Positions 1 through 61,894 of a stretch of 61,894 nt of DNA are shown here, one piece after another. Each line of letters opens with the position of its first letter. Positions within the stretch are counted from its first letter, which is position 1. A model generated the notes under the pieces. The model was not told the DNA's origin and did not search any database. It was given only the letters and a program-made list of their open reading frames with translations. Source of the stretch: a virus; the IMG/VR virus record IMGVR_UViG_3300044568_000567, positions 1-61,894 of that record. The stretch is one strand, 5' to 3'. The translations under genes and the position numbers were made by a program.

Positions 1-1231
<1,231 letters not shown>

Positions 1232-1263
1232 AGTTTATTATTAATCGTTGCATTGCGTTTTTG

Positions 1264-1479
1264 TCAAGCGGTTATATCAACCTCAACAGGCCAAGATAAT
1301 CCTTCTTTGGCTATCTGTTCTTCACACTCTTCGTGAGTCCCTACAAATAATGTTTGTGGCGTGGCAATGGATTGGTCTGTTTGTTGGTAGAAAATAATTG
1401 TTTTATCTTCATATGCCAATTTCCATTTGCCTACAGAATCATCATAAGACCAGCCATTTGCACTTGGAGTAATTATCAT
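1264..1479 (-). CDS. Small hypothetical protein in tail-fibre cluster
   Basis: 71 residues, acidic, with many aromatic residues (WSYDDSVGKWKLAYEDKTIIFY) and a C-terminal part containing THEECEEQIAKEG. The start ATG overlaps the stop of the upstream PATR-repeat gene (ATGA at 1476-1479), so the two are translationally coupled. No family was recognised. Its position between fibre genes suggests a fibre accessory or chaperone role, which is inference only. The TGA stop overlaps a TTGACA element that may drive the collagen-like fibre gene. Confidence 0.65.
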   Translation of the reverse strand: MIITPSANGWSYDDSVGKWKLAYEDKTIIFYQQTDQSIATPQTLFVGTHEECEEQIAKEGLSWPVEVDITA

Positions 1480-2342
1480 GGGACTGTTACAGAGAGGGTT
1501 GAGTTTGTTGAATTATAAGTTGCCGTTGTTCCAGCAGGAACTCCTGTAAGTGTCCCTACGCCCCAAGTGCCTGATGTTGAACCTTGAAAGAAGCGAAATG
1601 TTGTAACACCAGACGGAGGTGAAACATTGAACGAAACAGCAATGAATGAGCCAGTCGAGTTAAATGTTGCAGTCGCGGTTGACGCTCCAGTTGTTTTTGA
1701 AGCCTGTATTGATCCCGTTGTAATAATTGTTTGACCTGTGTAGGTTAATGTTCCAGACAGAACGAGAATTCCATTTCCTGTTTTACTGACATTTCCAGTC
1801 CCTGCAATATTACCCGTAACAGTTATTGTGTTGGCTCCAATGGTGCGATACTGAAGTGAAGTGTTTAATTGAAAGTTGTTAGACAGGGTTACATTACCCC
1901 CTGTATCAATTCGCCCTGCGGCGTTAGAGAGAGTAAAAAGTCCCGTTCCGAAAGCATTGCTTGATGTAAATAATATCAGTCCAGATAACCCTCCCGAAAC
2001 AAACGATGTTCCTCCAGAGTAAGTATTGTTCCCACCTATCGTTAAAACTGCCGTTCCAGTTTTTCTTAATGTTCCTGATCCGCTAATTACTCCGTTGAGA
2101 GTTGATGCGCCTGTAACGGCAAGCGTTCCAGCGTTAATTTGCGTTGGCCCTGTATAATTGCAAGTGCCAGATAGAGTTAATTGACCAACCCCGTTTTTAA
2201 TTAGCCCTCTTGTGCCTGTCAATGCGGTGGAGATAGTCGTGCTTAAATAGCACATGAGTTGACGGAAAGATGCCGTTGCAGATGCAATTGCAGTTACATT
2301 GCTTGCGCCTACATTTGCCGCACTGGAATTAGTTAAAATCAT
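1476..2342 (-). CDS. Tail protein with autotransporter-type PATR beta-helix repeats
   Basis: 288 residues. After a non-repetitive N-terminus it carries at least three repeats of the type NGVGQLTLSGTCNYTGPTQI, KTGTAVLTIGGNNTYSGGT and KTGNGILVLSGTLTYTGQT. These match the passenger-associated transport repeat (PATR) that builds right-handed beta-helices in bacterial autotransporters. The start overlaps the previous stop (ATGA, 2339-2342) and the stop overlaps the next start. The context of fibre genes on both sides implies a virion-surface shaft or adhesin. PATR proteins are normally bacterial surface proteins, so this may be a host-derived module. The lack of a translocator domain argues against a real autotransporter. 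Confidence 0.75.
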   Translation of the reverse strand: MILTNSSAANVGASNVTAIASATASFRQLMCYLSTTISTALTGTRGLIKNGVGQLTLSGTCNYTGPTQINAGTLAVTGASTLNGVISGSGTLRKTGTAVLTIGGNNTYSGGTSFVSGGLSGLILFTSSNAFGTGLFTLSNAAGRIDTGGNVTLSNNFQLNTSLQYRTIGANTITVTGNIAGTGNVSKTGNGILVLSGTLTYTGQTIITTGSIQASKTTGASTATATFNSTGSFIAVSFNVSPPSGVTTFRFFQGSTSGTWGVGTLTGVPAGTTATYNSTNSTLSVTVP

Positions 2343-2926
2343 CCTACAATTATGTAAACTGTGTTTGCGTTAATGCCAGCCCCAAGAGCGTTATACCCTG
2401 CCAATGTGATTTGCATCATGTTAGTCAAGGCAGTTGCTCCTGTTGCTCCGCTTATGTTGCTACCAATCTTGCCGTTTAAAGCAGTCTGTGTAGCAGTTGA
2501 AATTGGTTTATTGGCATCCGAGGTGTTGTCCGCATTGCCAAGACCAACATCTGTTTTATCAATCGTCACCGCACCCGTGCGAGTATTAACTGAAGTGACT
2601 CCAGCAACACTTCCAGTAATGTCACCTAATGTTGCAAGCGTCCCAGATGCACTAGGAAGCGTAAAAGTCTTTGTAGCACCTCCTGCCGTTATGGTGAGGT
2701 TGCTGTTGTTTTGCAGTTCTAAAACCTGACTGCTATCAGGAGAATAAATTTCGTCGTGCGAATGCACAGACATACCACCAATTTCTTGGATTGCACCAGT
2801 GGATGGATGCTTGGCGTAAAGCTTTTTATCTGCGTGATTTATGCAAATCTCGCCAGATGCAAGATCGGTACTCAGCGGAATTTTCGAGATAACCGACTTT
2901 TTAGGGACTATGATTGGGTTAGCCAT
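2339..2926 (-). CDS. Tail fibre protein with phage tail repeat
   Basis: 195 residues. The N-terminus (MANPIIVPKKS...LASGEICIN...IGG) parallels that of the next gene upstream (MSNPIIRIKRGS...LSSGELAID...IGG). The middle carries a repeat common in phage fibres (VTIDKTDVGLGNADNTSDAN followed by KPISTATQTALNGK). The C-terminus shares the LTN...GYN...NT-Y-IVG module with the collagen-like fibre at 61504. It is a modular fibre subunit. A hairpin with loop TTCAACC lies in its leader (2946-2964). Confidence 0.8.
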   Translation of the reverse strand: MANPIIVPKKSVISKIPLSTDLASGEICINHADKKLYAKHPSTGAIQEIGGMSVHSHDEIYSPDSSQVLELQNNSNLTITAGGATKTFTLPSASGTLATLGDITGSVAGVTSVNTRTGAVTIDKTDVGLGNADNTSDANKPISTATQTALNGKIGSNISGATGATALTNMMQITLAGYNALGAGINANTVYIIVG

Positions 2927-2945
2927 TATAGAATGGGGATGCCTC

Positions 2946-2964
2946 CAGAGGGGTTGAACCTCTG
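2946..2964 (-). other. Hairpin with tRNA T-loop-like heptaloop
   Basis: On the minus strand CAGAGG-TTCAACC-CCTCTG forms a perfect 6-bp stem with a 7-base loop matching the tRNA T-loop pattern TTCRANY. It lies between two tail-fibre genes. No U-run follows, so it is not a textbook intrinsic terminator. It resembles the two hairpins at 31392-31414 and 32129-32151. Confidence 0.55.
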
Positions 2965-2986
2965 AAGGACTTTTGGTTAGGGACTA

Positions 2987-3604
2987 TTAGTAGGTTCCGC
3001 CATCGATGGTTGTTTCGAGTGCAGTTACGCGAGTGTCAAGAGCCGAATCAGCCGATGTACGGGCCGAAATTTCGGAAGCCAAAGCAGCGTTGTTGCTAGT
3101 TACATAACCAGCGAAGGCAGAGTCGTTTGCCGTATCAACAGAATTGATTAAGGAGACGATTTCAGCAAACGAATCACTGTCTGCGCTTGCGGCAGAAAGG
3201 ATTGCGTCAACGCGACCTTTTTCAGTAGCGATTTTTGCATCCAAAGCCGAATCACCACTGGTGCGAGCGGAGGTTTCGGTAGCGAGATCGGAAGCGATAA
3301 CACCCTCAGCGGCAGTAGCCCGGGAAACCTCTGCTGAAACTGCCGATGTCAATGTGCCGTCAGCGGCAATACGAGAGGCTTCTTCTGCGGCGATAGCAGC
3401 AGTAAGAGTCGAGTTTGCAGCGGAAACAGCGGCATCAGCGTATACTTTGGTAGCGAACGTGCCAGAACCACCAATAGCGAGTGGGGTTCCGTCAGCTTTG
3501 CCAACAAAAAGGCTGAGATTTGTTAGGTCGATTGCCAACTCTCCAGAAGAAAGACTTGCGGGAGCGGAAGAACCACGTTTAATGCGAATAATTGGATTGG
3601 ACAT
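2987..3604 (-). CDS. Tail fibre protein with coiled-coil shaft
   Basis: 205 residues. The N-terminal 50 residues form the fibre attachment-like module (NPIIRIKRGSSAPASL, GELAIDL, LFVGKADGTPLAIGG) found at the start of many phage fibre proteins. The rest is almost purely Ala/Ser/Thr/Asp/Glu with heptad spacing (SAVSAEVSRATAAEG, DLATETSARTSGDSALDAKI, repeated near the C-terminus as EISARTSADSALDTRVTALE), consistent with a trimeric coiled coil. The leader is strikingly A-rich (A/C runs at 3605-3660) without a Shine-Dalgarno. Confidence 0.75.
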   Translation of the reverse strand: MSNPIIRIKRGSSAPASLSSGELAIDLTNLSLFVGKADGTPLAIGGSGTFATKVYADAAVSAANSTLTAAIAAEEASRIAADGTLTSAVSAEVSRATAAEGVIASDLATETSARTSGDSALDAKIATEKGRVDAILSAASADSDSFAEIVSLINSVDTANDSAFAGYVTSNNAALASEISARTSADSALDTRVTALETTIDGGTY

Positions 3605-3666
3605 AGATTTTTATTGTTTTTTTGTTTTGTTTTGTTTTTTTGGTTTTTCTGGTTATTCAGAAAGTT

Positions 3667-3840
3667 TTAAGGTGATGGACTATATTCTCCAGCATCAATT
3701 TCAGCTACATTTGTAAGTTCTCCGCTTTGTATTTGAGCAACTTCATTTCCATTAGGCAATGTGCCATCAACGCTGATTGTGAGCGAGGCACTTGGACTAA
3801 AATCTAGCTTGCCAGTGAATGGATTGAATCTAACTGCCAT
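3667..3840 (-). CDS. 57-residue minimal tail protein sharing the fibre N-terminal module
   Basis: Start ATG at 3838-3840, one base after the stop of the upstream gene; stop TAA at 3667-3669. It begins [14 protein letters not shown], nearly identical to the start of the collagen-like fibre at 1231 ([14 protein letters not shown]), then ends after about 40 unrelated residues (SLTISVDGTLPNGNEV... and ...GEYSPSP). It is either a stand-alone adaptor or decoy carrying only the attachment module, or the remnant of a longer fibre. Intact operon spacing favours a real gene. Confidence 0.65.
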   Translation of the reverse strand: MAVRFNPFTGKLDFSPSASLTISVDGTLPNGNEVAQIQSGELTNVAEIDAGEYSPSP

Positions 3841-3841
3841 A

Positions 3842-4105
3842 TTAAGCTATGCTTACCATTACTAAATTTGCGTCATTCACAGTAGGAGGTTGCACGGAAT
3901 ATGTCAATGTAAGGGTTGCAACAACCGCAGAGGCTTTGCTGTAAACTACCGTTGCGATATTGTTCGTCGAACCATAGTAAGTCAATGCAAGTTCGTCATA
4001 TTCTGGGATTTGAAATCCTTGAATAGAGTTAGCGATATTAGAAACCCCATCAAGCACCAAATGACGGAATTTTGCTGTGTCGAGAATTGAAGGGATATCG
4101 TCCAT
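3842..4105 (-). CDS. Small virion-associated hypothetical protein
   Basis: 87 residues. It starts MDDIPSILDTAKFRHLV, then IPEYDELALTYYGSTNNIATVVY and a beta-rich tail ending VNDANLVMVSIA. The YDEL...TYYG...NI...V-Y pattern is the sort seen in small phage neck or fibre-adjacent proteins that describe a baseline value, but no named family was recognised. It is the first gene after the capsid transcription unit, and a candidate promoter (TTGACT/TAACAT, 4115-4143) lies just upstream. Confidence 0.65.
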   Translation of the reverse strand: MDDIPSILDTAKFRHLVLDGVSNIANSIQGFQIPEYDELALTYYGSTNNIATVVYSKASAVVATLTLTYSVQPPTVNDANLVMVSIA

Positions 4106-4114
4106 AGTGTGTGA

Positions 4115-4143
4115 ATGTTAAACTGATGAGGTGGCAGAGTCAA
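4115..4143 (-). promoter_or_regulatory. Candidate promoter for tail-fibre operon
   Basis: On the minus strand TTGACT (4138-4143), a 17-base spacer and TAACAT (4115-4120) precede the gene starting at 4105. The -35 overlaps the capsid terminator hairpin. Five of six and four of six bases agree with sigma-70 consensus. Sequence match only. Confidence 0.35.
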
Positions 4144-4161
4144 GTTATTAACTCTGCCACC
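4130..4161 (-). terminator. Strong hairpin after major capsid gene
   Basis: GGTGGCAGAGT (4130-4140) pairs perfectly with ACTCTGCCACC (4151-4161): an 11-bp stem with a 10-base loop, 15 bases after the capsid stop. No U-run follows on the minus strand, so it may be a factor-assisted terminator or a 3'-end stabiliser of an abundant capsid mRNA. Confidence 0.6.
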
Positions 4162-4175
4162 GATATCAATTCAAC

Positions 4176-5363
4176 TTACACGCAAGGTGCTGGATTCACA
4201 TCATCTTGGCAACGCTTGTAGACAATTGCCACAACATTCTGTGGACGAATTGGTTGGATAGCGCGTTGGATTTGATAAATATGCTGCCCAAAGTCACCAT
4301 AAAGGTTGCAATCGTTATCACGGAAGTACGTCCACTCCAGTTCACCCATAGCGAGTTGGGGAGCGAAACGGAAAGTTCCTTCTCCAACATAGCTTTCAGG
4401 TACGAGACGCTTGAAGGCATTACCCGCAATAACAAACATGACTTCATACGTGGCTGCAACCCATGCTGGGTTACGGCGTTGAGCGAAACCATTCGTTACG
4501 GCAGTCGAGACGATTGGGTTAACAAGGGTAAGAACACCAGCGACATTTGCGGTAGCGCGAAGGGGTTGTTGGTCGATACCGAATGCGAAACCACGATATC
4601 CTTGGAAGGAGTAACCGCTGATTGCAGTCTCACCAAGTTTGAACGAACCAGTCGTAAGACCGATCAGATCTTCTTTTACGTCCGCATCGTTGCGGAAGTT
4701 CTCGATTTGATCTGCGCTAGCAATAACTTGGAAGAATTCACCTTCAGAGGTAGCGAATGGTTCAGCAAGCATTTCTTCGCGGAGGAACGTTCCAAGTTTG
4801 TAAAGAGTCTTGAAGTTCATAGGAGCATCAGGATTCTTGGCTGCAAACAAGGTGTTGATCTGCTGCATATCACCAGTCAGGTTAGCGGCAAAGGTAGCAG
4901 TGGAGTCCACTACATACTTAATGCCAGACTGAAGGAGATACTGATAACGGATGTCAGCATTGATAAGCTGGAGGATCGTCTTTTCGAGCGATACTTGAGC
5001 TTGAAGGTAAGAACCTTTGAACGCTGTGCGAGCTTGCTTTACGCAAACACGAGGGCCAGCACCACGAAGGGTCTGGAGTTGGAACTGGTATTCAGTCGAG
5101 CCAACAACGTCAGGGGTTGCTCCCACACCGCAGAGGGTGGTGTCGTTAACGAAGGTAGGAGATGCGAGCGAAGCGGCAGGAACTGCCATTTCCTCAACAA
5201 CACTACGCACAACGTCAGAGACGTTAGGAAGCGTTCCACCATCGATGGAGTTGATATAAGGACTCTTACGGGCGAGAACTCGTCCGATTTGTCCGATGAT
5301 GCGGTTCACGTCTTTGCTTGCAAAGTCCTGAATCGCGGCTAGTGAGATACATTCTGCTGCCAT
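4176..5363 (-). CDS. Putative major capsid protein
   Basis: 395 residues, about 43 kDa, which is typical for an HK97-fold capsid protein. It lies downstream of portal and scaffold-like genes and upstream of the fibres. The content fits a shell protein: helical N-terminus (AAIQDFASKDVNRIIGQIGR), few charged runs, a long central helix region with KTILQLINADIRYQYLLQSG, and a beta-rich C-terminus with RPQNVVAIVYKRC. The gene stands alone between a promoter with a long leader (5364-5617) and a strong hairpin (4130-4161), as expected for the most expressed virion protein. Assignment rests on context, length and composition, because capsid proteins share few motifs. Confidence 0.75.
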   Translation of the reverse strand: MAAECISLAAIQDFASKDVNRIIGQIGRVLARKSPYINSIDGGTLPNVSDVVRSVVEEMAVPAASLASPTFVNDTTLCGVGATPDVVGSTEYQFQLQTLRGAGPRVCVKQARTAFKGSYLQAQVSLEKTILQLINADIRYQYLLQSGIKYVVDSTATFAANLTGDMQQINTLFAAKNPDAPMNFKTLYKLGTFLREEMLAEPFATSEGEFFQVIASADQIENFRNDADVKEDLIGLTTGSFKLGETAISGYSFQGYRGFAFGIDQQPLRATANVAGVLTLVNPIVSTAVTNGFAQRRNPAWVAATYEVMFVIAGNAFKRLVPESYVGEGTFRFAPQLAMGELEWTYFRDNDCNLYGDFGQHIYQIQRAIQPIRPQNVVAIVYKRCQDDVNPAPCV

Positions 5364-5590
5364 AATTTTAGTTTTCTAATTAATTGTTGTTTGGGTTTGT
5401 TCTGCTTGAACTCCCGAAGAAAAATTCTACGGGCAACATTCAAGACGATAAGATCCGCTATCGGATTTTAACGATTTGTTTCTTGGTTTTGTTGCCCCGG
5501 CACGTTGGGCGTTGTTCGGCCTGATTGCGGATTCTTTGACTTCCACAGAGTCACCAGAATAACGAATCTGGCACGTCGAGTTATTGCCTT
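5364..5590 (-). other. Long structured 5' leader of capsid mRNA
   Basis: About 220 bases without a gene between the promoter and the capsid start. On the minus strand it contains short hairpins (ATCCG-ATAG-CGGAT near 5445-5460; CCAGA...TCTGG near 5550-5570). It may control translation or mRNA stability. No known riboswitch was recognised. Confidence 0.5.
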
Positions 5591-5617
5591 TTTATATCAA
5601 TACTAAAACATTGTCAA
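5589..5617 (-). promoter_or_regulatory. Candidate capsid promoter
   Basis: A perfect TTGACA (5612-5617) is followed by TATAAA (5591-5596, 15-base spacer) or TAAAAA (5589-5594, 17-base spacer). The -35 overlaps the stop codon of the upstream glycosyltransferase gene. It lies just upstream of a roughly 220-base leader and the capsid gene. Confidence 0.6.
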
Positions 5618-6207
5618 ATTATATTTAAAATATTTTTTAGGTATTGAGATTTCGGAATATTATTCTCCAGTTTTGCGTGAATTAAATTCGCTTCAATTCT
5701 ATCGAGTTTTCCAGATTCGTTAAAAATATCATGTTCGTTTTTTAACACTCCACCCACATGAAGGTCATTGGAAAGTATTGTGTTTATGACGTGAGCGCAC
5801 ATTTCTTTAGTTGTGTGAAAAATATAAGATGGTTGCCCAGACAAAAGAAGCAATGAACCAGTCTTCTTTACCTCTTCAGCGAGTTGTGGAGTGAATGAAA
5901 TATTAGCAACATCGTAGTCACTCATCCATCCACCTCCTGCGGCATGAAGCGCACACCAACGTGAAAAACGAGCGCAAATGAAAGCAAAATTATGTTGCAA
6001 CTCGTTGGGGAGAACTGGAGCGAGTCGAGTTAATTTAGTCATTAGTTTCAGGTGGAGCGGACTCCCCTGCGCGTGTGAGCGATTTAGCATCACTGGATCC
6101 CATCCTTGGGCTTGCCAAGTCGATTTCCAGACGTTTGCACAAGCGAATTGCTCATCCTGTGGGTGTAGTTGAACGCTCTCGTAGTATCCGTAGATTTTTG
6201 GTTTCAT
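5614..6207 (-). CDS. Putative glycosyltransferase (GT32-like, DXD sugar-binding motif)
   Basis: 197 residues. The N-terminus IYGYYESV and the region around residues 80-105 (RFSRWCALHAAGGGWMSDYDV) match the pattern of GT32/capsular-polysaccharide glycosyltransferases, in which R-x-x-x-L...GG-x-x-D-x-D places the nucleotide-sugar metal site. It overlaps the upstream glycosyltransferase by one base (TAATG). The pair sits between scaffold and capsid genes, so modification of virion proteins, phage DNA or host surface sugars is plausible; the target is unknown. Confidence 0.6.
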   Translation of the reverse strand: MKPKIYGYYESVQLHPQDEQFACANVWKSTWQAQGWDPVMLNRSHAQGSPLHLKLMTKLTRLAPVLPNELQHNFAFICARFSRWCALHAAGGGWMSDYDVANISFTPQLAEEVKKTGSLLLLSGQPSYIFHTTKEMCAHVINTILSNDLHVGGVLKNEHDIFNESGKLDRIEANLIHAKLENNIPKSQYLKNILNII

Positions 6208-7202
6208 TAGTACGCCTTAATCCCAACATTAAAAACTGGAACACCCAAGTCGATGTGGGGTTGGTGTCCTGCGTCCATTGCTTTTTTGCAGAATGAAATA
6301 TCGTCAGGGTAAAAAGGCCCGTGCTTGATATCAGGGTACTTTTTCTTGATATCTTGAAAAACTCTACGATGGATCAACAAGCATCCACTGCCCACCCAGT
6401 CAACTGCCTCAACAGAATCGGTGCAGACCCGTGCTTTTTTGCCAAGATCAGTTTTTGAACAGTCGATTGACGCATCATCCAAGTTTGCGAAGTACGCTGC
6501 ACCAACCAATGATTTCCCTGCACCTATCAAGCGATGCACAATGTGCTTCTGTAAGTGTGAATCATGGATGTTTCGAGCAGCACCAATCGTTGCTTTAGCC
6601 CACTGCGGTCTGCCAATGGATGGAATGATGTTATTGTCCAATAACAGCAACCATTTTGCGTCTGTGGCTAAGAATTTCTCTGCAAGATCATTCCGTGACT
6701 TGTAAAAGCTGCTTTCGTCGCTCGAAACGTCAAATCGGATTTTATCACGTCCAAAATCAAGCGCAATGTGGATTAAAGCAAGCGTAGTGATCGGATTAGT
6801 GGCTTTATTAGCCGAAAAACCAACGAAAATGTCCCGTCCCGCGAATTCTGCTCTATACGAAGGCAACCCTTCATTGGTTCGGGATTCTACAATATTTGAT
6901 TGTAAAGTATCGTTAAATGGTACTTTTTCGGCAACATCTTCGATAATTGGTTGTTTAATTTCTTCTGGAGTTGGTAATTCCATCTTTTCCAACACCTTTG
7001 GCACTGGTTTACGTCTGCGTTTAGGTTTTCGGTCTAGTTTGATCATAGGTTCGGGTTCATTGAGATGTGAAAAGTCTCGTTGTTGTTTATTTATTTCTGG
7101 TTGTGATTGTGGACGTTGAACTTGTCCTTGTCTTGCAAATGGATCGAAAGAATCCAATGCATTCATAGTTATCTTCTCATCAGGAGTAACTTTTGGTTCC
7201 AT
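6207..7202 (-). CDS. Putative GT-A glycosyltransferase with disordered N-terminus
   Basis: 331 residues. Residues 1-110 are charged and Pro-rich (PKRRRKPVPKV) and look disordered. Residues 120-330 form a GT-A-like domain: SRNDLA (169-174), LLLLDNN (185-191) in the position of the DXD metal motif, GSGCLLIHRR (271-280) and PDDISFCKKAMDAGHQ (299-314). This layout is common in phage family-2-like glycosyltransferases. DNN in place of DXD is slightly unusual. It forms a unit with the following GT32-like gene. The long basic extension may tether the enzyme to nucleic acid or to the capsid. Confidence 0.65.
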   Translation of the reverse strand: MEPKVTPDEKITMNALDSFDPFARQGQVQRPQSQPEINKQQRDFSHLNEPEPMIKLDRKPKRRRKPVPKVLEKMELPTPEEIKQPIIEDVAEKVPFNDTLQSNIVESRTNEGLPSYRAEFAGRDIFVGFSANKATNPITTLALIHIALDFGRDKIRFDVSSDESSFYKSRNDLAEKFLATDAKWLLLLDNNIIPSIGRPQWAKATIGAARNIHDSHLQKHIVHRLIGAGKSLVGAAYFANLDDASIDCSKTDLGKKARVCTDSVEAVDWVGSGCLLIHRRVFQDIKKKYPDIKHGPFYPDDISFCKKAMDAGHQPHIDLGVPVFNVGIKAY

Positions 7203-7273
7203 AGATATAATGTGGCTTTAACAATATTAAGTTATATATGATTTTGTGTATAACTGTATAACTTTAGTATACT
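7203..7273 (-). other. AT-rich spacer between scaffold-like and glycosyltransferase genes
   Basis: Seventy-one bases, almost all A/T, with several TATA-like hexamers but no convincing -35 element. It may hold a weak promoter; nothing else is seen. Confidence 0.3.
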
Positions 7274-8527
7274 TTAACCACCTAGTGCTTCATCGAGGCC
7301 AATATCAATGGCATCCATCGAGTTCATCTTCAATCTGTCATTGAGGCTGGATTTGATGCTATGCTGACCCGTGATGGTCTGCTTGGGCATTTTCCCTGCG
7401 CCTTTGAGGTTATTATTCTCTTCCCGCAAGGATTTTAGTTCTGCCATGTATTTAGATTTCCCTTCCTGCTCAACTCGTAGTTGCTCGGTTAGGACGTGCG
7501 AGAACACTGCTGCCGCCGCTACGTTAGCCCGTTCTTGCGCGTTGGTAGGCCACAGAGCAGAGTTAAATTTCTCGGCAAGGGATTGCACCTGCGCGTTGTG
7601 CCTCTGGATTTGTTCTAGCTTTTCTGGTGTTGCGTCTTTAGGTGCTTCTGCGAACCTAGCCCACGGAAGATCCTTGGTCAGACCATCCATGTGGTTATCA
7701 ATCTGCTGAACCTCTTGTTGATACCATTTTCCCTTTTCCTGCTCTCGATCTGCCAAAATTTGATCGGCATTCTGAGCGGCATTAGCAACTTCTTGCTCTT
7801 GCTTTTCCTTGAGATCCACAACGTCTACCAAGTTGCGCTTAAGACGCTCCGAATCGGTGAGAGGCAATTTATCGATGGCGTTATTCTTCCACCAGTTCTG
7901 ATCCACGGCATCAGGCCCACCTGCTTTTTCAATAGACTCAATAACGTCCTCGCTTGCTCCGTTTTTGCGAAGGATTGCATAGATATTCTCTTTAGCAGAC
8001 GCAATTGGTTGGTTGTATTTCGATTGAAACTCTGGGTCGTTCTTAATGTCGAAGATCGCACGGAATTTCTTCAACTCATCGTAGTCATCGGGTGCTTTAA
8101 ACTCTTGCTGACGTGATTCCATCTCTACAACACGTTGACGCAGTTGCTCTGTCTCCTCGGCTTGCTTCTTGTATGTGCTTGCCGTTTCTTGAAGTTTTCT
8201 CCAGTTAGAACGATTAACCTCCGACAGATTGCGAGGTTGCTCGATTGAAGCAATTTCTGGATCCAGTTCGACTGCTGGAGTTACAGGTGCTTCTGTAGTC
8301 TCTGTAGGTTCCGTGGATTCAGCAACCTCTTGCTCTGGTTCCTCGATTGGTTCAATTTCTTCCGTTTCGACAGGTTCCTCTGCGTACACTGGCTCAACTC
8401 CGCTTAGTGCAGCGTCAAGTAGTGCATCGATTTGATTTTCAGTTGATTCATCTATTGGATCTGCATCCAATGATGGGTTACCATAGCCAGTTACACTGGA
8501 TTCTGCTTTTTCGTTTTCGTTTTCCAT
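7274..8527 (-). CDS. Putative head scaffolding protein
   Basis: 417 residues from the ATG at 8527 (MENENEK). An upstream ATG at 8584 would overlap the previous gene by 34 bases and is less likely. The protein is highly acidic at the N-terminus (runs such as EEPVETEEIEPIEEPEQE), has a long predicted coiled coil with Gln/Glu/Lys (NWRKLQETASTYKKQAEE, QLRQRVVEMESRQQEF), and ends with a short segment containing KQTITGQHSIKSSL. This architecture and its place between portal and capsid genes are typical of phage scaffolds. No protease domain is apparent. Confidence 0.65.
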   Translation of the reverse strand: MENENEKAESSVTGYGNPSLDADPIDESTENQIDALLDAALSGVEPVYAEEPVETEEIEPIEEPEQEVAESTEPTETTEAPVTPAVELDPEIASIEQPRNLSEVNRSNWRKLQETASTYKKQAEETEQLRQRVVEMESRQQEFKAPDDYDELKKFRAIFDIKNDPEFQSKYNQPIASAKENIYAILRKNGASEDVIESIEKAGGPDAVDQNWWKNNAIDKLPLTDSERLKRNLVDVVDLKEKQEQEVANAAQNADQILADREQEKGKWYQQEVQQIDNHMDGLTKDLPWARFAEAPKDATPEKLEQIQRHNAQVQSLAEKFNSALWPTNAQERANVAAAAVFSHVLTEQLRVEQEGKSKYMAELKSLREENNNLKGAGKMPKQTITGQHSIKSSLNDRLKMNSMDAIDIGLDEALGG

Positions 8528-8550
8528 AGATTTATTAATTGGTTGTTGAT

Positions 8551-8802
8551 TTACTTCATTGACTTCTCTCCACGGCACTTCCATTTTTTCCTGCTTAAAT
8601 TATTTGGTGAATTTGGATCATCCTTCCAATCACCTTTAATGTTTGCGCTTCTAGCACAATACGCGTCCGCTTTTTTTGTGAGTGGACGAATACGATCCTT
8701 GCCGTCTTTAGCTTTTCCAGCTTGCCCGTATTCAACTGTCCTCGTTCGACCAGTTGCCTTGTTAGTGATTGTTTTACTGAACCTTGGTTTGATTTCTGCC
8801 AT
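8551..8802 (-). CDS. Small basic hypothetical phage protein
   Basis: 83 residues, strongly basic. It contains YCARSANIKGDWKDDPNSPN followed by NLSRKKWKC, a pattern I associate with small uncharacterised phage proteins in which a Cys/Arg segment precedes PN-LSRKKWKC. Two cysteines could bind metal. It lies between portal-side genes and the scaffold. Function unknown. Confidence 0.6.
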   Translation of the reverse strand: MAEIKPRFSKTITNKATGRTRTVEYGQAGKAKDGKDRIRPLTKKADAYCARSANIKGDWKDDPNSPNNLSRKKWKCRGEKSMK

Positions 8803-8836
8803 ATGGTTTTGACGTAAATACTAGGTACTTTTTCCG

Positions 8837-9076
8837 TCACATAGACGTGAAGTTCCCTGCGCTTGGATCAGCGTTATCATTTGATGAGTTTACGCAATCT
8901 TCGATTTCTCGCAATGCCATTTCAAAACCTTGCTTCAACATTGCTTGCATTGCAACTCCTTCGACGGAAAATTCCGTTATGAAGGGAATTCTACTGCGTA
9001 AATATAAACGCAATCGATTTCCTGTTTTCTTATCGTAGTCACGAAGACGTGATGCGTCAGATTCTTCCCATTTCAT
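8837..9076 (-). CDS. Small hypothetical protein
   Basis: 79 residues. A basic N-terminal half (SRLRDYDKKTGNRLRLYLRSRI) is followed by a helical segment (MLKQGFEMALREIEDCVNS) and a disordered tail. It is in the head-gene cluster two bases after the preceding gene. No family was recognised. Confidence 0.55.
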   Translation of the reverse strand: MKWEESDASRLRDYDKKTGNRLRLYLRSRIPFITEFSVEGVAMQAMLKQGFEMALREIEDCVNSSNDNADPSAGNFTSM

Positions 9077-9078
9077 AT

Positions 9079-9600
9079 TTATTTTATTTTTGGAACAGAA
9101 AAATATCTGTCTCCATATTTTTTAACTTGAAATCCTCTTTTATCTTCATAATCGACAAGAAAGTTATGTGTGGGATGATTCGATCCTTTAAGAGCAATAT
9201 AAGCCTCTCCTTCAGGTAATCCATATTGTTTAGACATCTGTTGATTTATTGGAGCAACAGAACCCATGTGTTGATTGTAATCATTAGGTTTCATTCCAAC
9301 GCTTTCAGCAGTCAGATAATCGTACTGGGCAGATTCTGGATCAAATCCTTTTTTAACAACCCTCTCTCTGTCTGCTTGAACTGGATATGAATAAGCAGAC
9401 GATGGATCCATTGGTTGTGTTGCAGTAATTTGAGGTGCTTTAGATTGTTCGTAATTGAATAAATCTGGTCTTAGTGGGTTACTTCGATTTTCGTATTTTG
9501 CAATTCCTTTTGACCAATCATAATAATCATCATTATACCCAGTTTTTTGATTATTAACTGGAGTTGATTGATTATTTGATGTGTTGTTTGCTCCACCCAT
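9079..9600 (-). CDS. Hypothetical head-cluster protein, Asn/Gln/Tyr-rich
   Basis: 173 residues. A low-complexity Asn/Ser/Thr N-terminus is followed by YDWSKGIAKYENRSN and a C-terminal globular part with NHPTHNFLVDYEDKRGFQV. No catalytic motif is visible. It is probably a minor virion or assembly protein by position. The leader is AT-rich without a clear Shine-Dalgarno. Confidence 0.6.
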   Translation of the reverse strand: MGGANNTSNNQSTPVNNQKTGYNDDYYDWSKGIAKYENRSNPLRPDLFNYEQSKAPQITATQPMDPSSAYSYPVQADRERVVKKGFDPESAQYDYLTAESVGMKPNDYNQHMGSVAPINQQMSKQYGLPEGEAYIALKGSNHPTHNFLVDYEDKRGFQVKKYGDRYFSVPKIK

Positions 9601-9603
9601 ATT

Positions 9604-9939
9604 TTATTCCATCATCGACTTAACTTTGGATTTAACCTTGCGGTAAGCCTTTTTGCCAGCGGCAGCAAGTTGATCCAAATTTACAATGCCTTGGTCGCTC
9701 ATGCCTTGTTTTTTAATGCGATCATAATTTGCCTTTTCTTTTGCGGCATATTCTGCTTTCTTTTCCATTTCCATTTCGGATTCGGAAAGAAGATCTTCAA
9801 CTTCCGCTTCTTTGTCTTTTGGGGTTGGAAGAGGTTCAACTTTTTTCATAAGTTTAACGTCTTTTTCTTTTACTGCGGACGATGGATCCATTTTTGCTTT
9901 GGAAGCAAGTTTGCTGATGATTTTGGCTCGGTCTGGCAT
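9604..9939 (-). CDS. Lys/Glu-rich helical hypothetical protein
   Basis: 111 residues, very rich in Lys, Glu and Ala. A central helix (DLLSESEMEMEKKAEYAAKE) suggests a coiled coil, and the C-terminus is basic (AYRKVKSKVKSMME). It is adjacent to the portal gene; a head-assembly role is inferred only from that. Confidence 0.55.
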   Translation of the reverse strand: MPDRAKIISKLASKAKMDPSSAVKEKDVKLMKKVEPLPTPKDKEAEVEDLLSESEMEMEKKAEYAAKEKANYDRIKKQGMSDQGIVNLDQLAAAGKKAYRKVKSKVKSMME

Positions 9940-9946
9940 AATATTA

Positions 9947-12358
9947 TTATCCTGCGGTTACTGGTTTAGGTGGTGCAGCAACTTGGTTGACTGCGTTATT
10001 TTGTGATGGATTTTGTGTTCCAACTGCTTCTCCCATTGCGGTAGCTTGTGCAGTAGATGGCCTACGTCCACCTCCTCCACCTCCACCACCTGCTGCTGCT
10101 GGAAATAAATCTCCCTCTGAAATTGGTGCTTGTCCTGCCGTCAGGTAATTAATCGCTTCAGAAACTGCCTTTTTGTATTCGGCAATCTGCTTTTTGTCTG
10201 CACCCTTCGCTTCAGCGTTCTGGACGTGTGCGATAAAGTGCTGAACTGCCGATTGTAGGGGTTTAACCATCTCTGGAGGCATCGACCCTGCTGGAGCGGA
10301 AGAAATGAGCGGGAATAGCTTCTCCATGATGGTCTGGATGTGCATGATATCGTTGTCCCGTGGAGAGACTGGAATGTCCTCACCTGAGATAATGCTCTGA
10401 AGTTCGATAATCTGCTGACGAGTTGCCTCGATTGCCACTGCTTCAACCTGATCTTTCGGAAGGATAACTTGGTTGGCAATAGATTCACCCACTTTGCGTG
10501 ACCAATCGAGCTTCATTAGCTCATCTTGGTTGATTTGTGGGTTACCAGTGTACCTCTGGATCAGAAGATCAAGGATTGCAGCGTCTTGACCTTCGGTTTG
10601 TGGCAGAAGTTCCTCTGCTGGAGAGAATGCCATCAACAAAATGTCGCTAGGTGGCAAATTGCGCTCCAACATGGACAAAACGCATGAAACTGCCTCTTCA
10701 TCGAGGTGTCTAGGGATTTCAAATGGCACTAAGAACGATGGAATCTCGGATTGTGCCTGTTCAAATGCCTCTACAACCTCTTTTTTAGCCCACATTGCGT
10801 TTTGGTTCTGTAAACGAGCAAAATCAATCTGTGTTTTTAGCTCACTTGCGGCTTTAACGTGTTCTGGGTGACAGATTCCACGTTGCATACGCTCAACTGC
10901 TTTGGAATATTGCTTTACCCAACGCATCAGGATGCCTTCGCGAATCTGGTTCTCAACGGCAGCAATGCGATTAACCTCGGATGCGGTCTTATCGCCACCC
11001 GTGATGTTCATAACACTGCTTGGCAGGAAAGTTCCCATCTGGATTTCAGCCAATCCAGACATAAATTGATCCAACTTAATGAAATCTTCCACGTCAGCGG
11101 GGATTGCGGACTGAACCACGTCATATCCCTCTGCGACATAGGCAACGGGATGCATTACTTGTAGAGGAGGAATGCCTGTTTTAGCGGTTGGGCCTTTCTT
11201 AAGTAATAGCATCCCGCGCAAATATGAGTTATCGACAATCAGATTTCTCGCTTTGTCAATAGCAATGTGCGTGTTATACAAGTCTCGTCCTGCACCACGG
11301 GAACTCATCAACGCACCAGAACCAATCTCGATAGAGAATAGCGCGATTGTATCCGACATTCTGTTGTACCTATCCAATTGAGTGCAAATCTCATCTCCGC
11401 TTTTATCATCGAACAAATAGCGGGAAATCTTACCAGTTGGTTCTTTGATGAGCAATTCACCTAGCTCAACGTATTTTGCATCGTTTTCGTAGCTTGCACC
11501 ATAGGATCCTTCTCGCGTCCAGTCCTCATAGCGTCGAGCGTCATCGTCAGAATCCAATGTACGTCCCGCTGGTGTTGCGTTGTTGATTGCTTTTACCAAG
11601 TTGTTAATATGCCAACCTGCAAGCGCGGAAAGTCTTGGTTGCTCCAGCACTGGTAGCAATTCAGCAATCTGGTATCGACGCTTCCTTGCCCAAATCGGTG
11701 TTGAATCCGCTTCTTGTGGAGTCTCAATAGAAAAGAAAGTGTAATCTTGTCTTAAGAACTCTGGTTTCCAGTCGCGAACGTCATCCCAGCACACAGCACA
11801 AAAGCCAAATGTTGTATTCTCATGCGTGACCTGAGCTACTAGATCATCGTGACCCTTCCAGCCCCTGATGCACTTTGTGATCTCTTCGCGGAATACCTTA
11901 GTCTTATGTTCCTCGCTTACTCCCTCTAGTGGATACTTGGAATAGGTAAGTGTAGGTGACTGCTCGATTACTTGCTTAAATGGTGGTTGTAAACGACTAA
12001 CCATCGTAGACAGAAACCCAGTTGGGCGATTACTGCGCCAATTCTGACCCATGCTTTCCAGTTTTTTTGCACTATACGGAGGTTCATTATTTAGCTTCTT
12101 CTGAATAAGTTGGTTCTTGCGGTTTCTCTCAACATTCTGTTGTTTGAGTCTGCGATATGCAGAATGCGCTTGCTGGCAGTCTTTAAACGTGCGTTTAACC
12201 TGCAACGTGTCAGGATTAACAACGTCACCCGTAGCGTTATCATCAACAATCTCCAGTTCGGAAACACGTTGCTTGTCCGATGGTTTCATAATCCGCGCAG
12301 CTTTCGATGCGTAGACGTTTGTGACTTCTGCTGGAATTGGTTTGGTGGTATCTGCCAT
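9947..12358 (-). CDS. Portal protein
   Basis: 803 residues, the size of short-tailed-phage portals. It sits between the large terminase and scaffold/capsid genes, the canonical portal position. Visible features are a helical N-terminal stem region (SAYRRLKQQNVERNRKNQLI), the wing region with VSRLQPPFKQVIEQSPTLTYSK, a long helical region with SEVNRIAAVENQIREGILMR (portal crown/stem, often ASEVN-R), and a disordered Gly/Gln/Pro C-terminus with a run of glycines. The protein would form the dodecameric DNA channel that binds terminase and the adaptor. Confidence 0.8.
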   Translation of the reverse strand: MADTTKPIPAEVTNVYASKAARIMKPSDKQRVSELEIVDDNATGDVVNPDTLQVKRTFKDCQQAHSAYRRLKQQNVERNRKNQLIQKKLNNEPPYSAKKLESMGQNWRSNRPTGFLSTMVSRLQPPFKQVIEQSPTLTYSKYPLEGVSEEHKTKVFREEITKCIRGWKGHDDLVAQVTHENTTFGFCAVCWDDVRDWKPEFLRQDYTFFSIETPQEADSTPIWARKRRYQIAELLPVLEQPRLSALAGWHINNLVKAINNATPAGRTLDSDDDARRYEDWTREGSYGASYENDAKYVELGELLIKEPTGKISRYLFDDKSGDEICTQLDRYNRMSDTIALFSIEIGSGALMSSRGAGRDLYNTHIAIDKARNLIVDNSYLRGMLLLKKGPTAKTGIPPLQVMHPVAYVAEGYDVVQSAIPADVEDFIKLDQFMSGLAEIQMGTFLPSSVMNITGGDKTASEVNRIAAVENQIREGILMRWVKQYSKAVERMQRGICHPEHVKAASELKTQIDFARLQNQNAMWAKKEVVEAFEQAQSEIPSFLVPFEIPRHLDEEAVSCVLSMLERNLPPSDILLMAFSPAEELLPQTEGQDAAILDLLIQRYTGNPQINQDELMKLDWSRKVGESIANQVILPKDQVEAVAIEATRQQIIELQSIISGEDIPVSPRDNDIMHIQTIMEKLFPLISSAPAGSMPPEMVKPLQSAVQHFIAHVQNAEAKGADKKQIAEYKKAVSEAINYLTAGQAPISEGDLFPAAAGGGGGGGGRRPSTAQATAMGEAVGTQNPSQNNAVNQVAAPPKPVTAG

Positions 12359-12359
12359 A

Positions 12360-12941
12360 TTATTTGAGATTTAGCCAGCAATCTACTGGCAAATTGTCTG
12401 AAGGGGAAATGCTGTCTCTGGACATGAAAACTGCGGACTTGTTGTCGTGACGCAGCAACAAGCAACCCCCCAGTGCCTTGGATGTCTTGGTTTCTTTAGC
12501 TTGTCTAATGCTTGCACTTAATCTTTCCGTTGCTTTCACGCAAGCACCACAACCGCTTTTCCACTGGACGTTTTGTTTGCAAGCAAGACAGATTTTTGCG
12601 CGTTGCTCTGCCAGTTCACTGGATACAAGTGCTATCTCTTTTGTAGAATTGATGACATTTTTAGCCCAGATCGTAATGTCATTGAGCAACTCTGTCTTTT
12701 GACTAGGAGTATTCACGGATGTTACAACAACCATATCTACTCCATGACAAAAATTAGGGTTCTTGCTACAGATGTACGAATTGACATCCCCTTCAACGTC
12801 ACCAACTGGCAAATGGTTTTCGGCACGGAAATTCGTGACAACCTGAAGAAGATTGTCATAGCTATGACCAGTTAGTTTCGCATCACCATCGTAGTAATGC
12901 CAACCCCCCGGTGGGATCATTCCAATTATCGGTTTTGCCAT
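12360..12941 (-). CDS. Hypothetical protein with cysteine cluster
   Basis: 193 residues. The first 40 residues (MIPPGGWHYYDG, SYDNLLQVVTNFR) look like a substrate- or partner-binding segment. Around residues 115-135 there is C-LAC-x7-8-SGCGAC, a likely zinc site, followed by CLLLRHDN and a closing CWLNLK. It lies between terminase and portal genes. The same C-x-x-C plus CG-C style occurs in the small gene at 16713-16958. No family name can be given. Confidence 0.6.
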   Translation of the reverse strand: MAKPIIGMIPPGGWHYYDGDAKLTGHSYDNLLQVVTNFRAENHLPVGDVEGDVNSYICSKNPNFCHGVDMVVVTSVNTPSQKTELLNDITIWAKNVINSTKEIALVSSELAEQRAKICLACKQNVQWKSGCGACVKATERLSASIRQAKETKTSKALGGCLLLRHDNKSAVFMSRDSISPSDNLPVDCWLNLK

Positions 12942-13004
12942 GAATTTTTGAGTTTTACGTCAGTTTTGTAAGGTTTGCAAGCAAATTCTTACTTATTTAT
13001 CAAA

Positions 13005-15890
13005 TTAATTGCTGAAATCAACGAATTCATAACTTTCTATTCCAGTATGTTTTTTAGTGAATTCAAACTTTTCTGGTTTCGGTTCGGTCATCGTTGCAAC
13101 AACTCCACCCCGTTGCCTCATTAAATAGACTAGCAGGGACAGGGAATCGAGTGCGTCAGGACTATTTTGGCGAGTCCGTTTTACGAAGTCTCCCTTGCTC
13201 TCGACTCTCACCAACCCCTGCCCCTGCTGTTTGTACCGCCGCGAAGTCGCTTGACGAACTAACTCCTCGGTACGGAAGCTCGGTGAAATTTTTAAATACT
13301 CAAACTCCAGATATTTTGCAAGCCCGAAAATCAGTTCTGTAACAACTCCTGAATACAATTCGTTTGCGCGTTGTGTGTCATCTCCCAAGATATGGGTTTC
13401 TGAACTAGCCCATGAATAATTGACTCCCATGACTTCGCTTCCGTAGAGTGACTTCAACGCATCGTGGATTCCTGCTCCGTTTCCAGTTCGGTCAACACAT
13501 AGCCAATTCGCGCCGATCCTCATCTCCTTTGCAAAGCGGATGATCTCTGCGGTCTGCTCTAGTGTTGCCAATTTCGGGAACTGCATTTGCGAGTCTAATT
13601 GCAAACACGTCTTTGGTTTTTTGAATTCACGGAATTGTCCATCCCTCGGAGTCCAGCCATCACAGAGTCCGTATCGACCAAATGAACAAACAACTTGATC
13701 TCGGCCTTCCAATGCCAAATCGAACGCCGCTAGAGGCACTACAGGGCCAATAAACCGCAAGCTACCCATTGAGTTGTCCATCATTGCTGGGGTTATGATT
13801 GCCATCGATATGCCTTCCTGCGGGAAGAATCCACGGGCCATTGTGTAGTATTCGGCAGTCCTACCTTTACTTTCGTATGCCATGTATCCCTCGTAGGATT
13901 GGAAGCCGGGGAACACGATCTCCTTGTTGGTTACATTCTCGCACCTTGCTGCATCGAGCCTCAAGATATGCCAACCCTCCCTGCTATCCCACTCGAAATC
14001 CTCCTCGCAATCCACACTCTGCCAACCCCGCGAAGGTTCGCACCTCTTACCGAATTCACTATTCCGATCTTTCGGGTTAGACGCTCCGAAAATCTTGATG
14101 CGTCCCTTGGAATCTTTTGTGTCCGCAGCGGACAAGATGTTCTGTAAACCTTCCCAAACACCAGCGGGAACCTCCTCTGCTTCGTCTAGTACAACGTGCG
14201 TCCTACTCATCTGACCCCACTTGGGATCTGGCTTTTGCCTTGGGGAAGGGTGGAACCCGCGCAAAGTACCAGTTCCGCTATCACCTTTGGGAACAGCAAC
14301 TAGATGGATCCCATTTTTGTCATCGTCATTGGCTTGAATTGACTTTACCAAGTCCTCGCTACCTTCGTACTCTGGACGTACCAATGCGGTGCGGTAGAAA
14401 TTTTTAATCGCAGCGAATACGTTTCTCTGCGCGTGTGCCTCGGTAAGCGAAACCACTTTAATACAAGTGTACTCTGGATCTCGCATCCAATCCAACAAGA
14501 ACCACGCGGCAGCATTGAACGTGTTGTGAGTTATTGTAAAATCTGAAAGTAAAAATCTCTTGTCTCCATCCAATACAAATCCATAATATTCACCATCACC
14601 AACTGGAGTAATGTTTATTTTTTTCCCAATAAAAACTTTAACTTTTCTTGCATCACATTTTTTTAACCTGCATGGGATAACAGAACAATCTCCACTGATG
14701 TGTCCTCTGTAATAAGTTCCCCAAACCCCATTATTGACGCAACGCTTTCTGCATTCTTTGACTGTCACATCCAAACCAAGACTTCTGGCAATAAACGCAA
14801 TTGACACTGCAACTTCTTTGTTTTTTTGAATATATCCATACCCCGGCCCTGCCGCATACCCATCTGTATCGATAAAACCAGCAAGAACATTTAAACGAAC
14901 GCTTCTTGAATTTAATTTATAACATTCAGGAATCATTTTTTCATTATCTCTTATCGCAAACGACATTACTTTTTTTATCGTTCCTGCTCCCTTAACGTAA
15001 TAAACGCTTGATTTGTTATTCTTTTGTTCTGTTTTTACAATTTGACATCCCTTTTCTTCCCAGTATTGAATCCACGCATCTCTTATGACATCATCCATTG
15101 TGGTAAGTCCAAGTCTTCCACCCTTTCCATTCCCGTCACCTAACCACAATCCAAAAACATAAGCATCCATTGGAATCACTTGTTCATTAAAATGAACTCC
15201 AGTTGAAAATCCTTTGTATAAACTTTTGAATTGTTTGGATGATTTAAGATATTCTTGCAACCCAATATCAATCACCTTTCCCATTGTATATGTGCTTGAT
15301 ATCGTTTTCCCATCCCCATTCTTTTTGTTTTCAGTGCAAATAAGAGTTAAAATGTGATCGTCTGTAACAGTATATGACTCTCCACGCTCTTGATCTATTC
15401 GATACATTGGAGAAATTCCGCTATGCAAATCAACTACATTTCTTGGATTGCTATCTGGCCCCATTACCTTGTCTCCGATTTTTACATCTTCAACACTTTT
15501 CAATGTACCATCTGACATTATAACTTGCGTTCCTTTTAAAAGGCACTTCCCCATCGCTCCAGCACCCTGTACTAATAGTTTGTCATTCTCAAACAAACAC
15601 CTCCAAGTATCCGCTGCACTCTGTGGCCTCCAGTCATAAACTCCAGATCCCCAAAGAATCGTTGCCGCTGCCTCAAATTGGTCGTGTTTGAGCAGGTGTT
15701 GAACAAAGTTTAGCACAGTCTGCCTAGCCACCTTTTCGTCCAGTGTAACCTGCTTTTTCTGCGAATTCGTCAGATTTGTCAGTATAAACTGAGCGGCATA
15801 GATGACTCCATTGATATCATCCTTCTCCGCTTCCGCTCGCACCCTTGTAGCAATGTTAATTGCCTGTAAAACTGATGGGGGTTTATTCAT
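13005..15890 (-). CDS. terL: Large terminase subunit interrupted by an intein
   Basis: 961 residues as translated, about 620 after removal of a 341-residue intein. The N-terminal extein ends in QGAGAMGK; the C-terminal extein resumes with TFNAAAWFLLDW, so splicing rebuilds the Walker A motif GAGAMGKT. Walker B is VVLDEAEEV; downstream the nuclease part contains AAFDLALEGRDQVVCSFG and LCVDRTGNGAGIHDAL, typical of the RNase H-like nuclease of TerL. The enzyme pumps DNA into the prohead and cuts the concatemer. Without splicing the ATPase should be inactive. It precedes the portal gene; the small subunit is about 5 kb upstream. Confidence 0.9.
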   Translation of the reverse strand: MNKPPSVLQAINIATRVRAEAEKDDINGVIYAAQFILTNLTNSQKKQVTLDEKVARQTVLNFVQHLLKHDQFEAAATILWGSGVYDWRPQSAADTWRCLFENDKLLVQGAGAMGKCLLKGTQVIMSDGTLKSVEDVKIGDKVMGPDSNPRNVVDLHSGISPMYRIDQERGESYTVTDDHILTLICTENKKNGDGKTISSTYTMGKVIDIGLQEYLKSSKQFKSLYKGFSTGVHFNEQVIPMDAYVFGLWLGDGNGKGGRLGLTTMDDVIRDAWIQYWEEKGCQIVKTEQKNNKSSVYYVKGAGTIKKVMSFAIRDNEKMIPECYKLNSRSVRLNVLAGFIDTDGYAAGPGYGYIQKNKEVAVSIAFIARSLGLDVTVKECRKRCVNNGVWGTYYRGHISGDCSVIPCRLKKCDARKVKVFIGKKINITPVGDGEYYGFVLDGDKRFLLSDFTITHNTFNAAAWFLLDWMRDPEYTCIKVVSLTEAHAQRNVFAAIKNFYRTALVRPEYEGSEDLVKSIQANDDDKNGIHLVAVPKGDSGTGTLRGFHPSPRQKPDPKWGQMSRTHVVLDEAEEVPAGVWEGLQNILSAADTKDSKGRIKIFGASNPKDRNSEFGKRCEPSRGWQSVDCEEDFEWDSREGWHILRLDAARCENVTNKEIVFPGFQSYEGYMAYESKGRTAEYYTMARGFFPQEGISMAIITPAMMDNSMGSLRFIGPVVPLAAFDLALEGRDQVVCSFGRYGLCDGWTPRDGQFREFKKPKTCLQLDSQMQFPKLATLEQTAEIIRFAKEMRIGANWLCVDRTGNGAGIHDALKSLYGSEVMGVNYSWASSETHILGDDTQRANELYSGVVTELIFGLAKYLEFEYLKISPSFRTEELVRQATSRRYKQQGQGLVRVESKGDFVKRTRQNSPDALDSLSLLVYLMRQRGGVVATMTEPKPEKFEFTKKHTGIESYEFVDFSN
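14523..15545 (-). mobile_element. Intein with LAGLIDADG-type homing endonuclease in terminase Walker A
   Basis: 341 residues, in frame, from Cys (codon 15543-15545) to Asn (codon 14523-14525); the next residue is Thr. Splicing blocks are visible: N-terminal CLLKGTQVIMSDG, block B ESYTVTDDHILTL, C-terminal YGFVLDGDKRFLLSDF then TITHN. Between them are two dodecapeptide endonuclease motifs, FGLWLGDGNG (about residues 131-140) and LAGFIDTDGY (221-230), with conserved acidic residues, so the endonuclease may be active. Insertion lies between Lys and Thr of GAGAMGK/T. Composition is richer in A/T than the exteins, consistent with horizontal arrival. Confidence 0.92.
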
Positions 15891-16137
15891 TCACTTTCCA
15901 CCCGTACATCAAATTGAACCAAGCGAACTCCTTCTCCCCAGCCTTCTTACTGCTTCTGAATACTTTGGCAAATCTACTCACAAACCATTTCTTGTAGTCA
16001 CTAAACTCGTCCATGCTCCAGCTTTTTTTAGTGTACCAATCCTCTTGGTGGGTGAATTCTTTGTCGAATCCTTCAAACCCCACTCGCTTGAACATTTCGT
16101 CCAATGCTTCCATCATAAATGTATCTACTTTGCTCAT
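15883..16137 (-). CDS. Small hypothetical protein upstream of terminase
   Basis: 84 residues, rich in Phe, Trp, Asp and Lys (EEFSDYKKW-like composition: SMDEFSDYKKWFVSRFAKVF). Overlaps the terminase start by 8 bases, so coupled. No known domain; packaging accessory is only a positional guess. Confidence 0.6.
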   Translation of the reverse strand: MSKVDTFMMEALDEMFKRVGFEGFDKEFTHQEDWYTKKSWSMDEFSDYKKWFVSRFAKVFRSSKKAGEKEFAWFNLMYGWKVNE

Positions 16138-16140
16138 ATA

Positions 16141-16380
16141 TTAATCCCAGTATAGTTGTGTTCCCGTTAGCTTTCCGCTCATCATTCGTTCCAAGACTGG
16201 CTCAACGTCCCACGGGTACAATCCTTTCTCATAGCAAGTTTGCATCCCAAAGTATTCATTGAACTTGTCTGCATCTATTCCACTATTTTTCAACGCTTTA
16301 TCTAGCACATCAAACTCAATATGCTCAATTGGGTTCTCAGTAATCACAATGCCAAGTTGATCTAGCCTATTGTATTTCAT
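16141..16380 (-). CDS. Small hypothetical protein
   Basis: 79 residues, acidic. It contains IDADKFNEYFGMQTCYEKGL and ends near GTQLYWD. The ATG overlaps the stop of the upstream acidic gene (ATGA, 16377-16380). Unknown function. Confidence 0.55.
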   Translation of the reverse strand: MKYNRLDQLGIVITENPIEHIEFDVLDKALKNSGIDADKFNEYFGMQTCYEKGLYPWDVEPVLERMMSGKLTGTQLYWD

Positions 16381-16568
16381 TCCTCATCCTCCTCGTCATC
16401 ATCATCTTCTTCATCCTCGTCAAACATAGAATTCTCAATCAATTCGTGGATCTTGACTTGAAGAATGCCAATCATGCTGGCAAGCGGCAAATCAAACTCC
16501 GCAATATATGTATCAATTAATTTATCGATTTTATTTTGTAGTTCCGTTATCTGTTCTGAGTCTTTCAT
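16377..16568 (-). CDS. Small acidic-tailed protein
   Basis: 63 residues. A helical body (SEQITELQNKIDKLIDTYIA, MIGILQVKIHELIENS) is followed by a tail made only of Asp and Glu. The start is well supported: AAAGGAGG sits a few bases before the ATG at 16568, although it overlaps the upstream gene by 38 bases. The polyacidic tail resembles nucleic-acid mimic or histone-like partner proteins; function unknown. Confidence 0.65.
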   Translation of the reverse strand: MKDSEQITELQNKIDKLIDTYIAEFDLPLASMIGILQVKIHELIENSMFDEDEEDDDDEEDEE

Positions 16569-16716
16569 GTTCCTCCTTTAGTTGGTGAATTTTACCATCT
16601 TTGTTCCAAACTCTTACGTTTCCTAACTCTTCAAACTGGAAATCCCACTCTTCTTTTGTGATGCGCCCATAAGCGTAGTCCTCATTGGATTTCCGCTGGG
16701 CTTCTTCTCTTGTCAT
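16531..16716 (-). CDS. Small charged hypothetical protein
   Basis: 61 residues from the ATG at 16716 (MTREEAQRKSNED), which overlaps the previous stop as ATGA. A longer open frame to 16791 would overlap the upstream gene by 79 bases and is rejected. Contains YGRITKEEWDFQFEELG and a charged helix. No family recognised. Confidence 0.55.
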   Translation of the reverse strand: MTREEAQRKSNEDYAYGRITKEEWDFQFEELGNVRVWNKDGKIHQLKEEHERLRTDNGTTK

Positions 16717-16958
16717 GTCCAATGATCTAGCGGACACCTCTCCGTGTCCATAACCAATTTTACCTCCATGTTGCATCCGCAAACACCGCACTTTCCCGCC
16801 CCACTGAATGCCGTTGGATCATAGTGAACACACTGGTTGCAGATCATCAACCTCTCCTCGATCTGCTCCTTGTTGCGTATGGGCATACCTGCGCGAACGA
16901 ATGCCGCTGCACTTTTAACAAAGCTAATCGCTTTCTGCGCTATGTTTGGCTCGTTCAT
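16713..16958 (-). CDS. Small zinc-ribbon-like protein
   Basis: 81 residues. A hydrophobic helix near the N-terminus (QKAISFVKSAAAFVRAGMPI) is followed by a cysteine cluster CNQCVHYD...GKCGVCGCNM...RCPLDHW with C-x-x-C...C-x-x-C-x-C...C spacing, likely binding zinc. Similar short proteins are common in environmental phages near packaging genes. Stop and start overlap both neighbours by 4 bases. Confidence 0.65.
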   Translation of the reverse strand: MNEPNIAQKAISFVKSAAAFVRAGMPIRNKEQIEERLMICNQCVHYDPTAFSGAGKCGVCGCNMEVKLVMDTERCPLDHWT

Positions 16959-17176
16959 TTCATTCCAAAGATACTCTTTAATGCATCCACTCCAGTGCTG
17001 GTGCTATGATATGATCTTGGTTCGTCTTTGCCTTCTTCTTCCCCGTCATACATTGCAACATCCCAAGTCGTATCGAATAGCTTACGAAGTCCTTTCGCAG
17101 ACATGGTTACGTTTCCACGTCCGTTGAACGATGGGTTCTTATTGATGTACACTTTCCAGAGTTCTTCTTTTGTCAT
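16955..17176 (-). CDS. Small hypothetical protein
   Basis: 73 residues beginning MTKEELWKVYINKNPSF, then GNVTMSAKGLRKLFDTTWD and an acidic/Ser-rich C-terminus ending SIFGMK. Start and stop overlap neighbours (ATGA), placing it in the dCMP-deaminase operon. The N-terminal pattern (LW-Y--KNPSF) recurs in small phage proteins; no function can be assigned. Confidence 0.55.
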   Translation of the reverse strand: MTKEELWKVYINKNPSFNGRGNVTMSAKGLRKLFDTTWDVAMYDGEEEGKDEPRSYHSTSTGVDALKSIFGMK

Positions 17177-17562
17177 ACGTTTATCAGTGCAATGTTGAAT
17201 TCCGCTGCAAGCATGGTGGTAGATTCATCCGTTGGGTAAGTCTCACGATAGACTATCCTTTTGATCCCATATGATGCAAGCGATTTCAAGCAGTTGTTAC
17301 ATGGCAATGTTGTTGATGCAAGTAGGTAACACTCCAATGGTTTAACGTGGCGCAATGCGTTCTGCTCTGCATGGACAACGTAATTCCTACGTTTTTCCCT
17401 ACAACTCCAGTCTTCCTCCATGTGCGGTGGAAATCCGTTGTACCCACAAGCCGCAACAGTGTTGTCATGCCGCAACAACACAGCACCAACCTGCCTCCAA
17501 GGGTCTTTGCTCTTCTTGGCAACCACTTCCGCTATCGACAATGCATATTCATCCCAGTTCAT
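17173..17562 (-). CDS. dCMP (deoxycytidylate) deaminase-like enzyme
   Basis: 129 residues. The zinc-dependent cytidine deaminase fold is evident: H64-A-E66 (proton shuttle Glu) and P87-C88-N-N-C91 supply the zinc ligands, with RQVGAVLLRHDNTVAACGYNG preceding, typical of the dCMP deaminase/ComEB family. It converts dCMP to dUMP, feeding dTTP synthesis during phage replication. It sits with MazG, methyltransferase and glycosyltransferase genes. The leader contains an unusual repeat of ATGCGGT(GA)ATA. Confidence 0.85.
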   Translation of the reverse strand: MNWDEYALSIAEVVAKKSKDPWRQVGAVLLRHDNTVAACGYNGFPPHMEEDWSCREKRRNYVVHAEQNALRHVKPLECYLLASTTLPCNNCLKSLASYGIKRIVYRETYPTDESTTMLAAEFNIALINV

Positions 17563-17620
17563 ATTTATTTATTATTCACCGCATTATTACCGCATTATTC
17601 ACCGCATATTCATTCCAATG
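17563..17620 (-). repeat. Three short imperfect repeats before dCMP deaminase
   Basis: On the minus strand three copies of a 10-12-base unit (ATGCGGTGAATA, ATGCGGTAATA, ATGCGGTGAATA) occur in tandem, followed by AATAAATAAAT and the ATG. They could be an operator or translation-control site. Each contains an ATG followed shortly by a stop, so they could also act as upstream start-stop elements. Confidence 0.5.
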
Positions 17621-17623
17621 AAG

Positions 17624-17800
17624 TCAAGACCTGTTTATCTCACCCATGTGGTCTTCCAACCAGTAGACTGCTTGACCAGAGTCTCTTACCTCGTCTGGAA
17701 AGATACACTCGTCAGATATGATTCCGTTGAGTTGCAGTGCGTTCATTACCTTGGTTGCGTTAAGTCTTTTGTATTCGATGTAGTGTTCCAGAGTGTTCAC
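17624..17800 (-). CDS. Small hypothetical protein with GTG start
   Basis: 58 residues, starting at GTG (17798-17800) that overlaps the previous TGA as GTGA; an internal ATG at codon 19 is an alternative. Sequence includes NTLEHYIEYKRLNATKVMNA and DSGQAVYWLEDHMGE. No known family. Confidence 0.45.
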   Translation of the reverse strand: MNTLEHYIEYKRLNATKVMNALQLNGIISDECIFPDEVRDSGQAVYWLEDHMGEINRS

Positions 17801-17880
17801 TCGTCAAACCCTTTCATGCCATCGTATACAACATACAGTATAATAGCTGCTAATACGATATAGCCGATAATATATCCCAT
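17797..17880 (-). CDS. 27-residue single-span membrane peptide
   Basis: ATG at 17878-17880, stop TGA at 17797-17799. Begins MGYIIGYIVLAAIILYVVYD, one hydrophobic transmembrane helix, then a short charged tail. The stop is coupled to the next gene (GTGA). Very short, so annotation is tentative; phage membrane micropeptides of this kind do exist. Confidence 0.45.
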   Translation of the reverse strand: MGYIIGYIVLAAIILYVVYDGMKGFDE

Positions 17881-17890
17881 ATATGACACC

Positions 17891-18355
17891 TTATTGGCAG
17901 GACTCGCACTCTGGATCTTCGATGTGACAAGTGCGCTCCACTTTGATATCTGCCAAGTCATCATCGTCCTTTAGCACAACTGGTTCGTCAGCAACCTCCA
18001 GCTTGTCTGCACGGGCGATTGCCGCTGCGTTGCTGTACTGGTGCTGCGGATACCTCTTCGACAACTTCGCTACATTAGCCTCCATGCACTCGTTAATCGT
18101 CAAGCCTAACTCGTTCAACAGACCAGTCAGGTAGAACAGGATGTCTCCTGCTTCTTCAATCACGTTGTTGATGTCTAATTGCTTCTGGTAGACGCAGTGT
18201 TTCTTTACTGTGTCAAGCAGCTCACCCGCTTCGCCGCTGACTCCCACTGCCATGTGGAGGATGGAGGCTTGAAGAGGTGTTAGCTGGACAAGGATGTCAT
18301 GCCCCGGCTTAACGATTGATTGAACGAATTGTTCGTATGGTGTAGTTAATTTCAT
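17891..18355 (-). CDS. MazG-like nucleotide pyrophosphohydrolase
   Basis: 154 residues. The MazG/all-alpha NTP-PPase core is clear: GEAGELL (41-47), then VIEEAGDILFYL (65-76) giving the paired EExxE/ExxD metal-binding helices, and LTINECMEANVAKLSKRYP. Such phage enzymes hydrolyse (d)NTPs or (p)ppGpp-like nucleotides to monophosphates. The C-terminus carries an acidic tail and three cysteines (CHIEDPECESC), which is not part of the core. It overlaps the methyltransferase gene by 4 bases. Confidence 0.85.
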   Translation of the reverse strand: MKLTTPYEQFVQSIVKPGHDILVQLTPLQASILHMAVGVSGEAGELLDTVKKHCVYQKQLDINNVIEEAGDILFYLTGLLNELGLTINECMEANVAKLSKRYPQHQYSNAAAIARADKLEVADEPVVLKDDDDLADIKVERTCHIEDPECESCQ

Positions 18356-18906
18356 TTTGTATGTATGTTAAAGTATGCCAAGCCGAAACAACCTGATTCA
18401 GCTAGGTGGACTAACTTTCCATCACTACCTATGCTCTCGTCAAGTATCTTTTTAGTTATCATCTGAGGATGCCCATCATGTGGTTCAATGTCAACCCATT
18501 CAAAGATGCGAAGAACCTTTGCCGCTCGTAGTGCGTTGGCAATGATTAGTGCAGGGTCATCTGTATGCTGCAAGCAATTGTAAATCCAACACTCATCGAA
18601 CCCCTCTTCTACCACGTCCTCACCTCGCATCACCAGACACTCAACACCATGCTCATGGTAGCGAGCGTAAGTCCACTGCGGATACTGGAGCGGATCCACT
18701 ACCAATGCCCTGCCAAGTCCTTTTGCCTTTAACAGCATGGACGTTGGGCCACCACCTATGTCGATCACTGACTTGCCTGACAGACTGAATCCGTAGCCAA
18801 CCTGATGCAGTCCCATGAATCTCGCATAGACATAGTGCTTCTGGTCTTCATCGAACGTGTTGCAGCAGTCTCCCCAGTAATCCGATTCAAACGTGTAGTC
18901 ACTCAT
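18352..18906 (-). CDS. Putative SAM-dependent methyltransferase
   Basis: 184 residues from the ATG at 18906, chosen because GGAGGAAC precedes it and it overlaps the previous stop (ATGA). Motif I is SVIDIGGGPTSMLLK (about 46-60), a glycine-rich SAM-binding loop, followed by ALVVDPL (acidic end of strand 2) and ECWIYNCLQHTDDP (motif IV region). No DNA methyltransferase catalytic motif is visible. Close to a glycosyltransferase, so sugar or small-molecule methylation is possible. The target is unknown. Confidence 0.7.
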   Translation of the reverse strand: MSDYTFESDYWGDCCNTFDEDQKHYVYARFMGLHQVGYGFSLSGKSVIDIGGGPTSMLLKAKGLGRALVVDPLQYPQWTYARYHEHGVECLVMRGEDVVEEGFDECWIYNCLQHTDDPALIIANALRAAKVLRIFEWVDIEPHDGHPQMITKKILDESIGSDGKLVHLAESGCFGLAYFNIHTK

Positions 18907-19055
18907 TTCAGTTCCTCCTTCAGTTTCCTGTAGTGTGCAACTGCTTGGGGCCACTGGTCATGCCAACCTGATGACGCTACTAGTCGATCCGCGCAGTCCT
19001 TCCATCTGTCACGCTCCTTGGTTATCTTGTCTATCTCTTCTGTTGTATCGTTCAT
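18903..19055 (-). CDS. 50-residue helical hypothetical protein
   Basis: Start ATG 19053-19055; stop overlaps the methyltransferase start (ATGA). Begins MNDTTEEIDKITKERDRWKD and continues with SGWHDQWPQAVAHYRKLKEE. Its charged helical style (KERDRW) resembles the coiled-coil protein at 23137-23751. Its 3' end supplies the Shine-Dalgarno of the methyltransferase gene. Confidence 0.5.
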   Translation of the reverse strand: MNDTTEEIDKITKERDRWKDCADRLVASSGWHDQWPQAVAHYRKLKEELK

Positions 19056-19092
19056 ATTGTTTTTGTTTGTGACAAATAGTGGGTAGTATTTG

Positions 19093-20238
19093 TCACAAGG
19101 TTTGTTGTTGATTAGATGGGTAAGTCATTGTCATTGCATCGATTCCGTTGCCATCAGCGTACCAACCTGCTCCGTTGTACACGTCTAGCACGTCTTGGAA
19201 GTACTTCTCGTACCGAGGTGCAACTCGTTCAAGCGTAAAGTTCTCACCAAACGCACGGCAGTCCGCTGGTCTGATCTTGTCGATGTTGTTGATTGCGTCC
19301 ACGTAGTCACCCATCGTGCGGCATCGATACCCAGTGACCCCATGTAAGTTGTTCTCTGCAAATGATCCCCAGTCAGACGTGATGGTTGGTGTTCCGCTCA
19401 ATAGGTTTTCAATCTGTACTCCACCGAATGGCTCGACGTACTGGCTAGGCAGGAATGATGCCTTGGCTTTAGACATCAGTTCCTTGCGCTTAGGAACGTC
19501 AGCATAGCCCGCATACTCGACATGGGGTGGAAATGTATACCCTGCCTCGCATTGACCCGCTACAACCAGTTTCACTCCTGCTCTGCGCGTTGCATCGATG
19601 GCGATATCAACACCCTTGCCGCTATACACCCGGCCAAGGTACAGGAAGTAATCCTCCTTCTTGTCATTGAAGTCGAAATCATCGATGTCAAAGTAGTTAG
19701 GTATCACAACGGAATAGTTATCTTGCTGGCACTGACCTACTGCACCCATGCCGCAGTGAGCGTGATAGATGGCATATGACTCCCAAACCTTCCATTTAGC
19801 CCAGTGACCCCCCGCGTACCCTATCCCCGGCTCAACTACGATCATATCATGTTGGTGTGCATCACATATCGGTCTGACTCCAGACCCCCAAAATGGAAGA
19901 ATAAAGTCGTTCTTTTCCTTTCGAAAACCTACCTCCCGAATGGCATTGGCATAGAACGTCTGGTATGCGTGATCGCTTGTGTTGAACTTGAAGAACGTCT
20001 TGCGCCAGTCATGGCTACCATAACTCTTAGCAAAGTCATCATTGGTCAGGACGCTGACGTGTTCGGTACATTGAAGGTCGCTGTCCTCATGGCCATAATG
20101 GATGACTTCATGGCCTCTGTCTGTCATCATTTTGCCGAATTTGACTACCTTCTGCGTGTAGGCACAGGCATTAAACTCTTTAGATGTAACTGTGTGTGGA
20201 AGCCCCAGTGCATGGAATCTCATTTTTTCTGTTTTCAT
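19093..20238 (-). CDS. Glycosyltransferase family 4-like protein (GT-B)
   Basis: 381 residues. N-terminal acceptor domain with TQKVVKFGKMMTDRGHEVIH; C-terminal donor domain shows DYFLYLGRVYSGKGVDIAID (classic GT4 strand-loop), KLVVAGQCE, HVEYAGYADVPKRKELMSKA and EPFGGVQIENLLSGTPTITS, where the E-x7-E motif (EPFGGVQIE) contacts the nucleotide sugar. A retaining glycosyltransferase is well supported; the substrate could be modified phage DNA, host surface glycan or virion. Next to a methyltransferase, which would fit assembly of a decorated sugar. The ATG at 20223 is an alternative start. Confidence 0.85.
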   Translation of the reverse strand: MKTEKMRFHALGLPHTVTSKEFNACAYTQKVVKFGKMMTDRGHEVIHYGHEDSDLQCTEHVSVLTNDDFAKSYGSHDWRKTFFKFNTSDHAYQTFYANAIREVGFRKEKNDFILPFWGSGVRPICDAHQHDMIVVEPGIGYAGGHWAKWKVWESYAIYHAHCGMGAVGQCQQDNYSVVIPNYFDIDDFDFNDKKEDYFLYLGRVYSGKGVDIAIDATRRAGVKLVVAGQCEAGYTFPPHVEYAGYADVPKRKELMSKAKASFLPSQYVEPFGGVQIENLLSGTPTITSDWGSFAENNLHGVTGYRCRTMGDYVDAINNIDKIRPADCRAFGENFTLERVAPRYEKYFQDVLDVYNGAGWYADGNGIDAMTMTYPSNQQQTL

Positions 20239-20263
20239 TATGTACTACAGGTGTTATTGGAAG

Positions 20264-20419
20264 TTATTGGTTGTTTTCCTTGTTCTTCAGCTTGTTGATC
20301 AAGGACTTCTGCTTATTTACGTCATGTTGCAAATCGTGGATGATTTGCCGCAATTCTTTAATATACTGCTTTTGTTGCTGAATTATACGCATCTCTGGTG
20401 TTATCTCATGCGCTTTCAT
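20264..20419 (-). CDS. Small coiled-coil protein
   Basis: 51 residues from the ATG at 20419, which overlaps the preceding stop (ATGA). Nearly all helix: MRIIQQQKQYIKELRQIIHD and LQHDVNKQKSLINKLKNKEN in heptads. The longer open frame to 20524 is rejected because it overlaps the upstream gene. Likely a dimeric coiled coil; partner unknown. Confidence 0.55.
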   Translation of the reverse strand: MKAHEITPEMRIIQQQKQYIKELRQIIHDLQHDVNKQKSLINKLKNKENNQ

Positions 20420-20625
20420 AGGTTCTCTAGGATCTCGGTTAGTTTCGCTTTCATGTTGTTGACTTGTTTCAAACTGTAATAGTCTTGTGCGCTCACTTCG
20501 TATGTTGAGTACCTGTGGAGGCACTTCTGGTTATCGCAGTATCTACGTCTCGAAAATCGATTGCCGAAGTCTCTACATTCCATAACGTGTGTCGTAGAAC
20601 TGCATTTGGGGCATAATTTGACCAT
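20416..20625 (-). CDS. Zinc-ribbon DNA-binding-like protein
   Basis: 69 residues. C5-P-K-C8...E-C-R...FSRRRYC-x4-C-LHRYSTYEV matches the zinc-ribbon pattern of the NrdR N-terminus and Ogr/Delta-type phage transcription activators (C-x2-C...RRR-x-C-x4-C...R-x-T-x-E). A regulatory or nucleic-acid-binding role is likely. The C-terminal helix (SLKQVNNMKAKLTEILENL) may dimerise. Confidence 0.65.
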   Translation of the reverse strand: MVKLCPKCSSTTHVMECRDFGNRFSRRRYCDNQKCLHRYSTYEVSAQDYYSLKQVNNMKAKLTEILENL

Positions 20626-20735
20626 TTATGATTTAACCCTAGATATGGGGTATTTGAAATATGTTGCCACTATATGGTGATTATTATCGACAACATCAGT
20701 GTTTTTGTGGTTAAAATACATTAGCTCATCGTACG

Positions 20736-21224
20736 CTATGCTGAGTTTGATTCCCCGCTCGCTTCGATTCGCATTTGCTTCTCCTCTGGTTCCCTGCCCT
20801 CGATTAGCTCAATAGGTTCAGCGTTGCGATCACCAATGGTGAATGTGACGTTGAGTGGCTTTGCTTGTGTCGATTCGATTTCGATTTTATCGCCGTACTG
20901 ACGTGCGTTCCATTTACCTAGTAAGCGGATACGAGTGTCAATTCTGACCCTCTTCTCCTGAGCATCGAGCATTGGATCATCAGCTATTCTTATGCAGTCA
21001 TCAGCGATTGCGTGAGTGCCTATTTTTCGTGAGAGATGAGATTTATTGCGGAATTCTTCGTTTGAGCATTCCCAACGCCATACTGTTGAGTAGTTTGGCA
21101 TACCTTCGAGATTGCAGATAGATGAGAGTGTTTGACCCATTGCGAGTCTCTCGCAGATTTCATCTCCGAGAGCTTCGTCGTACTTGGGAGGAGTGCCTAC
21201 TTTTCGTGCTGGTTTAAAGCTCAT
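20736..21224 (-). CDS. terS: Small terminase subunit (Sf6-like)
   Basis: 162 residues. The N-terminal HTH region follows the Sf6/lambda-like small terminase pattern: PPKYDEALGDEICERLAMGQ, SLxxIC with MPNYSTVWRWE, then helical HAIADDCIRIADDP and RVRIDTRIRLLGKWNARQYG, which is highly typical of this family. It recognises the packaging site on phage DNA and recruits TerL. It is separated from terL by about 5 kb of nucleotide-metabolism and sugar genes, which is unusual. The nearby region could contain the pac site. Confidence 0.85.
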   Translation of the reverse strand: MSFKPARKVGTPPKYDEALGDEICERLAMGQTLSSICNLEGMPNYSTVWRWECSNEEFRNKSHLSRKIGTHAIADDCIRIADDPMLDAQEKRVRIDTRIRLLGKWNARQYGDKIEIESTQAKPLNVTFTIGDRNAEPIELIEGREPEEKQMRIEASGESNSA

Positions 21225-21244
21225 ATGGTTGCTTGGGTTTAGGT

Positions 21245-21649
21245 TTACGCTTGGGTAATCCTGACTTCAGTTCGTTGCTCTGCTTGAGTTTTGACTTTGA
21301 CTTGGTTGAACGTGATTTCGACGCTTTCGGGGTTATCGTCTGGGATGAGTTTGGAGTATCTAATTTGGTCAATGAGAGGTTTGCTTCCTCCAGCAAGATT
21401 GTCAACGTCGAGTGTTTTTGTGGAGTAGCGTGTAATTGCGAGAGTGTAGAGCGGATTGCACTTAGCAGTGCAGTCCTTGCTAGGTTCTTTTGCTTTGTGT
21501 ACTTTGACCAATGGCAATTTAGGAGCGTGTTGAGTGAGGGTGTCAAGTAGCCTTCTAGATGGAGGTTTATAGTTGTCTGCATAGTAGTAGTGTCCGTCTG
21601 GTGCGAGGGAGTAGCCTTTCTCTTTGAGTTGTTCAGTTGTCCAGTTCAT
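21245..21649 (-). CDS. RusA-like Holliday junction resolvase
   Basis: 134 residues. C-terminal core has ITRYSTKTLDVDNLAGGSKP then LIDQIRYSKLIPDDNPE: D-x-D-N, K, D and DD acidic residues match RusA catalytic and metal-binding positions. The ATG overlaps the previous stop (ATGA). The N-terminus (TTEQLKEKGYSLAPDG) fits one RusA subfamily. Curiously the alternative frame inside (from 21582) encodes a stretch (PSLNTLLNCHWSKYTKQKN) resembling the N-terminus of another RusA subfamily; see findings. It resolves recombination intermediates before packaging. Confidence 0.8.
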   Translation of the reverse strand: MNWTTEQLKEKGYSLAPDGHYYYADNYKPPSRRLLDTLTQHAPKLPLVKVHKAKEPSKDCTAKCNPLYTLAITRYSTKTLDVDNLAGGSKPLIDQIRYSKLIPDDNPESVEITFNQVKVKTQAEQRTEVRITQA

Positions 21650-21876
21650 AGCATACCGATTCTAGAGTATTTACCACGAAGCAATCTTTCTGCGGTCTTG
21701 GTTTGTTGTCTCGCGCTTTCAGGGCTTTTGTTAATGAGTTTGCTAACTTGGTTGAATGACCTGTGGTTTCCATCATTAAGTCCATAATAAAGCGTTAGTG
21801 CCGTTTTTAGTTTCTCTGGCAATTGGTTTATAAACGAATCCAGTTGTTCAAACTTTTCTTCTTCAATCAAGTTCAT
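21646..21876 (-). CDS. Small sigma-70 region 4-like DNA-binding protein
   Basis: 76 residues from the ATG at 21876, which overlaps the previous TGA (ATGA). LPEKLKTALTLYYGLNDGNH (about 19-38) followed by RSFNQVSKLINKSPESARQQ and TKTAERLLRGKY closely follows sigma-70 region 4 (L-P---R--L-L-YGL-DG...T--E-...--R--QI---A---LR). No region 2 is present, so it may act as an anti-sigma, co-activator or late-transcription factor. It is in the small-terminase/RusA cluster, just upstream of late genes, which suits a late regulator. Confidence 0.7.
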   Translation of the reverse strand: MNLIEEEKFEQLDSFINQLPEKLKTALTLYYGLNDGNHRSFNQVSKLINKSPESARQQTKTAERLLRGKYSRIGML

Positions 21877-22037
21877 TGTTCGAATAAGTAATCTTCTGGG
21901 TTGGGATCCTGTTGTGCTTCGATTGTTTTGCCGCAGGTGTTGCACTTGCAGTTGCCGTGATCATCGACGCTCATGACGTTGTCGCAGCACTCTGGTACTT
22001 CGTCTTGTTCGGGTGGGTCATTCCAGTAGTCGTTCAT
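21873..22037 (-). CDS. 54-residue cysteine-rich protein
   Basis: ATG 22035-22037, stop overlaps the sigma-like gene start. An acidic N-terminus (NDYWNDPPEQDEVPE) leads to CC-D...HGNCKCNTCGK, a likely small zinc site (C-x-C-x-x-C), then an acidic tail. Function unknown; coupled to the sigma-like protein, so a regulatory partner is possible. Confidence 0.5.
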   Translation of the reverse strand: MNDYWNDPPEQDEVPECCDNVMSVDDHGNCKCNTCGKTIEAQQDPNPEDYLFEQ

Positions 22038-22069
22038 AGCGGGTATAGTTGTACATGGTTGTGTGGGAT

Positions 22070-22384
22070 TTATACCTTATCTAGATCAATCAAACTTTTT
22101 GCTCGTATTCCTGCTTTTATGATTTGGTTGTGTGCATCATCAACGATGGTTGATGGGAGCAAAATCTCTTTCAGATCCTTGTATTTTGTTCTTACGAAGA
22201 TTTCATCCGTTTCAATTTCCCCGTCTTTTATGCTGGTTGTCAGTTGGAATCGTTTGGGAAGCTCATAGAGTTTAGCGGACAATGGATTGGCTTCCATGTC
22301 GAGATTCCAGAATAGATCAATCATGGTGTTTGCTTGGAGTATTGATATTGTGCCATCTGGCCATTTTGCTAGGTATGTTTTCAT
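22070..22384 (-). CDS. Hypothetical protein
   Basis: 104 residues beginning MKTYLAKWPDGTISILQA, followed by DLFWNLDMEANPLSAKLYEL and SIKDGEIETDEIFVR. It resembles small phage proteins that start with K-x-Y-L-A-x-W-P-D-G-T-x-S, but I know no function for them. ATGA overlap with the upstream gene. Confidence 0.6.
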   Translation of the reverse strand: MKTYLAKWPDGTISILQANTMIDLFWNLDMEANPLSAKLYELPKRFQLTTSIKDGEIETDEIFVRTKYKDLKEILLPSTIVDDAHNQIIKAGIRAKSLIDLDKV

Positions 22385-22857
22385 TTGATTGGTAGTGTTT
22401 CGATTGGGTTGAGTGCTGATTGCGGTACAAAGTAGCAGTCTGGATCTCCCTGTATGAAGTACTCTGGTTTCTTGCCATGCTCAGGATTGATCCATCCCCG
22501 CAGGGTTGCTTGTAGTCCATTGATTGTTACGAACACAAAAATGTAATCGTTGTTTGAGGAATCGTACAGCACAAGATGTCCGTTTGCGTGTTCCGTGGTA
22601 CGAACCTCAAGTGATGCACCTATGTCTGCTGCTTTGGTTATTTGAAGTGTGGACATCTGTGTTAGTCCCGTGAATTTTGACACGGCAATCTCCCCCAGTT
22701 CACCGAGGATGCTATCTGCCAATCGTTGGGTCATCTTGCGGTAGGACTTGCCACCATGATCGTGTCCCATGCGCTTGTTCTTAATGGCAACCAACTGGCG
22801 CACTGCGCCTTTAGTTGCGGCTACCATGAAGTCCTCTGCGGTTAAGTCGATGATCAT
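22381..22857 (-). CDS. Putative PD-(D/E)XK-like nuclease-fold protein
   Basis: 158 residues. GELGEIAVSKFTG (about 52-64), a gap, ADIGASLEVRTTEHANGHLV and DSSNNDYIFVFV give the order E...D-(x)n-E-x-R/K followed by a hydrophobic strand, similar to phage endonuclease-like proteins where the Lys is replaced. The catalytic Lys is not obvious, so activity is uncertain. It ends with YFVPQSALNPIETLP. Overlaps both neighbours by 4 bases. Confidence 0.5.
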   Translation of the reverse strand: MIIDLTAEDFMVAATKGAVRQLVAIKNKRMGHDHGGKSYRKMTQRLADSILGELGEIAVSKFTGLTQMSTLQITKAADIGASLEVRTTEHANGHLVLYDSSNNDYIFVFVTINGLQATLRGWINPEHGKKPEYFIQGDPDCYFVPQSALNPIETLPIK

Positions 22858-23135
22858 CGTGATTGCTGAATGAATTTGAGTGCGATTGCCATTAGCTCAG
22901 GGTAGTCGCGCAGTGACTCTAGGTAGGATTGGAACATATCATCGATAGCTTGTTCAGCGAACGGGTCAGGAATGATCTCAGCTTTGACCTGTGCGTCCTC
23001 CAATTCCTTGTTGGCTGCCCTTAGTGCAAAGATAGCAGCGGAGCAGAATACGGACAACTGTGCGGCAATGGATCGGTAGTCCTTGTTGCATTCCTTCAGA
23101 CGTTCAACTTCGGAGGTGTATAGTGTTTCGCTCAT
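22854..23135 (-). CDS. Small helical hypothetical protein
   Basis: 93 residues, mostly helix: VERLKECNKDYRSIAAQLSV, AIFALRAANKELEDAQVKAE, then DDMFQSYLESLRDYPELMAI. No known domain; coupled to the nuclease-like gene by a 4-base overlap. Confidence 0.55.
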   Translation of the reverse strand: MSETLYTSEVERLKECNKDYRSIAAQLSVFCSAAIFALRAANKELEDAQVKAEIIPDPFAEQAIDDMFQSYLESLRDYPELMAIALKFIQQSR

Positions 23136-23136
23136 A

Positions 23137-23751
23137 TTAATATTTATAGAATGGATTTAGTGGGTTTGGTTTACTGACTTTATTATCACTGGAAGCATTC
23201 CTTATGAATTCCACATAGTATTCTTTAGCGCACTTTAGTGCCTCATCACGTTCAAGCTCTGCTCTTGCTGCCATGTCAATAGCGCATTTCCATTTGTTCT
23301 CCCAACCAACGATAGCATCCCTAGCCTCATCCCGCTCGCGTAAAGCTACGGAAAGCGGAGTTCCGCAAGCGTGATTGGTTGCTCCCTCTAAATAGCGTAT
23401 GCGTTCGGTTTGCCTAAGATTTGTCTCCTTCAATACCCTTTTGTATGCCTTTGATTTTTGTGCATCAATTCTAGCCTCATCGCGTTCTTGGCAGAATCTT
23501 TCTGCCCTGCATTCAGCCTGAACAATCTGAGATAAAGCATCGTCACGTTCTAACTCCAACCTAGCCAACTCACTTGTGGAGTGTAACTCCAATGCGGTTA
23601 GCCTGTCAGCCAGCTGCTTGGCATCCTTTCGCAACTTGTATACCTCAACAGGTGTCCAGTCAGCACCTTCGCAACCGCACTCGTTTGCGCTAGTGGCATA
23701 GCAAGTGCAACCCTGACCCTCGTAGTAATCTGATGTTATAATTTCGTGCAT
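23137..23751 (-). CDS. Coiled-coil protein with ERDEA repeats
   Basis: 204 residues. A cysteine-rich N-terminus (CTCYATSANECGCEG) is followed by a long coiled coil in which the motif [RE]-E/ERD[ED]A recurs (LERDDALSQ, QERDEARID, RERDEARDA, LERDEALKC). Such repeats are frequent in environmental phage coiled-coil proteins of unknown function. Confidence 0.6.
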   Translation of the reverse strand: MHEIITSDYYEGQGCTCYATSANECGCEGADWTPVEVYKLRKDAKQLADRLTALELHSTSELARLELERDDALSQIVQAECRAERFCQERDEARIDAQKSKAYKRVLKETNLRQTERIRYLEGATNHACGTPLSVALRERDEARDAIVGWENKWKCAIDMAARAELERDEALKCAKEYYVEFIRNASSDNKVSKPNPLNPFYKY

Positions 23752-23925
23752 ATATTTATAAAATGGGGTGTGAGGTTTTATGTAGTTGCCTCACAGGGTC
23801 AAATGATAACCAGCCCACATGGTGGCCGCTACATTCCCTTAAAATTGGTCAGCGTTTTTTCGGATGCGCTGCCCCCGTTGTCCCCTGCTGATCGGGAGTT
23901 CCCAACCTAGCGAGGAAAGTGTTAG
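23752..23925 (-). other. Structured GC-rich intergenic region downstream of SSB
   Basis: 174 bases with no credible gene. On the minus strand it holds CAGCG-x12-CGCTG, runs of G and C, and an inverted repeat GTGAGG/CCTCAC (23770-23775, 23789-23794). A TTGACC (23797-23802) with A/T-rich hexamers about 16 bases on could be a promoter whose -10 lies inside that inverted repeat, as in an operator. It is distinctly more GC-rich than its surroundings. Confidence 0.4.
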
Positions 23926-24219
23926 TTAAAACGGAATGTCATCTCCATCGTTATCCTTGGCCCGTGCTGGAGCAGATTTGGCCTTTGTAGTGGTTTTGTC
24001 TCCAACCTGTACATTCTTAGCGTTTCCAAGAATTGGAAGCTGCACACCATTCTCGCGATCTTCTTTTGAGATCGATTGTTTTACCATGTAGTCACCATAA
24101 TCTGACTGAGATTCAATCAGGATGAGATCACAGAATAGTGCCTTATCACCATTTTTGCGGGTGATTGCCTTGAATCGTGTCTTGTCTAGTTTTGTTACGT
24201 CGATACTTAGTGTTATCAT
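23926..24219 (-). CDS. Small single-stranded DNA-binding protein (SSB-like)
   Basis: 97 residues. Predicted beta-rich body (ITLSIDVTKLDKTRFKAI, KALFCDLILIE, GDYMVKQSIS) and a low-complexity linker ending in DGDDIPF, the acidic tip typical of bacterial and phage SSBs that recruits helicase and recombination partners. Shorter than bacterial SSB but in line with small phage versions. Location within the helicase, ERF and resolvase genes supports the role. Confidence 0.7.
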   Translation of the reverse strand: MITLSIDVTKLDKTRFKAITRKNGDKALFCDLILIESQSDYGDYMVKQSISKEDRENGVQLPILGNAKNVQVGDKTTTKAKSAPARAKDNDGDDIPF

Positions 24220-24298
24220 ATTTTATTTACTTTTATGCGGCTTTTAATGGTTGCCGCTTACCAAGTCTGCATTAGTTTGCAGAAAGTGTAATGTTATG

Positions 24299-24526
24299 CT
24301 AGTCGCTCCAGCAATCGTAGCTTCCTTCGTAAACATATCCATTTTCGTTCCTCGTTTCATTGAACGTGAACGATTGCCCAAACATATCGTGAGACCCGCA
24401 AAGTGACTCAATGATTTCTTTGGACAGATAGGACTTGGAAGTGATGCGGAACTTTCCCCAGTCCCGGGTGCCGCTGGCATTGCGAGACTTATCTGCCTCG
24501 ACTGTGATTACGTTGAGAGTTTTCAT
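24299..24526 (-). CDS. Small hypothetical protein
   Basis: 75 residues from the ATG at 24526 (MKTLNVITVEADKSRN), one base after the upstream stop. Contains TRDWGKFRITSKSYLSKEII and a C-terminal aromatic segment ending YDCWSD. A longer open frame to 24691 would overlap the neighbouring gene and is rejected. A stem (GCGGC...GCCGC, 24236-24258) lies downstream. Confidence 0.55.
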   Translation of the reverse strand: MKTLNVITVEADKSRNASGTRDWGKFRITSKSYLSKEIIESLCGSHDMFGQSFTFNETRNENGYVYEGSYDCWSD

Positions 24527-24527
24527 T

Positions 24528-24722
24528 TCAATAGTAGTTGAACGTGTTGCCTCCGTAAACCTGATTGGGATTTCTACGGCTCCACTCGTCATGGAAATGC
24601 TGTGCGTCAGAGTCGCTACGCTCGGACTTGTTAGCGAAGTATTGCTCTGGGTCTTGGTGTTTGCGGTTAACCCGTGGAGATTCGTCATCATCCTGCGGGT
24701 CGAAGTCTGGTAGTGTTTTCAT
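24528..24722 (-). CDS. Small hydrophilic hypothetical protein
   Basis: 64 residues starting MKTLPDFDPQDDDE; highly charged, Asn/Asp/Arg-rich (DAQHFHDEWSRRNPNQ), ending NTFNYY. Probably disordered. Tightly packed between neighbours. Confidence 0.5.
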   Translation of the reverse strand: MKTLPDFDPQDDDESPRVNRKHQDPEQYFANKSERSDSDAQHFHDEWSRRNPNQVYGGNTFNYY

Positions 24723-24727
24723 GTGGA

Positions 24728-24982
24728 TCAAATAATAAACCCCTTACGAGTGAAGAATTTTCCAATCGGGGAACTCCACTCGTCGGAAAGAGAGCAACGA
24801 ATGTGACTCACAAAATCGTTTCCTTCGCTCTCTGCGGTCTGACGATTGCATTCGATGTAATTCCAGACCTCAATTTTGCCAAGTCCAGTTTGGAACCACT
24901 TGCTTTTTTGAGAATCACTTGCTTTCAAATCTTGATCATAAATAGCGTTCAAGATTTCGAGTTGGGTTTTTTTTGCTTTCAT
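24728..24982 (-). CDS. Small hypothetical protein
   Basis: 84 residues from the ATG at 24982 (MKAKKTQLEILNAIYDQ); the longer open frame to 25123 overlaps another gene. Contains SKWFQTGLGKIEVWNYIECN and SEGNDFVSHIRCSLSDEWSS. No family recognised; DNA-replication cluster. Confidence 0.5.
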   Translation of the reverse strand: MKAKKTQLEILNAIYDQDLKASDSQKSKWFQTGLGKIEVWNYIECNRQTAESEGNDFVSHIRCSLSDEWSSPIGKFFTRKGFII

Positions 24983-25025
24983 TTGATATGGTGTATTTAT
25001 TGGACTGACTCCACTACATCTAGGG

Positions 25026-25208
25026 TTAAAACTCAAACTCGTCAACAGAATTTTCTTCGATGTGCGCAAAATATTTATTGTAGATTTCTTTTGCCTTTTC
25101 GTATTTTTCCTGAGCGTCCGCAAACCTAGATTTCATGCGGGTCTGCCAGATTGCTGTTGCAGTGTCTAGCAGAAAGCAAGCCTCGTCGAAGTGGTGATTA
25201 GTGTTCAT
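25026..25208 (-). CDS. Small helical protein after helicase
   Basis: 60 residues from the ATG at 25208, overlapping the helicase stop by 11 bases. Helical: EACFLLDTATAIWQTRMKSR and AQEKYEKAKEIYNKYFAHIE, ending in an acidic EFEF. A TPR-like hairpin is possible. Perhaps a helicase accessory by position only. Confidence 0.5.
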   Translation of the reverse strand: MNTNHHFDEACFLLDTATAIWQTRMKSRFADAQEKYEKAKEIYNKYFAHIEENSVDEFEF

Positions 25209-26493
25209 CGATTTGTTCAAATCTAGAAATTTCTCCGCGCATTTTTACAGGCACAAACACGTCACGTTGACCACGCCGATTCTTGTCGATGCGTACACGC
25301 GAAGTTGATTGGGTTTCTGTTTTGCGTTTAAATGATGACGCTTCTTTTTTCTTCTCGTCTGGATGCGAGATGATGAGCAAAAAATCAGTGTGGTGACCGA
25401 TTGCGCGGGACTCTCGTACTGCACCTTCGTCGTTGAGTTGTGATGCAGTCATCACCACGGATTTTGTTTTGAGAGCAGTTAGTTTGAGTCTTCGCGATAG
25501 TTCACTCACTGCCTGTTCTCGGTTATCTGCGGTTGGCATGGTGACAATTTGTAGGTAGTCAACGATGATCAGATCGGCCTTGCCAAGTGATGCAAGACGG
25601 GATGCCTCTGCGACGATTTCTCCAACCTCGGAGAGATCATCGCGGATCGTGAGGTTCATTCCCATGAGTTGGGTGATTGCGCTTGAGATATCCTTTGCAG
25701 ATGCAACCCCTCTCCACTCTGTGACCCCTTCCATCTCACGCAATGGCAGTATTGTCTTACCCAGAAGATTGGAAGCTATACGTTGTAGAATAGCCTTAGC
25801 TGGCATCTCTAGAGAAAATATAGTTACTGATTTACCATTCAGCAGTGCCTGAAGTGCTGCCTGATAAAGCAAGATAGATTTGCCTCCGCTGGTCTGCGCT
25901 CCTACCACTAGCATCTCACCCCTCCTTGCACCTCCACCAAGCAACTTGTCCAGCTTGGGAATTCCAGTTGGGTAGTTCTCTAGTGGAGTCTTGTCCTCCA
26001 GATCATCCAAAAAGTCGTTTAGATGGGCCTTCACGTCCTTGCATTGGCTCTCTGGTACGATTGCATTAGCGAATGACTCAGCGAGGCTAGAAAGGTCTGC
26101 CTTCATCGCGCAAATATCGTCATGGTTATCCTCCCACGTCCTTATTGCATCACGATACCCTTTTGCTTTGATGAGTTGTGCGCGGTAGTCCGCTGCGGTT
26201 TCAACGCACATAGCACCGGGGGACAGGAAGATTGTCTGGAGTACATCCATAACTCCATCCTTCCCTCCGCAAGCATTCAACTTGCCAGTTGTCTCAAGGT
26301 CACTCAATGCCCCTAGTGCGTTTGTGGATCCAGTCCGCTGGTAGACTCTCTCCAGTGCGGTGAAGATGAGTTTATGTTGTGATAACGCAAACAGATCTTC
26401 TGACCATGCGAGGTGCGGTAGAACCTCTGGGTCGATTGCGATAAGCGATAGTGCCGCTTTTTCTGCGGTGATTGCGATTGGTGTATTTTTCAT
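25198..26493 (-). CDS. dnaB: Replicative DNA helicase (DnaB-like)
   Basis: 431 residues. N-terminal helical domain (ALSLIAIDPEVLPHLAW, FALSQHKLIFTALERVYQ) as in DnaB, linker, then RecA-like ATPase: Walker A GAQTSGGKS (198-206), SVTIFSLEMPAKAILQRIAS, Walker B LIIVDYLQI (308-316), and SVVMTASQLNDEGAVRESRA with motif IV. The C-terminal RVRIDKNRRGQRDVFVPV is the usual arginine-finger region. It unwinds the phage replication fork. No phage DNA polymerase or primase was recognised, so it probably loads the host replisome. Confidence 0.9.
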   Translation of the reverse strand: MKNTPIAITAEKAALSLIAIDPEVLPHLAWSEDLFALSQHKLIFTALERVYQRTGSTNALGALSDLETTGKLNACGGKDGVMDVLQTIFLSPGAMCVETAADYRAQLIKAKGYRDAIRTWEDNHDDICAMKADLSSLAESFANAIVPESQCKDVKAHLNDFLDDLEDKTPLENYPTGIPKLDKLLGGGARRGEMLVVGAQTSGGKSILLYQAALQALLNGKSVTIFSLEMPAKAILQRIASNLLGKTILPLREMEGVTEWRGVASAKDISSAITQLMGMNLTIRDDLSEVGEIVAEASRLASLGKADLIIVDYLQIVTMPTADNREQAVSELSRRLKLTALKTKSVVMTASQLNDEGAVRESRAIGHHTDFLLIISHPDEKKKEASSFKRKTETQSTSRVRIDKNRRGQRDVFVPVKMRGEISRFEQIDEH

Positions 26494-26741
26494 TTAATTA
26501 AAAAGGCTGGAGTGTTTTCACCGACATATGCGCCTTGAACATTAAACTCAAAATATTCTTCGGCTTCCTCGCTTGTCATATCTTTCATTAAGATTTCTAT
26601 GCACTTCTTTCTGTCGTATACTGCAAACGCAGTTGTGAATTGGTAAGCCACACCAATGAATGCTGACTCAAATCCATCTGCCAAGATGACTGGTTCATCT
26701 TCTCCAACCAATTCGGTTATTTTTTTATTTAGTGTTTTCAT
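26490..26741 (-). CDS. Conserved small phage hypothetical protein
   Basis: 83 residues. PVILADGFESAFIGVAY, AVYDRKKCIEILMKDM and SEEAEEYFEFNVQGAY...NTPAFL follow a pattern common in small phage proteins (ADG-D-A-IG...YD--KCI--L---M--EEA-EYF-FNV...TP-F). I know the pattern but not a function. 4-base overlaps on both sides. Confidence 0.65.
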   Translation of the reverse strand: MKTLNKKITELVGEDEPVILADGFESAFIGVAYQFTTAFAVYDRKKCIEILMKDMTSEEAEEYFEFNVQGAYVGENTPAFLIK

Positions 26742-27742
26742 TTGTTTAAAAAATCGATGACTCCTTTAATTGTATTTCTTTTTTCTGAAATAATATCGTT
26801 ATGTAATTTCTTTTGTTGTTCTACTAATTCACTGTAATTTAATGAATTGATGTAATCATTCAGTTCTTTCTTGTAACAATTTTCTGGTAAAATTGCATTT
26901 TCATTAATGTTATATCCACTTTTTTGAATGGTTTTCATTGTGTTTGGAGCGAAAAGACAAACAACATCACACATCAACGCTTCATAAAATCGATTTGCCA
27001 TGAATGCATAGTTTTCATGCGTGTGCTTATCTTCGATGTACAAACTATACTTATAGTTTCTTAACCCTTCCATTCCAACTTCCCACTTTAATGGCTTGAT
27101 GCAATTTGACGTGCATTCTAGAGCTTTGAATTTAGTCCAGTGCTTAATGCTTGCTGAGATAGTAATTCCTTGATGCAGGTAATCTTTAAAATCATCACAC
27201 CTATGCTTCCTGTATGTTCCGTAATATATTGTTCCAGATCTGTCTGTTTGTATTAGATCTTTTTTGATCTGAGTATCATTTCTGAATATCAAACAATTTA
27301 AGTTGCAGGTATGCCAGTTATTGATGAAATCATTTAACTTCTTTTCAGCAATGTTTTTGCTTAGAATCCAATGACGATATCCGTTTCTTGGATTGTTACA
27401 TATCATATCGTAACTTCTTCCTCTTTCAGTGATTGCATATCTTAATAGCTGATTGTCTTCTAAATCATGATCATTTACTAACCATATCAATCTAGCTTTT
27501 GGATTGTTGTCTAGCACCTTCCTGTATTCATTGTGTGGCATATATGGAGATGCGTAGCAGCAAATGATAACATCATAATTTTTATCCATTGCTTTTGGTA
27601 TCCCATACTCTCCATCTAACAAGTCTGCGTTTAACTCATTTTTTAGAATAAGAGAGTTCCTGCAATGAACTATTGAAGTATCACTGTAGTCTTCTGCCAA
27701 TGGTTTTGTTTTGGATGTGGATTCAATTATTAGAATATTCAT
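26738..27742 (-). CDS. Putative GT-B-like glycosyltransferase in replication cluster
   Basis: 334 residues from the ATG at 27742 (MNILIIESTSKTKPLAED). N-terminal half with DVIICCYASPYMPHNEYRKV and IWLVNDHDLEDNQLL; C-terminal half with LRNYKYSLYIEDKHTHENYA and FMANRFYEALMCDVVCLFAP, reminiscent of the donor domain of fucosyl/CgeB-like transferases where R-F/Y-E-A follows an asparagine-rich loop. Notably AT-rich with many Asn, Ile and Tyr, unlike its neighbours, suggesting recent acquisition. Function as a transferase is inferred from fold-like motifs only. Confidence 0.5.
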   Translation of the reverse strand: MNILIIESTSKTKPLAEDYSDTSIVHCRNSLILKNELNADLLDGEYGIPKAMDKNYDVIICCYASPYMPHNEYRKVLDNNPKARLIWLVNDHDLEDNQLLRYAITERGRSYDMICNNPRNGYRHWILSKNIAEKKLNDFINNWHTCNLNCLIFRNDTQIKKDLIQTDRSGTIYYGTYRKHRCDDFKDYLHQGITISASIKHWTKFKALECTSNCIKPLKWEVGMEGLRNYKYSLYIEDKHTHENYAFMANRFYEALMCDVVCLFAPNTMKTIQKSGYNINENAILPENCYKKELNDYINSLNYSELVEQQKKLHNDIISEKRNTIKGVIDFLNK

Positions 27743-27743
27743 A

Positions 27744-28433
27744 TTAGCAAGCCCTCTGGTAAGTCTCCTGTGCTTTGTAGACCCATTCTGCTTTGAATCC
27801 CTGCCATCCACGGGAGACGCATTCGGTGATTGCATCCTCCAGCGTCCAACCTGCGTTGTCCGCTTCGTTCTGAATGGCATTTAGTGCCGTTTGAGTTAGT
27901 GGTGATTTCTTTGCCTTCCTGATTTTAAGAAAATCATTCCAGACCTGTTCAGGAACTGAATCTGGTCTATTTATATTATTAGTAGTAGAAGAAGAAGATG
28001 AAGAAGAAGACTGTAGTGTTGCCTTTTGGTTGATACCATTTGGCAAGCAATCTTCAACCACCCTTGCAAGTGTGGTTGAACCACCCTTGAGTATTTTACG
28101 CAATTCGGCAGACTTCTTTCCACCTTCAGCACTTTTCCGCGCCCATTCATTCTGTTTGATGATTTCCTGCTCCAACCTCTCATGCACCATGCATGAAGTG
28201 TCGTTGGGGTGTGGTTTGAACATGGTTGCAACGGTGGTTGCAAGGGTGGTTGAAGCACCCTTGCCAATCAATCGTGCTATTTGATCTGGATTCGATGGAA
28301 TACTTCCGTGCTGCCAACAATAGCAAAGCAAGCGAATGTAAGCACCCTCTTCCTCAAGACTCATCAACGCTACACGTTGAGATCCCAAGTAATCAGCGGG
28401 GTAAAACTGAAACGCTGGACGTTTAATTTTCAT
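27744..28433 (-). CDS. DUF1376 protein, possible replication initiator
   Basis: 229 residues. The N-terminus (RPAFQFYPADYLGSQRVALM, EEEGAYIRLLCYCWQHGSIP) is the YdaU/DUF1376 domain, a winged-helix relative of phage replication initiators. A Ser-rich linker (run of eight serines) leads to a C-terminal domain with WNDFLKIRKAKKSPLTQTAL and RGWQGFKAEW that resembles helicase-loader tails. The immediate position upstream of the helicase gene (with two small genes between) supports a replication role. The start codon follows a hairpin with a T-run (28439-28498), leaving no room for a Shine-Dalgarno. Confidence 0.75.
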   Translation of the reverse strand: MKIKRPAFQFYPADYLGSQRVALMSLEEEGAYIRLLCYCWQHGSIPSNPDQIARLIGKGASTTLATTVATMFKPHPNDTSCMVHERLEQEIIKQNEWARKSAEGGKKSAELRKILKGGSTTLARVVEDCLPNGINQKATLQSSSSSSSSTTNNINRPDSVPEQVWNDFLKIRKAKKSPLTQTALNAIQNEADNAGWTLEDAITECVSRGWQGFKAEWVYKAQETYQRAC

Positions 28434-28438
28434 AGTTT

Positions 28439-28498
28439 AAAAAAAGACCCACCTCAAGTGATACTCCCGCAAGGAATCTTGTGGGCATGAGGTAGGTC
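28439..28498 (-). terminator. Nested hairpin with U-run next to a start codon
   Basis: On the minus strand GACC-x-ACCTCA pairs with TGAGGT-x-GGTC and encloses an 8-bp hairpin (CCCACAAG/CTTGCGGG, loop ATTC). Seven T's follow at once (28439-28445) and the DUF1376 ATG is at 28431-28433. It looks like an intrinsic terminator or attenuator that could govern entry into the helicase operon. Confidence 0.65.
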
Positions 28499-28562
28499 AA
28501 ATTAGTTGGTTTTTAACGATGGTATCAAACATCGCGCTTCGTCTGAAGCTAACTCAAAATAT

Positions 28563-28913
28563 CTAGATTTTGGATTTCGTCAAATTGTTTTTTACAGACC
28601 AATCCCAAATGGACAATAATTCCTGAGCCTTGGGGTCAACATGGTCTTGGTTTAACCCGTACGATTTTAGTTCAATCCATGTACCATCTGGCAACTCACC
28701 AGTGCATTTAACCTCATATCCAACTCCAGCTGCTGCGCTATACTTTCGGTGATCGTAGACGTAAACCTCAACTTGTTTCTTTTTACCTTCGTTGCAACGG
28801 CACTCTTCATGCCCTGCGAAGGTTTTGTAAAACGAGATATCCGATTGTCCAAGGTGATCCTTGAATTGCTTCCATCCATTGCTTGTTAGTTTATCAAAGT
28901 TCAGATCGTTCAT
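28563..28913 (-). CDS. Small hypothetical protein
   Basis: 116 residues. Contains SFYKTFAGHEECRCNEGKKK, EVYVYDHRKYSAAAGVGYEV and PDGTWIELKSYGL, mostly beta. Could bind metal through EECRCNE. 4-base overlap with the nuclease gene. Confidence 0.55.
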   Translation of the reverse strand: MNDLNFDKLTSNGWKQFKDHLGQSDISFYKTFAGHEECRCNEGKKKQVEVYVYDHRKYSAAAGVGYEVKCTGELPDGTWIELKSYGLNQDHVDPKAQELLSIWDWSVKNNLTKSKI

Positions 28914-29953
28914 AGTTTTGCTTTCTTTGGTTTGTCCTCAACTAGCTTCACAATTTCCTCTGCAACGTCAGGTTGGATTTGGGTGAGATCGTATCCCACT
29001 GCCTCGCAGTACTTCTGCAATTTTGTAGCAGAGATGCTACCTCCGAATAGCTTAATGCTGTCGGATAATGACATTTCGGTGCAATTTCCGATATGTTCGA
29101 TAACCTCCGCAGGGTATGTCTCACGTCCTTTCTGGCGTTGCAGTTTCCATCCATAAACCTTCTCCCCTGCTTGCAGTTTTTGCTTCAGCAGATCTTTTGC
29201 CCAATCGACAAGGTAGTTGTTGAAAATATTGCTCTGTTTTATAAACATTGAGAGTCGATCCACATCACCTGCGAGATGCTCCTGCATTTGCGCTAGGTTG
29301 GTCTGTAGGTCGCTTTCCACAACCGCTAGGGTGGTGGCAACTGGAACTGCAATCTGACCGCACGTTGATGCCTTCTTACACCACTTGCAATAATCGCAAG
29401 CGGACGGGGTTTTGTCTGGGTCGTTGTATGCTGAAAGAACACCCTCGACAACCTGCTTGGCCTCGTCAATTGTCCAGCTATGCGTCACCACACGCTCTTG
29501 ATCACAGAACAGCAGGTGCGTAGTCCATTCGCGAATAGCGTATTCGCCAGTCTCGAAATCGTAGCTTGCTGCCATGTTGCCGTAGGCATAGGCACACTGC
29601 TGCTCGGCGTACGAACGTAGGATTCCTGATTTTAGGTCTAGGCTAGTATGTATAGCAGGGATTCGGCAATCCTCGGTTCCAATGTGATCGATCCCCGGCG
29701 TTTTAACCTTGAGACTATCTTCGTCGGTTACCACCTCATGGTCACCAGCGATTGTCTTGGTCATCTCGACTGCCCACATGACCGCATCTCCATCCTTGGG
29801 ATTCAGATCAAGAAAAGGTTTATTGTTCCCCATGAACATCTCACGGAACGCAAGATCCATGTGAGTCCCGCGAGATGCGGCATAAGATTGACCTTCCTTA
29901 GACTCGAAGCAAGCACACTCAGCCAGCTTTGGAAGTAGTGAATGCCTGATCAT
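28910..29953 (-). CDS. RecB/Cas4-like exonuclease (DUF2800-like)
   Basis: 347 residues from the ATG at 29953 (MIRHSLLPKLAECA), which gives ATGA coupling with the ERF gene. PD-(D/E)XK motifs are visible: SRGTHMDLAFREM, GIDHIGTED (87-95), then SLDLKSG (D-x-K, 104-110) and QCAYAYGNMAA; a C-terminal cluster ACDYCKWCKKASTCG (about 184-198) suggests an iron-sulfur or zinc site as in Cas4/AddB-like nucleases. As in other phages, an ERF-type annealing protein next to this exonuclease forms a two-gene recombination module. Confidence 0.8.
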   Translation of the reverse strand: MIRHSLLPKLAECACFESKEGQSYAASRGTHMDLAFREMFMGNNKPFLDLNPKDGDAVMWAVEMTKTIAGDHEVVTDEDSLKVKTPGIDHIGTEDCRIPAIHTSLDLKSGILRSYAEQQCAYAYGNMAASYDFETGEYAIREWTTHLLFCDQERVVTHSWTIDEAKQVVEGVLSAYNDPDKTPSACDYCKWCKKASTCGQIAVPVATTLAVVESDLQTNLAQMQEHLAGDVDRLSMFIKQSNIFNNYLVDWAKDLLKQKLQAGEKVYGWKLQRQKGRETYPAEVIEHIGNCTEMSLSDSIKLFGGSISATKLQKYCEAVGYDLTQIQPDVAEEIVKLVEDKPKKAKL

Positions 29954-30609
29954 TTGGCCTCCCATTTTGCAACTGCTGCGAGAAACTTCTCTGGTGATAC
30001 GATAAGGTTGTCACGATACTTGCCAGCGGGAAGATCATTCCACAACTGACCAACTTTGATCTCACCTTTGCTGATCAGATATGCTGTAGCCGATTCAGCT
30101 TTGGTTGCGATTACTGCCTCTACCTTTGTGAACCAGTTTGGATCTTCTTTGGGTGTTACGGGTGATAGTACTTTTGTGACTGTTGTCCTAGCTTGCGGAA
30201 CGCTAGTGGAGCGTCCCATTGCCATCTCGCCATCGTCATCCAAATCGTCAGAACATACCATTACAAGCGATTGCAAGGCATACCTGCGAGCATAACTGAT
30301 TAAAGACCCGATTCCCTGCGGATCTTCCTTCACTGGTTTCATGTATAGACGTGATTTAATCCACTGACCGCTTGAATGGATTAGCATGGATTCAACGTAG
30401 TATCCGCTTTCGTCGTGTGATGGAAGCTGAACCACAGAAAGTCCGTTTGCGGTTAGTGCTGGTCGTACTGTTTCCCAAACCTGCGCCAATGAAGCGTAGT
30501 TGGATTTGAAGAATGGGTTCTTTGCGTCCTTGTGAACTGTTCCGTTCTCTGCCTGTGCTTTTGATAAAGCGATTGCTAGGTCTGCTATGTTTTCTGATTG
30601 TGTGTTCAT
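29950..30609 (-). CDS. ERF-family single-strand annealing protein
   Basis: 219 residues. The ERF signature is strong: FFKSNYASLAQVWETVRPAL near the N-terminus, then DPQGIGSLISYARRYALQSL followed by an acidic DDLDDDGEMA. These proteins anneal complementary single strands in phage recombination and genome circularisation. The C-terminus (WFTKVEAVIATKAESATAYL...) is a helical extension that may recruit SSB. Start preceded by an A/C-rich leader (AAACAAACCAAAACAA) without a Shine-Dalgarno. Confidence 0.85.
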   Translation of the reverse strand: MNTQSENIADLAIALSKAQAENGTVHKDAKNPFFKSNYASLAQVWETVRPALTANGLSVVQLPSHDESGYYVESMLIHSSGQWIKSRLYMKPVKEDPQGIGSLISYARRYALQSLVMVCSDDLDDDGEMAMGRSTSVPQARTTVTKVLSPVTPKEDPNWFTKVEAVIATKAESATAYLISKGEIKVGQLWNDLPAGKYRDNLIVSPEKFLAAVAKWEAK

Positions 30610-30623
30610 TTGTTTTGGTTTGT

Positions 30624-30824
30624 TTACTGGTTGGTGAATTGGTCAAATTTTGAGCATACGTCAAAATCGTCGTGATTCTCGGAATCGTTGTTTTTTTCTT
30701 TTGCCTTCCGTTTATCGCAATATTCGCGAAATCGATGGAGGATGTTTTCCTGACCCAATCGATAGCAAGCGAAGCAGGACGCAAAAGACAACAAGAAATA
30801 TGAAACTGCGAATGTGGTGGTCAT
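30624..30824 (-). CDS. Small membrane-anchored protein
   Basis: 66 residues from the ATG at 30824 (MTTTFAVSYFLLSFASC), with one N-terminal transmembrane helix followed by a charged cytoplasmic tail (HRFREYCDKRKAKEKNND). The start overlaps the previous stop (ATGA); the frame upstream to 30899 is rejected. Confidence 0.5.
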   Translation of the reverse strand: MTTTFAVSYFLLSFASCFACYRLGQENILHRFREYCDKRKAKEKNNDSENHDDFDVCSKFDQFTNQ

Positions 30825-30952
30825 TTGTTTTGTGTGAGTACTAGGGTTATTCCAATGATTGCGAATGCTGGTGCGATTACTATGAACGCATCCAGACAAT
30901 GCTGGAGCGTCACAAGCAAAGGGACTGACGTGAATGTTTCGATGATGCTCAT
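30821..30952 (-). CDS. 43-residue membrane peptide
   Basis: ATG 30950-30952; stop overlaps the next start. Hydrophobic C-terminal helix (FIVIAPAFAIIGITLVLTQN). Function unknown; with the next gene it forms a membrane-protein pair in the early region. Confidence 0.45.
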   Translation of the reverse strand: MSIIETFTSVPLLVTLQHCLDAFIVIAPAFAIIGITLVLTQNK

Positions 30953-30953
30953 A

Positions 30954-31172
30954 TTAAAAAAGAGCAAGTGCGTTCCGTGCTTCCTCGTCAGATAGGATCA
31001 AATCTGATCCACAATCCAAGTAAGCGTGTTTGCCCGTGGACTGCTGCCAACAGTAGAGGAGTGTCCGTCCGCTGCGTGACTTGAAGGGTTGCTCAGTTCC
31101 ACCGCAAGCGGGGATCCAGTTTCCTTGTGCGGCTTTTTCTGCGAGTTGGTTGATGAGGTCTGTGATGTTCAT
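30954..31172 (-). CDS. Small conserved phage protein
   Basis: 72 residues from the ATG at 31172 (MNITDLINQLAEKAAQGNW). Contains WIPACGGTEQPFKSRSGRTL and LYCWQQSTGKHAYLDCGSDL, a pattern I have seen in small phage proteins of unknown function (PACGGTE-PF--R-G--LLYCW---TG-HAYLD). A candidate promoter lies 30-40 bases upstream. Confidence 0.65.
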   Translation of the reverse strand: MNITDLINQLAEKAAQGNWIPACGGTEQPFKSRSGRTLLYCWQQSTGKHAYLDCGSDLILSDEEARNALALF

Positions 31173-31186
31173 AAGATCTGAAGAAT

Positions 31187-31211
31187 AATCCAATCTGCTT
31201 GGGAATGTCAA
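31187..31211 (-). promoter_or_regulatory. Candidate promoter overlapping a stop codon
   Basis: TTGACA (31206-31211) overlaps the TGA stop of the 55-residue gene; about 17-18 bases on is TTATTC/TATTCT. It would drive the 31172 gene. A weak -10 makes this tentative. Confidence 0.3.
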
Positions 31212-31375
31212 CAATGTTTTTTTGGAAAGATTCCAGCGGATTTTAAAGCGTCTTTGCACTGGTCGATCAGCAAAGAATCCTTGTGACCATATGCGTCAAC
31301 AACCGCTTGTAGTGCCTGTACCAATTTTGTGTGCGAAGCGTTTTTGTAATGCTCAGAAGATTTGAATAGTTTCAT
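31208..31375 (-). CDS. 55-residue hypothetical protein
   Basis: ATG 31373-31375, TGA 31208-31210. Starts MKLFKSSEHYKNASHTKLVQ and contains AVVDAYGHKDSLLIDQ, predicted helical. Preceded by the repeated hairpin leader. No family recognised. Confidence 0.5.
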   Translation of the reverse strand: MKLFKSSEHYKNASHTKLVQALQAVVDAYGHKDSLLIDQCKDALKSAGIFPKKHC

Positions 31376-31381
31376 TTTGTT

Positions 31382-31430
31382 GGTTGGGTTTGGAGCGGGG
31401 GTGGAACCCGCTCCGTTTTGGTTTTAGAGT
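31382..31430 (-). repeat. Leader repeat with T-loop-like hairpin, copy 1
   Basis: An 8-bp stem GGAGCGGG/CCCGCTCC (31392-31399, 31407-31414) closes a 7-base loop TTCCACC (minus strand). About 45 bases around it match the copy at 32119-32165, including a shared A/C-rich flank. It lies between the 31424 stop and the 31375 start. Confidence 0.7.
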
Positions 31431-32104
31431 TTAGCTTCAGCGTGTGCTGCCTTTGCTGCCTTGAATGCTGCTAGTTTGTTGACTACATCATCTGCGTGTT
31501 CAGTGAAACCATTAGCGCGAGCGTGATCAGCATACTTGTGAGCGTTAGCAGTGGTTGGGTAGGAAAGATCGTAGCAACTAACTACTTTTTCGATTTGCTC
31601 AACAGAACGGATTAACTCACGCTTGGTGAGATCACGAAGACGAGCGAGATCACGGATCCCACGGGTAGCGGTTTTTTTAGATGCAACCTTGGCTTGCTCT
31701 TCCTGAACGTCCGTCAGTGGCTGGACTGACCATGCTTCGCAACGGGGAGTTTGGAAGCGGATAAACTCGGAGAGGTAGCGTTTTGTTTGGTTGAACTCGT
31801 TCCATGCTTTTTTGAGGTTACGTTGAGCTTCAGTGAGAGATGGTGAGTTAATGTTTTTCCATGAAACTCCGTATTCAAGTTCCTCGGAAGGAGCAGTAAG
31901 ATTTTCAAGACTTGTCTTGGAAGAAGCTAATGCTGATTCAGCGTAATCTTTGGAGATCTCAAAAGGAAGTCTTCCGCTACCATTGCATACTCCGTTGAAT
32001 CCCCATCCGTATTCGACAGTGTATCCATGCTTGGCAAGTCTTCCGCTTGGGAGTTTTTGAGTTGATCCGCAGATTTGGCAGGTTCCGATTTGTGTAGCTT
32101 TCAT
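31424..32104 (-). CDS. Hypothetical phage protein with N-terminal zinc motif
   Basis: 226 residues. GTCQICGSTQKLPSGRLAKH followed by GYTVEYGWGFNGVCNGSG forms a C-x2-C...C site. The middle is helical (LTEAQRNLKKAWNEFNQTKR) and the C-terminus Ala-rich (AAFKAAKAAHAEAK). Proteins with this CQICG...LAKHGY...FNGVC-GSG start are widespread in phages without assigned function. Expressed from a hairpin-bearing A/C-rich leader. Confidence 0.65.
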   Translation of the reverse strand: MKATQIGTCQICGSTQKLPSGRLAKHGYTVEYGWGFNGVCNGSGRLPFEISKDYAESALASSKTSLENLTAPSEELEYGVSWKNINSPSLTEAQRNLKKAWNEFNQTKRYLSEFIRFQTPRCEAWSVQPLTDVQEEQAKVASKKTATRGIRDLARLRDLTKRELIRSVEQIEKVVSCYDLSYPTTANAHKYADHARANGFTEHADDVVNKLAAFKAAKAAHAEAKL

Positions 32105-32118
32105 TTGATTTGGTTTTT

Positions 32119-32165
32119 GGTTGGGTTTGGAGCGGGGATTGAACCCGCTCCGTTTTGGTTTTAGT
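32119..32165 (-). repeat. Leader repeat with T-loop-like hairpin, copy 2
   Basis: An 8-bp stem GGAGCGGG/CCCGCTCC (32129-32136, 32144-32151) closes the 7-base loop TTCAATC, matching the tRNA T-loop consensus TTCRANY. Flanks match copy 1 (TTGGGTTT, GTTTTGGTTTTAG on the plus strand). It separates the genes ending at 32161 and starting at 32104. Confidence 0.7.
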
Positions 32166-32364
32166 TATTTAAAATTTCGCGTCCTGCATTTATTGCAGCA
32201 TCTGCACATTGAGTTTTTCCACGCAAATTCCGCAACTCATGAGGAAAACTCCAGCTAATGGTATTTGCTCCTTCTCCTGCATTGTTTTCTTGTGCTGCAA
32301 AAATGCAGAATTCTTTTCCGTATTTAGAAATTGCTAGGATGGTTTTTTTACTAAGAGTTGTCAT
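32161..32364 (-). CDS. Small hypothetical protein
   Basis: 67 residues: TILAISKYGKEFCIFAAQEN, AGEGANTISWSFPHELRN and CADAAINAGREIL. The leader again carries a hairpin (nested GTTG/CAAC around GGCG/CGCC) then A/C-rich sequence directly before the ATG. Unknown function. Confidence 0.55.
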   Translation of the reverse strand: MTTLSKKTILAISKYGKEFCIFAAQENNAGEGANTISWSFPHELRNLRGKTQCADAAINAGREILNN

Positions 32365-32566
32365 TTGATTGATTTGGTTTTTGGTTTCGTTGCTGGCGTT
32401 GCGCCTTCAACTGAGATGAAGATACCAACCTGCTTGGGTTATGCAATAATTATTTTCATTTATTTTTCACCTAGGATAAAAATAGTTAGTTAATTCTATT
32501 GACACCCGCAGATGCCGATAGAATCAAGCTGTACGGATAAGAACCAAGTGACATCCTAGCATCTAA
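32365..32566. other. 202-base intergenic region
   Basis: No gene seen. On the minus strand it holds a nested hairpin near 32385-32415 and a CCTAG/CTAGG hairpin at the upstream gene's stop (32555-32571). The middle is AT-rich. A plus-strand TTGACA (about 32497) has no matching -10 or plus-strand gene. Confidence 0.4.
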
Positions 32567-32722
32567 CTAGGTTGCCGCGCAGATTTCCATCTTTCGAGGT
32601 CTGCCACCCTTCGCTCCATTAGCCCGTGCTGCCTCAACTTTTTTATCAGACGAAACGCATCCACCCTTGCGTCCAATCTCCGATAAAAACTGCCGCACTA
32701 CATCAGGAATCGTTGTCTTCAT
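32567..32722 (-). CDS. Small basic, AT-hook-like protein
   Basis: 51 residues from the ATG at 32722 (MKTTIPDVVRQFLSEIG). IGRKGG...KKVEAARANGAKGGRPRKM is typical of small phage and plasmid proteins ending in KGGRPRK, a DNA minor-groove-binding-like motif. Likely binds DNA or acts as a regulator. The start overlaps the upstream gene by 20 bases. Confidence 0.6.
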   Translation of the reverse strand: MKTTIPDVVRQFLSEIGRKGGCVSSDKKVEAARANGAKGGRPRKMEICAAT

Positions 32723-32873
32723 TTTTGTCTCTTTCCTTGGCAACTCGCTTGAATGAATCCCAGTCGATATCGTCGTAGTTGTCCTGATATTTTCGCTCCC
32801 AAGTCTTGGTTCTTGGCTTATCTCCCTTGCCGTTTCGATGCCACTCATTGTTGTCAATCTTTCCGTGGCTCAT
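32703..32873 (-). CDS. Small charged hypothetical protein
   Basis: 56 residues from the ATG at 32873 (MSHGKIDNNEWHRNGKGDKP). Highly charged, WERKYQDNYDDIDWDSFKR in the middle and an acidic end. Overlaps neighbours by about 20 bases at both ends. Confidence 0.5.
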   Translation of the reverse strand: MSHGKIDNNEWHRNGKGDKPRTKTWERKYQDNYDDIDWDSFKRVAKERDKNEDNDS

Positions 32874-33093
32874 CTTGCTCCTTCGTTTTGAAAACTCCGT
32901 CACGAACGAAAATATGCTCCATCAATTTTGCCGCTAGGACGAACTTGAAACTCGTCTCTTGGAGCGTCCGCATCACGTCATGGTAGACATCGTGCTGAGT
33001 GATTTTGGTTAGGTCGATTTGAGAAAGTACGGCATCAATTGCTTGTTGCGTCTCTTCTTCTCCAGCTTGTTTTGGTGTGTTTGTATCTGACAT
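32854..33093 (-). CDS. Small helical hypothetical protein
   Basis: 79 residues: QQAIDAVLSQIDLTKITQHD, VYHDVMRTLQETSFKFVLAA and KLMEHIFVRDGVFKTKEQ. Helical, acidic; no family recognised. AT-rich start context (AATAATAAAT) without a Shine-Dalgarno. Confidence 0.55.
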   Translation of the reverse strand: MSDTNTPKQAGEEETQQAIDAVLSQIDLTKITQHDVYHDVMRTLQETSFKFVLAAKLMEHIFVRDGVFKTKEQDEPRKD

Positions 33094-33098
33094 ATTTA

Positions 33099-33344
33099 TT
33101 ATTGGTTGAATGTGTTTTTCTCACGCTCGATGAGCATGGCATCTGCGTCCACGAATGACAACTCTGCAACAATCTCAGGCAACTCGCCACTAAATTCTTC
33201 GCTTGCCCTGTAGCCCCGCAGTGATGCCGCTGCGAAGTAATCTCGGATTCCCATTCCAGAGTTTGGCTTTACTGCGGATGTCTTTGCATCACCACCGAAA
33301 TGAGGCACAGGGAATGCAGGGTGGTTGTTGCGTTTAGTAGCCAT
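33099..33344 (-). CDS. Conserved small phage protein (GMxxRDYFAA)
   Basis: 81 residues from the ATG at 33344 (MATKRNNHPAFPVP). Contains SGMGIRDYFAAASLRGYRAS and VDADAMLIERE, a pattern common in short phage proteins (HPAFP ... GM--RDYFAA-A--G...A-ADAML-ER). Function unknown. Overlaps the upstream gene by 11 bases. Confidence 0.7.
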   Translation of the reverse strand: MATKRNNHPAFPVPHFGGDAKTSAVKPNSGMGIRDYFAAASLRGYRASEEFSGELPEIVAELSFVDADAMLIEREKNTFNQ

Positions 33345-33516
33345 GCAATTTAGCGAGGAACTCGCGTTGAATTTGCCTACGTTCTGGAGTTCTCGTCCAG
33401 AAGAACGCACAGGCTTGATCTACTACAATTGACAACCGACGAATCCACGGATCTTCGTGATCTTCGATTCCGCACTGGTTGCGTCCGATTCCTTTGACTG
33501 GTTTTGTATTTTTCAT
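33334..33516 (-). CDS. Small hypothetical protein
   Basis: 60 residues from the ATG at 33516 (MKNTKPVKGIGRNQCG). Contains EDPWIRRLSIVVDQACAFFW and a basic tail RTPERRQIQREFLAKLHG. Unknown. Confidence 0.5.
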   Translation of the reverse strand: MKNTKPVKGIGRNQCGIEDHEDPWIRRLSIVVDQACAFFWTRTPERRQIQREFLAKLHGY

Positions 33517-33659
33517 ATTTATTTTTAAAACATAGCAGGAACGAGGATGCATCCCCTTTTCAGATACGGGTTCCAAAGGTTACGAGTCACCAAGGACTCC
33601 CCGACCTCGATGCGACTCTATTAGAGTTCATCCGTAAATCCATCTGCCTACTATTAAAT
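33517..33659 (-). other. Structured intergenic region
   Basis: 143 bases without a gene. It holds a perfect 10-base palindrome GGATGCATCC (33545-33554), GAGTC-ACCAAG-GACTC (stem 5) and ACTCT-ATT-AGAGT. It could be a small RNA, an operator or an origin element. It does not fold as a tRNA by eye. Confidence 0.35.
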
Positions 33660-33797
33660 TTATTTCTTTTTAGATTTAGCTTTCTTTTGCACGGCATATG
33701 CAATCGCTAGTGATTGCTTCTGTGATTTTCCAGATTTCATTTCAGTTTTTAGATTGCGTTCAAAGCAATTCTGTGATGCACATTTTCGTAGTGGCAT
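33660..33797 (-). CDS. Small Lys-rich conserved phage protein
   Basis: 45 residues from the ATG at 33797 (MPLRKCASQNCFERN). EMKSGKSQKQSLAIAYAVQK matches the K-GK--KQA-AIA pattern of small phage proteins predicted to be part of virion or regulatory sets. C-x4-C may bind metal. Confidence 0.6.
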   Translation of the reverse strand: MPLRKCASQNCFERNLKTEMKSGKSQKQSLAIAYAVQKKAKSKKK

Positions 33798-33801
33798 AGG
33801 T

Positions 33802-34020
33802 TTATTCTTCTTCGATTCCAAGTGCTGTTTGGAGCGCATCATAGTCTCCATTTCCAGCATCAAGCGCAGCATTTTTTATATCTTCTGGAGCATCTTCAGC
33901 AACCATCAGAACCATATTGTCTGGGAGTTGGTATTCTTCAAACCCAATTTTTTTGTAGTCATTTATATCAGACGTGTTTTTGTCAGCATCTTTTACAAGT
34001 ATAGAGTAATTCTCGCTCAT
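33802..34020 (-). CDS. Small acidic hypothetical protein
   Basis: 72 residues, acidic, NYSILVKDADKNTSDINDYK then KIGFEEYQLPDNMVLMVAED. It follows the giant gene by three bases, so it is probably expressed with it. No family recognised. Confidence 0.55.
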   Translation of the reverse strand: MSENYSILVKDADKNTSDINDYKKIGFEEYQLPDNMVLMVAEDAPEDIKNAALDAGNGDYDALQTALGIEEE

Positions 34021-34023
34021 TAT

Positions 34024-37000
34024 TTATTTATTTTTCTTTTTTGAAGCTAATACCTTTTGAGTATCTTCGTCAACACGCAAAATAAATCCAGCATTTTTTC
34101 GCATTGCTCCAGCAACAGTTTCAGCGGAACCATCGACCACTGTTTCTCCAGCGTGAGTTTCTCTGTATTTCTTGAATATTTGCTCTGGTTTTACTGGATT
34201 TTTAACCAAGAAATTGTTCCCTTTTTCTGGCCCAAGCATTACCCAATCGTATGCCTCATGCTCAACAAAATCAGGATTAGACCTCATTTCGTCTCTCGCC
34301 TTACGCTCCGCTTTAGACATTGCCGCTTCTTCTTTTGGATCCTTTCCAAAATACAAAGCAAAAATATCTGGATTTTGAGAAAGTTCAACCGCAGTTACAA
34401 TATCAAGGTTTTCACCCTCCCTAAAATCTGACGATTCACGCATAACAAGACTTGGATCAAATTTGCCAAACTTAAATGACAATATACTTCCAATTGCTGA
34501 ACCCCTGTCAGAGAATGTATTCCCAATATTATCAGAAATATACAATGATTTGTTATTTTTTAATAATTCATTGTATTCTTTTATATTAACATATTTTTCT
34601 AATTTTTTATTTGCTTTTTCAATGCTGTTTTCTGCCCAGTTTCCAGTTTTAACATTACTAATTGCCTTTTTAATACTAGAAACTGCTTTAAATATTTCAC
34701 CATAAAATCCTTTGGGAGTAATATCTTCCCTTTCTTTTGTAATTTTATTTATTTTTTCATTTATTATTCTAATCTTTTCTGGATCTTTTTTAGCAGAAGA
34801 CATTTGACGTTTTAAAGCGGTTATAGCAGAACTCATTGCTGATTTCTCTCCTGCAATAATTCCTGCTTGCATGGATAATGAAATGATTTCCTTTTCCCTT
34901 TGGCTCAATTTTGATTTTCGCATCATCTTATCAAGAGTCCTTGCGGTTCGCTTGTTTGATTTATGAGCAATTGGATCCATCAAGTGAACCAAAGCGTATT
35001 TCGCTCCATGAGATGCTAACCTATTTTTAGCCCCAGATACAAAGGTGGATGTCATATTTGCCCAGACTGCCTTGTATTTCTTGCCATCTGGCCCAGTAAT
35101 TGTGACTTGGTTTGATTTAAGGAATGGATGCAATGGGCCACCCATATCTCCACCAGTAGCCCTTTGACGATCCGCCTCAAGAAGAATGACTGGTTGTCCT
35201 TTTAGTTCTTTTATTAAGTCTTTGAACTTTGGAACTTCAAGGTATTCAGGATCGTAAGAGAATGACATTTTTCTTCCACCACCAATATCAATTTCAACAT
35301 TTGTTGCTTTATCCCATTGAAATCCTTTTGCTGGAGTGATTCCTTTTATTATTGTTGTTTCAAAGTCTGGAAGCGGTTCATTTTTTCCAATTGGACGTGC
35401 TGGCATGAACTGCAAGCCAGTTGGTTTTACTCCATTAATTTCAACCTCGCTAACTGGAGAATATCTCCCCCTGCCTTTGCTAGATTCAATGCTTCCTGCG
35501 CCTGAATCAGTAAGGTTTCCAATTCGTTTGGTGAGTTGGTTTCCTGTGAGTCCGCTTGCAAGTTCTCGTTTTTTGAGTTTGGTAGACTCAAGTTTTGTAA
35601 GGTACGCTCCATAAGATTCTGGTTTTTTTCCTGACATTACGATTGAATGCGCCCACAGTGCGGCTTGCACTTGTGAAGGCTCCCAACCAATTTCGTTGGC
35701 AATTTCTGTTAATAATTTTTCCGCTAAATCATACTGCGATTTACTTGGTGTGTCTACTCCAAACAATAGACGAGCAATGTGGCGATCAACAACAACACGG
35801 GTTACATCCCCTTCATTTGCTGCCTTATAGTTTGAAATCTTTCGACCCGAAACATCTGTTTTGTTTTTGATGGCATTTAGGTTACCGATAACTGCATCAA
35901 GATATCCTCCCTTTTTTTGTCCACGCAACCTTGCATCAAATTCTTCACCTCGCATTAACTGACCAAATGCCTTTAAAGCAAGACCTACATTGGCCTTTAC
36001 AGATGATGCTTGAGAAGTAACAGCAAGAATCTCTTGGAATAGTTCAGCATAGTCACCAAAGAAATCTTCCAAAACTTCCTGATGTTCTTTATACCAATCT
36101 CTCCATGATTCTTGACTCAAAGCAGCATCAGTAAGTGCTTTTTTTGTCATTTTTAATTTTAATGAATCTTTGTTTTTTTTGGTTTTTTCTTCTCTCTCCG
36201 CTGGCATGAACTGCAAGCCTGTTGCTCTAGGCAACTCGTCTTGCACTGGCTTATCGTTCTTATCGAGAATCTTTATAAGATTCTCATCGAAGACAACGTA
36301 GTTGTATGTTGGTGCTGTCTCAGCACTTTTAATTTGTTTTTCAAGAGCAGCAAGTTCTTTTTCGCTTGCAGTTAACCAATCTTCAAATTGCTTCCGCATT
36401 TCCCAATCTCTTGGGTTGTTTTCAAGTGTTTTTCGTAATTGCGGAACTTCTTTAAGAAGCTCGTCCCGACGATTGGTATCGGAGGCACTTGTTCTACTCA
36501 TGCCGTCTAGGTAGCGGATGCCGGGGATGCCTGCTGTAAACAATGCTTCTGACGTTGCTTTAGTATTTTCTGGCAATGTATAAACATTATTATCCTCATT
36601 AGTGTTAATTTGTTTACTTAATTCTTGTGCAATATCATTGTAGAACACGCTCATTGGTTGTTCTTGAAAATCTTCGTCTCCAACTAAACCTGAATTTTCA
36701 ACAACTTCGTAAGACTTTCTTGCTAAAATAGCTTGCGTTTTGCTTGCGTTTTTTCTGAATTCTTTATCTTTTAATTGATCTGCAATTTTTGTAATTAAAG
36801 ATTTTACCTTTTCACTCTGCTCACTCAATGGCTTATCCCAATCAAGCAAGTCTTCGTCTTTTACATCGAGATCAACTTTGTAGAGATTGCCTGTTGGTTC
36901 CATGACATCATTTGGCCCAGTCCAAACATCCATAGCTTTTTTAACTTTATCACTTGCTTCAGAATATGTTTTTTGAAATGCTGTATTCCAATCGTCACCT

Positions 37001-40000
37001 TTAGCCAAGTCTGCTCGGACTTGGTAAGCAAACCAAGGGTCTTTTTTTGTTCCAAATTTTGAAAGTGCATCCCTATATTTTTCTCCGACACTTCTTGCCT
37101 GTGCAAAGTAAAGCCCCCATCCATACGCTTGCGCTCCTTCACCAGTGCCTATTTTCTCCAGCTTGAACTTGTCTACGTCAAATGGAGTTCCGTGGAATGC
37201 AGGAAGGAAGTTGATCAACCCAGCGGAGGATACCAATGCGTTGGAGAATGGTTTGATAACTGCGTCTGGAGCAGGTTTTGCACTGGTGGTTATGTCAGAA
37301 GATTGTATGCTTTTTTCTGAGGTAGTAGCACCTATCATCTCTGAACTTTTCGGTTTTTCGGAGATAGTAGGTGTCAACTCCATATCTGGCAGCATAGCCT
37401 TGCCCCGCACAGGAGGCTCAATTTCGCCCAGCGAGAGTGCTTTCGCTCCAACCACCTTGGTTGGTGCGGAAATGCCTTCTAGGGGGCGTATACGCGCAGA
37501 GATCGGCTCGTATTTGGTGGGTTGCTCTGCTGGCATGAACTGCAACTGACCACCACGGACTTTACCTGCCATTTCGGGAGTGATGTTTACACGCCAGATT
37601 GGGGTATCCTTCATGGAAGGGATGGTGTAACCACCCTTGTCAATGTCTGGCCCTTTTTGCATAATGCCAGAGTCAACCTTCTCAACCTTGCCACCCATCT
37701 TTGCAATATACTTGCCAACCTCTTTAGGAAGGATTTGATCGTAGAATCCCTTCATTCCTTCGCCACCGACTTTAAGATCAAGTCCAGATAGTGAGTGATA
37801 TTCGTCACCATCCTCTGTTTCTCGCTTCTTACCTTTGTTTTCTTGCATTTTTTGTGCAAGTTCTTTGCCGAATGTTGCCTCTACTTCAGAGAGTTCCATT
37901 CCTTCTTTTGAAAATACTTCATTCTTTCCTTTTATGGCAGACGCTGAATAAAGACCATCTTCGTCAATTGAATAATCAATTGCATCAACCTGCTTGCTCA
38001 AGTCATATCGTTCGGCTTGCGTATCACCAGTAGTCCAACCAATCCACTTCTTGTCTGACTCCACGGCATCTCGCAATGCGCGTTTGAAAAGTTGGATAGA
38101 CCAGTCTTTTCGGAATGGTGCGTCTGGGATTTTTCCAACAACTGAAGATGATTCTCTTTTAAATGCATATTCAATTGCTGATTCAGCAGAATCTCCTGCC
38201 ATCCCATCTGTTACAAGATTACCTTCAGCATCAAATACTGACCATGTTAAATTCGATCCAGCTTTCCCAGTTTGTTTTGCTGTCCATCCCTTGGGCGATA
38301 TTAAATACCCCTTCTCCCTACCCGCCTGATGCCTGTCAGACTGAAACTCCTCAACAAACAACCCCTCGTTGCCCTGTGCGTCTGTGCGCTCATTGAGACG
38401 CATATGCGCTACATAGTTGGGTGTTTCGGGGAAGTGGGAGGAGATGTAGCCAGCCCTTTCAGATGATGGAATACGAACCAAATCAGACTGCCTGTCAATT
38501 AAACCTCTTAATTGTTTTTGAATTTCGTTCCACTCTGGAGATTGTTGTTCAAATTGAGATTGCTGCTTATTTAATTCAAATATTTGTTTTTTAAGTTTTG
38601 CTTCTTCTTCTACGATTTTATTAGGCATTGTCATCACCACCTCGCGGTAGTTTGCGCCACCGGGGAGTTGGTATTTTTTAAAGCTCGTGCTATCTGAATC
38701 ACCCTCATCTTCTTGACGAATTTCCACACTATCTTCCACTTCCATCCTTAATTCGTTTTCTATTTCGTCATTTAAATCTTCCTTAGAATCGTATCCATCT
38801 TCAAAATTATAATCATAAATACCATATTTACCACTATAAGCATCTTTTTCTTTAAACCATTTTGAGTTCCACTCTTCTAATCTTTCTTTAGCGGATTCTT
38901 CATCATCAAAATGTTCAACCTCATTGTTATAATCATCAAAAATTACATAGTCACTATCATCATACCCTATAGTATCAATAGTCCAGTCTGAAGCAACCTG
39001 AACCACGTTTGGACGATCAATTTGATCAAGTTGATTTTGAACCCAGTCGTATTTTGCATTCTCTGCTTCTTCAAGCGTGTCATAGGACTCTGATGTGGAG
39101 TCATCTGAAACAATCCATTTTGCAGTTCCTTTATTAAGAGTCACCTCTTTAAACTTAACAGCACCTTCATTGCGAAGATACTCCATAACCTTGTCTTTTG
39201 GAACCTTGCCACTGTTCTCCGCTGCAAGACGATCAATCTCACCTAGCACTCCAGACCACTTCAGTTCCTCGGCCTTTGCATTCTGTGGGTTGTTGACGAT
39301 TGCCTTGAGTTGTTCTGGTGACGCAAATTTACCCGTGACTTTCTCGTCGATGGTCTTTTGTAGTCCAGAGTACATCCCACGCTCGGAGGTTGGGTAGCGT
39401 TCTGTTTCCGCTGGCATGAACTGCGTTGCCGATGCTGATACCTCTGGTTCGCTTTCCATTGGTTCAAGTATAGCTTGCGTTGGATCAAACATGGATCGAA
39501 CGCGCAACTTTCCATTCTCTACATCAATGTACTCGGCAGGATGCAATAGATCTTGCTGATGCAATTGTAACTCCAATGGTTCAACATTGCCTTGCGCTGC
39601 TAGTCTTGCTATCTCCGTGTCAATTTCCATTGCCTGAGCGAATTGCTCTGGACTCTGTAATTCGGCAAGAGGATTTTCTGCTGGAAGATAGTTTTTAACT
39701 GCCAACTCATAACTGAATGGCATCTTTGCCAGTGCAGTTTCATCGTACGAATTAATTCTATCCATGCGTCTGGAACGAATAACTACGTCCCTGCTATCTT
39801 GTCCCTTTCGTTTAGGCAAGGTAGTGCGTTCTGGATTCGCATCGCGGGTTTCCTTTCGATAGACATTGAATAGATCGTTGATCCTATTCTTCATTTCCAT
39901 TGCTATCTCAAGGTCTGGATTAAGGCCAATATGCCCCTGCAAGCCTTGTTTGTGGTTATAAAGGTATTGACGCACAGAGTCCCAAAATTTGGTCATGTCT

Positions 40001-43000
40001 CCACCCCACAACCTCAAGTTGCGAGGACGCTTTGCTGCCCAAGCATTAGCCTTGTCGTGCATCCGTGACATCGACATCGTTGTCATCAAGAAGTTGCCTT
40101 GTTTATCAAATTGAAAACCAAATGGGATTTCGGTTCTCATTTGTGGTTGCAATGCACGATACTTTTTGTCTCGTATTGCGGCTTGGTATTCGATCTCTAC
40201 AATACTTCCATCTTTTCGACCCAAGATTTCATTAAAGAATGCAATCTTACGTTTCAGTGATGGAGCAACAAGGTCGTTTGGCAGTGCATTAATTGCAGCA
40301 ACCTGTGTTGGTGAAAGGGTTCCCCGATAGTTTCCGTTCCCTGTATCTTCCAACCTCACTCCAGATGCATCTTCAGGTGCTTCATCGATAGCCTTTCGGA
40401 TTGCCTCTCCACGTTTCTTTGCGCGGCGTTTTGATTCCCTTGGGGAAATAATGCGAGGGGATCCATCTGCATTCCTAGCAATGCGTGTATCAACGCTAAG
40501 AGAAGTCCCGTCAGGCATTGCCTGAAGCGGAATATCAGGCCCAAGTGAAATCACGTTGCCTAGCTCATCGACCAACTGACCATTTGCAAATCGATAGTCA
40601 CTAATGAACGAATCCACCTTCACGTTGGGTGGAATAACAATCTCTTGAGTCTGACCATCTGGGGTTGTCATTTTGACAACTTGTTGTTGCTCGAAAAACT
40701 CGGAATCCTTGTATCGTTGTTGCAATGCACGATTGGTTGAAAACACTGTCAAAGGGATTTCAGCCTCATCCTTAATCGGATCAGAATTGTAAACCAAAGA
40801 TTCATTGAGATCACGAAGACCCCTTTGATATTGGCGCATCATTGCGAGTGCCTCTGGGTTTAGTTCTCCACCAATAACAGATGAAAATTGCCCTTGGTCA
40901 TCAACAATGACTCCGTAATTACGAAGTGCTTCCTTGACTCGTTTTAGCGCACCATTCTTTGTTCGACTTTCAATCCAGTCCACAACAGAACGTCCCACGG
41001 AGTCTAAGTTGTTCCGTAGATTGCCTTGGATTCCACCAGAAAGACCTGCCAACTCTGACAGATACTCTTCTTTCATGTAGTTCCTCAACTGGTCTTGATT
41101 GGCAAAGTTCGACAAGAATGACGCTCCACCAGAGGCATCCATTGCGGCAGCATATTGCAATGCAAACTTATCCAATTCAGAGTCTGGAATTACACCTTTT
41201 TTAACAACTTCAAATGTGCCATCTGCGTTAATTACTTTTTGATCGAAAAGTTCTTTGCGGATTGGTGCAATCATGTCACGAACCTCTTGGAAGTTCGATA
41301 GTGCGTGTTGCATTTCGTGATTGATAACTCGACCAAGGTTAAGTCCATCACGTCCCATTTGAGTTACCAAATCACCATTGATTACAACTGTTGCACCTGT
41401 CTGATTTTGCATCTTCAGATGGTTTGGTTTCCCAGTCTGTTCTGAAATTGCAAACCCTCTTGCGGTAGAGGATCCAGCTACATCTTGTAGATATTGCTTG
41501 ATGGTTTGATCGGCTAAACCAAGCATCTCTTTCTCTGATGGAGACAAACGAGGGTTGCCAACAAGTTGTTGAAGCACACTTTCCGCATCAGTTAATGTCT
41601 TTCCATACAGATTTCGGTAGAAGTCCTCCATCTGATCTGGACGCAGAACCTTTACTTGAATGTTATTCAACCCTGCTGCCGCTCCAGTGGTCTTTGCCAA
41701 GTCCATTGCATCCGTGAAGCTCAATTGAACTTGACGTTTGATTTCCGCTTCAGTTTGCGGAGTCGATTTGTCTAAAGCTTTTCGTTGTTCTGCAAAATTA
41801 TCAATTTGATCTTGGATTCGACGCTCGTCATCCTTGTTTATCTGAGCAACTTTTTTTGCCTCTAGATTTTTGATCTTTAGATCAAGAGCAGATTTGATGT
41901 TGTTGACATTCGACAATTCATCGATGCTTGACATCAATGTTGGATCAGCGGTTTTAATGAATCTCTGAATGTCCGCATCTTCATCTTTACGCAATTGAGA
42001 CGGATCTGGTGTAACAATGGCATCTATCTTTTCAGCAAGCCCAGTTGTTGGATCAATCAAAGCACCACCACGCTCCATTAGTCTTGCTCCACCATACGCT
42101 CCAATACCCGCTCCAACTCCAGCACTATAACCAAGATCACGCGCAGTCTCAATATCAGGCAATCCAAGTGCCACATTCAATACAGCACCATTAACGGCAG
42201 GTTGAATAATAGCGTTAGATTGACGCACTGCCCAGTCAGCAAGCCTTGCGCGTCCCTTGCCACCCATTGCCTGTGGCCCAAAAAGTTTTTTGGTTAGTTC
42301 ACCAGATGTTGGTGCGCGTCCAGCTAGTTCAAACATCCCTCGTCTTCCTTGCCCAGCTTGACTTGCTACATCACCAATAGTCGTTGCAATACCCCTTGTC
42401 ATCTTGGCAGGTAGTTTTGCAGGGCCAACAATTGTATTTGTTGCAGTTTTTACGAATGTATCTGGATCTCCAACCGCATATTCACCAATCTTGCGTGAAG
42501 CACCTTGAATCTTTTCAATTCCAGATTCCAGTCCACCAGCGGTTTTTGCCACTCCCTTTGCAAGTGGTGCAACAACACCTTTTAAAGCTAATTCTCCAGC
42601 CTTGCGTGTAACCTTACCAGTGGCTTTTGCAAATGTGTTGGTAATGCGGTTGGTTCCCGGTAATGAAATCGGTGACAACATTTCACCAAGCATCGAAACA
42701 TTTTCATTAATCTCGTCCTTAGTTAATCCTTGTTCTTTTACCAACTCCTCATAAGCCTTTTTAGCAAGTTCTGCTTCTTCTGGAGTTGCTCCTTGAGCCA
42801 AAGCGGCAGCAGAAGCTAATTTTTGCAGTAATGGATTTTCAGCTAATAGACGAGCAGCATTGTCTGGATCATCAGCATACACTTTTTGAGCGAACTGACG
42901 CATTCCTTCACGAAGCATATATTTCTCAAATCGCTCATCGTTAGACTTTCCAAGCAATTTATCAGTAATGCTGCTTCCAAACATCGAAAATCGAACCACG

Positions 43001-43512
43001 GCATCTGATGTTTCTTGAATGTCTCCAAAAACTCCGCTAACTCCCGATCTCCATGTGTTTTTAGCTTCTTTTAATGTCTTTTCAGCCTCTTCTGGAGATT
43101 GAGAAATAGCATCAATTGGCTTTAAAACCCCTTTATACAAAAACTCACCAGCACCTGTTCCCAATTGCTTTGCAATATCAATTGCGGTAGGTACAAAAGT
43201 AGTGACGGCCTCGGATGCTTTTTGTGTAAAATCTTTTTTATCTTCAGCATCAAACAGAATTCTCTCTTGCTCACGGGTCAATTCTTGACCTGATTGCTTC
43301 ATTTGTTGAAGCGTACCTGCGTCTTTAATTTTAGTAGGACTATTATCTAGTTCATCTTCAGGGGGACTCCATTGATCTGGAGTATTTTCAACTAATTCAG
43401 CTTTAGGAGGACTCCATTGATCTGGGATATTTTTGACTAATTCATCTTCAGGAGGTTTCGATTGCTGTAGAACATTACTGTCTAATTCATCTTCAGGTGG
43501 TTGCCATGCCAT
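34024..43512 (-). CDS. Giant polyvalent protein (HEXXH, ADP-ribosyltransferase-like and other domains)
   Basis: 3162 residues. In order: four PPEDEL-like repeats (1-56); Ala/Gly-rich region with amphipathic or membrane-like stretches (240-500); a zincin-like site H732-E-M-Q-H736; SRMHDKANAWAAKRPRN and related domains (about 900-1300); QFMPA motif (Met1366); a YSGLQKTIDEKV domain and a RLNERTD...PDAPFRKDW...GWTTGDTQAERYD domain typical of polyvalent phage proteins; QFMPA (1993); an ART-like domain (FHGTPFDVDKF from 2109, AYGWGLYFA); QFMPA (2436); helical domain WYKEHQEVLEDFFGDY...; QFMPA (2703); a C-terminal domain of unknown type. Polyvalent proteins of this kind are injected with phage DNA to disarm host defences. 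Inferred role: ejected multi-effector. Confidence 0.75.
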   Translation of the reverse strand: MAWQPPEDELDSNVLQQSKPPEDELVKNIPDQWSPPKAELVENTPDQWSPPEDELDNSPTKIKDAGTLQQMKQSGQELTREQERILFDAEDKKDFTQKASEAVTTFVPTAIDIAKQLGTGAGEFLYKGVLKPIDAISQSPEEAEKTLKEAKNTWRSGVSGVFGDIQETSDAVVRFSMFGSSITDKLLGKSNDERFEKYMLREGMRQFAQKVYADDPDNAARLLAENPLLQKLASAAALAQGATPEEAELAKKAYEELVKEQGLTKDEINENVSMLGEMLSPISLPGTNRITNTFAKATGKVTRKAGELALKGVVAPLAKGVAKTAGGLESGIEKIQGASRKIGEYAVGDPDTFVKTATNTIVGPAKLPAKMTRGIATTIGDVASQAGQGRRGMFELAGRAPTSGELTKKLFGPQAMGGKGRARLADWAVRQSNAIIQPAVNGAVLNVALGLPDIETARDLGYSAGVGAGIGAYGGARLMERGGALIDPTTGLAEKIDAIVTPDPSQLRKDEDADIQRFIKTADPTLMSSIDELSNVNNIKSALDLKIKNLEAKKVAQINKDDERRIQDQIDNFAEQRKALDKSTPQTEAEIKRQVQLSFTDAMDLAKTTGAAAGLNNIQVKVLRPDQMEDFYRNLYGKTLTDAESVLQQLVGNPRLSPSEKEMLGLADQTIKQYLQDVAGSSTARGFAISEQTGKPNHLKMQNQTGATVVINGDLVTQMGRDGLNLGRVINHEMQHALSNFQEVRDMIAPIRKELFDQKVINADGTFEVVKKGVIPDSELDKFALQYAAAMDASGGASFLSNFANQDQLRNYMKEEYLSELAGLSGGIQGNLRNNLDSVGRSVVDWIESRTKNGALKRVKEALRNYGVIVDDQGQFSSVIGGELNPEALAMMRQYQRGLRDLNESLVYNSDPIKDEAEIPLTVFSTNRALQQRYKDSEFFEQQQVVKMTTPDGQTQEIVIPPNVKVDSFISDYRFANGQLVDELGNVISLGPDIPLQAMPDGTSLSVDTRIARNADGSPRIISPRESKRRAKKRGEAIRKAIDEAPEDASGVRLEDTGNGNYRGTLSPTQVAAINALPNDLVAPSLKRKIAFFNEILGRKDGSIVEIEYQAAIRDKKYRALQPQMRTEIPFGFQFDKQGNFLMTTMSMSRMHDKANAWAAKRPRNLRLWGGDMTKFWDSVRQYLYNHKQGLQGHIGLNPDLEIAMEMKNRINDLFNVYRKETRDANPERTTLPKRKGQDSRDVVIRSRRMDRINSYDETALAKMPFSYELAVKNYLPAENPLAELQSPEQFAQAMEIDTEIARLAAQGNVEPLELQLHQQDLLHPAEYIDVENGKLRVRSMFDPTQAILEPMESEPEVSASATQFMPAETERYPTSERGMYSGLQKTIDEKVTGKFASPEQLKAIVNNPQNAKAEELKWSGVLGEIDRLAAENSGKVPKDKVMEYLRNEGAVKFKEVTLNKGTAKWIVSDDSTSESYDTLEEAENAKYDWVQNQLDQIDRPNVVQVASDWTIDTIGYDDSDYVIFDDYNNEVEHFDDEESAKERLEEWNSKWFKEKDAYSGKYGIYDYNFEDGYDSKEDLNDEIENELRMEVEDSVEIRQEDEGDSDSTSFKKYQLPGGANYREVVMTMPNKIVEEEAKLKKQIFELNKQQSQFEQQSPEWNEIQKQLRGLIDRQSDLVRIPSSERAGYISSHFPETPNYVAHMRLNERTDAQGNEGLFVEEFQSDRHQAGREKGYLISPKGWTAKQTGKAGSNLTWSVFDAEGNLVTDGMAGDSAESAIEYAFKRESSSVVGKIPDAPFRKDWSIQLFKRALRDAVESDKKWIGWTTGDTQAERYDLSKQVDAIDYSIDEDGLYSASAIKGKNEVFSKEGMELSEVEATFGKELAQKMQENKGKKRETEDGDEYHSLSGLDLKVGGEGMKGFYDQILPKEVGKYIAKMGGKVEKVDSGIMQKGPDIDKGGYTIPSMKDTPIWRVNITPEMAGKVRGGQLQFMPAEQPTKYEPISARIRPLEGISAPTKVVGAKALSLGEIEPPVRGKAMLPDMELTPTISEKPKSSEMIGATTSEKSIQSSDITTSAKPAPDAVIKPFSNALVSSAGLINFLPAFHGTPFDVDKFKLEKIGTGEGAQAYGWGLYFAQARSVGEKYRDALSKFGTKKDPWFAYQVRADLAKGDDWNTAFQKTYSEASDKVKKAMDVWTGPNDVMEPTGNLYKVDLDVKDEDLLDWDKPLSEQSEKVKSLITKIADQLKDKEFRKNASKTQAILARKSYEVVENSGLVGDEDFQEQPMSVFYNDIAQELSKQINTNEDNNVYTLPENTKATSEALFTAGIPGIRYLDGMSRTSASDTNRRDELLKEVPQLRKTLENNPRDWEMRKQFEDWLTASEKELAALEKQIKSAETAPTYNYVVFDENLIKILDKNDKPVQDELPRATGLQFMPAEREEKTKKNKDSLKLKMTKKALTDAALSQESWRDWYKEHQEVLEDFFGDYAELFQEILAVTSQASSVKANVGLALKAFGQLMRGEEFDARLRGQKKGGYLDAVIGNLNAIKNKTDVSGRKISNYKAANEGDVTRVVVDRHIARLLFGVDTPSKSQYDLAEKLLTEIANEIGWEPSQVQAALWAHSIVMSGKKPESYGAYLTKLESTKLKKRELASGLTGNQLTKRIGNLTDSGAGSIESSKGRGRYSPVSEVEINGVKPTGLQFMPARPIGKNEPLPDFETTIIKGITPAKGFQWDKATNVEIDIGGGRKMSFSYDPEYLEVPKFKDLIKELKGQPVILLEADRQRATGGDMGGPLHPFLKSNQVTITGPDGKKYKAVWANMTSTFVSGAKNRLASHGAKYALVHLMDPIAHKSNKRTARTLDKMMRKSKLSQREKEIISLSMQAGIIAGEKSAMSSAITALKRQMSSAKKDPEKIRIINEKINKITKEREDITPKGFYGEIFKAVSSIKKAISNVKTGNWAENSIEKANKKLEKYVNIKEYNELLKNNKSLYISDNIGNTFSDRGSAIGSILSFKFGKFDPSLVMRESSDFREGENLDIVTAVELSQNPDIFALYFGKDPKEEAAMSKAERKARDEMRSNPDFVEHEAYDWVMLGPEKGNNFLVKNPVKPEQIFKKYRETHAGETVVDGSAETVAGAMRKNAGFILRVDEDTQKVLASKKKNK

Positions 43513-43513
43513 A

Positions 43514-45085
43514 TTATTTTTTAGTTCCAGTAACCCCGTTAAAAATATATTTTTGTCCAGACTTTAATTTTTTCCACTCTTCTTGCGATTTAATTTCTAC
43601 AAGATTTTCTTGCGATTGAATAGATTGAAAGTTTTGCGGCATTTCAACAGATTGAATTTGTTCTTTAATTCCTTCTTTTGCCCTTGATACAATATTTTCA
43701 ATCTCATCAATGTTTTGTTTAAACAAAAAGAAACTTAGACTTGGATCAATTGACCCAAGATTAGATGCCAACAAACTTAATTCTTTTTCACTAATCGCAC
43801 CCAAAGCACCACCTGTTGGAGATGCTGATTTCATGTCTGCAAGTTTTTTGAATGCAATATTACCTTGCAGGGTCTTGGTTAGCTTTTCAACGTCCGAAGC
43901 ATCAGTGCCGGGGATATAACTTAGCCAATTTGCCAAACCTCCAACACCGGGTGAAATGCCTTTATAGATGCTCCTAATCTGATTAATGGTGCGAAGCATC
44001 GTATCAATTTCACCAAGAGGCTCTTTTAATGCTTTGACTTGTTGTTTAATTTCACCCTTGGGGATCAAATCATAAGTTACATCACCAACTTGTTTTTTAG
44101 CACTTTTAACTGCTAAATTAGATGGGATTTGTTCTTGTGTTTGTTTTTTAACAGGAGGTTCAACGAAATAATAAGTTTGACCATCAATAATCTGCTGCTT
44201 AACGGGCTTTACTTCATAATTTGGCAGTTGCTTTGCAAGCATTTGATTTGCCATTTCAGCATCTTCCCAGCTTTCATATGGAGCAATCAAATCGTTAGGT
44301 TCATATAATGGAGCAGCAGCGCGAACCTCTGGAGTTGGTGTAACAGGGATTGCAGTACGAACCTCTGGCACAGGTGCTGGAGGAACCATAACACCTCCAG
44401 TTGCGGCTTGAATATTTCTAAGGGGAGGATTTGTAACAGCTGCAATTTGCTCTTGTGAGATAACTGGTTCAAATGGGGCAGTTGCAATCGCTGATGGTTC
44501 TTGAAATGAAATATCAGCCAAAACACCACCCCTATTAAACCTGCTAAAATCTCGCATTGGCAACTGTTGATCAACAGATGACACAGAAGGAAATAGTGAC
44601 GTTGGATCATCAACTGATGTTGGCCCTGTTGGTAATTCTCCATCAACTGAAGGGATAACTATTGGATCTTTGAAAAACCCTTTTCTTTTTGTGTTAATAG
44701 GAACCTTATCTCCACCACGTTCTGTTGTTAAAGATTTAATGTTTGCAAGTCTTGCTGCATTATACTCCAATTCTTCTGGGGTCTTTTCTGATCTGATTTT
44801 AGCAAGTGCTTTGTCTCTTTCAAATTTTAGTGCTTCATCGTCTGCTTTTTGAAGCTTATCATCGTTTGCCTTAATCGCAGAAAAAACAGGTTCAGCTAAC
44901 GCTTGGAACCCCTTTGCAGCACCCATGCTGACTAACTCCTGCTGCGCGGACGGAACCTCGTATTTCGGCATTGGAGTAAACTGAATGCTTACTCCAACGT
45001 CAAGAGGCTTAAGCGCAGAAAGAGGACTCGCCCCAAGACTTGCGGTCTGTGGGGTGAACGAATAGCCACCAGTGGGTAGTGCCAT
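43514..45085 (-). CDS. Candidate internal virion protein
   Basis: 523 residues. Low-complexity, Pro/Gln/Ala-rich, with repeated EVRTAIPVTPTPEVRAAAP and MAKQLPNYEVKPVKQQIID-like segments and a C-terminal helical domain (LGEIDTMLRTINQIRSIYKG, LASNLGSIDPSLSFFLFKQN). The helical end resembles internal core proteins that sit beside the giant ejected protein in short-tailed phages. Two bases separate it from the giant gene. No enzyme motif seen. Confidence 0.55.
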   Translation of the reverse strand: MALPTGGYSFTPQTASLGASPLSALKPLDVGVSIQFTPMPKYEVPSAQQELVSMGAAKGFQALAEPVFSAIKANDDKLQKADDEALKFERDKALAKIRSEKTPEELEYNAARLANIKSLTTERGGDKVPINTKRKGFFKDPIVIPSVDGELPTGPTSVDDPTSLFPSVSSVDQQLPMRDFSRFNRGGVLADISFQEPSAIATAPFEPVISQEQIAAVTNPPLRNIQAATGGVMVPPAPVPEVRTAIPVTPTPEVRAAAPLYEPNDLIAPYESWEDAEMANQMLAKQLPNYEVKPVKQQIIDGQTYYFVEPPVKKQTQEQIPSNLAVKSAKKQVGDVTYDLIPKGEIKQQVKALKEPLGEIDTMLRTINQIRSIYKGISPGVGGLANWLSYIPGTDASDVEKLTKTLQGNIAFKKLADMKSASPTGGALGAISEKELSLLASNLGSIDPSLSFFLFKQNIDEIENIVSRAKEGIKEQIQSVEMPQNFQSIQSQENLVEIKSQEEWKKLKSGQKYIFNGVTGTKK

Positions 45086-45089
45086 AAGG

Positions 45090-45602
45090 TTAAGCCCCGC
45101 CGAATGTTAGTCCAGATGCTGAAGGAACTGCGAATTGGTTGACCCTTTGGTTGCTGCCACCTGCGCCTTGGTTAGCCGCAGTTGTCATTGCAGGATTGAC
45201 CATCGTTGGGTTCATCATGTTTGCCCCCGTGGATGGAAGGGTTCCAGATGCCGCTCCAAGGTTTGCCATTGCGCCTTGACGTGCTGCATTGACATCGTAT
45301 GCGCCACCAGTTACTGCTGACCCTGCACTTTGAGCTTCAGTTGCGCTACGTTGACGAGCAGCGGCATCCTCTGCCGCTTTAATGGCATTCATGCCGCTTG
45401 CGTTCTGCTGCGCCCGTTGCGTACCTTCACGCGCAAGCATGGATGCTTGCTGGTTTTGAGCTTCAATCATGGAATTGCGTTGAGCCATGTCTGTTTGGTT
45501 CCTTGCAAGTGCAGCTTCCTCGCGTTGCATTTTCATTTGCTCAAGCAAGACCTTTGAATTGTCTGGTGGTGGTGGTGGTGTAGGCATTGATCCTCCTCCC
45601 AT
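45090..45602 (-). CDS. Gln/Ala-rich candidate internal virion protein
   Basis: 170 residues. Pro run near the N-terminus, then a long helix (LLEQMKMQREEAALARNQTD, REGTQRAQQNASGMNAIKAA) and a Gly/Asn/Met-rich C-terminus with AAANQGAGGSN-type sequence. The start has a Shine-Dalgarno (AAGGAG) and a candidate promoter upstream. Resembles small internal proteins near ejection proteins. Confidence 0.55.
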   Translation of the reverse strand: MGGGSMPTPPPPPDNSKVLLEQMKMQREEAALARNQTDMAQRNSMIEAQNQQASMLAREGTQRAQQNASGMNAIKAAEDAAARQRSATEAQSAGSAVTGGAYDVNAARQGAMANLGAASGTLPSTGANMMNPTMVNPAMTTAANQGAGGSNQRVNQFAVPSASGLTFGGA

Positions 45603-45649
45603 AATATTACTCCTTAATTTTAATGTTAATTGTTTGGTTGGTTGTTAGT

Positions 45650-45678
45650 GAAATACATTTAATATTTCAAATTGTCAA
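45650..45678 (-). promoter_or_regulatory. Candidate promoter upstream of internal virion genes
   Basis: TTGACA (45673-45678) overlaps the last codons of the YkgJ-like gene; about 17 bases on is TATTTC. It would drive the gene at 45602 and the giant gene beyond. The -10 is weak, so tentative. Confidence 0.35.
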
Positions 45679-45951
45679 TTTCTTTCTCGCCTCTTTGCAC
45701 AAATCAGACCCCGGTTGGAATTGTCTGCAAGAATTCGGTCTGTCTACATATACCATGCAACACACTTTCTCACCAACTTTTCCATCCAAGGCAACGCATC
45801 GAGAGTCAGTCGTTTTCATTAACGGGTAGTCTTCCCTTTGCATTTCTTGAGGGATACCAGTCGCATCAGATCGATCTCGTCGCAAGACAGGCCAAGACCA
45901 CTTAAAGCAACAACAAGCACCGCACTTTTCGCAGTCGTATTCATCGTCCAT
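45667..45951 (-). CDS. YkgJ-like cysteine cluster protein
   Basis: 94 residues. C7-E-K-C10-G-A-C13-C14 at the N-terminus, then C52 (SRCVAL), CCMVY and a C-terminal RPNSCRQFQPGSDLCKEARK match the YkgJ/UPF0153 family (C-x2-C-x2-C-C...RP--CR-F--GS--C). The family is thought to bind zinc or an iron-sulfur cluster; the biochemical role is unclear. Its place in the virion gene block is unusual, but next to a PAPS-reductase-like enzyme. Confidence 0.75.
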   Translation of the reverse strand: MDDEYDCEKCGACCCFKWSWPVLRRDRSDATGIPQEMQREDYPLMKTTDSRCVALDGKVGEKVCCMVYVDRPNSCRQFQPGSDLCKEARKKLTI

Positions 45952-46511
45952 TATCCCATTTTATTTGCACCACCAAAAGTCTCGCGATCACCACCTACCT
46001 TTTTTGCATAAGCACCAATTGCAGCAGTTCCAATGGATTTAAATGCATCTGCCCAACCCTGTGATGCTTTTTCCTCACCAGATTCAGGAACATCGTAGCC
46101 ACCCATTGACGAAAAATTAAGACTGCCACTTCCGTCACCACTACCACGTTGCATGGCAGACCAAGCTGAAGCGGAATCAGACTGCGATTTTGCCGCACGA
46201 TCATATGGAGTAGATGCTGTTTGCCCTGCTTTGCTCAACAAATCTTTCATATATTGGTTTTGTTGTTGCTTTTGTTCAGGAGAAGTCATGTCTGGCTTAT
46301 AGTCTGGTCGAGGTTGCGCTCCTGTTCCAAGTTTTCCAGAAAAGAAATTCTGCATGGTATCTCCTGTTCTGCCAAGTGCATTCGATGCACTACCAAGAAG
46401 TCCACCGAATTGACTGTTTGCCACTGGTGTTGACGATGATCCTATTGAACTTCCTGCATTAGATGCACCTGTCCAAATTTGAGGCATTTGTTGTCCGCTT
46501 GATCCACCCAT
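45951..46511 (-). CDS. Ser/Gly/Gln-rich candidate virion protein
   Basis: 186 residues. Low-complexity (GSSGQQMPQIWTGASNAGSS, TPYDRAAKSQSDSASAW) ending in a helix (DAFKSIGTAAIGAYAKKVGG). Similar style to the genes at 45090 and 47358, forming a set of small internal-type proteins. No motif with a known role. Confidence 0.5.
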   Translation of the reverse strand: MGGSSGQQMPQIWTGASNAGSSIGSSSTPVANSQFGGLLGSASNALGRTGDTMQNFFSGKLGTGAQPRPDYKPDMTSPEQKQQQNQYMKDLLSKAGQTASTPYDRAAKSQSDSASAWSAMQRGSGDGSGSLNFSSMGGYDVPESGEEKASQGWADAFKSIGTAAIGAYAKKVGGDRETFGGANKMG

Positions 46512-46515
46512 AATA

Positions 46516-47358
46516 TTATTCTAATTTGTTGTTCCAAGTTACTGGTTTAAATCCCAAATCTGGCATTACGATGTCATCGTAAGGCGCAAGGTGGGAAATG
46601 TTAGTTATCTTTGCTTTTAGCTTTGGACAATCGACGTGTGGGCCTTGGTGTCGATCAACACAATTAAGGCAGACAGGATAGAAGTCAGCGTTCAGTGACT
46701 TGTCAGGATTGTTCATCCATCCATGCTTGCCTTTGACATATCGAGTTGGATCTGGCTGGACATTGTTAGTCTCAAGGTACTCAAAAACATCTTCGTCAGT
46801 CCAATCTTTCAGCAAGTAAAGCGAGACAGGGTTTCCATCGATGTGACGGATATCTTGTAACAACGAAAGTTGACCTTTCATTAGGTCGGTATCTCCACCT
46901 TTAGTTCCAATCCAAACTGCATTCCACGGAAAATTAAATGTTCCAGTTGGACGCATCAAAAAGTCATCTACACCACACATGAATGGTTCATTCACTTTAG
47001 GACGTTCAGTTCCCAAAGACAAAACAATGGAGTTTTGACCCCACTGGAAATAGTGAAGCAAATCAAAGCGAACATCTCCAGTATGGACATCAGGCCCATC
47101 TGCAAGAGTGTGTTTGAAGGCTGGGTATTCATACATTGTCAATTGCCAATCCTTAATTAGTTTGTCTGAATACGCATACCTTTCGCGGAATTTTGGTTGC
47201 CGAAATTGAACCACAGGGATATCAATTCCACACTTAAATTTTAGAAGGTGCAGAAGTACAGTTGAGTCCTTTCCTCCAGACCAAAAGATGACCGCATTGG
47301 GCCATTGTTTGTTCCAACGAACCACTTTATCAATTGTTTTATGTATTAAATTTTTCAT
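46516..47358 (-). CDS. PAPS-reductase-like PP-loop enzyme
   Basis: 280 residues from the ATG at 47358 (TAATG overlap with the previous stop). The PP-loop SGGKDS (27-32) within AVIFWSGGKDSTVLLHLLKF is diagnostic of the PAPS reductase/ATP-sulfurylase/adenine-nucleotide alpha-hydrolase family. Downstream features are GGDTDLMKGQLSLLQDIRHI, DWTDEDVFEYLETNNV and a cysteine cluster FYPVCLNCVDRH...HVDCPK. Possible roles are sulfate assimilation, tRNA thiolation-like chemistry or DNA phosphorothioation; the C-x2-C suggests metal binding rather than the single catalytic Cys of CysH. Function during infection unknown. Confidence 0.8.
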   Translation of the reverse strand: MKNLIHKTIDKVVRWNKQWPNAVIFWSGGKDSTVLLHLLKFKCGIDIPVVQFRQPKFRERYAYSDKLIKDWQLTMYEYPAFKHTLADGPDVHTGDVRFDLLHYFQWGQNSIVLSLGTERPKVNEPFMCGVDDFLMRPTGTFNFPWNAVWIGTKGGDTDLMKGQLSLLQDIRHIDGNPVSLYLLKDWTDEDVFEYLETNNVQPDPTRYVKGKHGWMNNPDKSLNADFYPVCLNCVDRHQGPHVDCPKLKAKITNISHLAPYDDIVMPDLGFKPVTWNNKLE

Positions 47359-48173
47359 TAAACGATAATTGCCGCACCAAGTGCTGCTCCACCAACTGCA
47401 CCACCAGCACTGATCCACGATCCCATTGCGGCATTTTTGCTTTGCGCGTTTTGCGCCATAATTTGGTTTGCCATATTGTTATAATTTTGAGTGTCTGCTA
47501 CGTTTGCGGAATGAGCGGATTGGATATTACCCATCGAGCGGTTAATTGCATCCTGTGCAGTTTGTCCTAGACCCTGTGCGCCAGATAGGACACCACGTTG
47601 CCACTCTTGAAGACTTTGTTGGTTCTGTCCTTTTGCTGCTAGTTGACCTGCAACCAATGAGCCGGGGTCAATGCCTCCCTGCATTTGAGTTGCGTCTAGA
47701 TACTTTTGACGCAGTGCCATATCCTCTAGCGCAATCTGCCTGCCTTGTGCCGTCGATTGATCAAACATTGCAGACCTGCCAATGGTGGATCCCATGTCGA
47801 GTCCAGTTCCCATCATTTGCGCCAGACCTTTTGTCTTTGCCCACTGACCTAGTTTTTGTTGCCAACTCTCTGGAGAGGTTAGATTCTGTACAGTCTCGCT
47901 CATGCCTGACCGCATCTTGGCTAGGGTTGGATCTGCTGATTCTTCAAATTGTCTTGCGCGATTTGCATTTTCAATTCCCAACTCAAAAGCCTGTTGAGAT
48001 ACCTCGCTGGGGTTAAAGTCTTGGTAAATTGGCTTTAGTTGAGTTGCCATTTCGAGCAACCTACCTTGAGAGGCAAGACCACCATACATCCCCTTGTTTG
48101 CCTCGGATGCCATCATCATGTTAAGATCAGGACGAGGTTGTTGAATTTTTGGTGTGTATGTAGATCCTCCCAT
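47358..48173 (-). CDS. Candidate internal virion protein
   Basis: 271 residues, Gln/Ala/Met-rich and helical (MATQLKPIYQDFNPSEVSQQ, ANRARQFEESADPTLAKMRS, LAQMMGTGLDMGSTIGRSAM), ending in a Gly/Ala hydrophobic stretch GGAVGGAALGAAIIV that could insert in membranes. Typical of small ejection-type proteins. Virion role is inferred from composition and neighbours. Confidence 0.55.
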   Translation of the reverse strand: MGGSTYTPKIQQPRPDLNMMMASEANKGMYGGLASQGRLLEMATQLKPIYQDFNPSEVSQQAFELGIENANRARQFEESADPTLAKMRSGMSETVQNLTSPESWQQKLGQWAKTKGLAQMMGTGLDMGSTIGRSAMFDQSTAQGRQIALEDMALRQKYLDATQMQGGIDPGSLVAGQLAAKGQNQQSLQEWQRGVLSGAQGLGQTAQDAINRSMGNIQSAHSANVADTQNYNNMANQIMAQNAQSKNAAMGSWISAGGAVGGAALGAAIIV

Positions 48174-48178
48174 ATTAT

Positions 48179-48562
48179 TTAATTAGTGATAGAGTAAATC
48201 TCTCTTTTGATAGGAGTCAACCCTAATTTTTCCATTATTTCGTTTGTAAAGTTAATTCTTTCATCCTTTAATGGCACTCCAATGTACCCCGGTGAATTTG
48301 TTATCTGAGAATAAGTTACCCAATCCGTCATGCATTGAATAACGTCTCTAGGACGAGTAAATTTAGGGTGGAATGCTGGATAAATTGTTGGAATAAAAAC
48401 GTGATCAGAGTATCCAAATAATTCACCATCACGATAATGTGCATACACATTAATATTAGGATGCTCGATAATTTTATGGTCAAAATCTTCAGCGAAATCT
48501 GCTAATTCCAAGAATTCATTTGTTCCTTTTTGGACGAGTTTGTATTGCATTTTTGATCTCAT
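48179..48562 (-). CDS. Hypothetical protein, possible acetyltransferase-like
   Basis: 127 residues; the ATG at 48550 (MQYKLVQKGTNEF) is an alternative start. Motifs: KIIEHPNINVYAHYRDGELF then GYSDHVFIPTIYPAFHPKFT and NSPGYIGVPLKDERINFTNE, then EKLGLTPIKREIY. The layout (strand, Y-A-Y-G..., IPTIYPAFHP) is somewhat like GNAT-type proteins that modify phage or host proteins, but no acetyl-CoA loop is clear. Function uncertain. Confidence 0.5.
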   Translation of the reverse strand: MRSKMQYKLVQKGTNEFLELADFAEDFDHKIIEHPNINVYAHYRDGELFGYSDHVFIPTIYPAFHPKFTRPRDVIQCMTDWVTYSQITNSPGYIGVPLKDERINFTNEIMEKLGLTPIKREIYSITN

Positions 48563-48567
48563 ATGTA

Positions 48568-48822
48568 TTAATTAAATCCAACTAGAATATCATCTGGGTT
48601 GGCTATAGTTTGTGTATAGTTAGCAAATTTATCCGCTTGCGTTTTCAGAATATTGTTGCGAGTAGAATTACTGCCACAGATGGCGCATGGCAAGCAATTA
48701 TTTTGACTAGTCGTGAATGGGATTGATGAGTAAATTGGAACCACGGGATCATCACCAAATGGGGAGATGAACTTGTTTGGAAAGCTAGTGACCTCTTTGG
48801 TTGCTGTAATGATCGATGGCAT
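48568..48822 (-). CDS. Small protein with C-x-x-C-x-x-C
   Basis: 84 residues from the ATG at 48822, two bases after the previous stop. NNCLPCAICGSNSTRNNILK provides a possible zinc or disulfide site; otherwise Ser/Pro/Asn-rich. The longer open frame to 48912 is rejected. Function unknown. Confidence 0.5.
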   Translation of the reverse strand: MPSIITATKEVTSFPNKFISPFGDDPVVPIYSSIPFTTSQNNCLPCAICGSNSTRNNILKTQADKFANYTQTIANPDDILVGFN

Positions 48823-48823
48823 A

Positions 48824-50962
48824 TTAGCAGGGATTCTGGGCTTTAAATTGTTGTGCAGCGGCAGTTGCGGATTGAAGTGCAAGCACTCCAGCTTCCTCCT
48901 GCGCGTGTTCAAAACTAATATATGACAAGAACGTAGCAGATGCCGTGGCAGAAATTGATTTCGATGGGTTTACATCACAAATCAATGTTGCGGTCTTGAA
49001 TACCTTTGCGCTATATGAGTTATCATTTGCCGATTGTTGCTCGTATGGGTTTGGCAACAGGTCGATTAACAATGTTTCCCCAGTCTGTGCCACAACACAA
49101 GATTGAGTCTCGTCTCCTTGCGGTACACCTGTGGATTTTTCCATGTATGGATCCATGAAGAGTCGAACGATTTCCACTCCGAATTCACCGCACCACTCGA
49201 TTAACAAAGAAAATGCCTTATCTACATCGTCTGTCAGATAAGACTCGCACGTTGAAACAAGTGAATTCCGTTGCGCCGATTCAGTGGTCAACCTTCGATA
49301 CTGGGAGTTAAGGAAACCTAGATTCTGAATCTCTGACTCATACGGAGTATTCTGCCATTGGTAGTCATCCGTGACCGCAAGTATGCGCTTTTGAAGGATT
49401 GGGTTGTATGATCCCTTGCTGCCCCTGTAGGACACTTTTAGGTCAACTGTGCCACCAATCTGCGTTGATTCGATTTCAGCATAGACAAACTTCTTTAGAT
49501 CCATTTCGTCACCAAGCAATGGAGTTTCAAATTGCGAGTAAATCCGATTGTAAAGTGTGGTCGTAGTTTTGTCTGGATTGATCTGAAGGTAAGAATCGAT
49601 TCGTTCTGGTTGGAATGACTCCCAAAGGTGGTTGAATGATCCATCGTTGGTCGCTGCATAGTCTACACTAAAATGAAAGCACCGAGATTGCCCGTCAATG
49701 ACCCCTGTAGTCCATTCTACTGGGCGTGTTCCTGTCCAAACTCCAGCCCATGCTGGAAACCTATTTTCTCCACTACCCCATTCTGATGCCGTTGCATAAT
49801 CTAGCACCATGGTGTCTGAATTTAATGTTTGAAGATATGGAATAGAGTAAAGCAAATAGTTTTCAAATCCCGTGGCACAAATCCTCGTTGGATCCGATGC
49901 CATGAGTCTCTTTGCTCTTGCCATTTCAACGTCCTTAAACAAGACCTGCGAGGACAAGTAGGAGGTTGCTGCAATATCACCTGTCATCAGACCCCCCTGC
50001 GCGTACCACCACATCTGACCCGCTTGAAAAGCAATTGATTTTCCAGCAATGCAACCAACAGTTGGATAAAGCGTAGATTGGAAGTTTTCGGTTGTTACCC
50101 ATTGCTCACGATCAAGGACTCCCGATTTCAATTGGAATGTAGACCGATCCGTAAATACAATCAGACGTGTTGATGTATCTTGACCGACATAGCTTGTCAT
50201 TCCAGTAATCGGACGAGAAAAACTAAAATCTCCACGGGATGTTCCTGTTGTGCGTTCTTTGAAAGAGGTTGGATCACCTAGATCGGATGCAAGCACGATA
50301 TTCTTATCAGCGATCCACATTCTGTTTCCGCTATATGCCATCCAGTATCCTACGGGAATTGTGGAGAGTTGCGTTCCACCCTTGTCTGCACCATCCCAAA
50401 ATGATGGATATGAAATACCATCTTGGATCATCACAATCCGATGTGCAGGAGTAGCAAACTCGTCTGTTCCAGTCGATAGATTTGCGGAGCGTGTGGCAAG
50501 CGCAAACACGAATTGATCAACGTCTGGTGACATCGAGATGTTTTTCAGACGATAATCTTCCCAGTTGCTTGGCTGAACCAAAGGGAATGGCGAGTAGTAG
50601 ACGTTGCCATTCACGGCAAACACCATGTAGGACAATTCGCTTGCAACAACACCACTTCCATCCACGTCGAAGATTTTAGCTGGAGTAGTCGATACTATTC
50701 CATCACGCTCGATTGTGAGTGCCGATTCCTTTTGTTTGTTGGAAGAAAAGAGAATACCACCTTGGAAATTACCAGCGGGAAGGGAGAGTTGCATTTTATG
50801 CCCCGGCCTCGTTTGAACGATGCCACCACGGACATTAACATTTACACCCCACTTGCATTGGTTTTCTGGCAATGACCACGGGTTGCGAACGGAATTAACT
50901 CCTTGCACCCACCCAGTTGAGACTTTTTTTAGTCTTCCTGCTGTAATGTTTTCACTTTTCAT
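48824..50962 (-). CDS. Large tail structural protein (nozzle-like)
   Basis: 712 residues. The N-terminus SENITAGRLKKVSTGWVQGV then NSVRNPWSLPENQCKWGVNV and VRGGIVQTRPGHKMQLSLPA is characteristic of the beta-propeller-like tail nozzle proteins of short-tailed phages (similar layout to T7 gp12-type proteins: GGI-TRPG). Repeated WD/beta-rich stretches follow (ITGMTSYVGQDTSTRLIVFT, STFQLKSGVL, YPTVGCIAGKSIAFQAGQMW). Location directly after the adaptor-like gene supports it. Assignment is by pattern and context. Confidence 0.65.
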   Translation of the reverse strand: MKSENITAGRLKKVSTGWVQGVNSVRNPWSLPENQCKWGVNVNVRGGIVQTRPGHKMQLSLPAGNFQGGILFSSNKQKESALTIERDGIVSTTPAKIFDVDGSGVVASELSYMVFAVNGNVYYSPFPLVQPSNWEDYRLKNISMSPDVDQFVFALATRSANLSTGTDEFATPAHRIVMIQDGISYPSFWDGADKGGTQLSTIPVGYWMAYSGNRMWIADKNIVLASDLGDPTSFKERTTGTSRGDFSFSRPITGMTSYVGQDTSTRLIVFTDRSTFQLKSGVLDREQWVTTENFQSTLYPTVGCIAGKSIAFQAGQMWWYAQGGLMTGDIAATSYLSSQVLFKDVEMARAKRLMASDPTRICATGFENYLLYSIPYLQTLNSDTMVLDYATASEWGSGENRFPAWAGVWTGTRPVEWTTGVIDGQSRCFHFSVDYAATNDGSFNHLWESFQPERIDSYLQINPDKTTTTLYNRIYSQFETPLLGDEMDLKKFVYAEIESTQIGGTVDLKVSYRGSKGSYNPILQKRILAVTDDYQWQNTPYESEIQNLGFLNSQYRRLTTESAQRNSLVSTCESYLTDDVDKAFSLLIEWCGEFGVEIVRLFMDPYMEKSTGVPQGDETQSCVVAQTGETLLIDLLPNPYEQQSANDNSYSAKVFKTATLICDVNPSKSISATASATFLSYISFEHAQEEAGVLALQSATAAAQQFKAQNPC

Positions 50963-50964
50963 TA

Positions 50965-53900
50965 CTAAAACATAACTGGATCAGTTCCATCACCATACGT
51001 CAAATCATTAATTTGTGGTGGAACGAATGCGTGACCATCTTGGTGTTCTTGCTGATTTTTCAGATATGCCAAAGCAAATCCCCAGTAACGTAGTGATTGT
51101 TCAGCAAAATCTTTATCTTCCAAGTCGCAAGCGTGAACTCCGCAAATGATTGCGCGTGTATGCTCAATTGGGATGAAGTCGTATTTACTAGTGATAACTG
51201 GAGGTTTTAGCCTATAGGCAATTCTTACCCATGCACATGGTTTGCCAATGCGAATCCTGCGGTACTGCGGATTGACCTCTGTAGGATGGTATTGACCAAT
51301 CAAGGTCAAATCGTTACTGCGTCCATAGTCCATAGCGTAAAGGCTCACAAACCCGTCTGTGAGTGGCTTTTGAATGTTTGCAACACTCTTGACTAAAATT
51401 GCATCCTCGATGGCATCTACGAAGAATCTGCTGTCCGTGGATAGACCACTAGTTAAAAACTCTTTTCTTCCAACAATGCTAGATAGGTTTTGAGATTGTG
51501 CTTTGGTAGCATAAAGTTCAAACTCATCGTTGTTGATGCGACGAATGAAGTATGTCGTTCCTGCAACCAATCCATTCGGAAGAACATCACCAGAATTGGC
51601 TCGTACAGTCACGGATTGACCAGTGGTGTAAAGCGAAGCGTCAGCGACAATGCTTGTGGATGCGGATGCCGTAAAGGTGCGTTGGATATCGAGCGACAAC
51701 TGACCTGTGCCGGGGGTCGTAATCGGAACCAGCGCACCTACAGAGTATACATTAACACTATCTCCTACCACCCTAACTTGGTAGTCCGTTCCAGCAACCA
51801 ACGGCAATGGCATGACTCCACTTGTAGCAAATTTAACAGTCTCATTTTCCTGCAAGAATTGCACAGAGGAAGGTTGGATTAGATTATTGTACGGCAACGG
51901 AGAAACAACGAAGCGTTTAGCAAAATACGATTGTCCAGTTCCAAAAGCAGTAACGCTAATTAATTGAGCAGGGGAAATTGTTGAAGTATAAGCCCGTGCA
52001 ACAGTTCTTGACAAGATTTCTAAATAGGATGGAGTTGTTCCTACGTCAATTGCTGGACTTGTTGTTGGTAATAGATAATCCGTTCCCCAGTAAATTTCGG
52101 AATATGTTGAAAGGTTTGTGAAGTCACCTAACCATTGGTTCGTGAATCCAACCGAAAACGAGCGTGAAAGAACAACATAAAATGATCCTGTTGGAGATGA
52201 TGTTACGTTTATTTTACTAAAGTCAGCATTTTTAACAGTAAAATTTCCTGTTAATGTATTGAGTGGCTTTTCTGCTCTATAAGAAGTTCCAGAAATTAAA
52301 GGAGTTGGCATCAATCCAGTCGAAGAAAATTGTAAAAACACACCAGTTGAGGGTGTTATTAATGCCGTTGGAACGCTTGTGTATCCCGTTCCGCTAGTGA
52401 CAACAGTCAAGGAAGTTACTTTTCCGTTAGCTACAGTTCCCCTTGCTGTAGCACCACTTCCCCCACCACCATTAATTTCAATCTGTGGCTCAACCAAATA
52501 ACCAGACCCCTCATCAACTTTTGTAAATCCAGCTAAAACAGAAGTTTCAATTGTGAAGCTGGCCTCTGCTTGTGTTCCTGCTTTTAAAACAACTTTTATT
52601 GGAACAGATGGATCGTCTGGTATTGCTGGGGAAGTAAATAGAATTGGAGTTCCACCTGCTGGCGATGTTGTTCCATTAGGAACAGCGTATGTGAATGTGT
52701 TTGCGTTTACATAATTTATAACCTTGTTGCCATTGTATCCAACTACCGCAGCACCACTAACGTAAATAGTTTGACCATTTGAAAGTCCGTGATTAATTGT
52801 GGTTTGTGCTGTAGCCAATGTTCCTACACAGGTAAGTCCAGTAATGGTAACCTCATTTCCAATAGGGTTTATCAGTTGGTATGTGAACTTGTTGGAACTA
52901 ATTACTGATACTGTAAAATTTCCATTATATCCAGCAGGATCTGCTCCCGTGATTGTAACCTCGTCTCCAGTACGAAATCCATGACTTCCACTTGTGGTGA
53001 CTGTGACATTTATTAAATTGTCCGTAAAAACATTTGTTACGTTTCTAGGAGTAGCAACTGGTGGAGGGTCAATGGTGATACTTAATGGGCCTGTGCCTGT
53101 GTACCCAAACCCCGGATCGGTTAAAACAATATCGATAAGCTGATAGGAAATGCTATTTCTAATCGCATAACCCGTAGCCTTTTTTGTTGTTATTGTGCTT
53201 CCTATCGGTTTTGGTGGAGGATCAGGGAAAATAATTCCTATAGTACTACTTGTGTAACCTGATCCTTGGTTGGTTACAGTAACAGTTCTAACACCTCCGA
53301 CTACCACGGGCGTGAATTCTGCATCTTGACCACTAGGGTTAGGAATGGAGAGTCCCGGTGCGGTTATTTGACTTGCTTCTCCCGCAACCGCTGATGCTGG
53401 AATTAATTTAACAAGTGAAATTGTGCCAACTCCAGCAGATGTTAACTTAATTGGATTAACAAAATTTGTTGTCGAAGAACCTAATGCGTCCGATTGATTT
53501 GTATGAATTGATACTGATTCCGAATCGATAATGTTTACAAAATAATTTTGGTTTGCCAGCAATGGTGTAGGCAATGTTCCACCAGAAGTAAACGCTTGAA
53601 CTTGGTCACCTTGAACTAGAAGGTGAGGAACATTAAAGTCTAGCTTTGTCTCAGGTACGATTTCCTTTCGGATATCGACGTTGATTGGATTTGTTGATCC
53701 AGTCGTGTGGATTTCGTTGATATTTGCCTGTGCGTCAGAAATAGAACTAAAGACTTGCAGGTGCGTTGCATCTAGCAGATTTCCAAAGTAAGTAACTCCA
53801 GAACGCAAACCAATAGGCAGCATATGTGTTGCTGATATTGCTCCTGTAAGGTCAGTTGTAAATAGAACAGCAGAACCACCAACAGAGGTGCTAACCTGAA

Positions 53901-54951
53901 ATGTGTTTCCAGATCGGTTAATAACATAATATTGAGTGCTAGTATTTAAACCAGACCCGCCAAGCAGTGCTGTAAATTTTATTGCTTGGTTATTTTGCAG
54001 GATATTATCTACGGCAGTAATTGTGTCATTCGATGCAGTGCCTGTAACGGAATAAATTAACGATGATGGGAATGTAAGCGGATTTGCCGTTGTAATTTCG
54101 ATAGTAGGAGCAGACGCGAATTGAAGAGCAGTAACGACAAATGAAGTCCTAGAGTCTAGGAATTTCAATGGCCCTGCTCCTACTATACTTTGGAGGGAAA
54201 TTGGATAATTACCTGCCTGTGCGTTAAGAGAATCGTTGTAGATTTGAATGGTCAATGCATCCAGAACACCAATGTAATAGACCTGCCCATTGGAGAGTGG
54301 GACTGGGATAGTGCCAGAAATCGCCGTAATAGCCATTCCTTGCCCAGAATCAAGCGTGTGAGGGGTTGCGGACACAAACTTGCCAATCGGGGTTACAGCA
54401 ACCTCACGGGTGCGGATAGTGGCATCGTCTGGAGCAATTGTTCCGTAAGCAAAGTCAGATTGCGAATGGATTGGGATTAGAAGACCATCAACGCCCGTTC
54501 CGTCTTTGAGTTGGCTACGCAAATCTCGATTATTAGAATCAGTTCCAGTAAGACGAATGATCTTACCAACGTCATTCTCACTCTCAGCAATGGCAACCAA
54601 CTGCGAGGGTTGGATGATCTGCATCAATGTCGCAACATAGCCTCGGTCATCCCATGCCCACTCAACACTGTTGAATTTACCACCTTTATTGACATGATAT
54701 TGGAATAGACGATTGCGGAAGTAGACTGGGGAACCATCTACATTAACCGCAAGGGGAACGTCTATTCCACGGGGAAGAGCAATAGTACAACCATCCCAAC
54801 CTGTGCAAACATCAACGTCCGCAGTGGATTGCATCCAATGCCCAGATTCCATCAGGGTCTGAACTGCTTGCGTGATTTTGCGGTAAACTCTTTTCTCGTC
54901 AGTAGTTCCTAAAATCTCCGCACATTCCTCAAAGATTTGATCGACAAACAT
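50965..54951 (-). CDS. Tail adaptor-like protein with very large beta-repeat insertion
   Basis: 1328 residues. N-terminal about 190 residues (EECAEILGTTDEKRVYRKIT, QAVQTLMESGHWMQSTADVD) and the last about 100 (YRRIRIGKPCAWVRIAYRLK, HTRAIICGVHACDLEDKDFA, EQSLRYWGFALAYLKNQ) resemble short-tail adaptor (gp11-like) proteins. Between them lies a chain of beta modules with a shared signature such as G-x-x-P-x-PL-x4-YYV...D...F-x-Y (for example GTLPTPLLANQNYFVNIIDS, GVMPLPLVAGTDYQVRVVGD, DVLPNGLVAGTTYFIRRINN), with SGSHGFRTGDEVTITG-type domains between. The insertion is probably surface-exposed decoration or host contact. Confidence 0.65.
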   Translation of the reverse strand: MFVDQIFEECAEILGTTDEKRVYRKITQAVQTLMESGHWMQSTADVDVCTGWDGCTIALPRGIDVPLAVNVDGSPVYFRNRLFQYHVNKGGKFNSVEWAWDDRGYVATLMQIIQPSQLVAIAESENDVGKIIRLTGTDSNNRDLRSQLKDGTGVDGLLIPIHSQSDFAYGTIAPDDATIRTREVAVTPIGKFVSATPHTLDSGQGMAITAISGTIPVPLSNGQVYYIGVLDALTIQIYNDSLNAQAGNYPISLQSIVGAGPLKFLDSRTSFVVTALQFASAPTIEITTANPLTFPSSLIYSVTGTASNDTITAVDNILQNNQAIKFTALLGGSGLNTSTQYYVINRSGNTFQVSTSVGGSAVLFTTDLTGAISATHMLPIGLRSGVTYFGNLLDATHLQVFSSISDAQANINEIHTTGSTNPINVDIRKEIVPETKLDFNVPHLLVQGDQVQAFTSGGTLPTPLLANQNYFVNIIDSESVSIHTNQSDALGSSTTNFVNPIKLTSAGVGTISLVKLIPASAVAGEASQITAPGLSIPNPSGQDAEFTPVVVGGVRTVTVTNQGSGYTSSTIGIIFPDPPPKPIGSTITTKKATGYAIRNSISYQLIDIVLTDPGFGYTGTGPLSITIDPPPVATPRNVTNVFTDNLINVTVTTSGSHGFRTGDEVTITGADPAGYNGNFTVSVISSNKFTYQLINPIGNEVTITGLTCVGTLATAQTTINHGLSNGQTIYVSGAAVVGYNGNKVINYVNANTFTYAVPNGTTSPAGGTPILFTSPAIPDDPSVPIKVVLKAGTQAEASFTIETSVLAGFTKVDEGSGYLVEPQIEINGGGGSGATARGTVANGKVTSLTVVTSGTGYTSVPTALITPSTGVFLQFSSTGLMPTPLISGTSYRAEKPLNTLTGNFTVKNADFSKINVTSSPTGSFYVVLSRSFSVGFTNQWLGDFTNLSTYSEIYWGTDYLLPTTSPAIDVGTTPSYLEILSRTVARAYTSTISPAQLISVTAFGTGQSYFAKRFVVSPLPYNNLIQPSSVQFLQENETVKFATSGVMPLPLVAGTDYQVRVVGDSVNVYSVGALVPITTPGTGQLSLDIQRTFTASASTSIVADASLYTTGQSVTVRANSGDVLPNGLVAGTTYFIRRINNDEFELYATKAQSQNLSSIVGRKEFLTSGLSTDSRFFVDAIEDAILVKSVANIQKPLTDGFVSLYAMDYGRSNDLTLIGQYHPTEVNPQYRRIRIGKPCAWVRIAYRLKPPVITSKYDFIPIEHTRAIICGVHACDLEDKDFAEQSLRYWGFALAYLKNQQEHQDGHAFVPPQINDLTYGDGTDPVMF

Positions 54952-54960
54952 GACGATAAA

Positions 54961-55278
54961 TTAGCGCATTGATCCCTCGGACGCAATAGAATTCAGAAAA
55001 TCTTCTTCACTTGCCATTGCCGCATTTTCCGCTGCTGGAACTTGTCCTTCAAGCGATTCAGTCATGGCTTTTTGTCCTTCAACGTCCGCTGCAAGAGCAT
55101 CGATAATTCCAGCAAGTTGCATTGCAATTCCGTGGAGTTCGTCAAACTTAGACTTTGCTACAGAGATGGTTACCGCACCCTCTTCTGCCATTGGAGAAGC
55201 GATTCCGCTCATGTCTTCAGGAAGATCCATTCCCATTTCGGGTTCGGGCATTGCTGCCTCAGTTTTTGGTTTTGCCAT
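54961..55278 (-). CDS. Acidic hypothetical protein
   Basis: 105 residues, acidic and Met/Ala-rich (MPEPEMGMDLPEDMSGIASP) then helices (AKSKFDELHGIAMQLAGIID, GQKAMTESLEGQVPAAENAA). Possibly a scaffold- or chaperone-like partner of the adaptor. Unknown. Confidence 0.55.
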   Translation of the reverse strand: MAKPKTEAAMPEPEMGMDLPEDMSGIASPMAEEGAVTISVAKSKFDELHGIAMQLAGIIDALAADVEGQKAMTESLEGQVPAAENAAMASEEDFLNSIASEGSMR

Positions 55279-55281
55279 AAT

Positions 55282-55701
55282 TTAATCTTCCTCTTCTTCC
55301 GCACCGATTTCAATCTCAATTTTAGTTGTTGGTTTCTTTTCGGATTCTGCCTCCTCTAGACCCGAATCGATAGCTTCTTCGTCATCCATCTCATCTTCCA
55401 TTTCCATTTCAGAGGATCCGCTGGATTTAATGCCACAAATACACAACTCAACACAATGACGCTTGGTTTCTTTCCCGTCACGCATTGTAGTCTCATCCTT
55501 CTCCATAGTCTTTCGGAAGTAGATGGTAGCAGTACCCTCTTTAGGAAGGTTTTTAAGACCCTCTGCGTTCTCAAAATAGAGGGATGGGTAATGGTAATCG
55601 CATTTTGGCATTGCCATTTCTGGCATTGACATTGGATTTACTTCCTCACCCAGATCCGTGAATCCAGATGGGAGGTCATATTTTTCTTTAGCGTATGGCA
55701 T
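55282..55701 (-). CDS. Hypothetical protein with acidic tail
   Basis: 139 residues from the ATG at 55701 (MPYAKEKYDLPSGFTDLG); an upstream ATG at 55719 is possible but overlaps the Cys-rich micro-ORF. A middle part (YHYPSLYFENAEGLKNLPKE, GTATIYFRKTMEKDETT, VELCICGIKSSG) is followed by a long Glu/Asp-rich tail. The fold resembles small phage capsid-decoration or head-completion proteins by composition only. Confidence 0.55.
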   Translation of the reverse strand: MPYAKEKYDLPSGFTDLGEEVNPMSMPEMAMPKCDYHYPSLYFENAEGLKNLPKEGTATIYFRKTMEKDETTMRDGKETKRHCVELCICGIKSSGSSEMEMEDEMDDEEAIDSGLEEAESEKKPTTKIEIEIGAEEEED

Positions 55702-55702
55702 A

Positions 55703-55771
55703 TTAATCAAGCGGTTCACACAACAACGGATATTCTGAGTCGCATGGTGGGCAGGGTGTGCAGTAGCTCAT
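55703..55771 (-). CDS. 22-residue Cys/Pro-rich micro-ORF
   Basis: ATG 55769-55771, stop TAA 55703-55705, one base before the next ATG. Starts MSYCTPCPPCDSEYP and ends CEPLD, with four cysteines (C-x2-C-x2-C...C). Could be a zinc- or disulfide-stabilised peptide or a translation-coupling leader. The start of the collagen-like fibre at 59391 (MSCCNDSNSNVC) is similarly Cys-rich. Expression is unproven. Confidence 0.4.
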   Translation of the reverse strand: MSYCTPCPPCDSEYPLLCEPLD

Positions 55772-55775
55772 AGAT

Positions 55776-57461
55776 TTAAAACGGGTAAGACCTTCTATCT
55801 AAATCTGAAGATATTAAGCAATGATATACACTTAAATTGAAATTTCCTGCACCAGCAAGATTTCTTGATATAAATATAGGTGTCATTCCAACATTTAATC
55901 CGTTTACAGATAAATCTCCTAATTTGTTCCAAAGTTTATTAACAGGAAGATTTGTTAATGAATCTCTATAAAAGAAACTGCATACATTTGTTTCTGCATT
56001 AATATAGAACATAAATTCTGTATTAGTAAGAAAATTATTTTGAACAGGGGTTAGTTGAGTTTGGACACCACCATTTTTTACAATGCAGTTAATGTAGTCT
56101 ATTCCATCTGATTGTGTTTGTGTCATTATAATCCCATTAGATGGATTATCTGAGGCAGAGTCTGCAAATCCCCATGCGTAAGAACCAGATGGATTGATAT
56201 CACCTATACATCTTGTAAAAAACATTGGATTTTGATTTTTTAAATATCCATTAAATGTTCCGCCAGTAAATGTTCCAGCACTAATTCCACCAAAAGATGT
56301 TCCAGATGAAATTTTTATCTGTCCACCTAATGCGTTGTCTCCAGAAACAATTGTTGCATTATTTATTATTTTCCAATTTGCATCTCTTGTTGTTAAAATA
56401 TCTGTAGTAATATCACTATTAATGAAGAACATTGAATCAGAGAATTTTTCAGTTCCAACTTGTCCTGCTGGTCTTGTATATTGGATTCCACTATGCGTAA
56501 GTAGATTCACACTTTTAGAACCAGCACCTTTTACTTCAACTCTTGTTAGATCACCAACATCTTTACAAAAAATAGTCCATGAAGCAACATCTTGTTCGTT
56601 TTCTTTATTTGCTTCAAACACTGCAATTGGATACATAAATACTCCACCCAATGCCCTTTGAGAGTTAAGAGTATCAATCAAAACAGAAGTTCTTGTTGCT
56701 ACTGGAGAAAATGTCATTAGATGCGTGAATAGCAACCCATCCATGTCAGTTATTTTTACAGCAGGAGCAATATCTTGGATGCAATGTATATGGTCAAACT
56801 CACACATTGTTCCTCCTCCCCCTTGATTGCAATTAATCCAAATTGCATTTCCGTTACTTCCTGTGAATTTTTGATAGAATGAACAATTTCTAATGCACCC
56901 AAAACCAGTTGGTTTTGTATCTGTTGATTGTGATCCTATATATAATCCAGCAGTAAGTGCGTTTCTGCTAAATATGTTTTCAATTATAAATACTTGTGCA
57001 TTTATAATTCTAATATTATTCCTGCTATTACCACTTGATATAATACTAAAGTCTTTTAATGAGTTATTATATACTGTATTTAGTTGACCTCCAATTAGAA
57101 TAACATCATCTGTTGATGTTCCAGCCCAAGTAATATATGAAGAACCATCGTTTCCTGCAATTGGATCTGACTCAAATCCAGAAGAACCACTTCCTTTAAT
57201 ATTAATATTGCTTTTTGAAATCAACAGGGTTGTAGATACTTTATAATTTCCAGTTGGAAGAATTACTGTTCCTCCTGCTGTTCCAAGACTATCAATCGCA
57301 GCTTGAATCGCGGCAGTATCATCAGCACCCCCATTTCCAACCGCACCGAAGTCTTTCACATTGACTACATCAGCAAACCTGTTAGCCAATGTCCTTGCAG
57401 CAGTCGATCCTGTTGATGTAATCGGAGCGATTACGTTTTGTGTTGCTTTAGTTAGTGCCAT
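55776..57461 (-). CDS. Tail spike with pectate-lyase-like beta helix
   Basis: 561 residues. VNVKDFGAVGNGGADDTAAI (about 33-52) is the signature of the pectate-lyase_3 / tailspike family, followed by VILPTGNYKVSTTLLISKSN and repeated beta-helix rungs rich in Asn/Ile/Gly. Such proteins are trimeric depolymerases or receptor binders. Strongly AT-rich with many Ile/Asn, unlike the virion genes before it, suggesting exchange. Catalytic residues cannot be named with confidence. Confidence 0.8.
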   Translation of the reverse strand: MALTKATQNVIAPITSTGSTAARTLANRFADVVNVKDFGAVGNGGADDTAAIQAAIDSLGTAGGTVILPTGNYKVSTTLLISKSNINIKGSGSSGFESDPIAGNDGSSYITWAGTSTDDVILIGGQLNTVYNNSLKDFSIISSGNSRNNIRIINAQVFIIENIFSRNALTAGLYIGSQSTDTKPTGFGCIRNCSFYQKFTGSNGNAIWINCNQGGGGTMCEFDHIHCIQDIAPAVKITDMDGLLFTHLMTFSPVATRTSVLIDTLNSQRALGGVFMYPIAVFEANKENEQDVASWTIFCKDVGDLTRVEVKGAGSKSVNLLTHSGIQYTRPAGQVGTEKFSDSMFFINSDITTDILTTRDANWKIINNATIVSGDNALGGQIKISSGTSFGGISAGTFTGGTFNGYLKNQNPMFFTRCIGDINPSGSYAWGFADSASDNPSNGIIMTQTQSDGIDYINCIVKNGGVQTQLTPVQNNFLTNTEFMFYINAETNVCSFFYRDSLTNLPVNKLWNKLGDLSVNGLNVGMTPIFISRNLAGAGNFNLSVYHCLISSDLDRRSYPF

Positions 57462-57492
57462 AATATTGTTTTGTTTTTAGTTGTTTTGATTG

Positions 57493-59391
57493 TTAAGCTA
57501 TAGATAGTGATACTATCGTTATCTCTGATCCAGATGGTATCGGTGTTGAGAAAGTTAATGTCCTTGGGATAATATTGTCAATCGTGTAATTTGTTGATTT
57601 TTGGTATATCCCATCTACATGAACTAGGTAAGCTGGTGAGAGTATAGACAATCCACCAGTAATTGCAAATACTGTTTGGATTCCATCACCCGAATATGCC
57701 CATGCGTTTCCAAAGTTTGTTGGAGGCAATACGCCAGTCGCGCCAGTGCTGCCCTCCAACCCAGTTGCGCCAGTACTGCCTATACCCGTAGCCCCAGTGC
57801 TGCCCTCCAACCCAGTCGCGCCAGTGCTGCCGATACCCGTGGCCCCAGTCTCTCCTGTGGCCCCTCCCGGTGTTCCTTGTGGCCCAGTGCTTCCAGTCGC
57901 ACCCAATCCACCATCACCAGAAAGACCAATCATCCAATCAGCAAAGTTTCCGCTGCCTTGGACTTTGTCTACTTGCAGCGTGACCCAATGAATGTTTACT
58001 TCAATAACAATTCCCTCAACCCAATCCCACGGATATGCAGAATTGGCAACTGCACGAAGTCGAGATCCGTAAGTCCACCCAATAGGGGCAGTTGGGCTAA
58101 AGTAAAATTGCTTGTATCCAAGAGTAATATCGTGTGCCGTAAAACTTTGACGAACAATTGCTGGAGAAATACCAGTACTGCCCTGCAAGCCAATTCCAGT
58201 TGCGCCAGTACTGCCGTCATTTCCTTGGATTCCCGTGCTTCCCGTACTGCCTTGCAAGCCAATTCCAGTTGCGCCAGTAATGCCATTCAAAGACACAATT
58301 ACGATTTCTGATCCAACAGGGACAGGTGAAGACATCGTAAGCGTATTGCCAGAAATTAAGTAATTTACAGAATCTTGAACCACACCATCAATGCAAACAA
58401 GGTATCCAAGAGGATTATTCGTTGTATTTCCTGTAATATCAAAATTTGCATCATTGTTGCCAGAATAAGCCCATCGAACACCACCGAAAGGCCCAGCGGA
58501 ACCAGCAACGCCAGTGGCTCCAATTGGGCCTACAATGCTAACAATAACGATTTGCGTTCCACTTGGAACAGAAGATGACATTGTAAGGGTATACGGAGAA
58601 CCAGAATTAATGGTGTAATTGTTGGGGTCTTGAGTGATGCCATCTAAAACAACTAAATAAGCTGTCTCTAAAAGGCTTGTTGCTCCAGAAATTTGAAAAA
58701 CAGTTTGCAAACCATTTCCCGTATAAGCCCAACGAAGACCTCCTCCAGCAGCGGTTCCAGAGATACCTTGCTGCCCCGTGGCCCCAGTAGCCCCTCCGGG
58801 TGTTCCTTGCAATCCAGTGGATCCCTGCAATCCAGTGCTTCCTGTGCTTCCAATTACGCTCAAGCCACTCGCTCCAACCGCACCAGTCGCACCAGTCGCT
58901 CCTGCTCTGCTAGAAAGTTCTACAATAGTTAAAAAAGATCCTCCCGAAAGAGGAGTATTTAGTGTTAATACTCTTGGAAGCGTAGTAGAAATTGTATAAT
59001 TTATCGGGTCAACAACTGACCCGTTAATATAAGCAATATAACCAACTCGATTTGGTTGATAAGCTCCCGGCAATGTGAATGTTGTTTGTCCACTTCCAGA
59101 AAATCCCCAGCGCAAAAATTCTCCTCCAGACAAATATTCATCAAATAGTCGAAGAAGATAACAAAGCAATCCTTCTCCCTCTTCTCTTGGAATACTATCT
59201 GCTTCCGCAGTGTTATTCGGATCGCATGGGATATCCCAAACAACACGTCCATTTACAACAGATTTGTCGATTGTGCCGTAAAGAGCATAAACAAGATTGC
59301 TAATTAACGAAGGAACGCTTTCGCTTGATATTTGCGGATATGGGATATCTTGTCTACAGACATTACTATTTGAATCGTTGCAACATGACAT
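57493..59391 (-). CDS. Collagen-like tail fibre with four repeated beta modules
   Basis: 632 residues. Cys-rich N-terminus (MSCCNDSNSNVCRQDIPYP). Then four copies of a module with the shape W-[AG]-[FY]-[ST]-G...Q-T-x-F-x-[IL]-x-G...[GA]-Y-L-V-x-[IV]-D-G...[NY]-Y-[TL]-I...LT[LFM]-S-x-P[VI]-P-[SV]-G-[ST] (for example RWAYSGNNDANFDITGN and AWAYSGDGIQTVFAITGG), joined by Gly-x-x stretches (GATGA, GSTGLQG). The modular make-up suits a shaft with receptor-binding knobs. DNA-level repeats in the Gly-x-x segments could recombine with those of the fibre at 1-1231. Confidence 0.85.
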   Translation of the reverse strand: MSCCNDSNSNVCRQDIPYPQISSESVPSLISNLVYALYGTIDKSVVNGRVVWDIPCDPNNTAEADSIPREEGEGLLCYLLRLFDEYLSGGEFLRWGFSGSGQTTFTLPGAYQPNRVGYIAYINGSVVDPINYTISTTLPRVLTLNTPLSGGSFLTIVELSSRAGATGATGAVGASGLSVIGSTGSTGLQGSTGLQGTPGGATGATGQQGISGTAAGGGLRWAYTGNGLQTVFQISGATSLLETAYLVVLDGITQDPNNYTINSGSPYTLTMSSSVPSGTQIVIVSIVGPIGATGVAGSAGPFGGVRWAYSGNNDANFDITGNTTNNPLGYLVCIDGVVQDSVNYLISGNTLTMSSPVPVGSEIVIVSLNGITGATGIGLQGSTGSTGIQGNDGSTGATGIGLQGSTGISPAIVRQSFTAHDITLGYKQFYFSPTAPIGWTYGSRLRAVANSAYPWDWVEGIVIEVNIHWVTLQVDKVQGSGNFADWMIGLSGDGGLGATGSTGPQGTPGGATGETGATGIGSTGATGLEGSTGATGIGSTGATGLEGSTGATGVLPPTNFGNAWAYSGDGIQTVFAITGGLSILSPAYLVHVDGIYQKSTNYTIDNIIPRTLTFSTPIPSGSEITIVSLSIA

Positions 59392-59415
59392 AATTTTAGA
59401 ATTCTAATTGTTGTT

Positions 59416-59685
59416 TTACTTAATGCAAGTTTTTTTATTGGGTTTTTTATCTAAAAAGTAATAATGAGGGACAGGACATAGTGTTCCATTTACGTTGGGA
59501 ATATAAAAGTCTTTTCTCTCAATCAATCCCACCTTTATTCCTGCCGTGATTCTTTCTTTACAGGTAGTTTTTTTGACATTCCATATTTTGCAAAGTTCGT
59601 TTTTAGAATACCATCCTTTTGGTGCTGGATCAGTACATTTATTACTTGCATTAAGTAGAATTTTAAGAAAATCGTTTGGGGTCAT
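59416..59685 (-). CDS. Small HTH protein
   Basis: 89 residues from the ATG at 59685, two bases after the previous stop (a longer frame to 59769 is rejected). GWYSKNELCKIWNVKKTTCK followed by ERITAGIKVGLIERKDFYIP reads as a helix-turn-helix; the tail ends DKKPNKKTCIK. A transcription regulator near the lysis and fibre genes is plausible. Confidence 0.6.
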   Translation of the reverse strand: MTPNDFLKILLNASNKCTDPAPKGWYSKNELCKIWNVKKTTCKERITAGIKVGLIERKDFYIPNVNGTLCPVPHYYFLDKKPNKKTCIK

Positions 59686-59686
59686 G

Positions 59687-60451
59687 TTAAATTGGCATTC
59701 TCCATGCTTCTCCTCTGCCTCTTTGCGTGATTTGAAGTGAAGATTGATTAAGCGATTCACAATACTCACCCCAACACCAAGCCTGACACCAACTGAACGT
59801 GCTTCTCCTGTTTTTAGCGTATTCTAACGCCCCTCTAGCGGTTAATGTTCCGATATTATAGCAAGTGCCACCATGATATGTTCTGGCATTTTGGATAGCA
59901 ACACGATGGGTGTGTCCCATTACTATTTTACGCCTTGTCCCATTGCAATATTGCTCTGCCATGTCCCTAGCTGCAGATTCACCATAGCAAGTTCCATGAG
60001 TAAAACCAATGTCCGCTATGTCAACGATCTGTTCAATTCCAGAATAAGGAATTAATCTAGCTTTTAGCTTTTTAGTTGTATCTTCGATTGCAGACACAAT
60101 TTTGTGAGCGCAATATGAAGTGACAGAATTTTTGCTGTGAGTCAATTTCCAAGCACGATCTTCATGGTTTCCACAAAGAACATAAGGGTTCTTGCATCCA
60201 GCCATTAATTCACGAAGATGCATTAAACCTGTGTCAATATCTGGAGTTACTTCATCTCCATCACTTCCAGAACCGATTCCATTACCCATCAAGGCTGATA
60301 AATCAATAAAATCTCCAAGATGCAGGATTGTATCAGGTGAAAAGCGCGATTTGAACTTCATTACGGCATTCCAAGCCTCTTTGTCGCAATATTTTGCATG
60401 ACTGCACGAAACTGCTAGGACTTTTTTCCACTTGTGCGTGATATTTGCCAT
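59687..60451 (-). CDS. Metallophosphoesterase (calcineurin-like)
   Basis: 254 residues. Metal motifs in order: SCSH (15-18, where D-x-H usually occurs), ILHLGDFID (43-51), GNHED (94-98), FTHG (150-153) and GHTHR (179-183), the full binuclear phosphoesterase signature. It may act as phosphodiesterase or DNA/nucleotide phosphatase. The replacement of the first Asp by Cys-Ser is a variation also met in phage members. A role in degrading host nucleotides or processing recombination ends is possible. Confidence 0.85.
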   Translation of the reverse strand: MANITHKWKKVLAVSCSHAKYCDKEAWNAVMKFKSRFSPDTILHLGDFIDLSALMGNGIGSGSDGDEVTPDIDTGLMHLRELMAGCKNPYVLCGNHEDRAWKLTHSKNSVTSYCAHKIVSAIEDTTKKLKARLIPYSGIEQIVDIADIGFTHGTCYGESAARDMAEQYCNGTRRKIVMGHTHRVAIQNARTYHGGTCYNIGTLTARGALEYAKNRRSTFSWCQAWCWGEYCESLNQSSLQITQRGRGEAWRMPI

Positions 60452-60991
60452 TTATGTATGATCGACTAGTAAGTATGGTATGGTTTTTTGCTCGTATCGA
60501 GTCATTTCTGAGTAGACTAAATTGATGAATCCGTCCCATTGCGGCGGGTAGATCGTTTGGCAACCCAGCGACGATGTGCTGTTGTATCCTCCCCGATGGA
60601 TGTTAATAGCGATTCCCATATCGTCTCCAATCCCATCCCGCGTGACTGGCAGTTCTTCCTTTGGGTTAGCAGGTCGAAGCGCAGGGTAACCACCTCCGGG
60701 TTTACTGATGCCATGATTCCCCTTACGGAACCTATGAATGCCCGTTTTAAGCACCGCAATACCCTTCCTGTGAACTGAAGGATCAGTATTCGCGTTGAAA
60801 GTAGCATGAACAGAAGGAGATAAAAGTATAATCGCATCATCATAGATGCCTCTTTGATTGCCTGATGGAGCAAATGTTTCAGAGTAGTATCCACGGATTC
60901 CGACGAGTGCAACACGATCAACGATCCCCGATTTTATTACCATCGAGAGCGTCTTCTCCTTCGCTTGCTGCGGTCTGGAGTTTGGAACCAT
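60452..60991 (-). CDS. Putative lysin (L,D-transpeptidase-like)
   Basis: 179 residues, start overlaps the previous stop (TAATG). GIAINIHRGGYNSTSSLGCQ TI (H132...S141-L-G-C144) resembles the YkuD/L,D-transpeptidase active site (H...S-x-G-C), with RPANPKEELPVTRDG before it. It lies next to two holin-like genes, so peptidoglycan cleavage is likely; a transpeptidase-fold lysin would be less common than lysozyme or amidase types. Confidence in the fold is moderate. Confidence 0.55.
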   Translation of the reverse strand: MVPNSRPQQAKEKTLSMVIKSGIVDRVALVGIRGYYSETFAPSGNQRGIYDDAIILLSPSVHATFNANTDPSVHRKGIAVLKTGIHRFRKGNHGISKPGGGYPALRPANPKEELPVTRDGIGDDMGIAINIHRGGYNSTSSLGCQTIYPPQWDGFINLVYSEMTRYEQKTIPYLLVDHT

Positions 60992-61161
60992 TATTTACTA
61001 GAGTCTTTGGCAAGAATAAGCCCAACTCCAGCAGTGATTGCTGCAAAAAGCAATCCAATATCACCAAGTGTTCCGCTGTTCAAAAATTCTTTTCCAGCTT
61101 CTGAAACTGCCGCAAGAATAGTAAATAAACCAAGTAGTGTAGTTTTCCAATTTGTTTTCAT
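60991..61161 (-). CDS. Holin-like membrane protein
   Basis: 56 residues, ATG 61159-61161, stop TAA 60991-60993. KTNWKTTLLGLFTILAAVSE and GDIGLLFAAITAGVGLILAK give one or two hydrophobic segments and a C-terminal AKDSSK, similar to small phage holins that end in GLI-AKD. Overlaps the lysin start by one base (TAATG). Confidence 0.65.
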   Translation of the reverse strand: MKTNWKTTLLGLFTILAAVSEAGKEFLNSGTLGDIGLLFAAITAGVGLILAKDSSK

Positions 61162-61325
61162 TTTTTAAGTCCTTTAATTTCTGGCAGTTCATAACAGAAC
61201 TTGCCGTATTGCGTTTCGATACACACGTTTGGCTGACCAAGCACTGAACATCCCGTTAAGAATGCCATTCCTAGCATTATAAACGATGTTACTATCATTG
61301 CCACTACTATTTGTTTTGGTTTCAT
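61158..61325 (-). CDS. Small lipoprotein, possible spanin-type protein
   Basis: 55 residues from the ATG at 61325 (MKPKQIVVAMIVTSFIML). A hydrophobic signal helix ends in a lipobox LTGC, after which only about 30 residues follow (SVLGQPNVCIETQYG, KFCYELPEIKG). Located between two holin-like genes, so an Rz1-like outer-membrane spanin or superinfection lipoprotein is a reasonable guess, implying a host with an outer membrane. Confidence 0.6.
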   Translation of the reverse strand: MKPKQIVVAMIVTSFIMLGMAFLTGCSVLGQPNVCIETQYGKFCYELPEIKGLKK

Positions 61326-61498
61326 TTTTTTATTATCTGTTTTGCCATATAGATGCAAGTTAGCACACCAGCAATAATGCTGATGAGTCCACCCGCAACT
61401 CTAATTGACGCTTCTATTTCTGGTAACATTGAAATTATAAATCCTGTTGTCGATATGACAGTACCCATTAATCCGTGACTTGTTGCGTTATCGTTCAT
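61322..61498 (-). CDS. Holin-like membrane protein
   Basis: 58 residues, ATG 61496-61498, stop overlaps the lipoprotein start (ATGA). Two predicted transmembrane helices: GLMGTVISTTGFIISMLPEI and VAGGLISIIAGVLTCIYMAK. Small class II-like holin pattern. Two holin-like genes in one cassette are uncommon; one may be an antiholin. Confidence 0.6.
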   Translation of the reverse strand: MNDNATSHGLMGTVISTTGFIISMLPEIEASIRVAGGLISIIAGVLTCIYMAKQIIKK

Positions 61499-61503
61499 TT
61501 TAA

Positions 61504-61894
61504 TTATGGGCCAACAATTACATACAGTGTGTTTGGGTCTGGAGTCACGATTAAATTGTAGCCAGTTTGAGTGATTTCAACGAGATTGGTCAGTTGTGTT
61601 GCCCCTGTTAGTCCAGTAATATCTGATAGCACAATATTTGCTGGTGTAACTCCCGTTGCTCCAGTTGCGCCAGTTGATCCTTCCAATGCAGGAGATAAAG
61701 AAGTTGTAACTTGTGCAATGCTACTATTTTCAAAATGCATTGTAATTGTTCTGCCACCAAGATTAATTGCATAAAATTTAACTACAATTCGATCTGTAGC
61801 TAAAATATTTGTCGCTGGGACTGGGATGCTCCACAAATACAATTCATTTATTGTTCCGCTTGTAATTGAATGAGGATTAGAAATATTACTTGCA
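61504..61894 (-). CDS. Collagen-like tail fibre, C-terminal part (continuation of gene starting at 1231)
   Basis: This is the C-terminal part of the fibre gene that starts at 1231, and it is not an independent gene despite an internal ATG at 61842. Codon phase across the 65-base duplicated end is identical. It contains a last short Gly-x-x run (GSTGATGATG) and a terminal motif of the form LTNLVEITQTGYN...NTLYVIVG. The same motif closes the neighbouring tail gene at 2339-2926 (LTNMMQITLAGYN...NTVYIIVG), so the two share a C-terminal module that may act in trimerisation, as a chaperone or in receptor contact. The holin-like gene at 61322-61498 follows directly. Confidence 0.85.
   Translation of the reverse strand, partial: ASNISNPHSITSGTINELYLWSIPVPATNILATDRIVVKFYAINLGGRTITMHFENSSIAQVTTSLSPALEGSTGATGATGVTPANIVLSDITGLTGATQLTNLVEITQTGYNLIVTPDPNTLYVIVGP
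61830..61894. repeat. 65-bp direct terminal repeat, right copy
   Basis: Exact copy of bases 1-65. Joining the two copies restores a single open tail-fibre gene and gives a unique length of about 61,829 bp. Confidence 0.95.

Follow-up and report, generated by a model that had tools for sequence, protein, structure and literature searches.

In our judgement it is about 90% probable that a mobile intein whose PI-SceI-type LAGLIDADG endonuclease is intact, one that splices and homes into intein-less terL alleles, occupies the Walker A motif of what is likely the large terminase gene (terL) in a viral DNA stretch of 61,894 nucleotides (IMG/VR record IMGVR_UViG_3300044568_000567, positions 1 to 61,894; hereafter the window).

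An intein between the Lys and Thr of the Walker A motif

The interrupted gene encodes a 961-residue precursor in which an N-extein of 115 residues, ending LVQGAGAMGK, is followed by a 341-residue intein running from CLLKG to FTITHN and then by a 505-residue C-extein that begins TFNAAAW. The insertion point falls directly after Lys115 of the Walker A motif. The features of the gene and its surroundings are as follows.

13005 to 15890, minus strand: terL precursor gene, 961 codons (open reading frame; intein-less orthologues of 620 residues)
14523 to 15545, minus strand: intein coding sequence, Cys1 to Asn341 (Pfam, PDB, AlphaFold model, Foldseek)
15546 to 15566, minus strand: first part of Walker A, GAGAMGK, extein residues 109 to 115 (uninterrupted in 72 empty loci)
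15132 to 15155, minus strand: first LAGLIDADG motif, FGLWLGDG, intein residues 131 to 138, with presumed catalytic Asp137
14859 to 14885, minus strand: second LAGLIDADG motif, LAGFIDTDG, intein residues 221 to 229, with presumed catalytic Asp228
14523 to 14528, minus strand: C-terminal splice residues His340-Asn341 (invariant among 36 aligned inteins)
14520 to 14522, minus strand: Thr+1, last Walker A residue and presumed C-extein splicing nucleophile
20736 to 21224, minus strand: terS, Sf6-type terminase small subunit (Pfam PF20901, E=1.4e-29; phrog_1482)

The first-pass annotation had located the intein at coordinates that proved exact to the base, without giving the strand, which is minus. 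It had also described a 341-residue insert between the Walker A Lys and Thr of TerL with intact splice ends and two intact endonuclease motifs, and this description was borne out in full: Cys1, His340-Asn341 and Thr+1 are all present, and the two motifs begin at residues 131 and 221.

Both domains of the insert are recognizable by profile, by sequence and by predicted fold. The intein matches the Pfam families Hom_end_hint (PF05203, E=2.6e-21), Hom_end (5.9e-5) and LAGLIDADG_3 (7.3e-5), and its best PDB match by sequence is the yeast intein PI-SceI (E=1.9e-16). An AlphaFold model built from 32 relatives has a mean pLDDT of 93, and its best fold matches in the PDB are again PI-SceI entries (Foldseek E=9.5e-25, TM about 0.8 on the query). 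In an alignment of 36 related inteins Cys1, His340 and Asn341 are invariant, as are D137 and G138 of the first LAGLIDADG motif and D226, D228 and G229 of the second; the +1 residue is Thr in the window, and among relatives it is almost always Thr or Ser. The insert thus has the residues of a class 1 intein (Cys1, His340-Asn341, Thr+1), a Hint fold according to Pfam, AlphaFold and Foldseek, and the two motifs with acidic residues of a PI-SceI-type LAGLIDADG endonuclease, and it lies in frame in a gene whose orthologues lack it and have continuous flanks (72 empty loci, 620-residue open reading frame). Sequence and model together mark the insert as a class-1-type intein bearing a LAGLIDADG homing-endonuclease domain, whose activities are predicted. 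Comparison of the window with two other carriers (L004 and L085) gave dN/dS values of about 0.06 to 0.07 in the Hint part and 0.08 to 0.13 in the endonuclease part, and such purifying selection on both domains fits an element that is still splicing and still homing. The intein has nine cysteines, five of them clustered at residues 265, 269, 287, 292 and 297 (window positions 14655 to 14753).

The host protein and its genomic setting

The intein-less terminase matches PHROG 2 (phrog_2, terminase large subunit) with E=4.5e-9. No Pfam family, terminase families included, was matched up to E=1, the PDB gave no sequence match, and a search of 50,697 phage records returned zero matches. By eye, the protein contains Walker A, a Walker B-like VVLDEAEE, a GASNP motif and RNase H-like acidic motifs. 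Because of the PHROGs match, these motifs and the nearby terS, the host protein is likely TerL, of a family far from cultured ones. With a pLDDT of 39.3, the structure model of TerL that we built from 18 relatives could not be used and was discarded.

At least 152 related IMG/VR stretches carry this terminase family, which has no match in the 50,697 phage records; its carriers form a phage group that is abundant yet lacks cultured relatives. Searching for the terminase in bacterial and archaeal genomes brought out no host. In the window terS lies upstream of terL, with about 5 kb of other genes between them (15883 to 20736, minus strand), among them a dCMP deaminase (17173 to 17562) and a glycosyltransferase (19093 to 20238) gene. 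Elsewhere, an open reading frame of 3162 residues (34024 to 43512, minus strand) yielded only a sub-threshold match to DUF7178; it and nearby open reading frames of 1328 and 712 residues (48824 to 54951) probably encode large virion or internal proteins.

Occupied and empty terL alleles in metagenomes

From the 152 IMG/VR stretches found in a search for terL relatives we kept 80 loci, and 76 of these cover the insertion site: four are occupied and 72 are empty. Among the empty alleles are natural ones that encode 620 residues with a continuous GAGAMGKT and 97 to 99% protein identity; 620 residues is also the length given in the first-pass annotation for the ligated extein. In three instances an occupied and an empty allele come from the same metagenome (L001 and L027 in 3300037519, L002 and L026 in 3300037493, L003 and L019 in 3300042938). 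Querying with the intein itself brought up a fifth contig that has it at this site (L085). In L090 to L092, three contigs at a greater distance, an intein of 59 to 63% identity lies at GK/S, the slash marking the insertion point, in the same terminase family.

Recent movement of the intein between terL backgrounds

Among the window, L001, L002 and L003, in all of which the precursor reading frame is intact, intein DNA is 97.4 to 98.7% identical and extein DNA 87.2 to 91.7% identical. The corresponding dS values are 0.04 to 0.10 for the intein versus 0.44 to 0.83 for the exteins, and third codon positions differ at 8 to 20 of the 341 intein codons as against 128 to 192 of the 620 extein codons (p ≤ 3e-16 in every pair). 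On a tree of terL extein DNA the six carriers require six state changes, all forced by well-supported branches, though L004 and L085 sit on long branches and their deep placements are less sure; the window's nearest relatives on this tree are the empty alleles L016 and L019. Because the intein is far less diverged than the exteins and its carriers are scattered among empty sisters, we conclude that it evidently entered these terL backgrounds recently, by horizontal homing and not by vertical inheritance.

Divergence begins a few bases away from the insertion, the nearest flank differences being at −4 and +3 in some pairs, so that the co-converted tracts must be short. As the contigs are metagenomic, the two flanks assigned to a single occupied allele may be wrongly phased with each other, but each intein-flank junction would still be real. 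Upstream of the insertion, 24 bases are identical in the window, L002 and L003; they include a GGG codon, which occurs in four of six carriers and in two of the 47 distinct sites that are empty (p=0.0007); this post hoc observation is a weak hint that the codon was carried along by short co-conversion. A downstream motif shared by L001 and L002, GCAGCGGCA, was considered as a co-conversion mark and dropped, being present in empty alleles too. The occupied sites differ among themselves at several synonymous positions, and the endonuclease is therefore presumably tolerant of synonymous variation in its site. For comparison, in the published BAKA-Courthouse pair the site was still cut at 75% identity (PMC5050341).

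Proposed mechanism and alternatives

From established intein biology we infer that the intein splices and cuts DNA; splicing is probably also a requirement, and the precursor probably lacks ATPase activity. TerL inteins are known to splice, and two to cleave intein-less terL (PMC5050341). In our reading the precursor would be translated as 961 residues, and its Hint domain, acting through Cys1, Asn341 and Thr+1, would excise the intein and restore GAGAMGKT in a 620-residue ATPase. Once free, the endonuclease would cut at the P-loop in intein-less terL genes of phages that co-infect the cell, and the intein would be copied into the cut gene during repair, with co-conversion of short flanks. The recent spread into four terL backgrounds lends such cleavage indirect support.

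The first-pass annotation had suggested that packaging may be controlled by splicing efficiency. In a fuller form of this idea, conditional splicing delays active TerL, and packaging begins only at the right time or under the right conditions. The Walker A position should indeed leave the precursor inactive, conditional splicing has been reported for the P-loop intein DnaBi1 of mycobacteria (PMC6195587), a conditional P-loop intein in RadA is cited in that same article, a sensor role for TerL inteins has been raised as a possibility (PMC5050341), and nine cysteines are at hand in the present intein. We nevertheless think a regulatory switch improbable. The intein is missing from 72 of the 76 related terL loci, among them genes for proteins of 97 to 99% identity and some from the same metagenome, and its carriers are scattered on the tree beside empty neighbours; in published tests five TerL inteins all spliced readily (PMC5050341); and no feature specific to conditional splicing, nor any specific sensor feature, was found. 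This absence from most loci, together with a divergence pattern typical of a mobile element, leaves control of packaging by splicing efficiency without support, and the pattern across the population gives no sign of a function that is needed. We likewise give little credence to a selfish intein whose splicing rate also sets the onset of TerL ATPase activity where it is present, in which case carriers and non-carriers from one sample would differ in packaging timing.

An old intein inherited vertically with terL and lost repeatedly would agree with the single clade (support 100/99) into which all inteins of the terL family fall, and at 59 to 89% identity the divergences of extein and intein are similar in size, so that the deeper history of the element may lie largely within the terL family. 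Yet among the window, L001, L002 and L003 the intein is much more recent than the sequence around it, a recent spread that contradicts such descent, and precise loss would have been required many times; we hold vertical inheritance to be very unlikely. Least credible of all is that the insert is dead for splicing or an assembly artefact, with TerL non-functional or active unspliced: splice and nuclease residues are all intact, purifying selection acts across independent contigs, the precursor reading frame is uninterrupted in the four closely related carriers, and the insert splits the invariant Lys-Thr of Walker A. A mobile, splicing and homing intein remains the reading that we prefer.

A wider intein family in Walker A motifs

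A profile search of viral contigs yielded at least 537 confirmed related inteins, of which we examined 82. Nearly all of these interrupt a Walker A motif, most of them at GK/T or GK/S, and a smaller set lies two residues earlier, at G/SGK, G/TGK or G/CGK. Judged by the portion after the intein alone, 40 of 62 host proteins match the helicase C-terminal domain, and fewer are terminases, DnaB or AAA proteins; three of the 62 C-exteins match PF14890 (Intein_splicing). When mapped on the intein tree, four groups of site type require four changes versus 29 when shuffled, the groups having been drawn by eye from the flanks and partly following host-protein relatedness. The helicase-type G/SGKT inteins form one clade (98/97), and terminase ones (L125, L135) group elsewhere. 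The family to which the window's intein belongs (35 to 45% identity) evidently enters the Walker A motifs of phage helicases, terminases and AAA proteins. That inteins favour nucleotide-binding sites, TerL P-loops included, was stated in the first-pass annotation and agrees with the literature, in which both the P-loop bias and the TerL Lys/Thr site are described (PMC5050341); since this bias was already known, the Walker A family extends a known pattern. In a gene of Vibrio phage PS65A.1 a second, partial Hint match lies downstream of the Walker A intein (L086, 5354 to 5599), which suggests two inteins in one gene.

Significance and closest known systems

The type of element and its exact insertion site are already published; the terminase family is one without cultured representatives, and the population evidence of homing, as read from these sequences, is unusually clear. 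Four terL backgrounds, whose third codon positions differ in about a fifth to a third of cases, hold one and the same intein and have empty counterparts from the same metagenomes. This amounts to a clean natural homing experiment, from which both the tolerance of the endonuclease to synonymous variation and the length of co-conversion can be measured from sequence. It also strengthens the case that one intein family invades Walker A motifs in unrelated phage ATPases.

The closest precedent by insertion site is the TerL1-a inteins of mycobacteriophages, which lie in the large terminase and there separate the invariant Lys and Thr of Walker A (Kelley et al., 2016; PMC5050341). The window has the same exact site in a host protein assigned to TerL through phrog_2 and terS; the comparison is one of insertion site, and the window's terL family differs in having no Pfam terminase match and belongs to an unrelated, uncultivated phage group. 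Among other TerL inteins, those at sites b, c, e, f and g were shown to splice, and cleavage of intein-less alleles was shown for those at b and c (PMC5050341). PI-SceI, the yeast VMA1 intein, has the same architecture of a Hint domain with an inserted two-motif LAGLIDADG endonuclease, but about 20% identity, and resides in another host gene and another organism. In Salmonella and Escherichia phages of the Kagunavirus type, such as Shashou, an intein annotated as such in the record is 38 to 39% identical over the whole of the window's intein and is likewise inserted at GK/T of a Walker A motif, although its host is a DNA helicase and not a terminase. The Aeromonas phage pIS4-A (L168) carries an intein of 39% identity in the Walker A motif of its terminase large subunit, inserted two residues earlier than in the window (GGRG/SGKT); inteins at a site type nearly identical to that of pIS4-A (L125, L135) fall into another clade when the inteins are placed on a tree.
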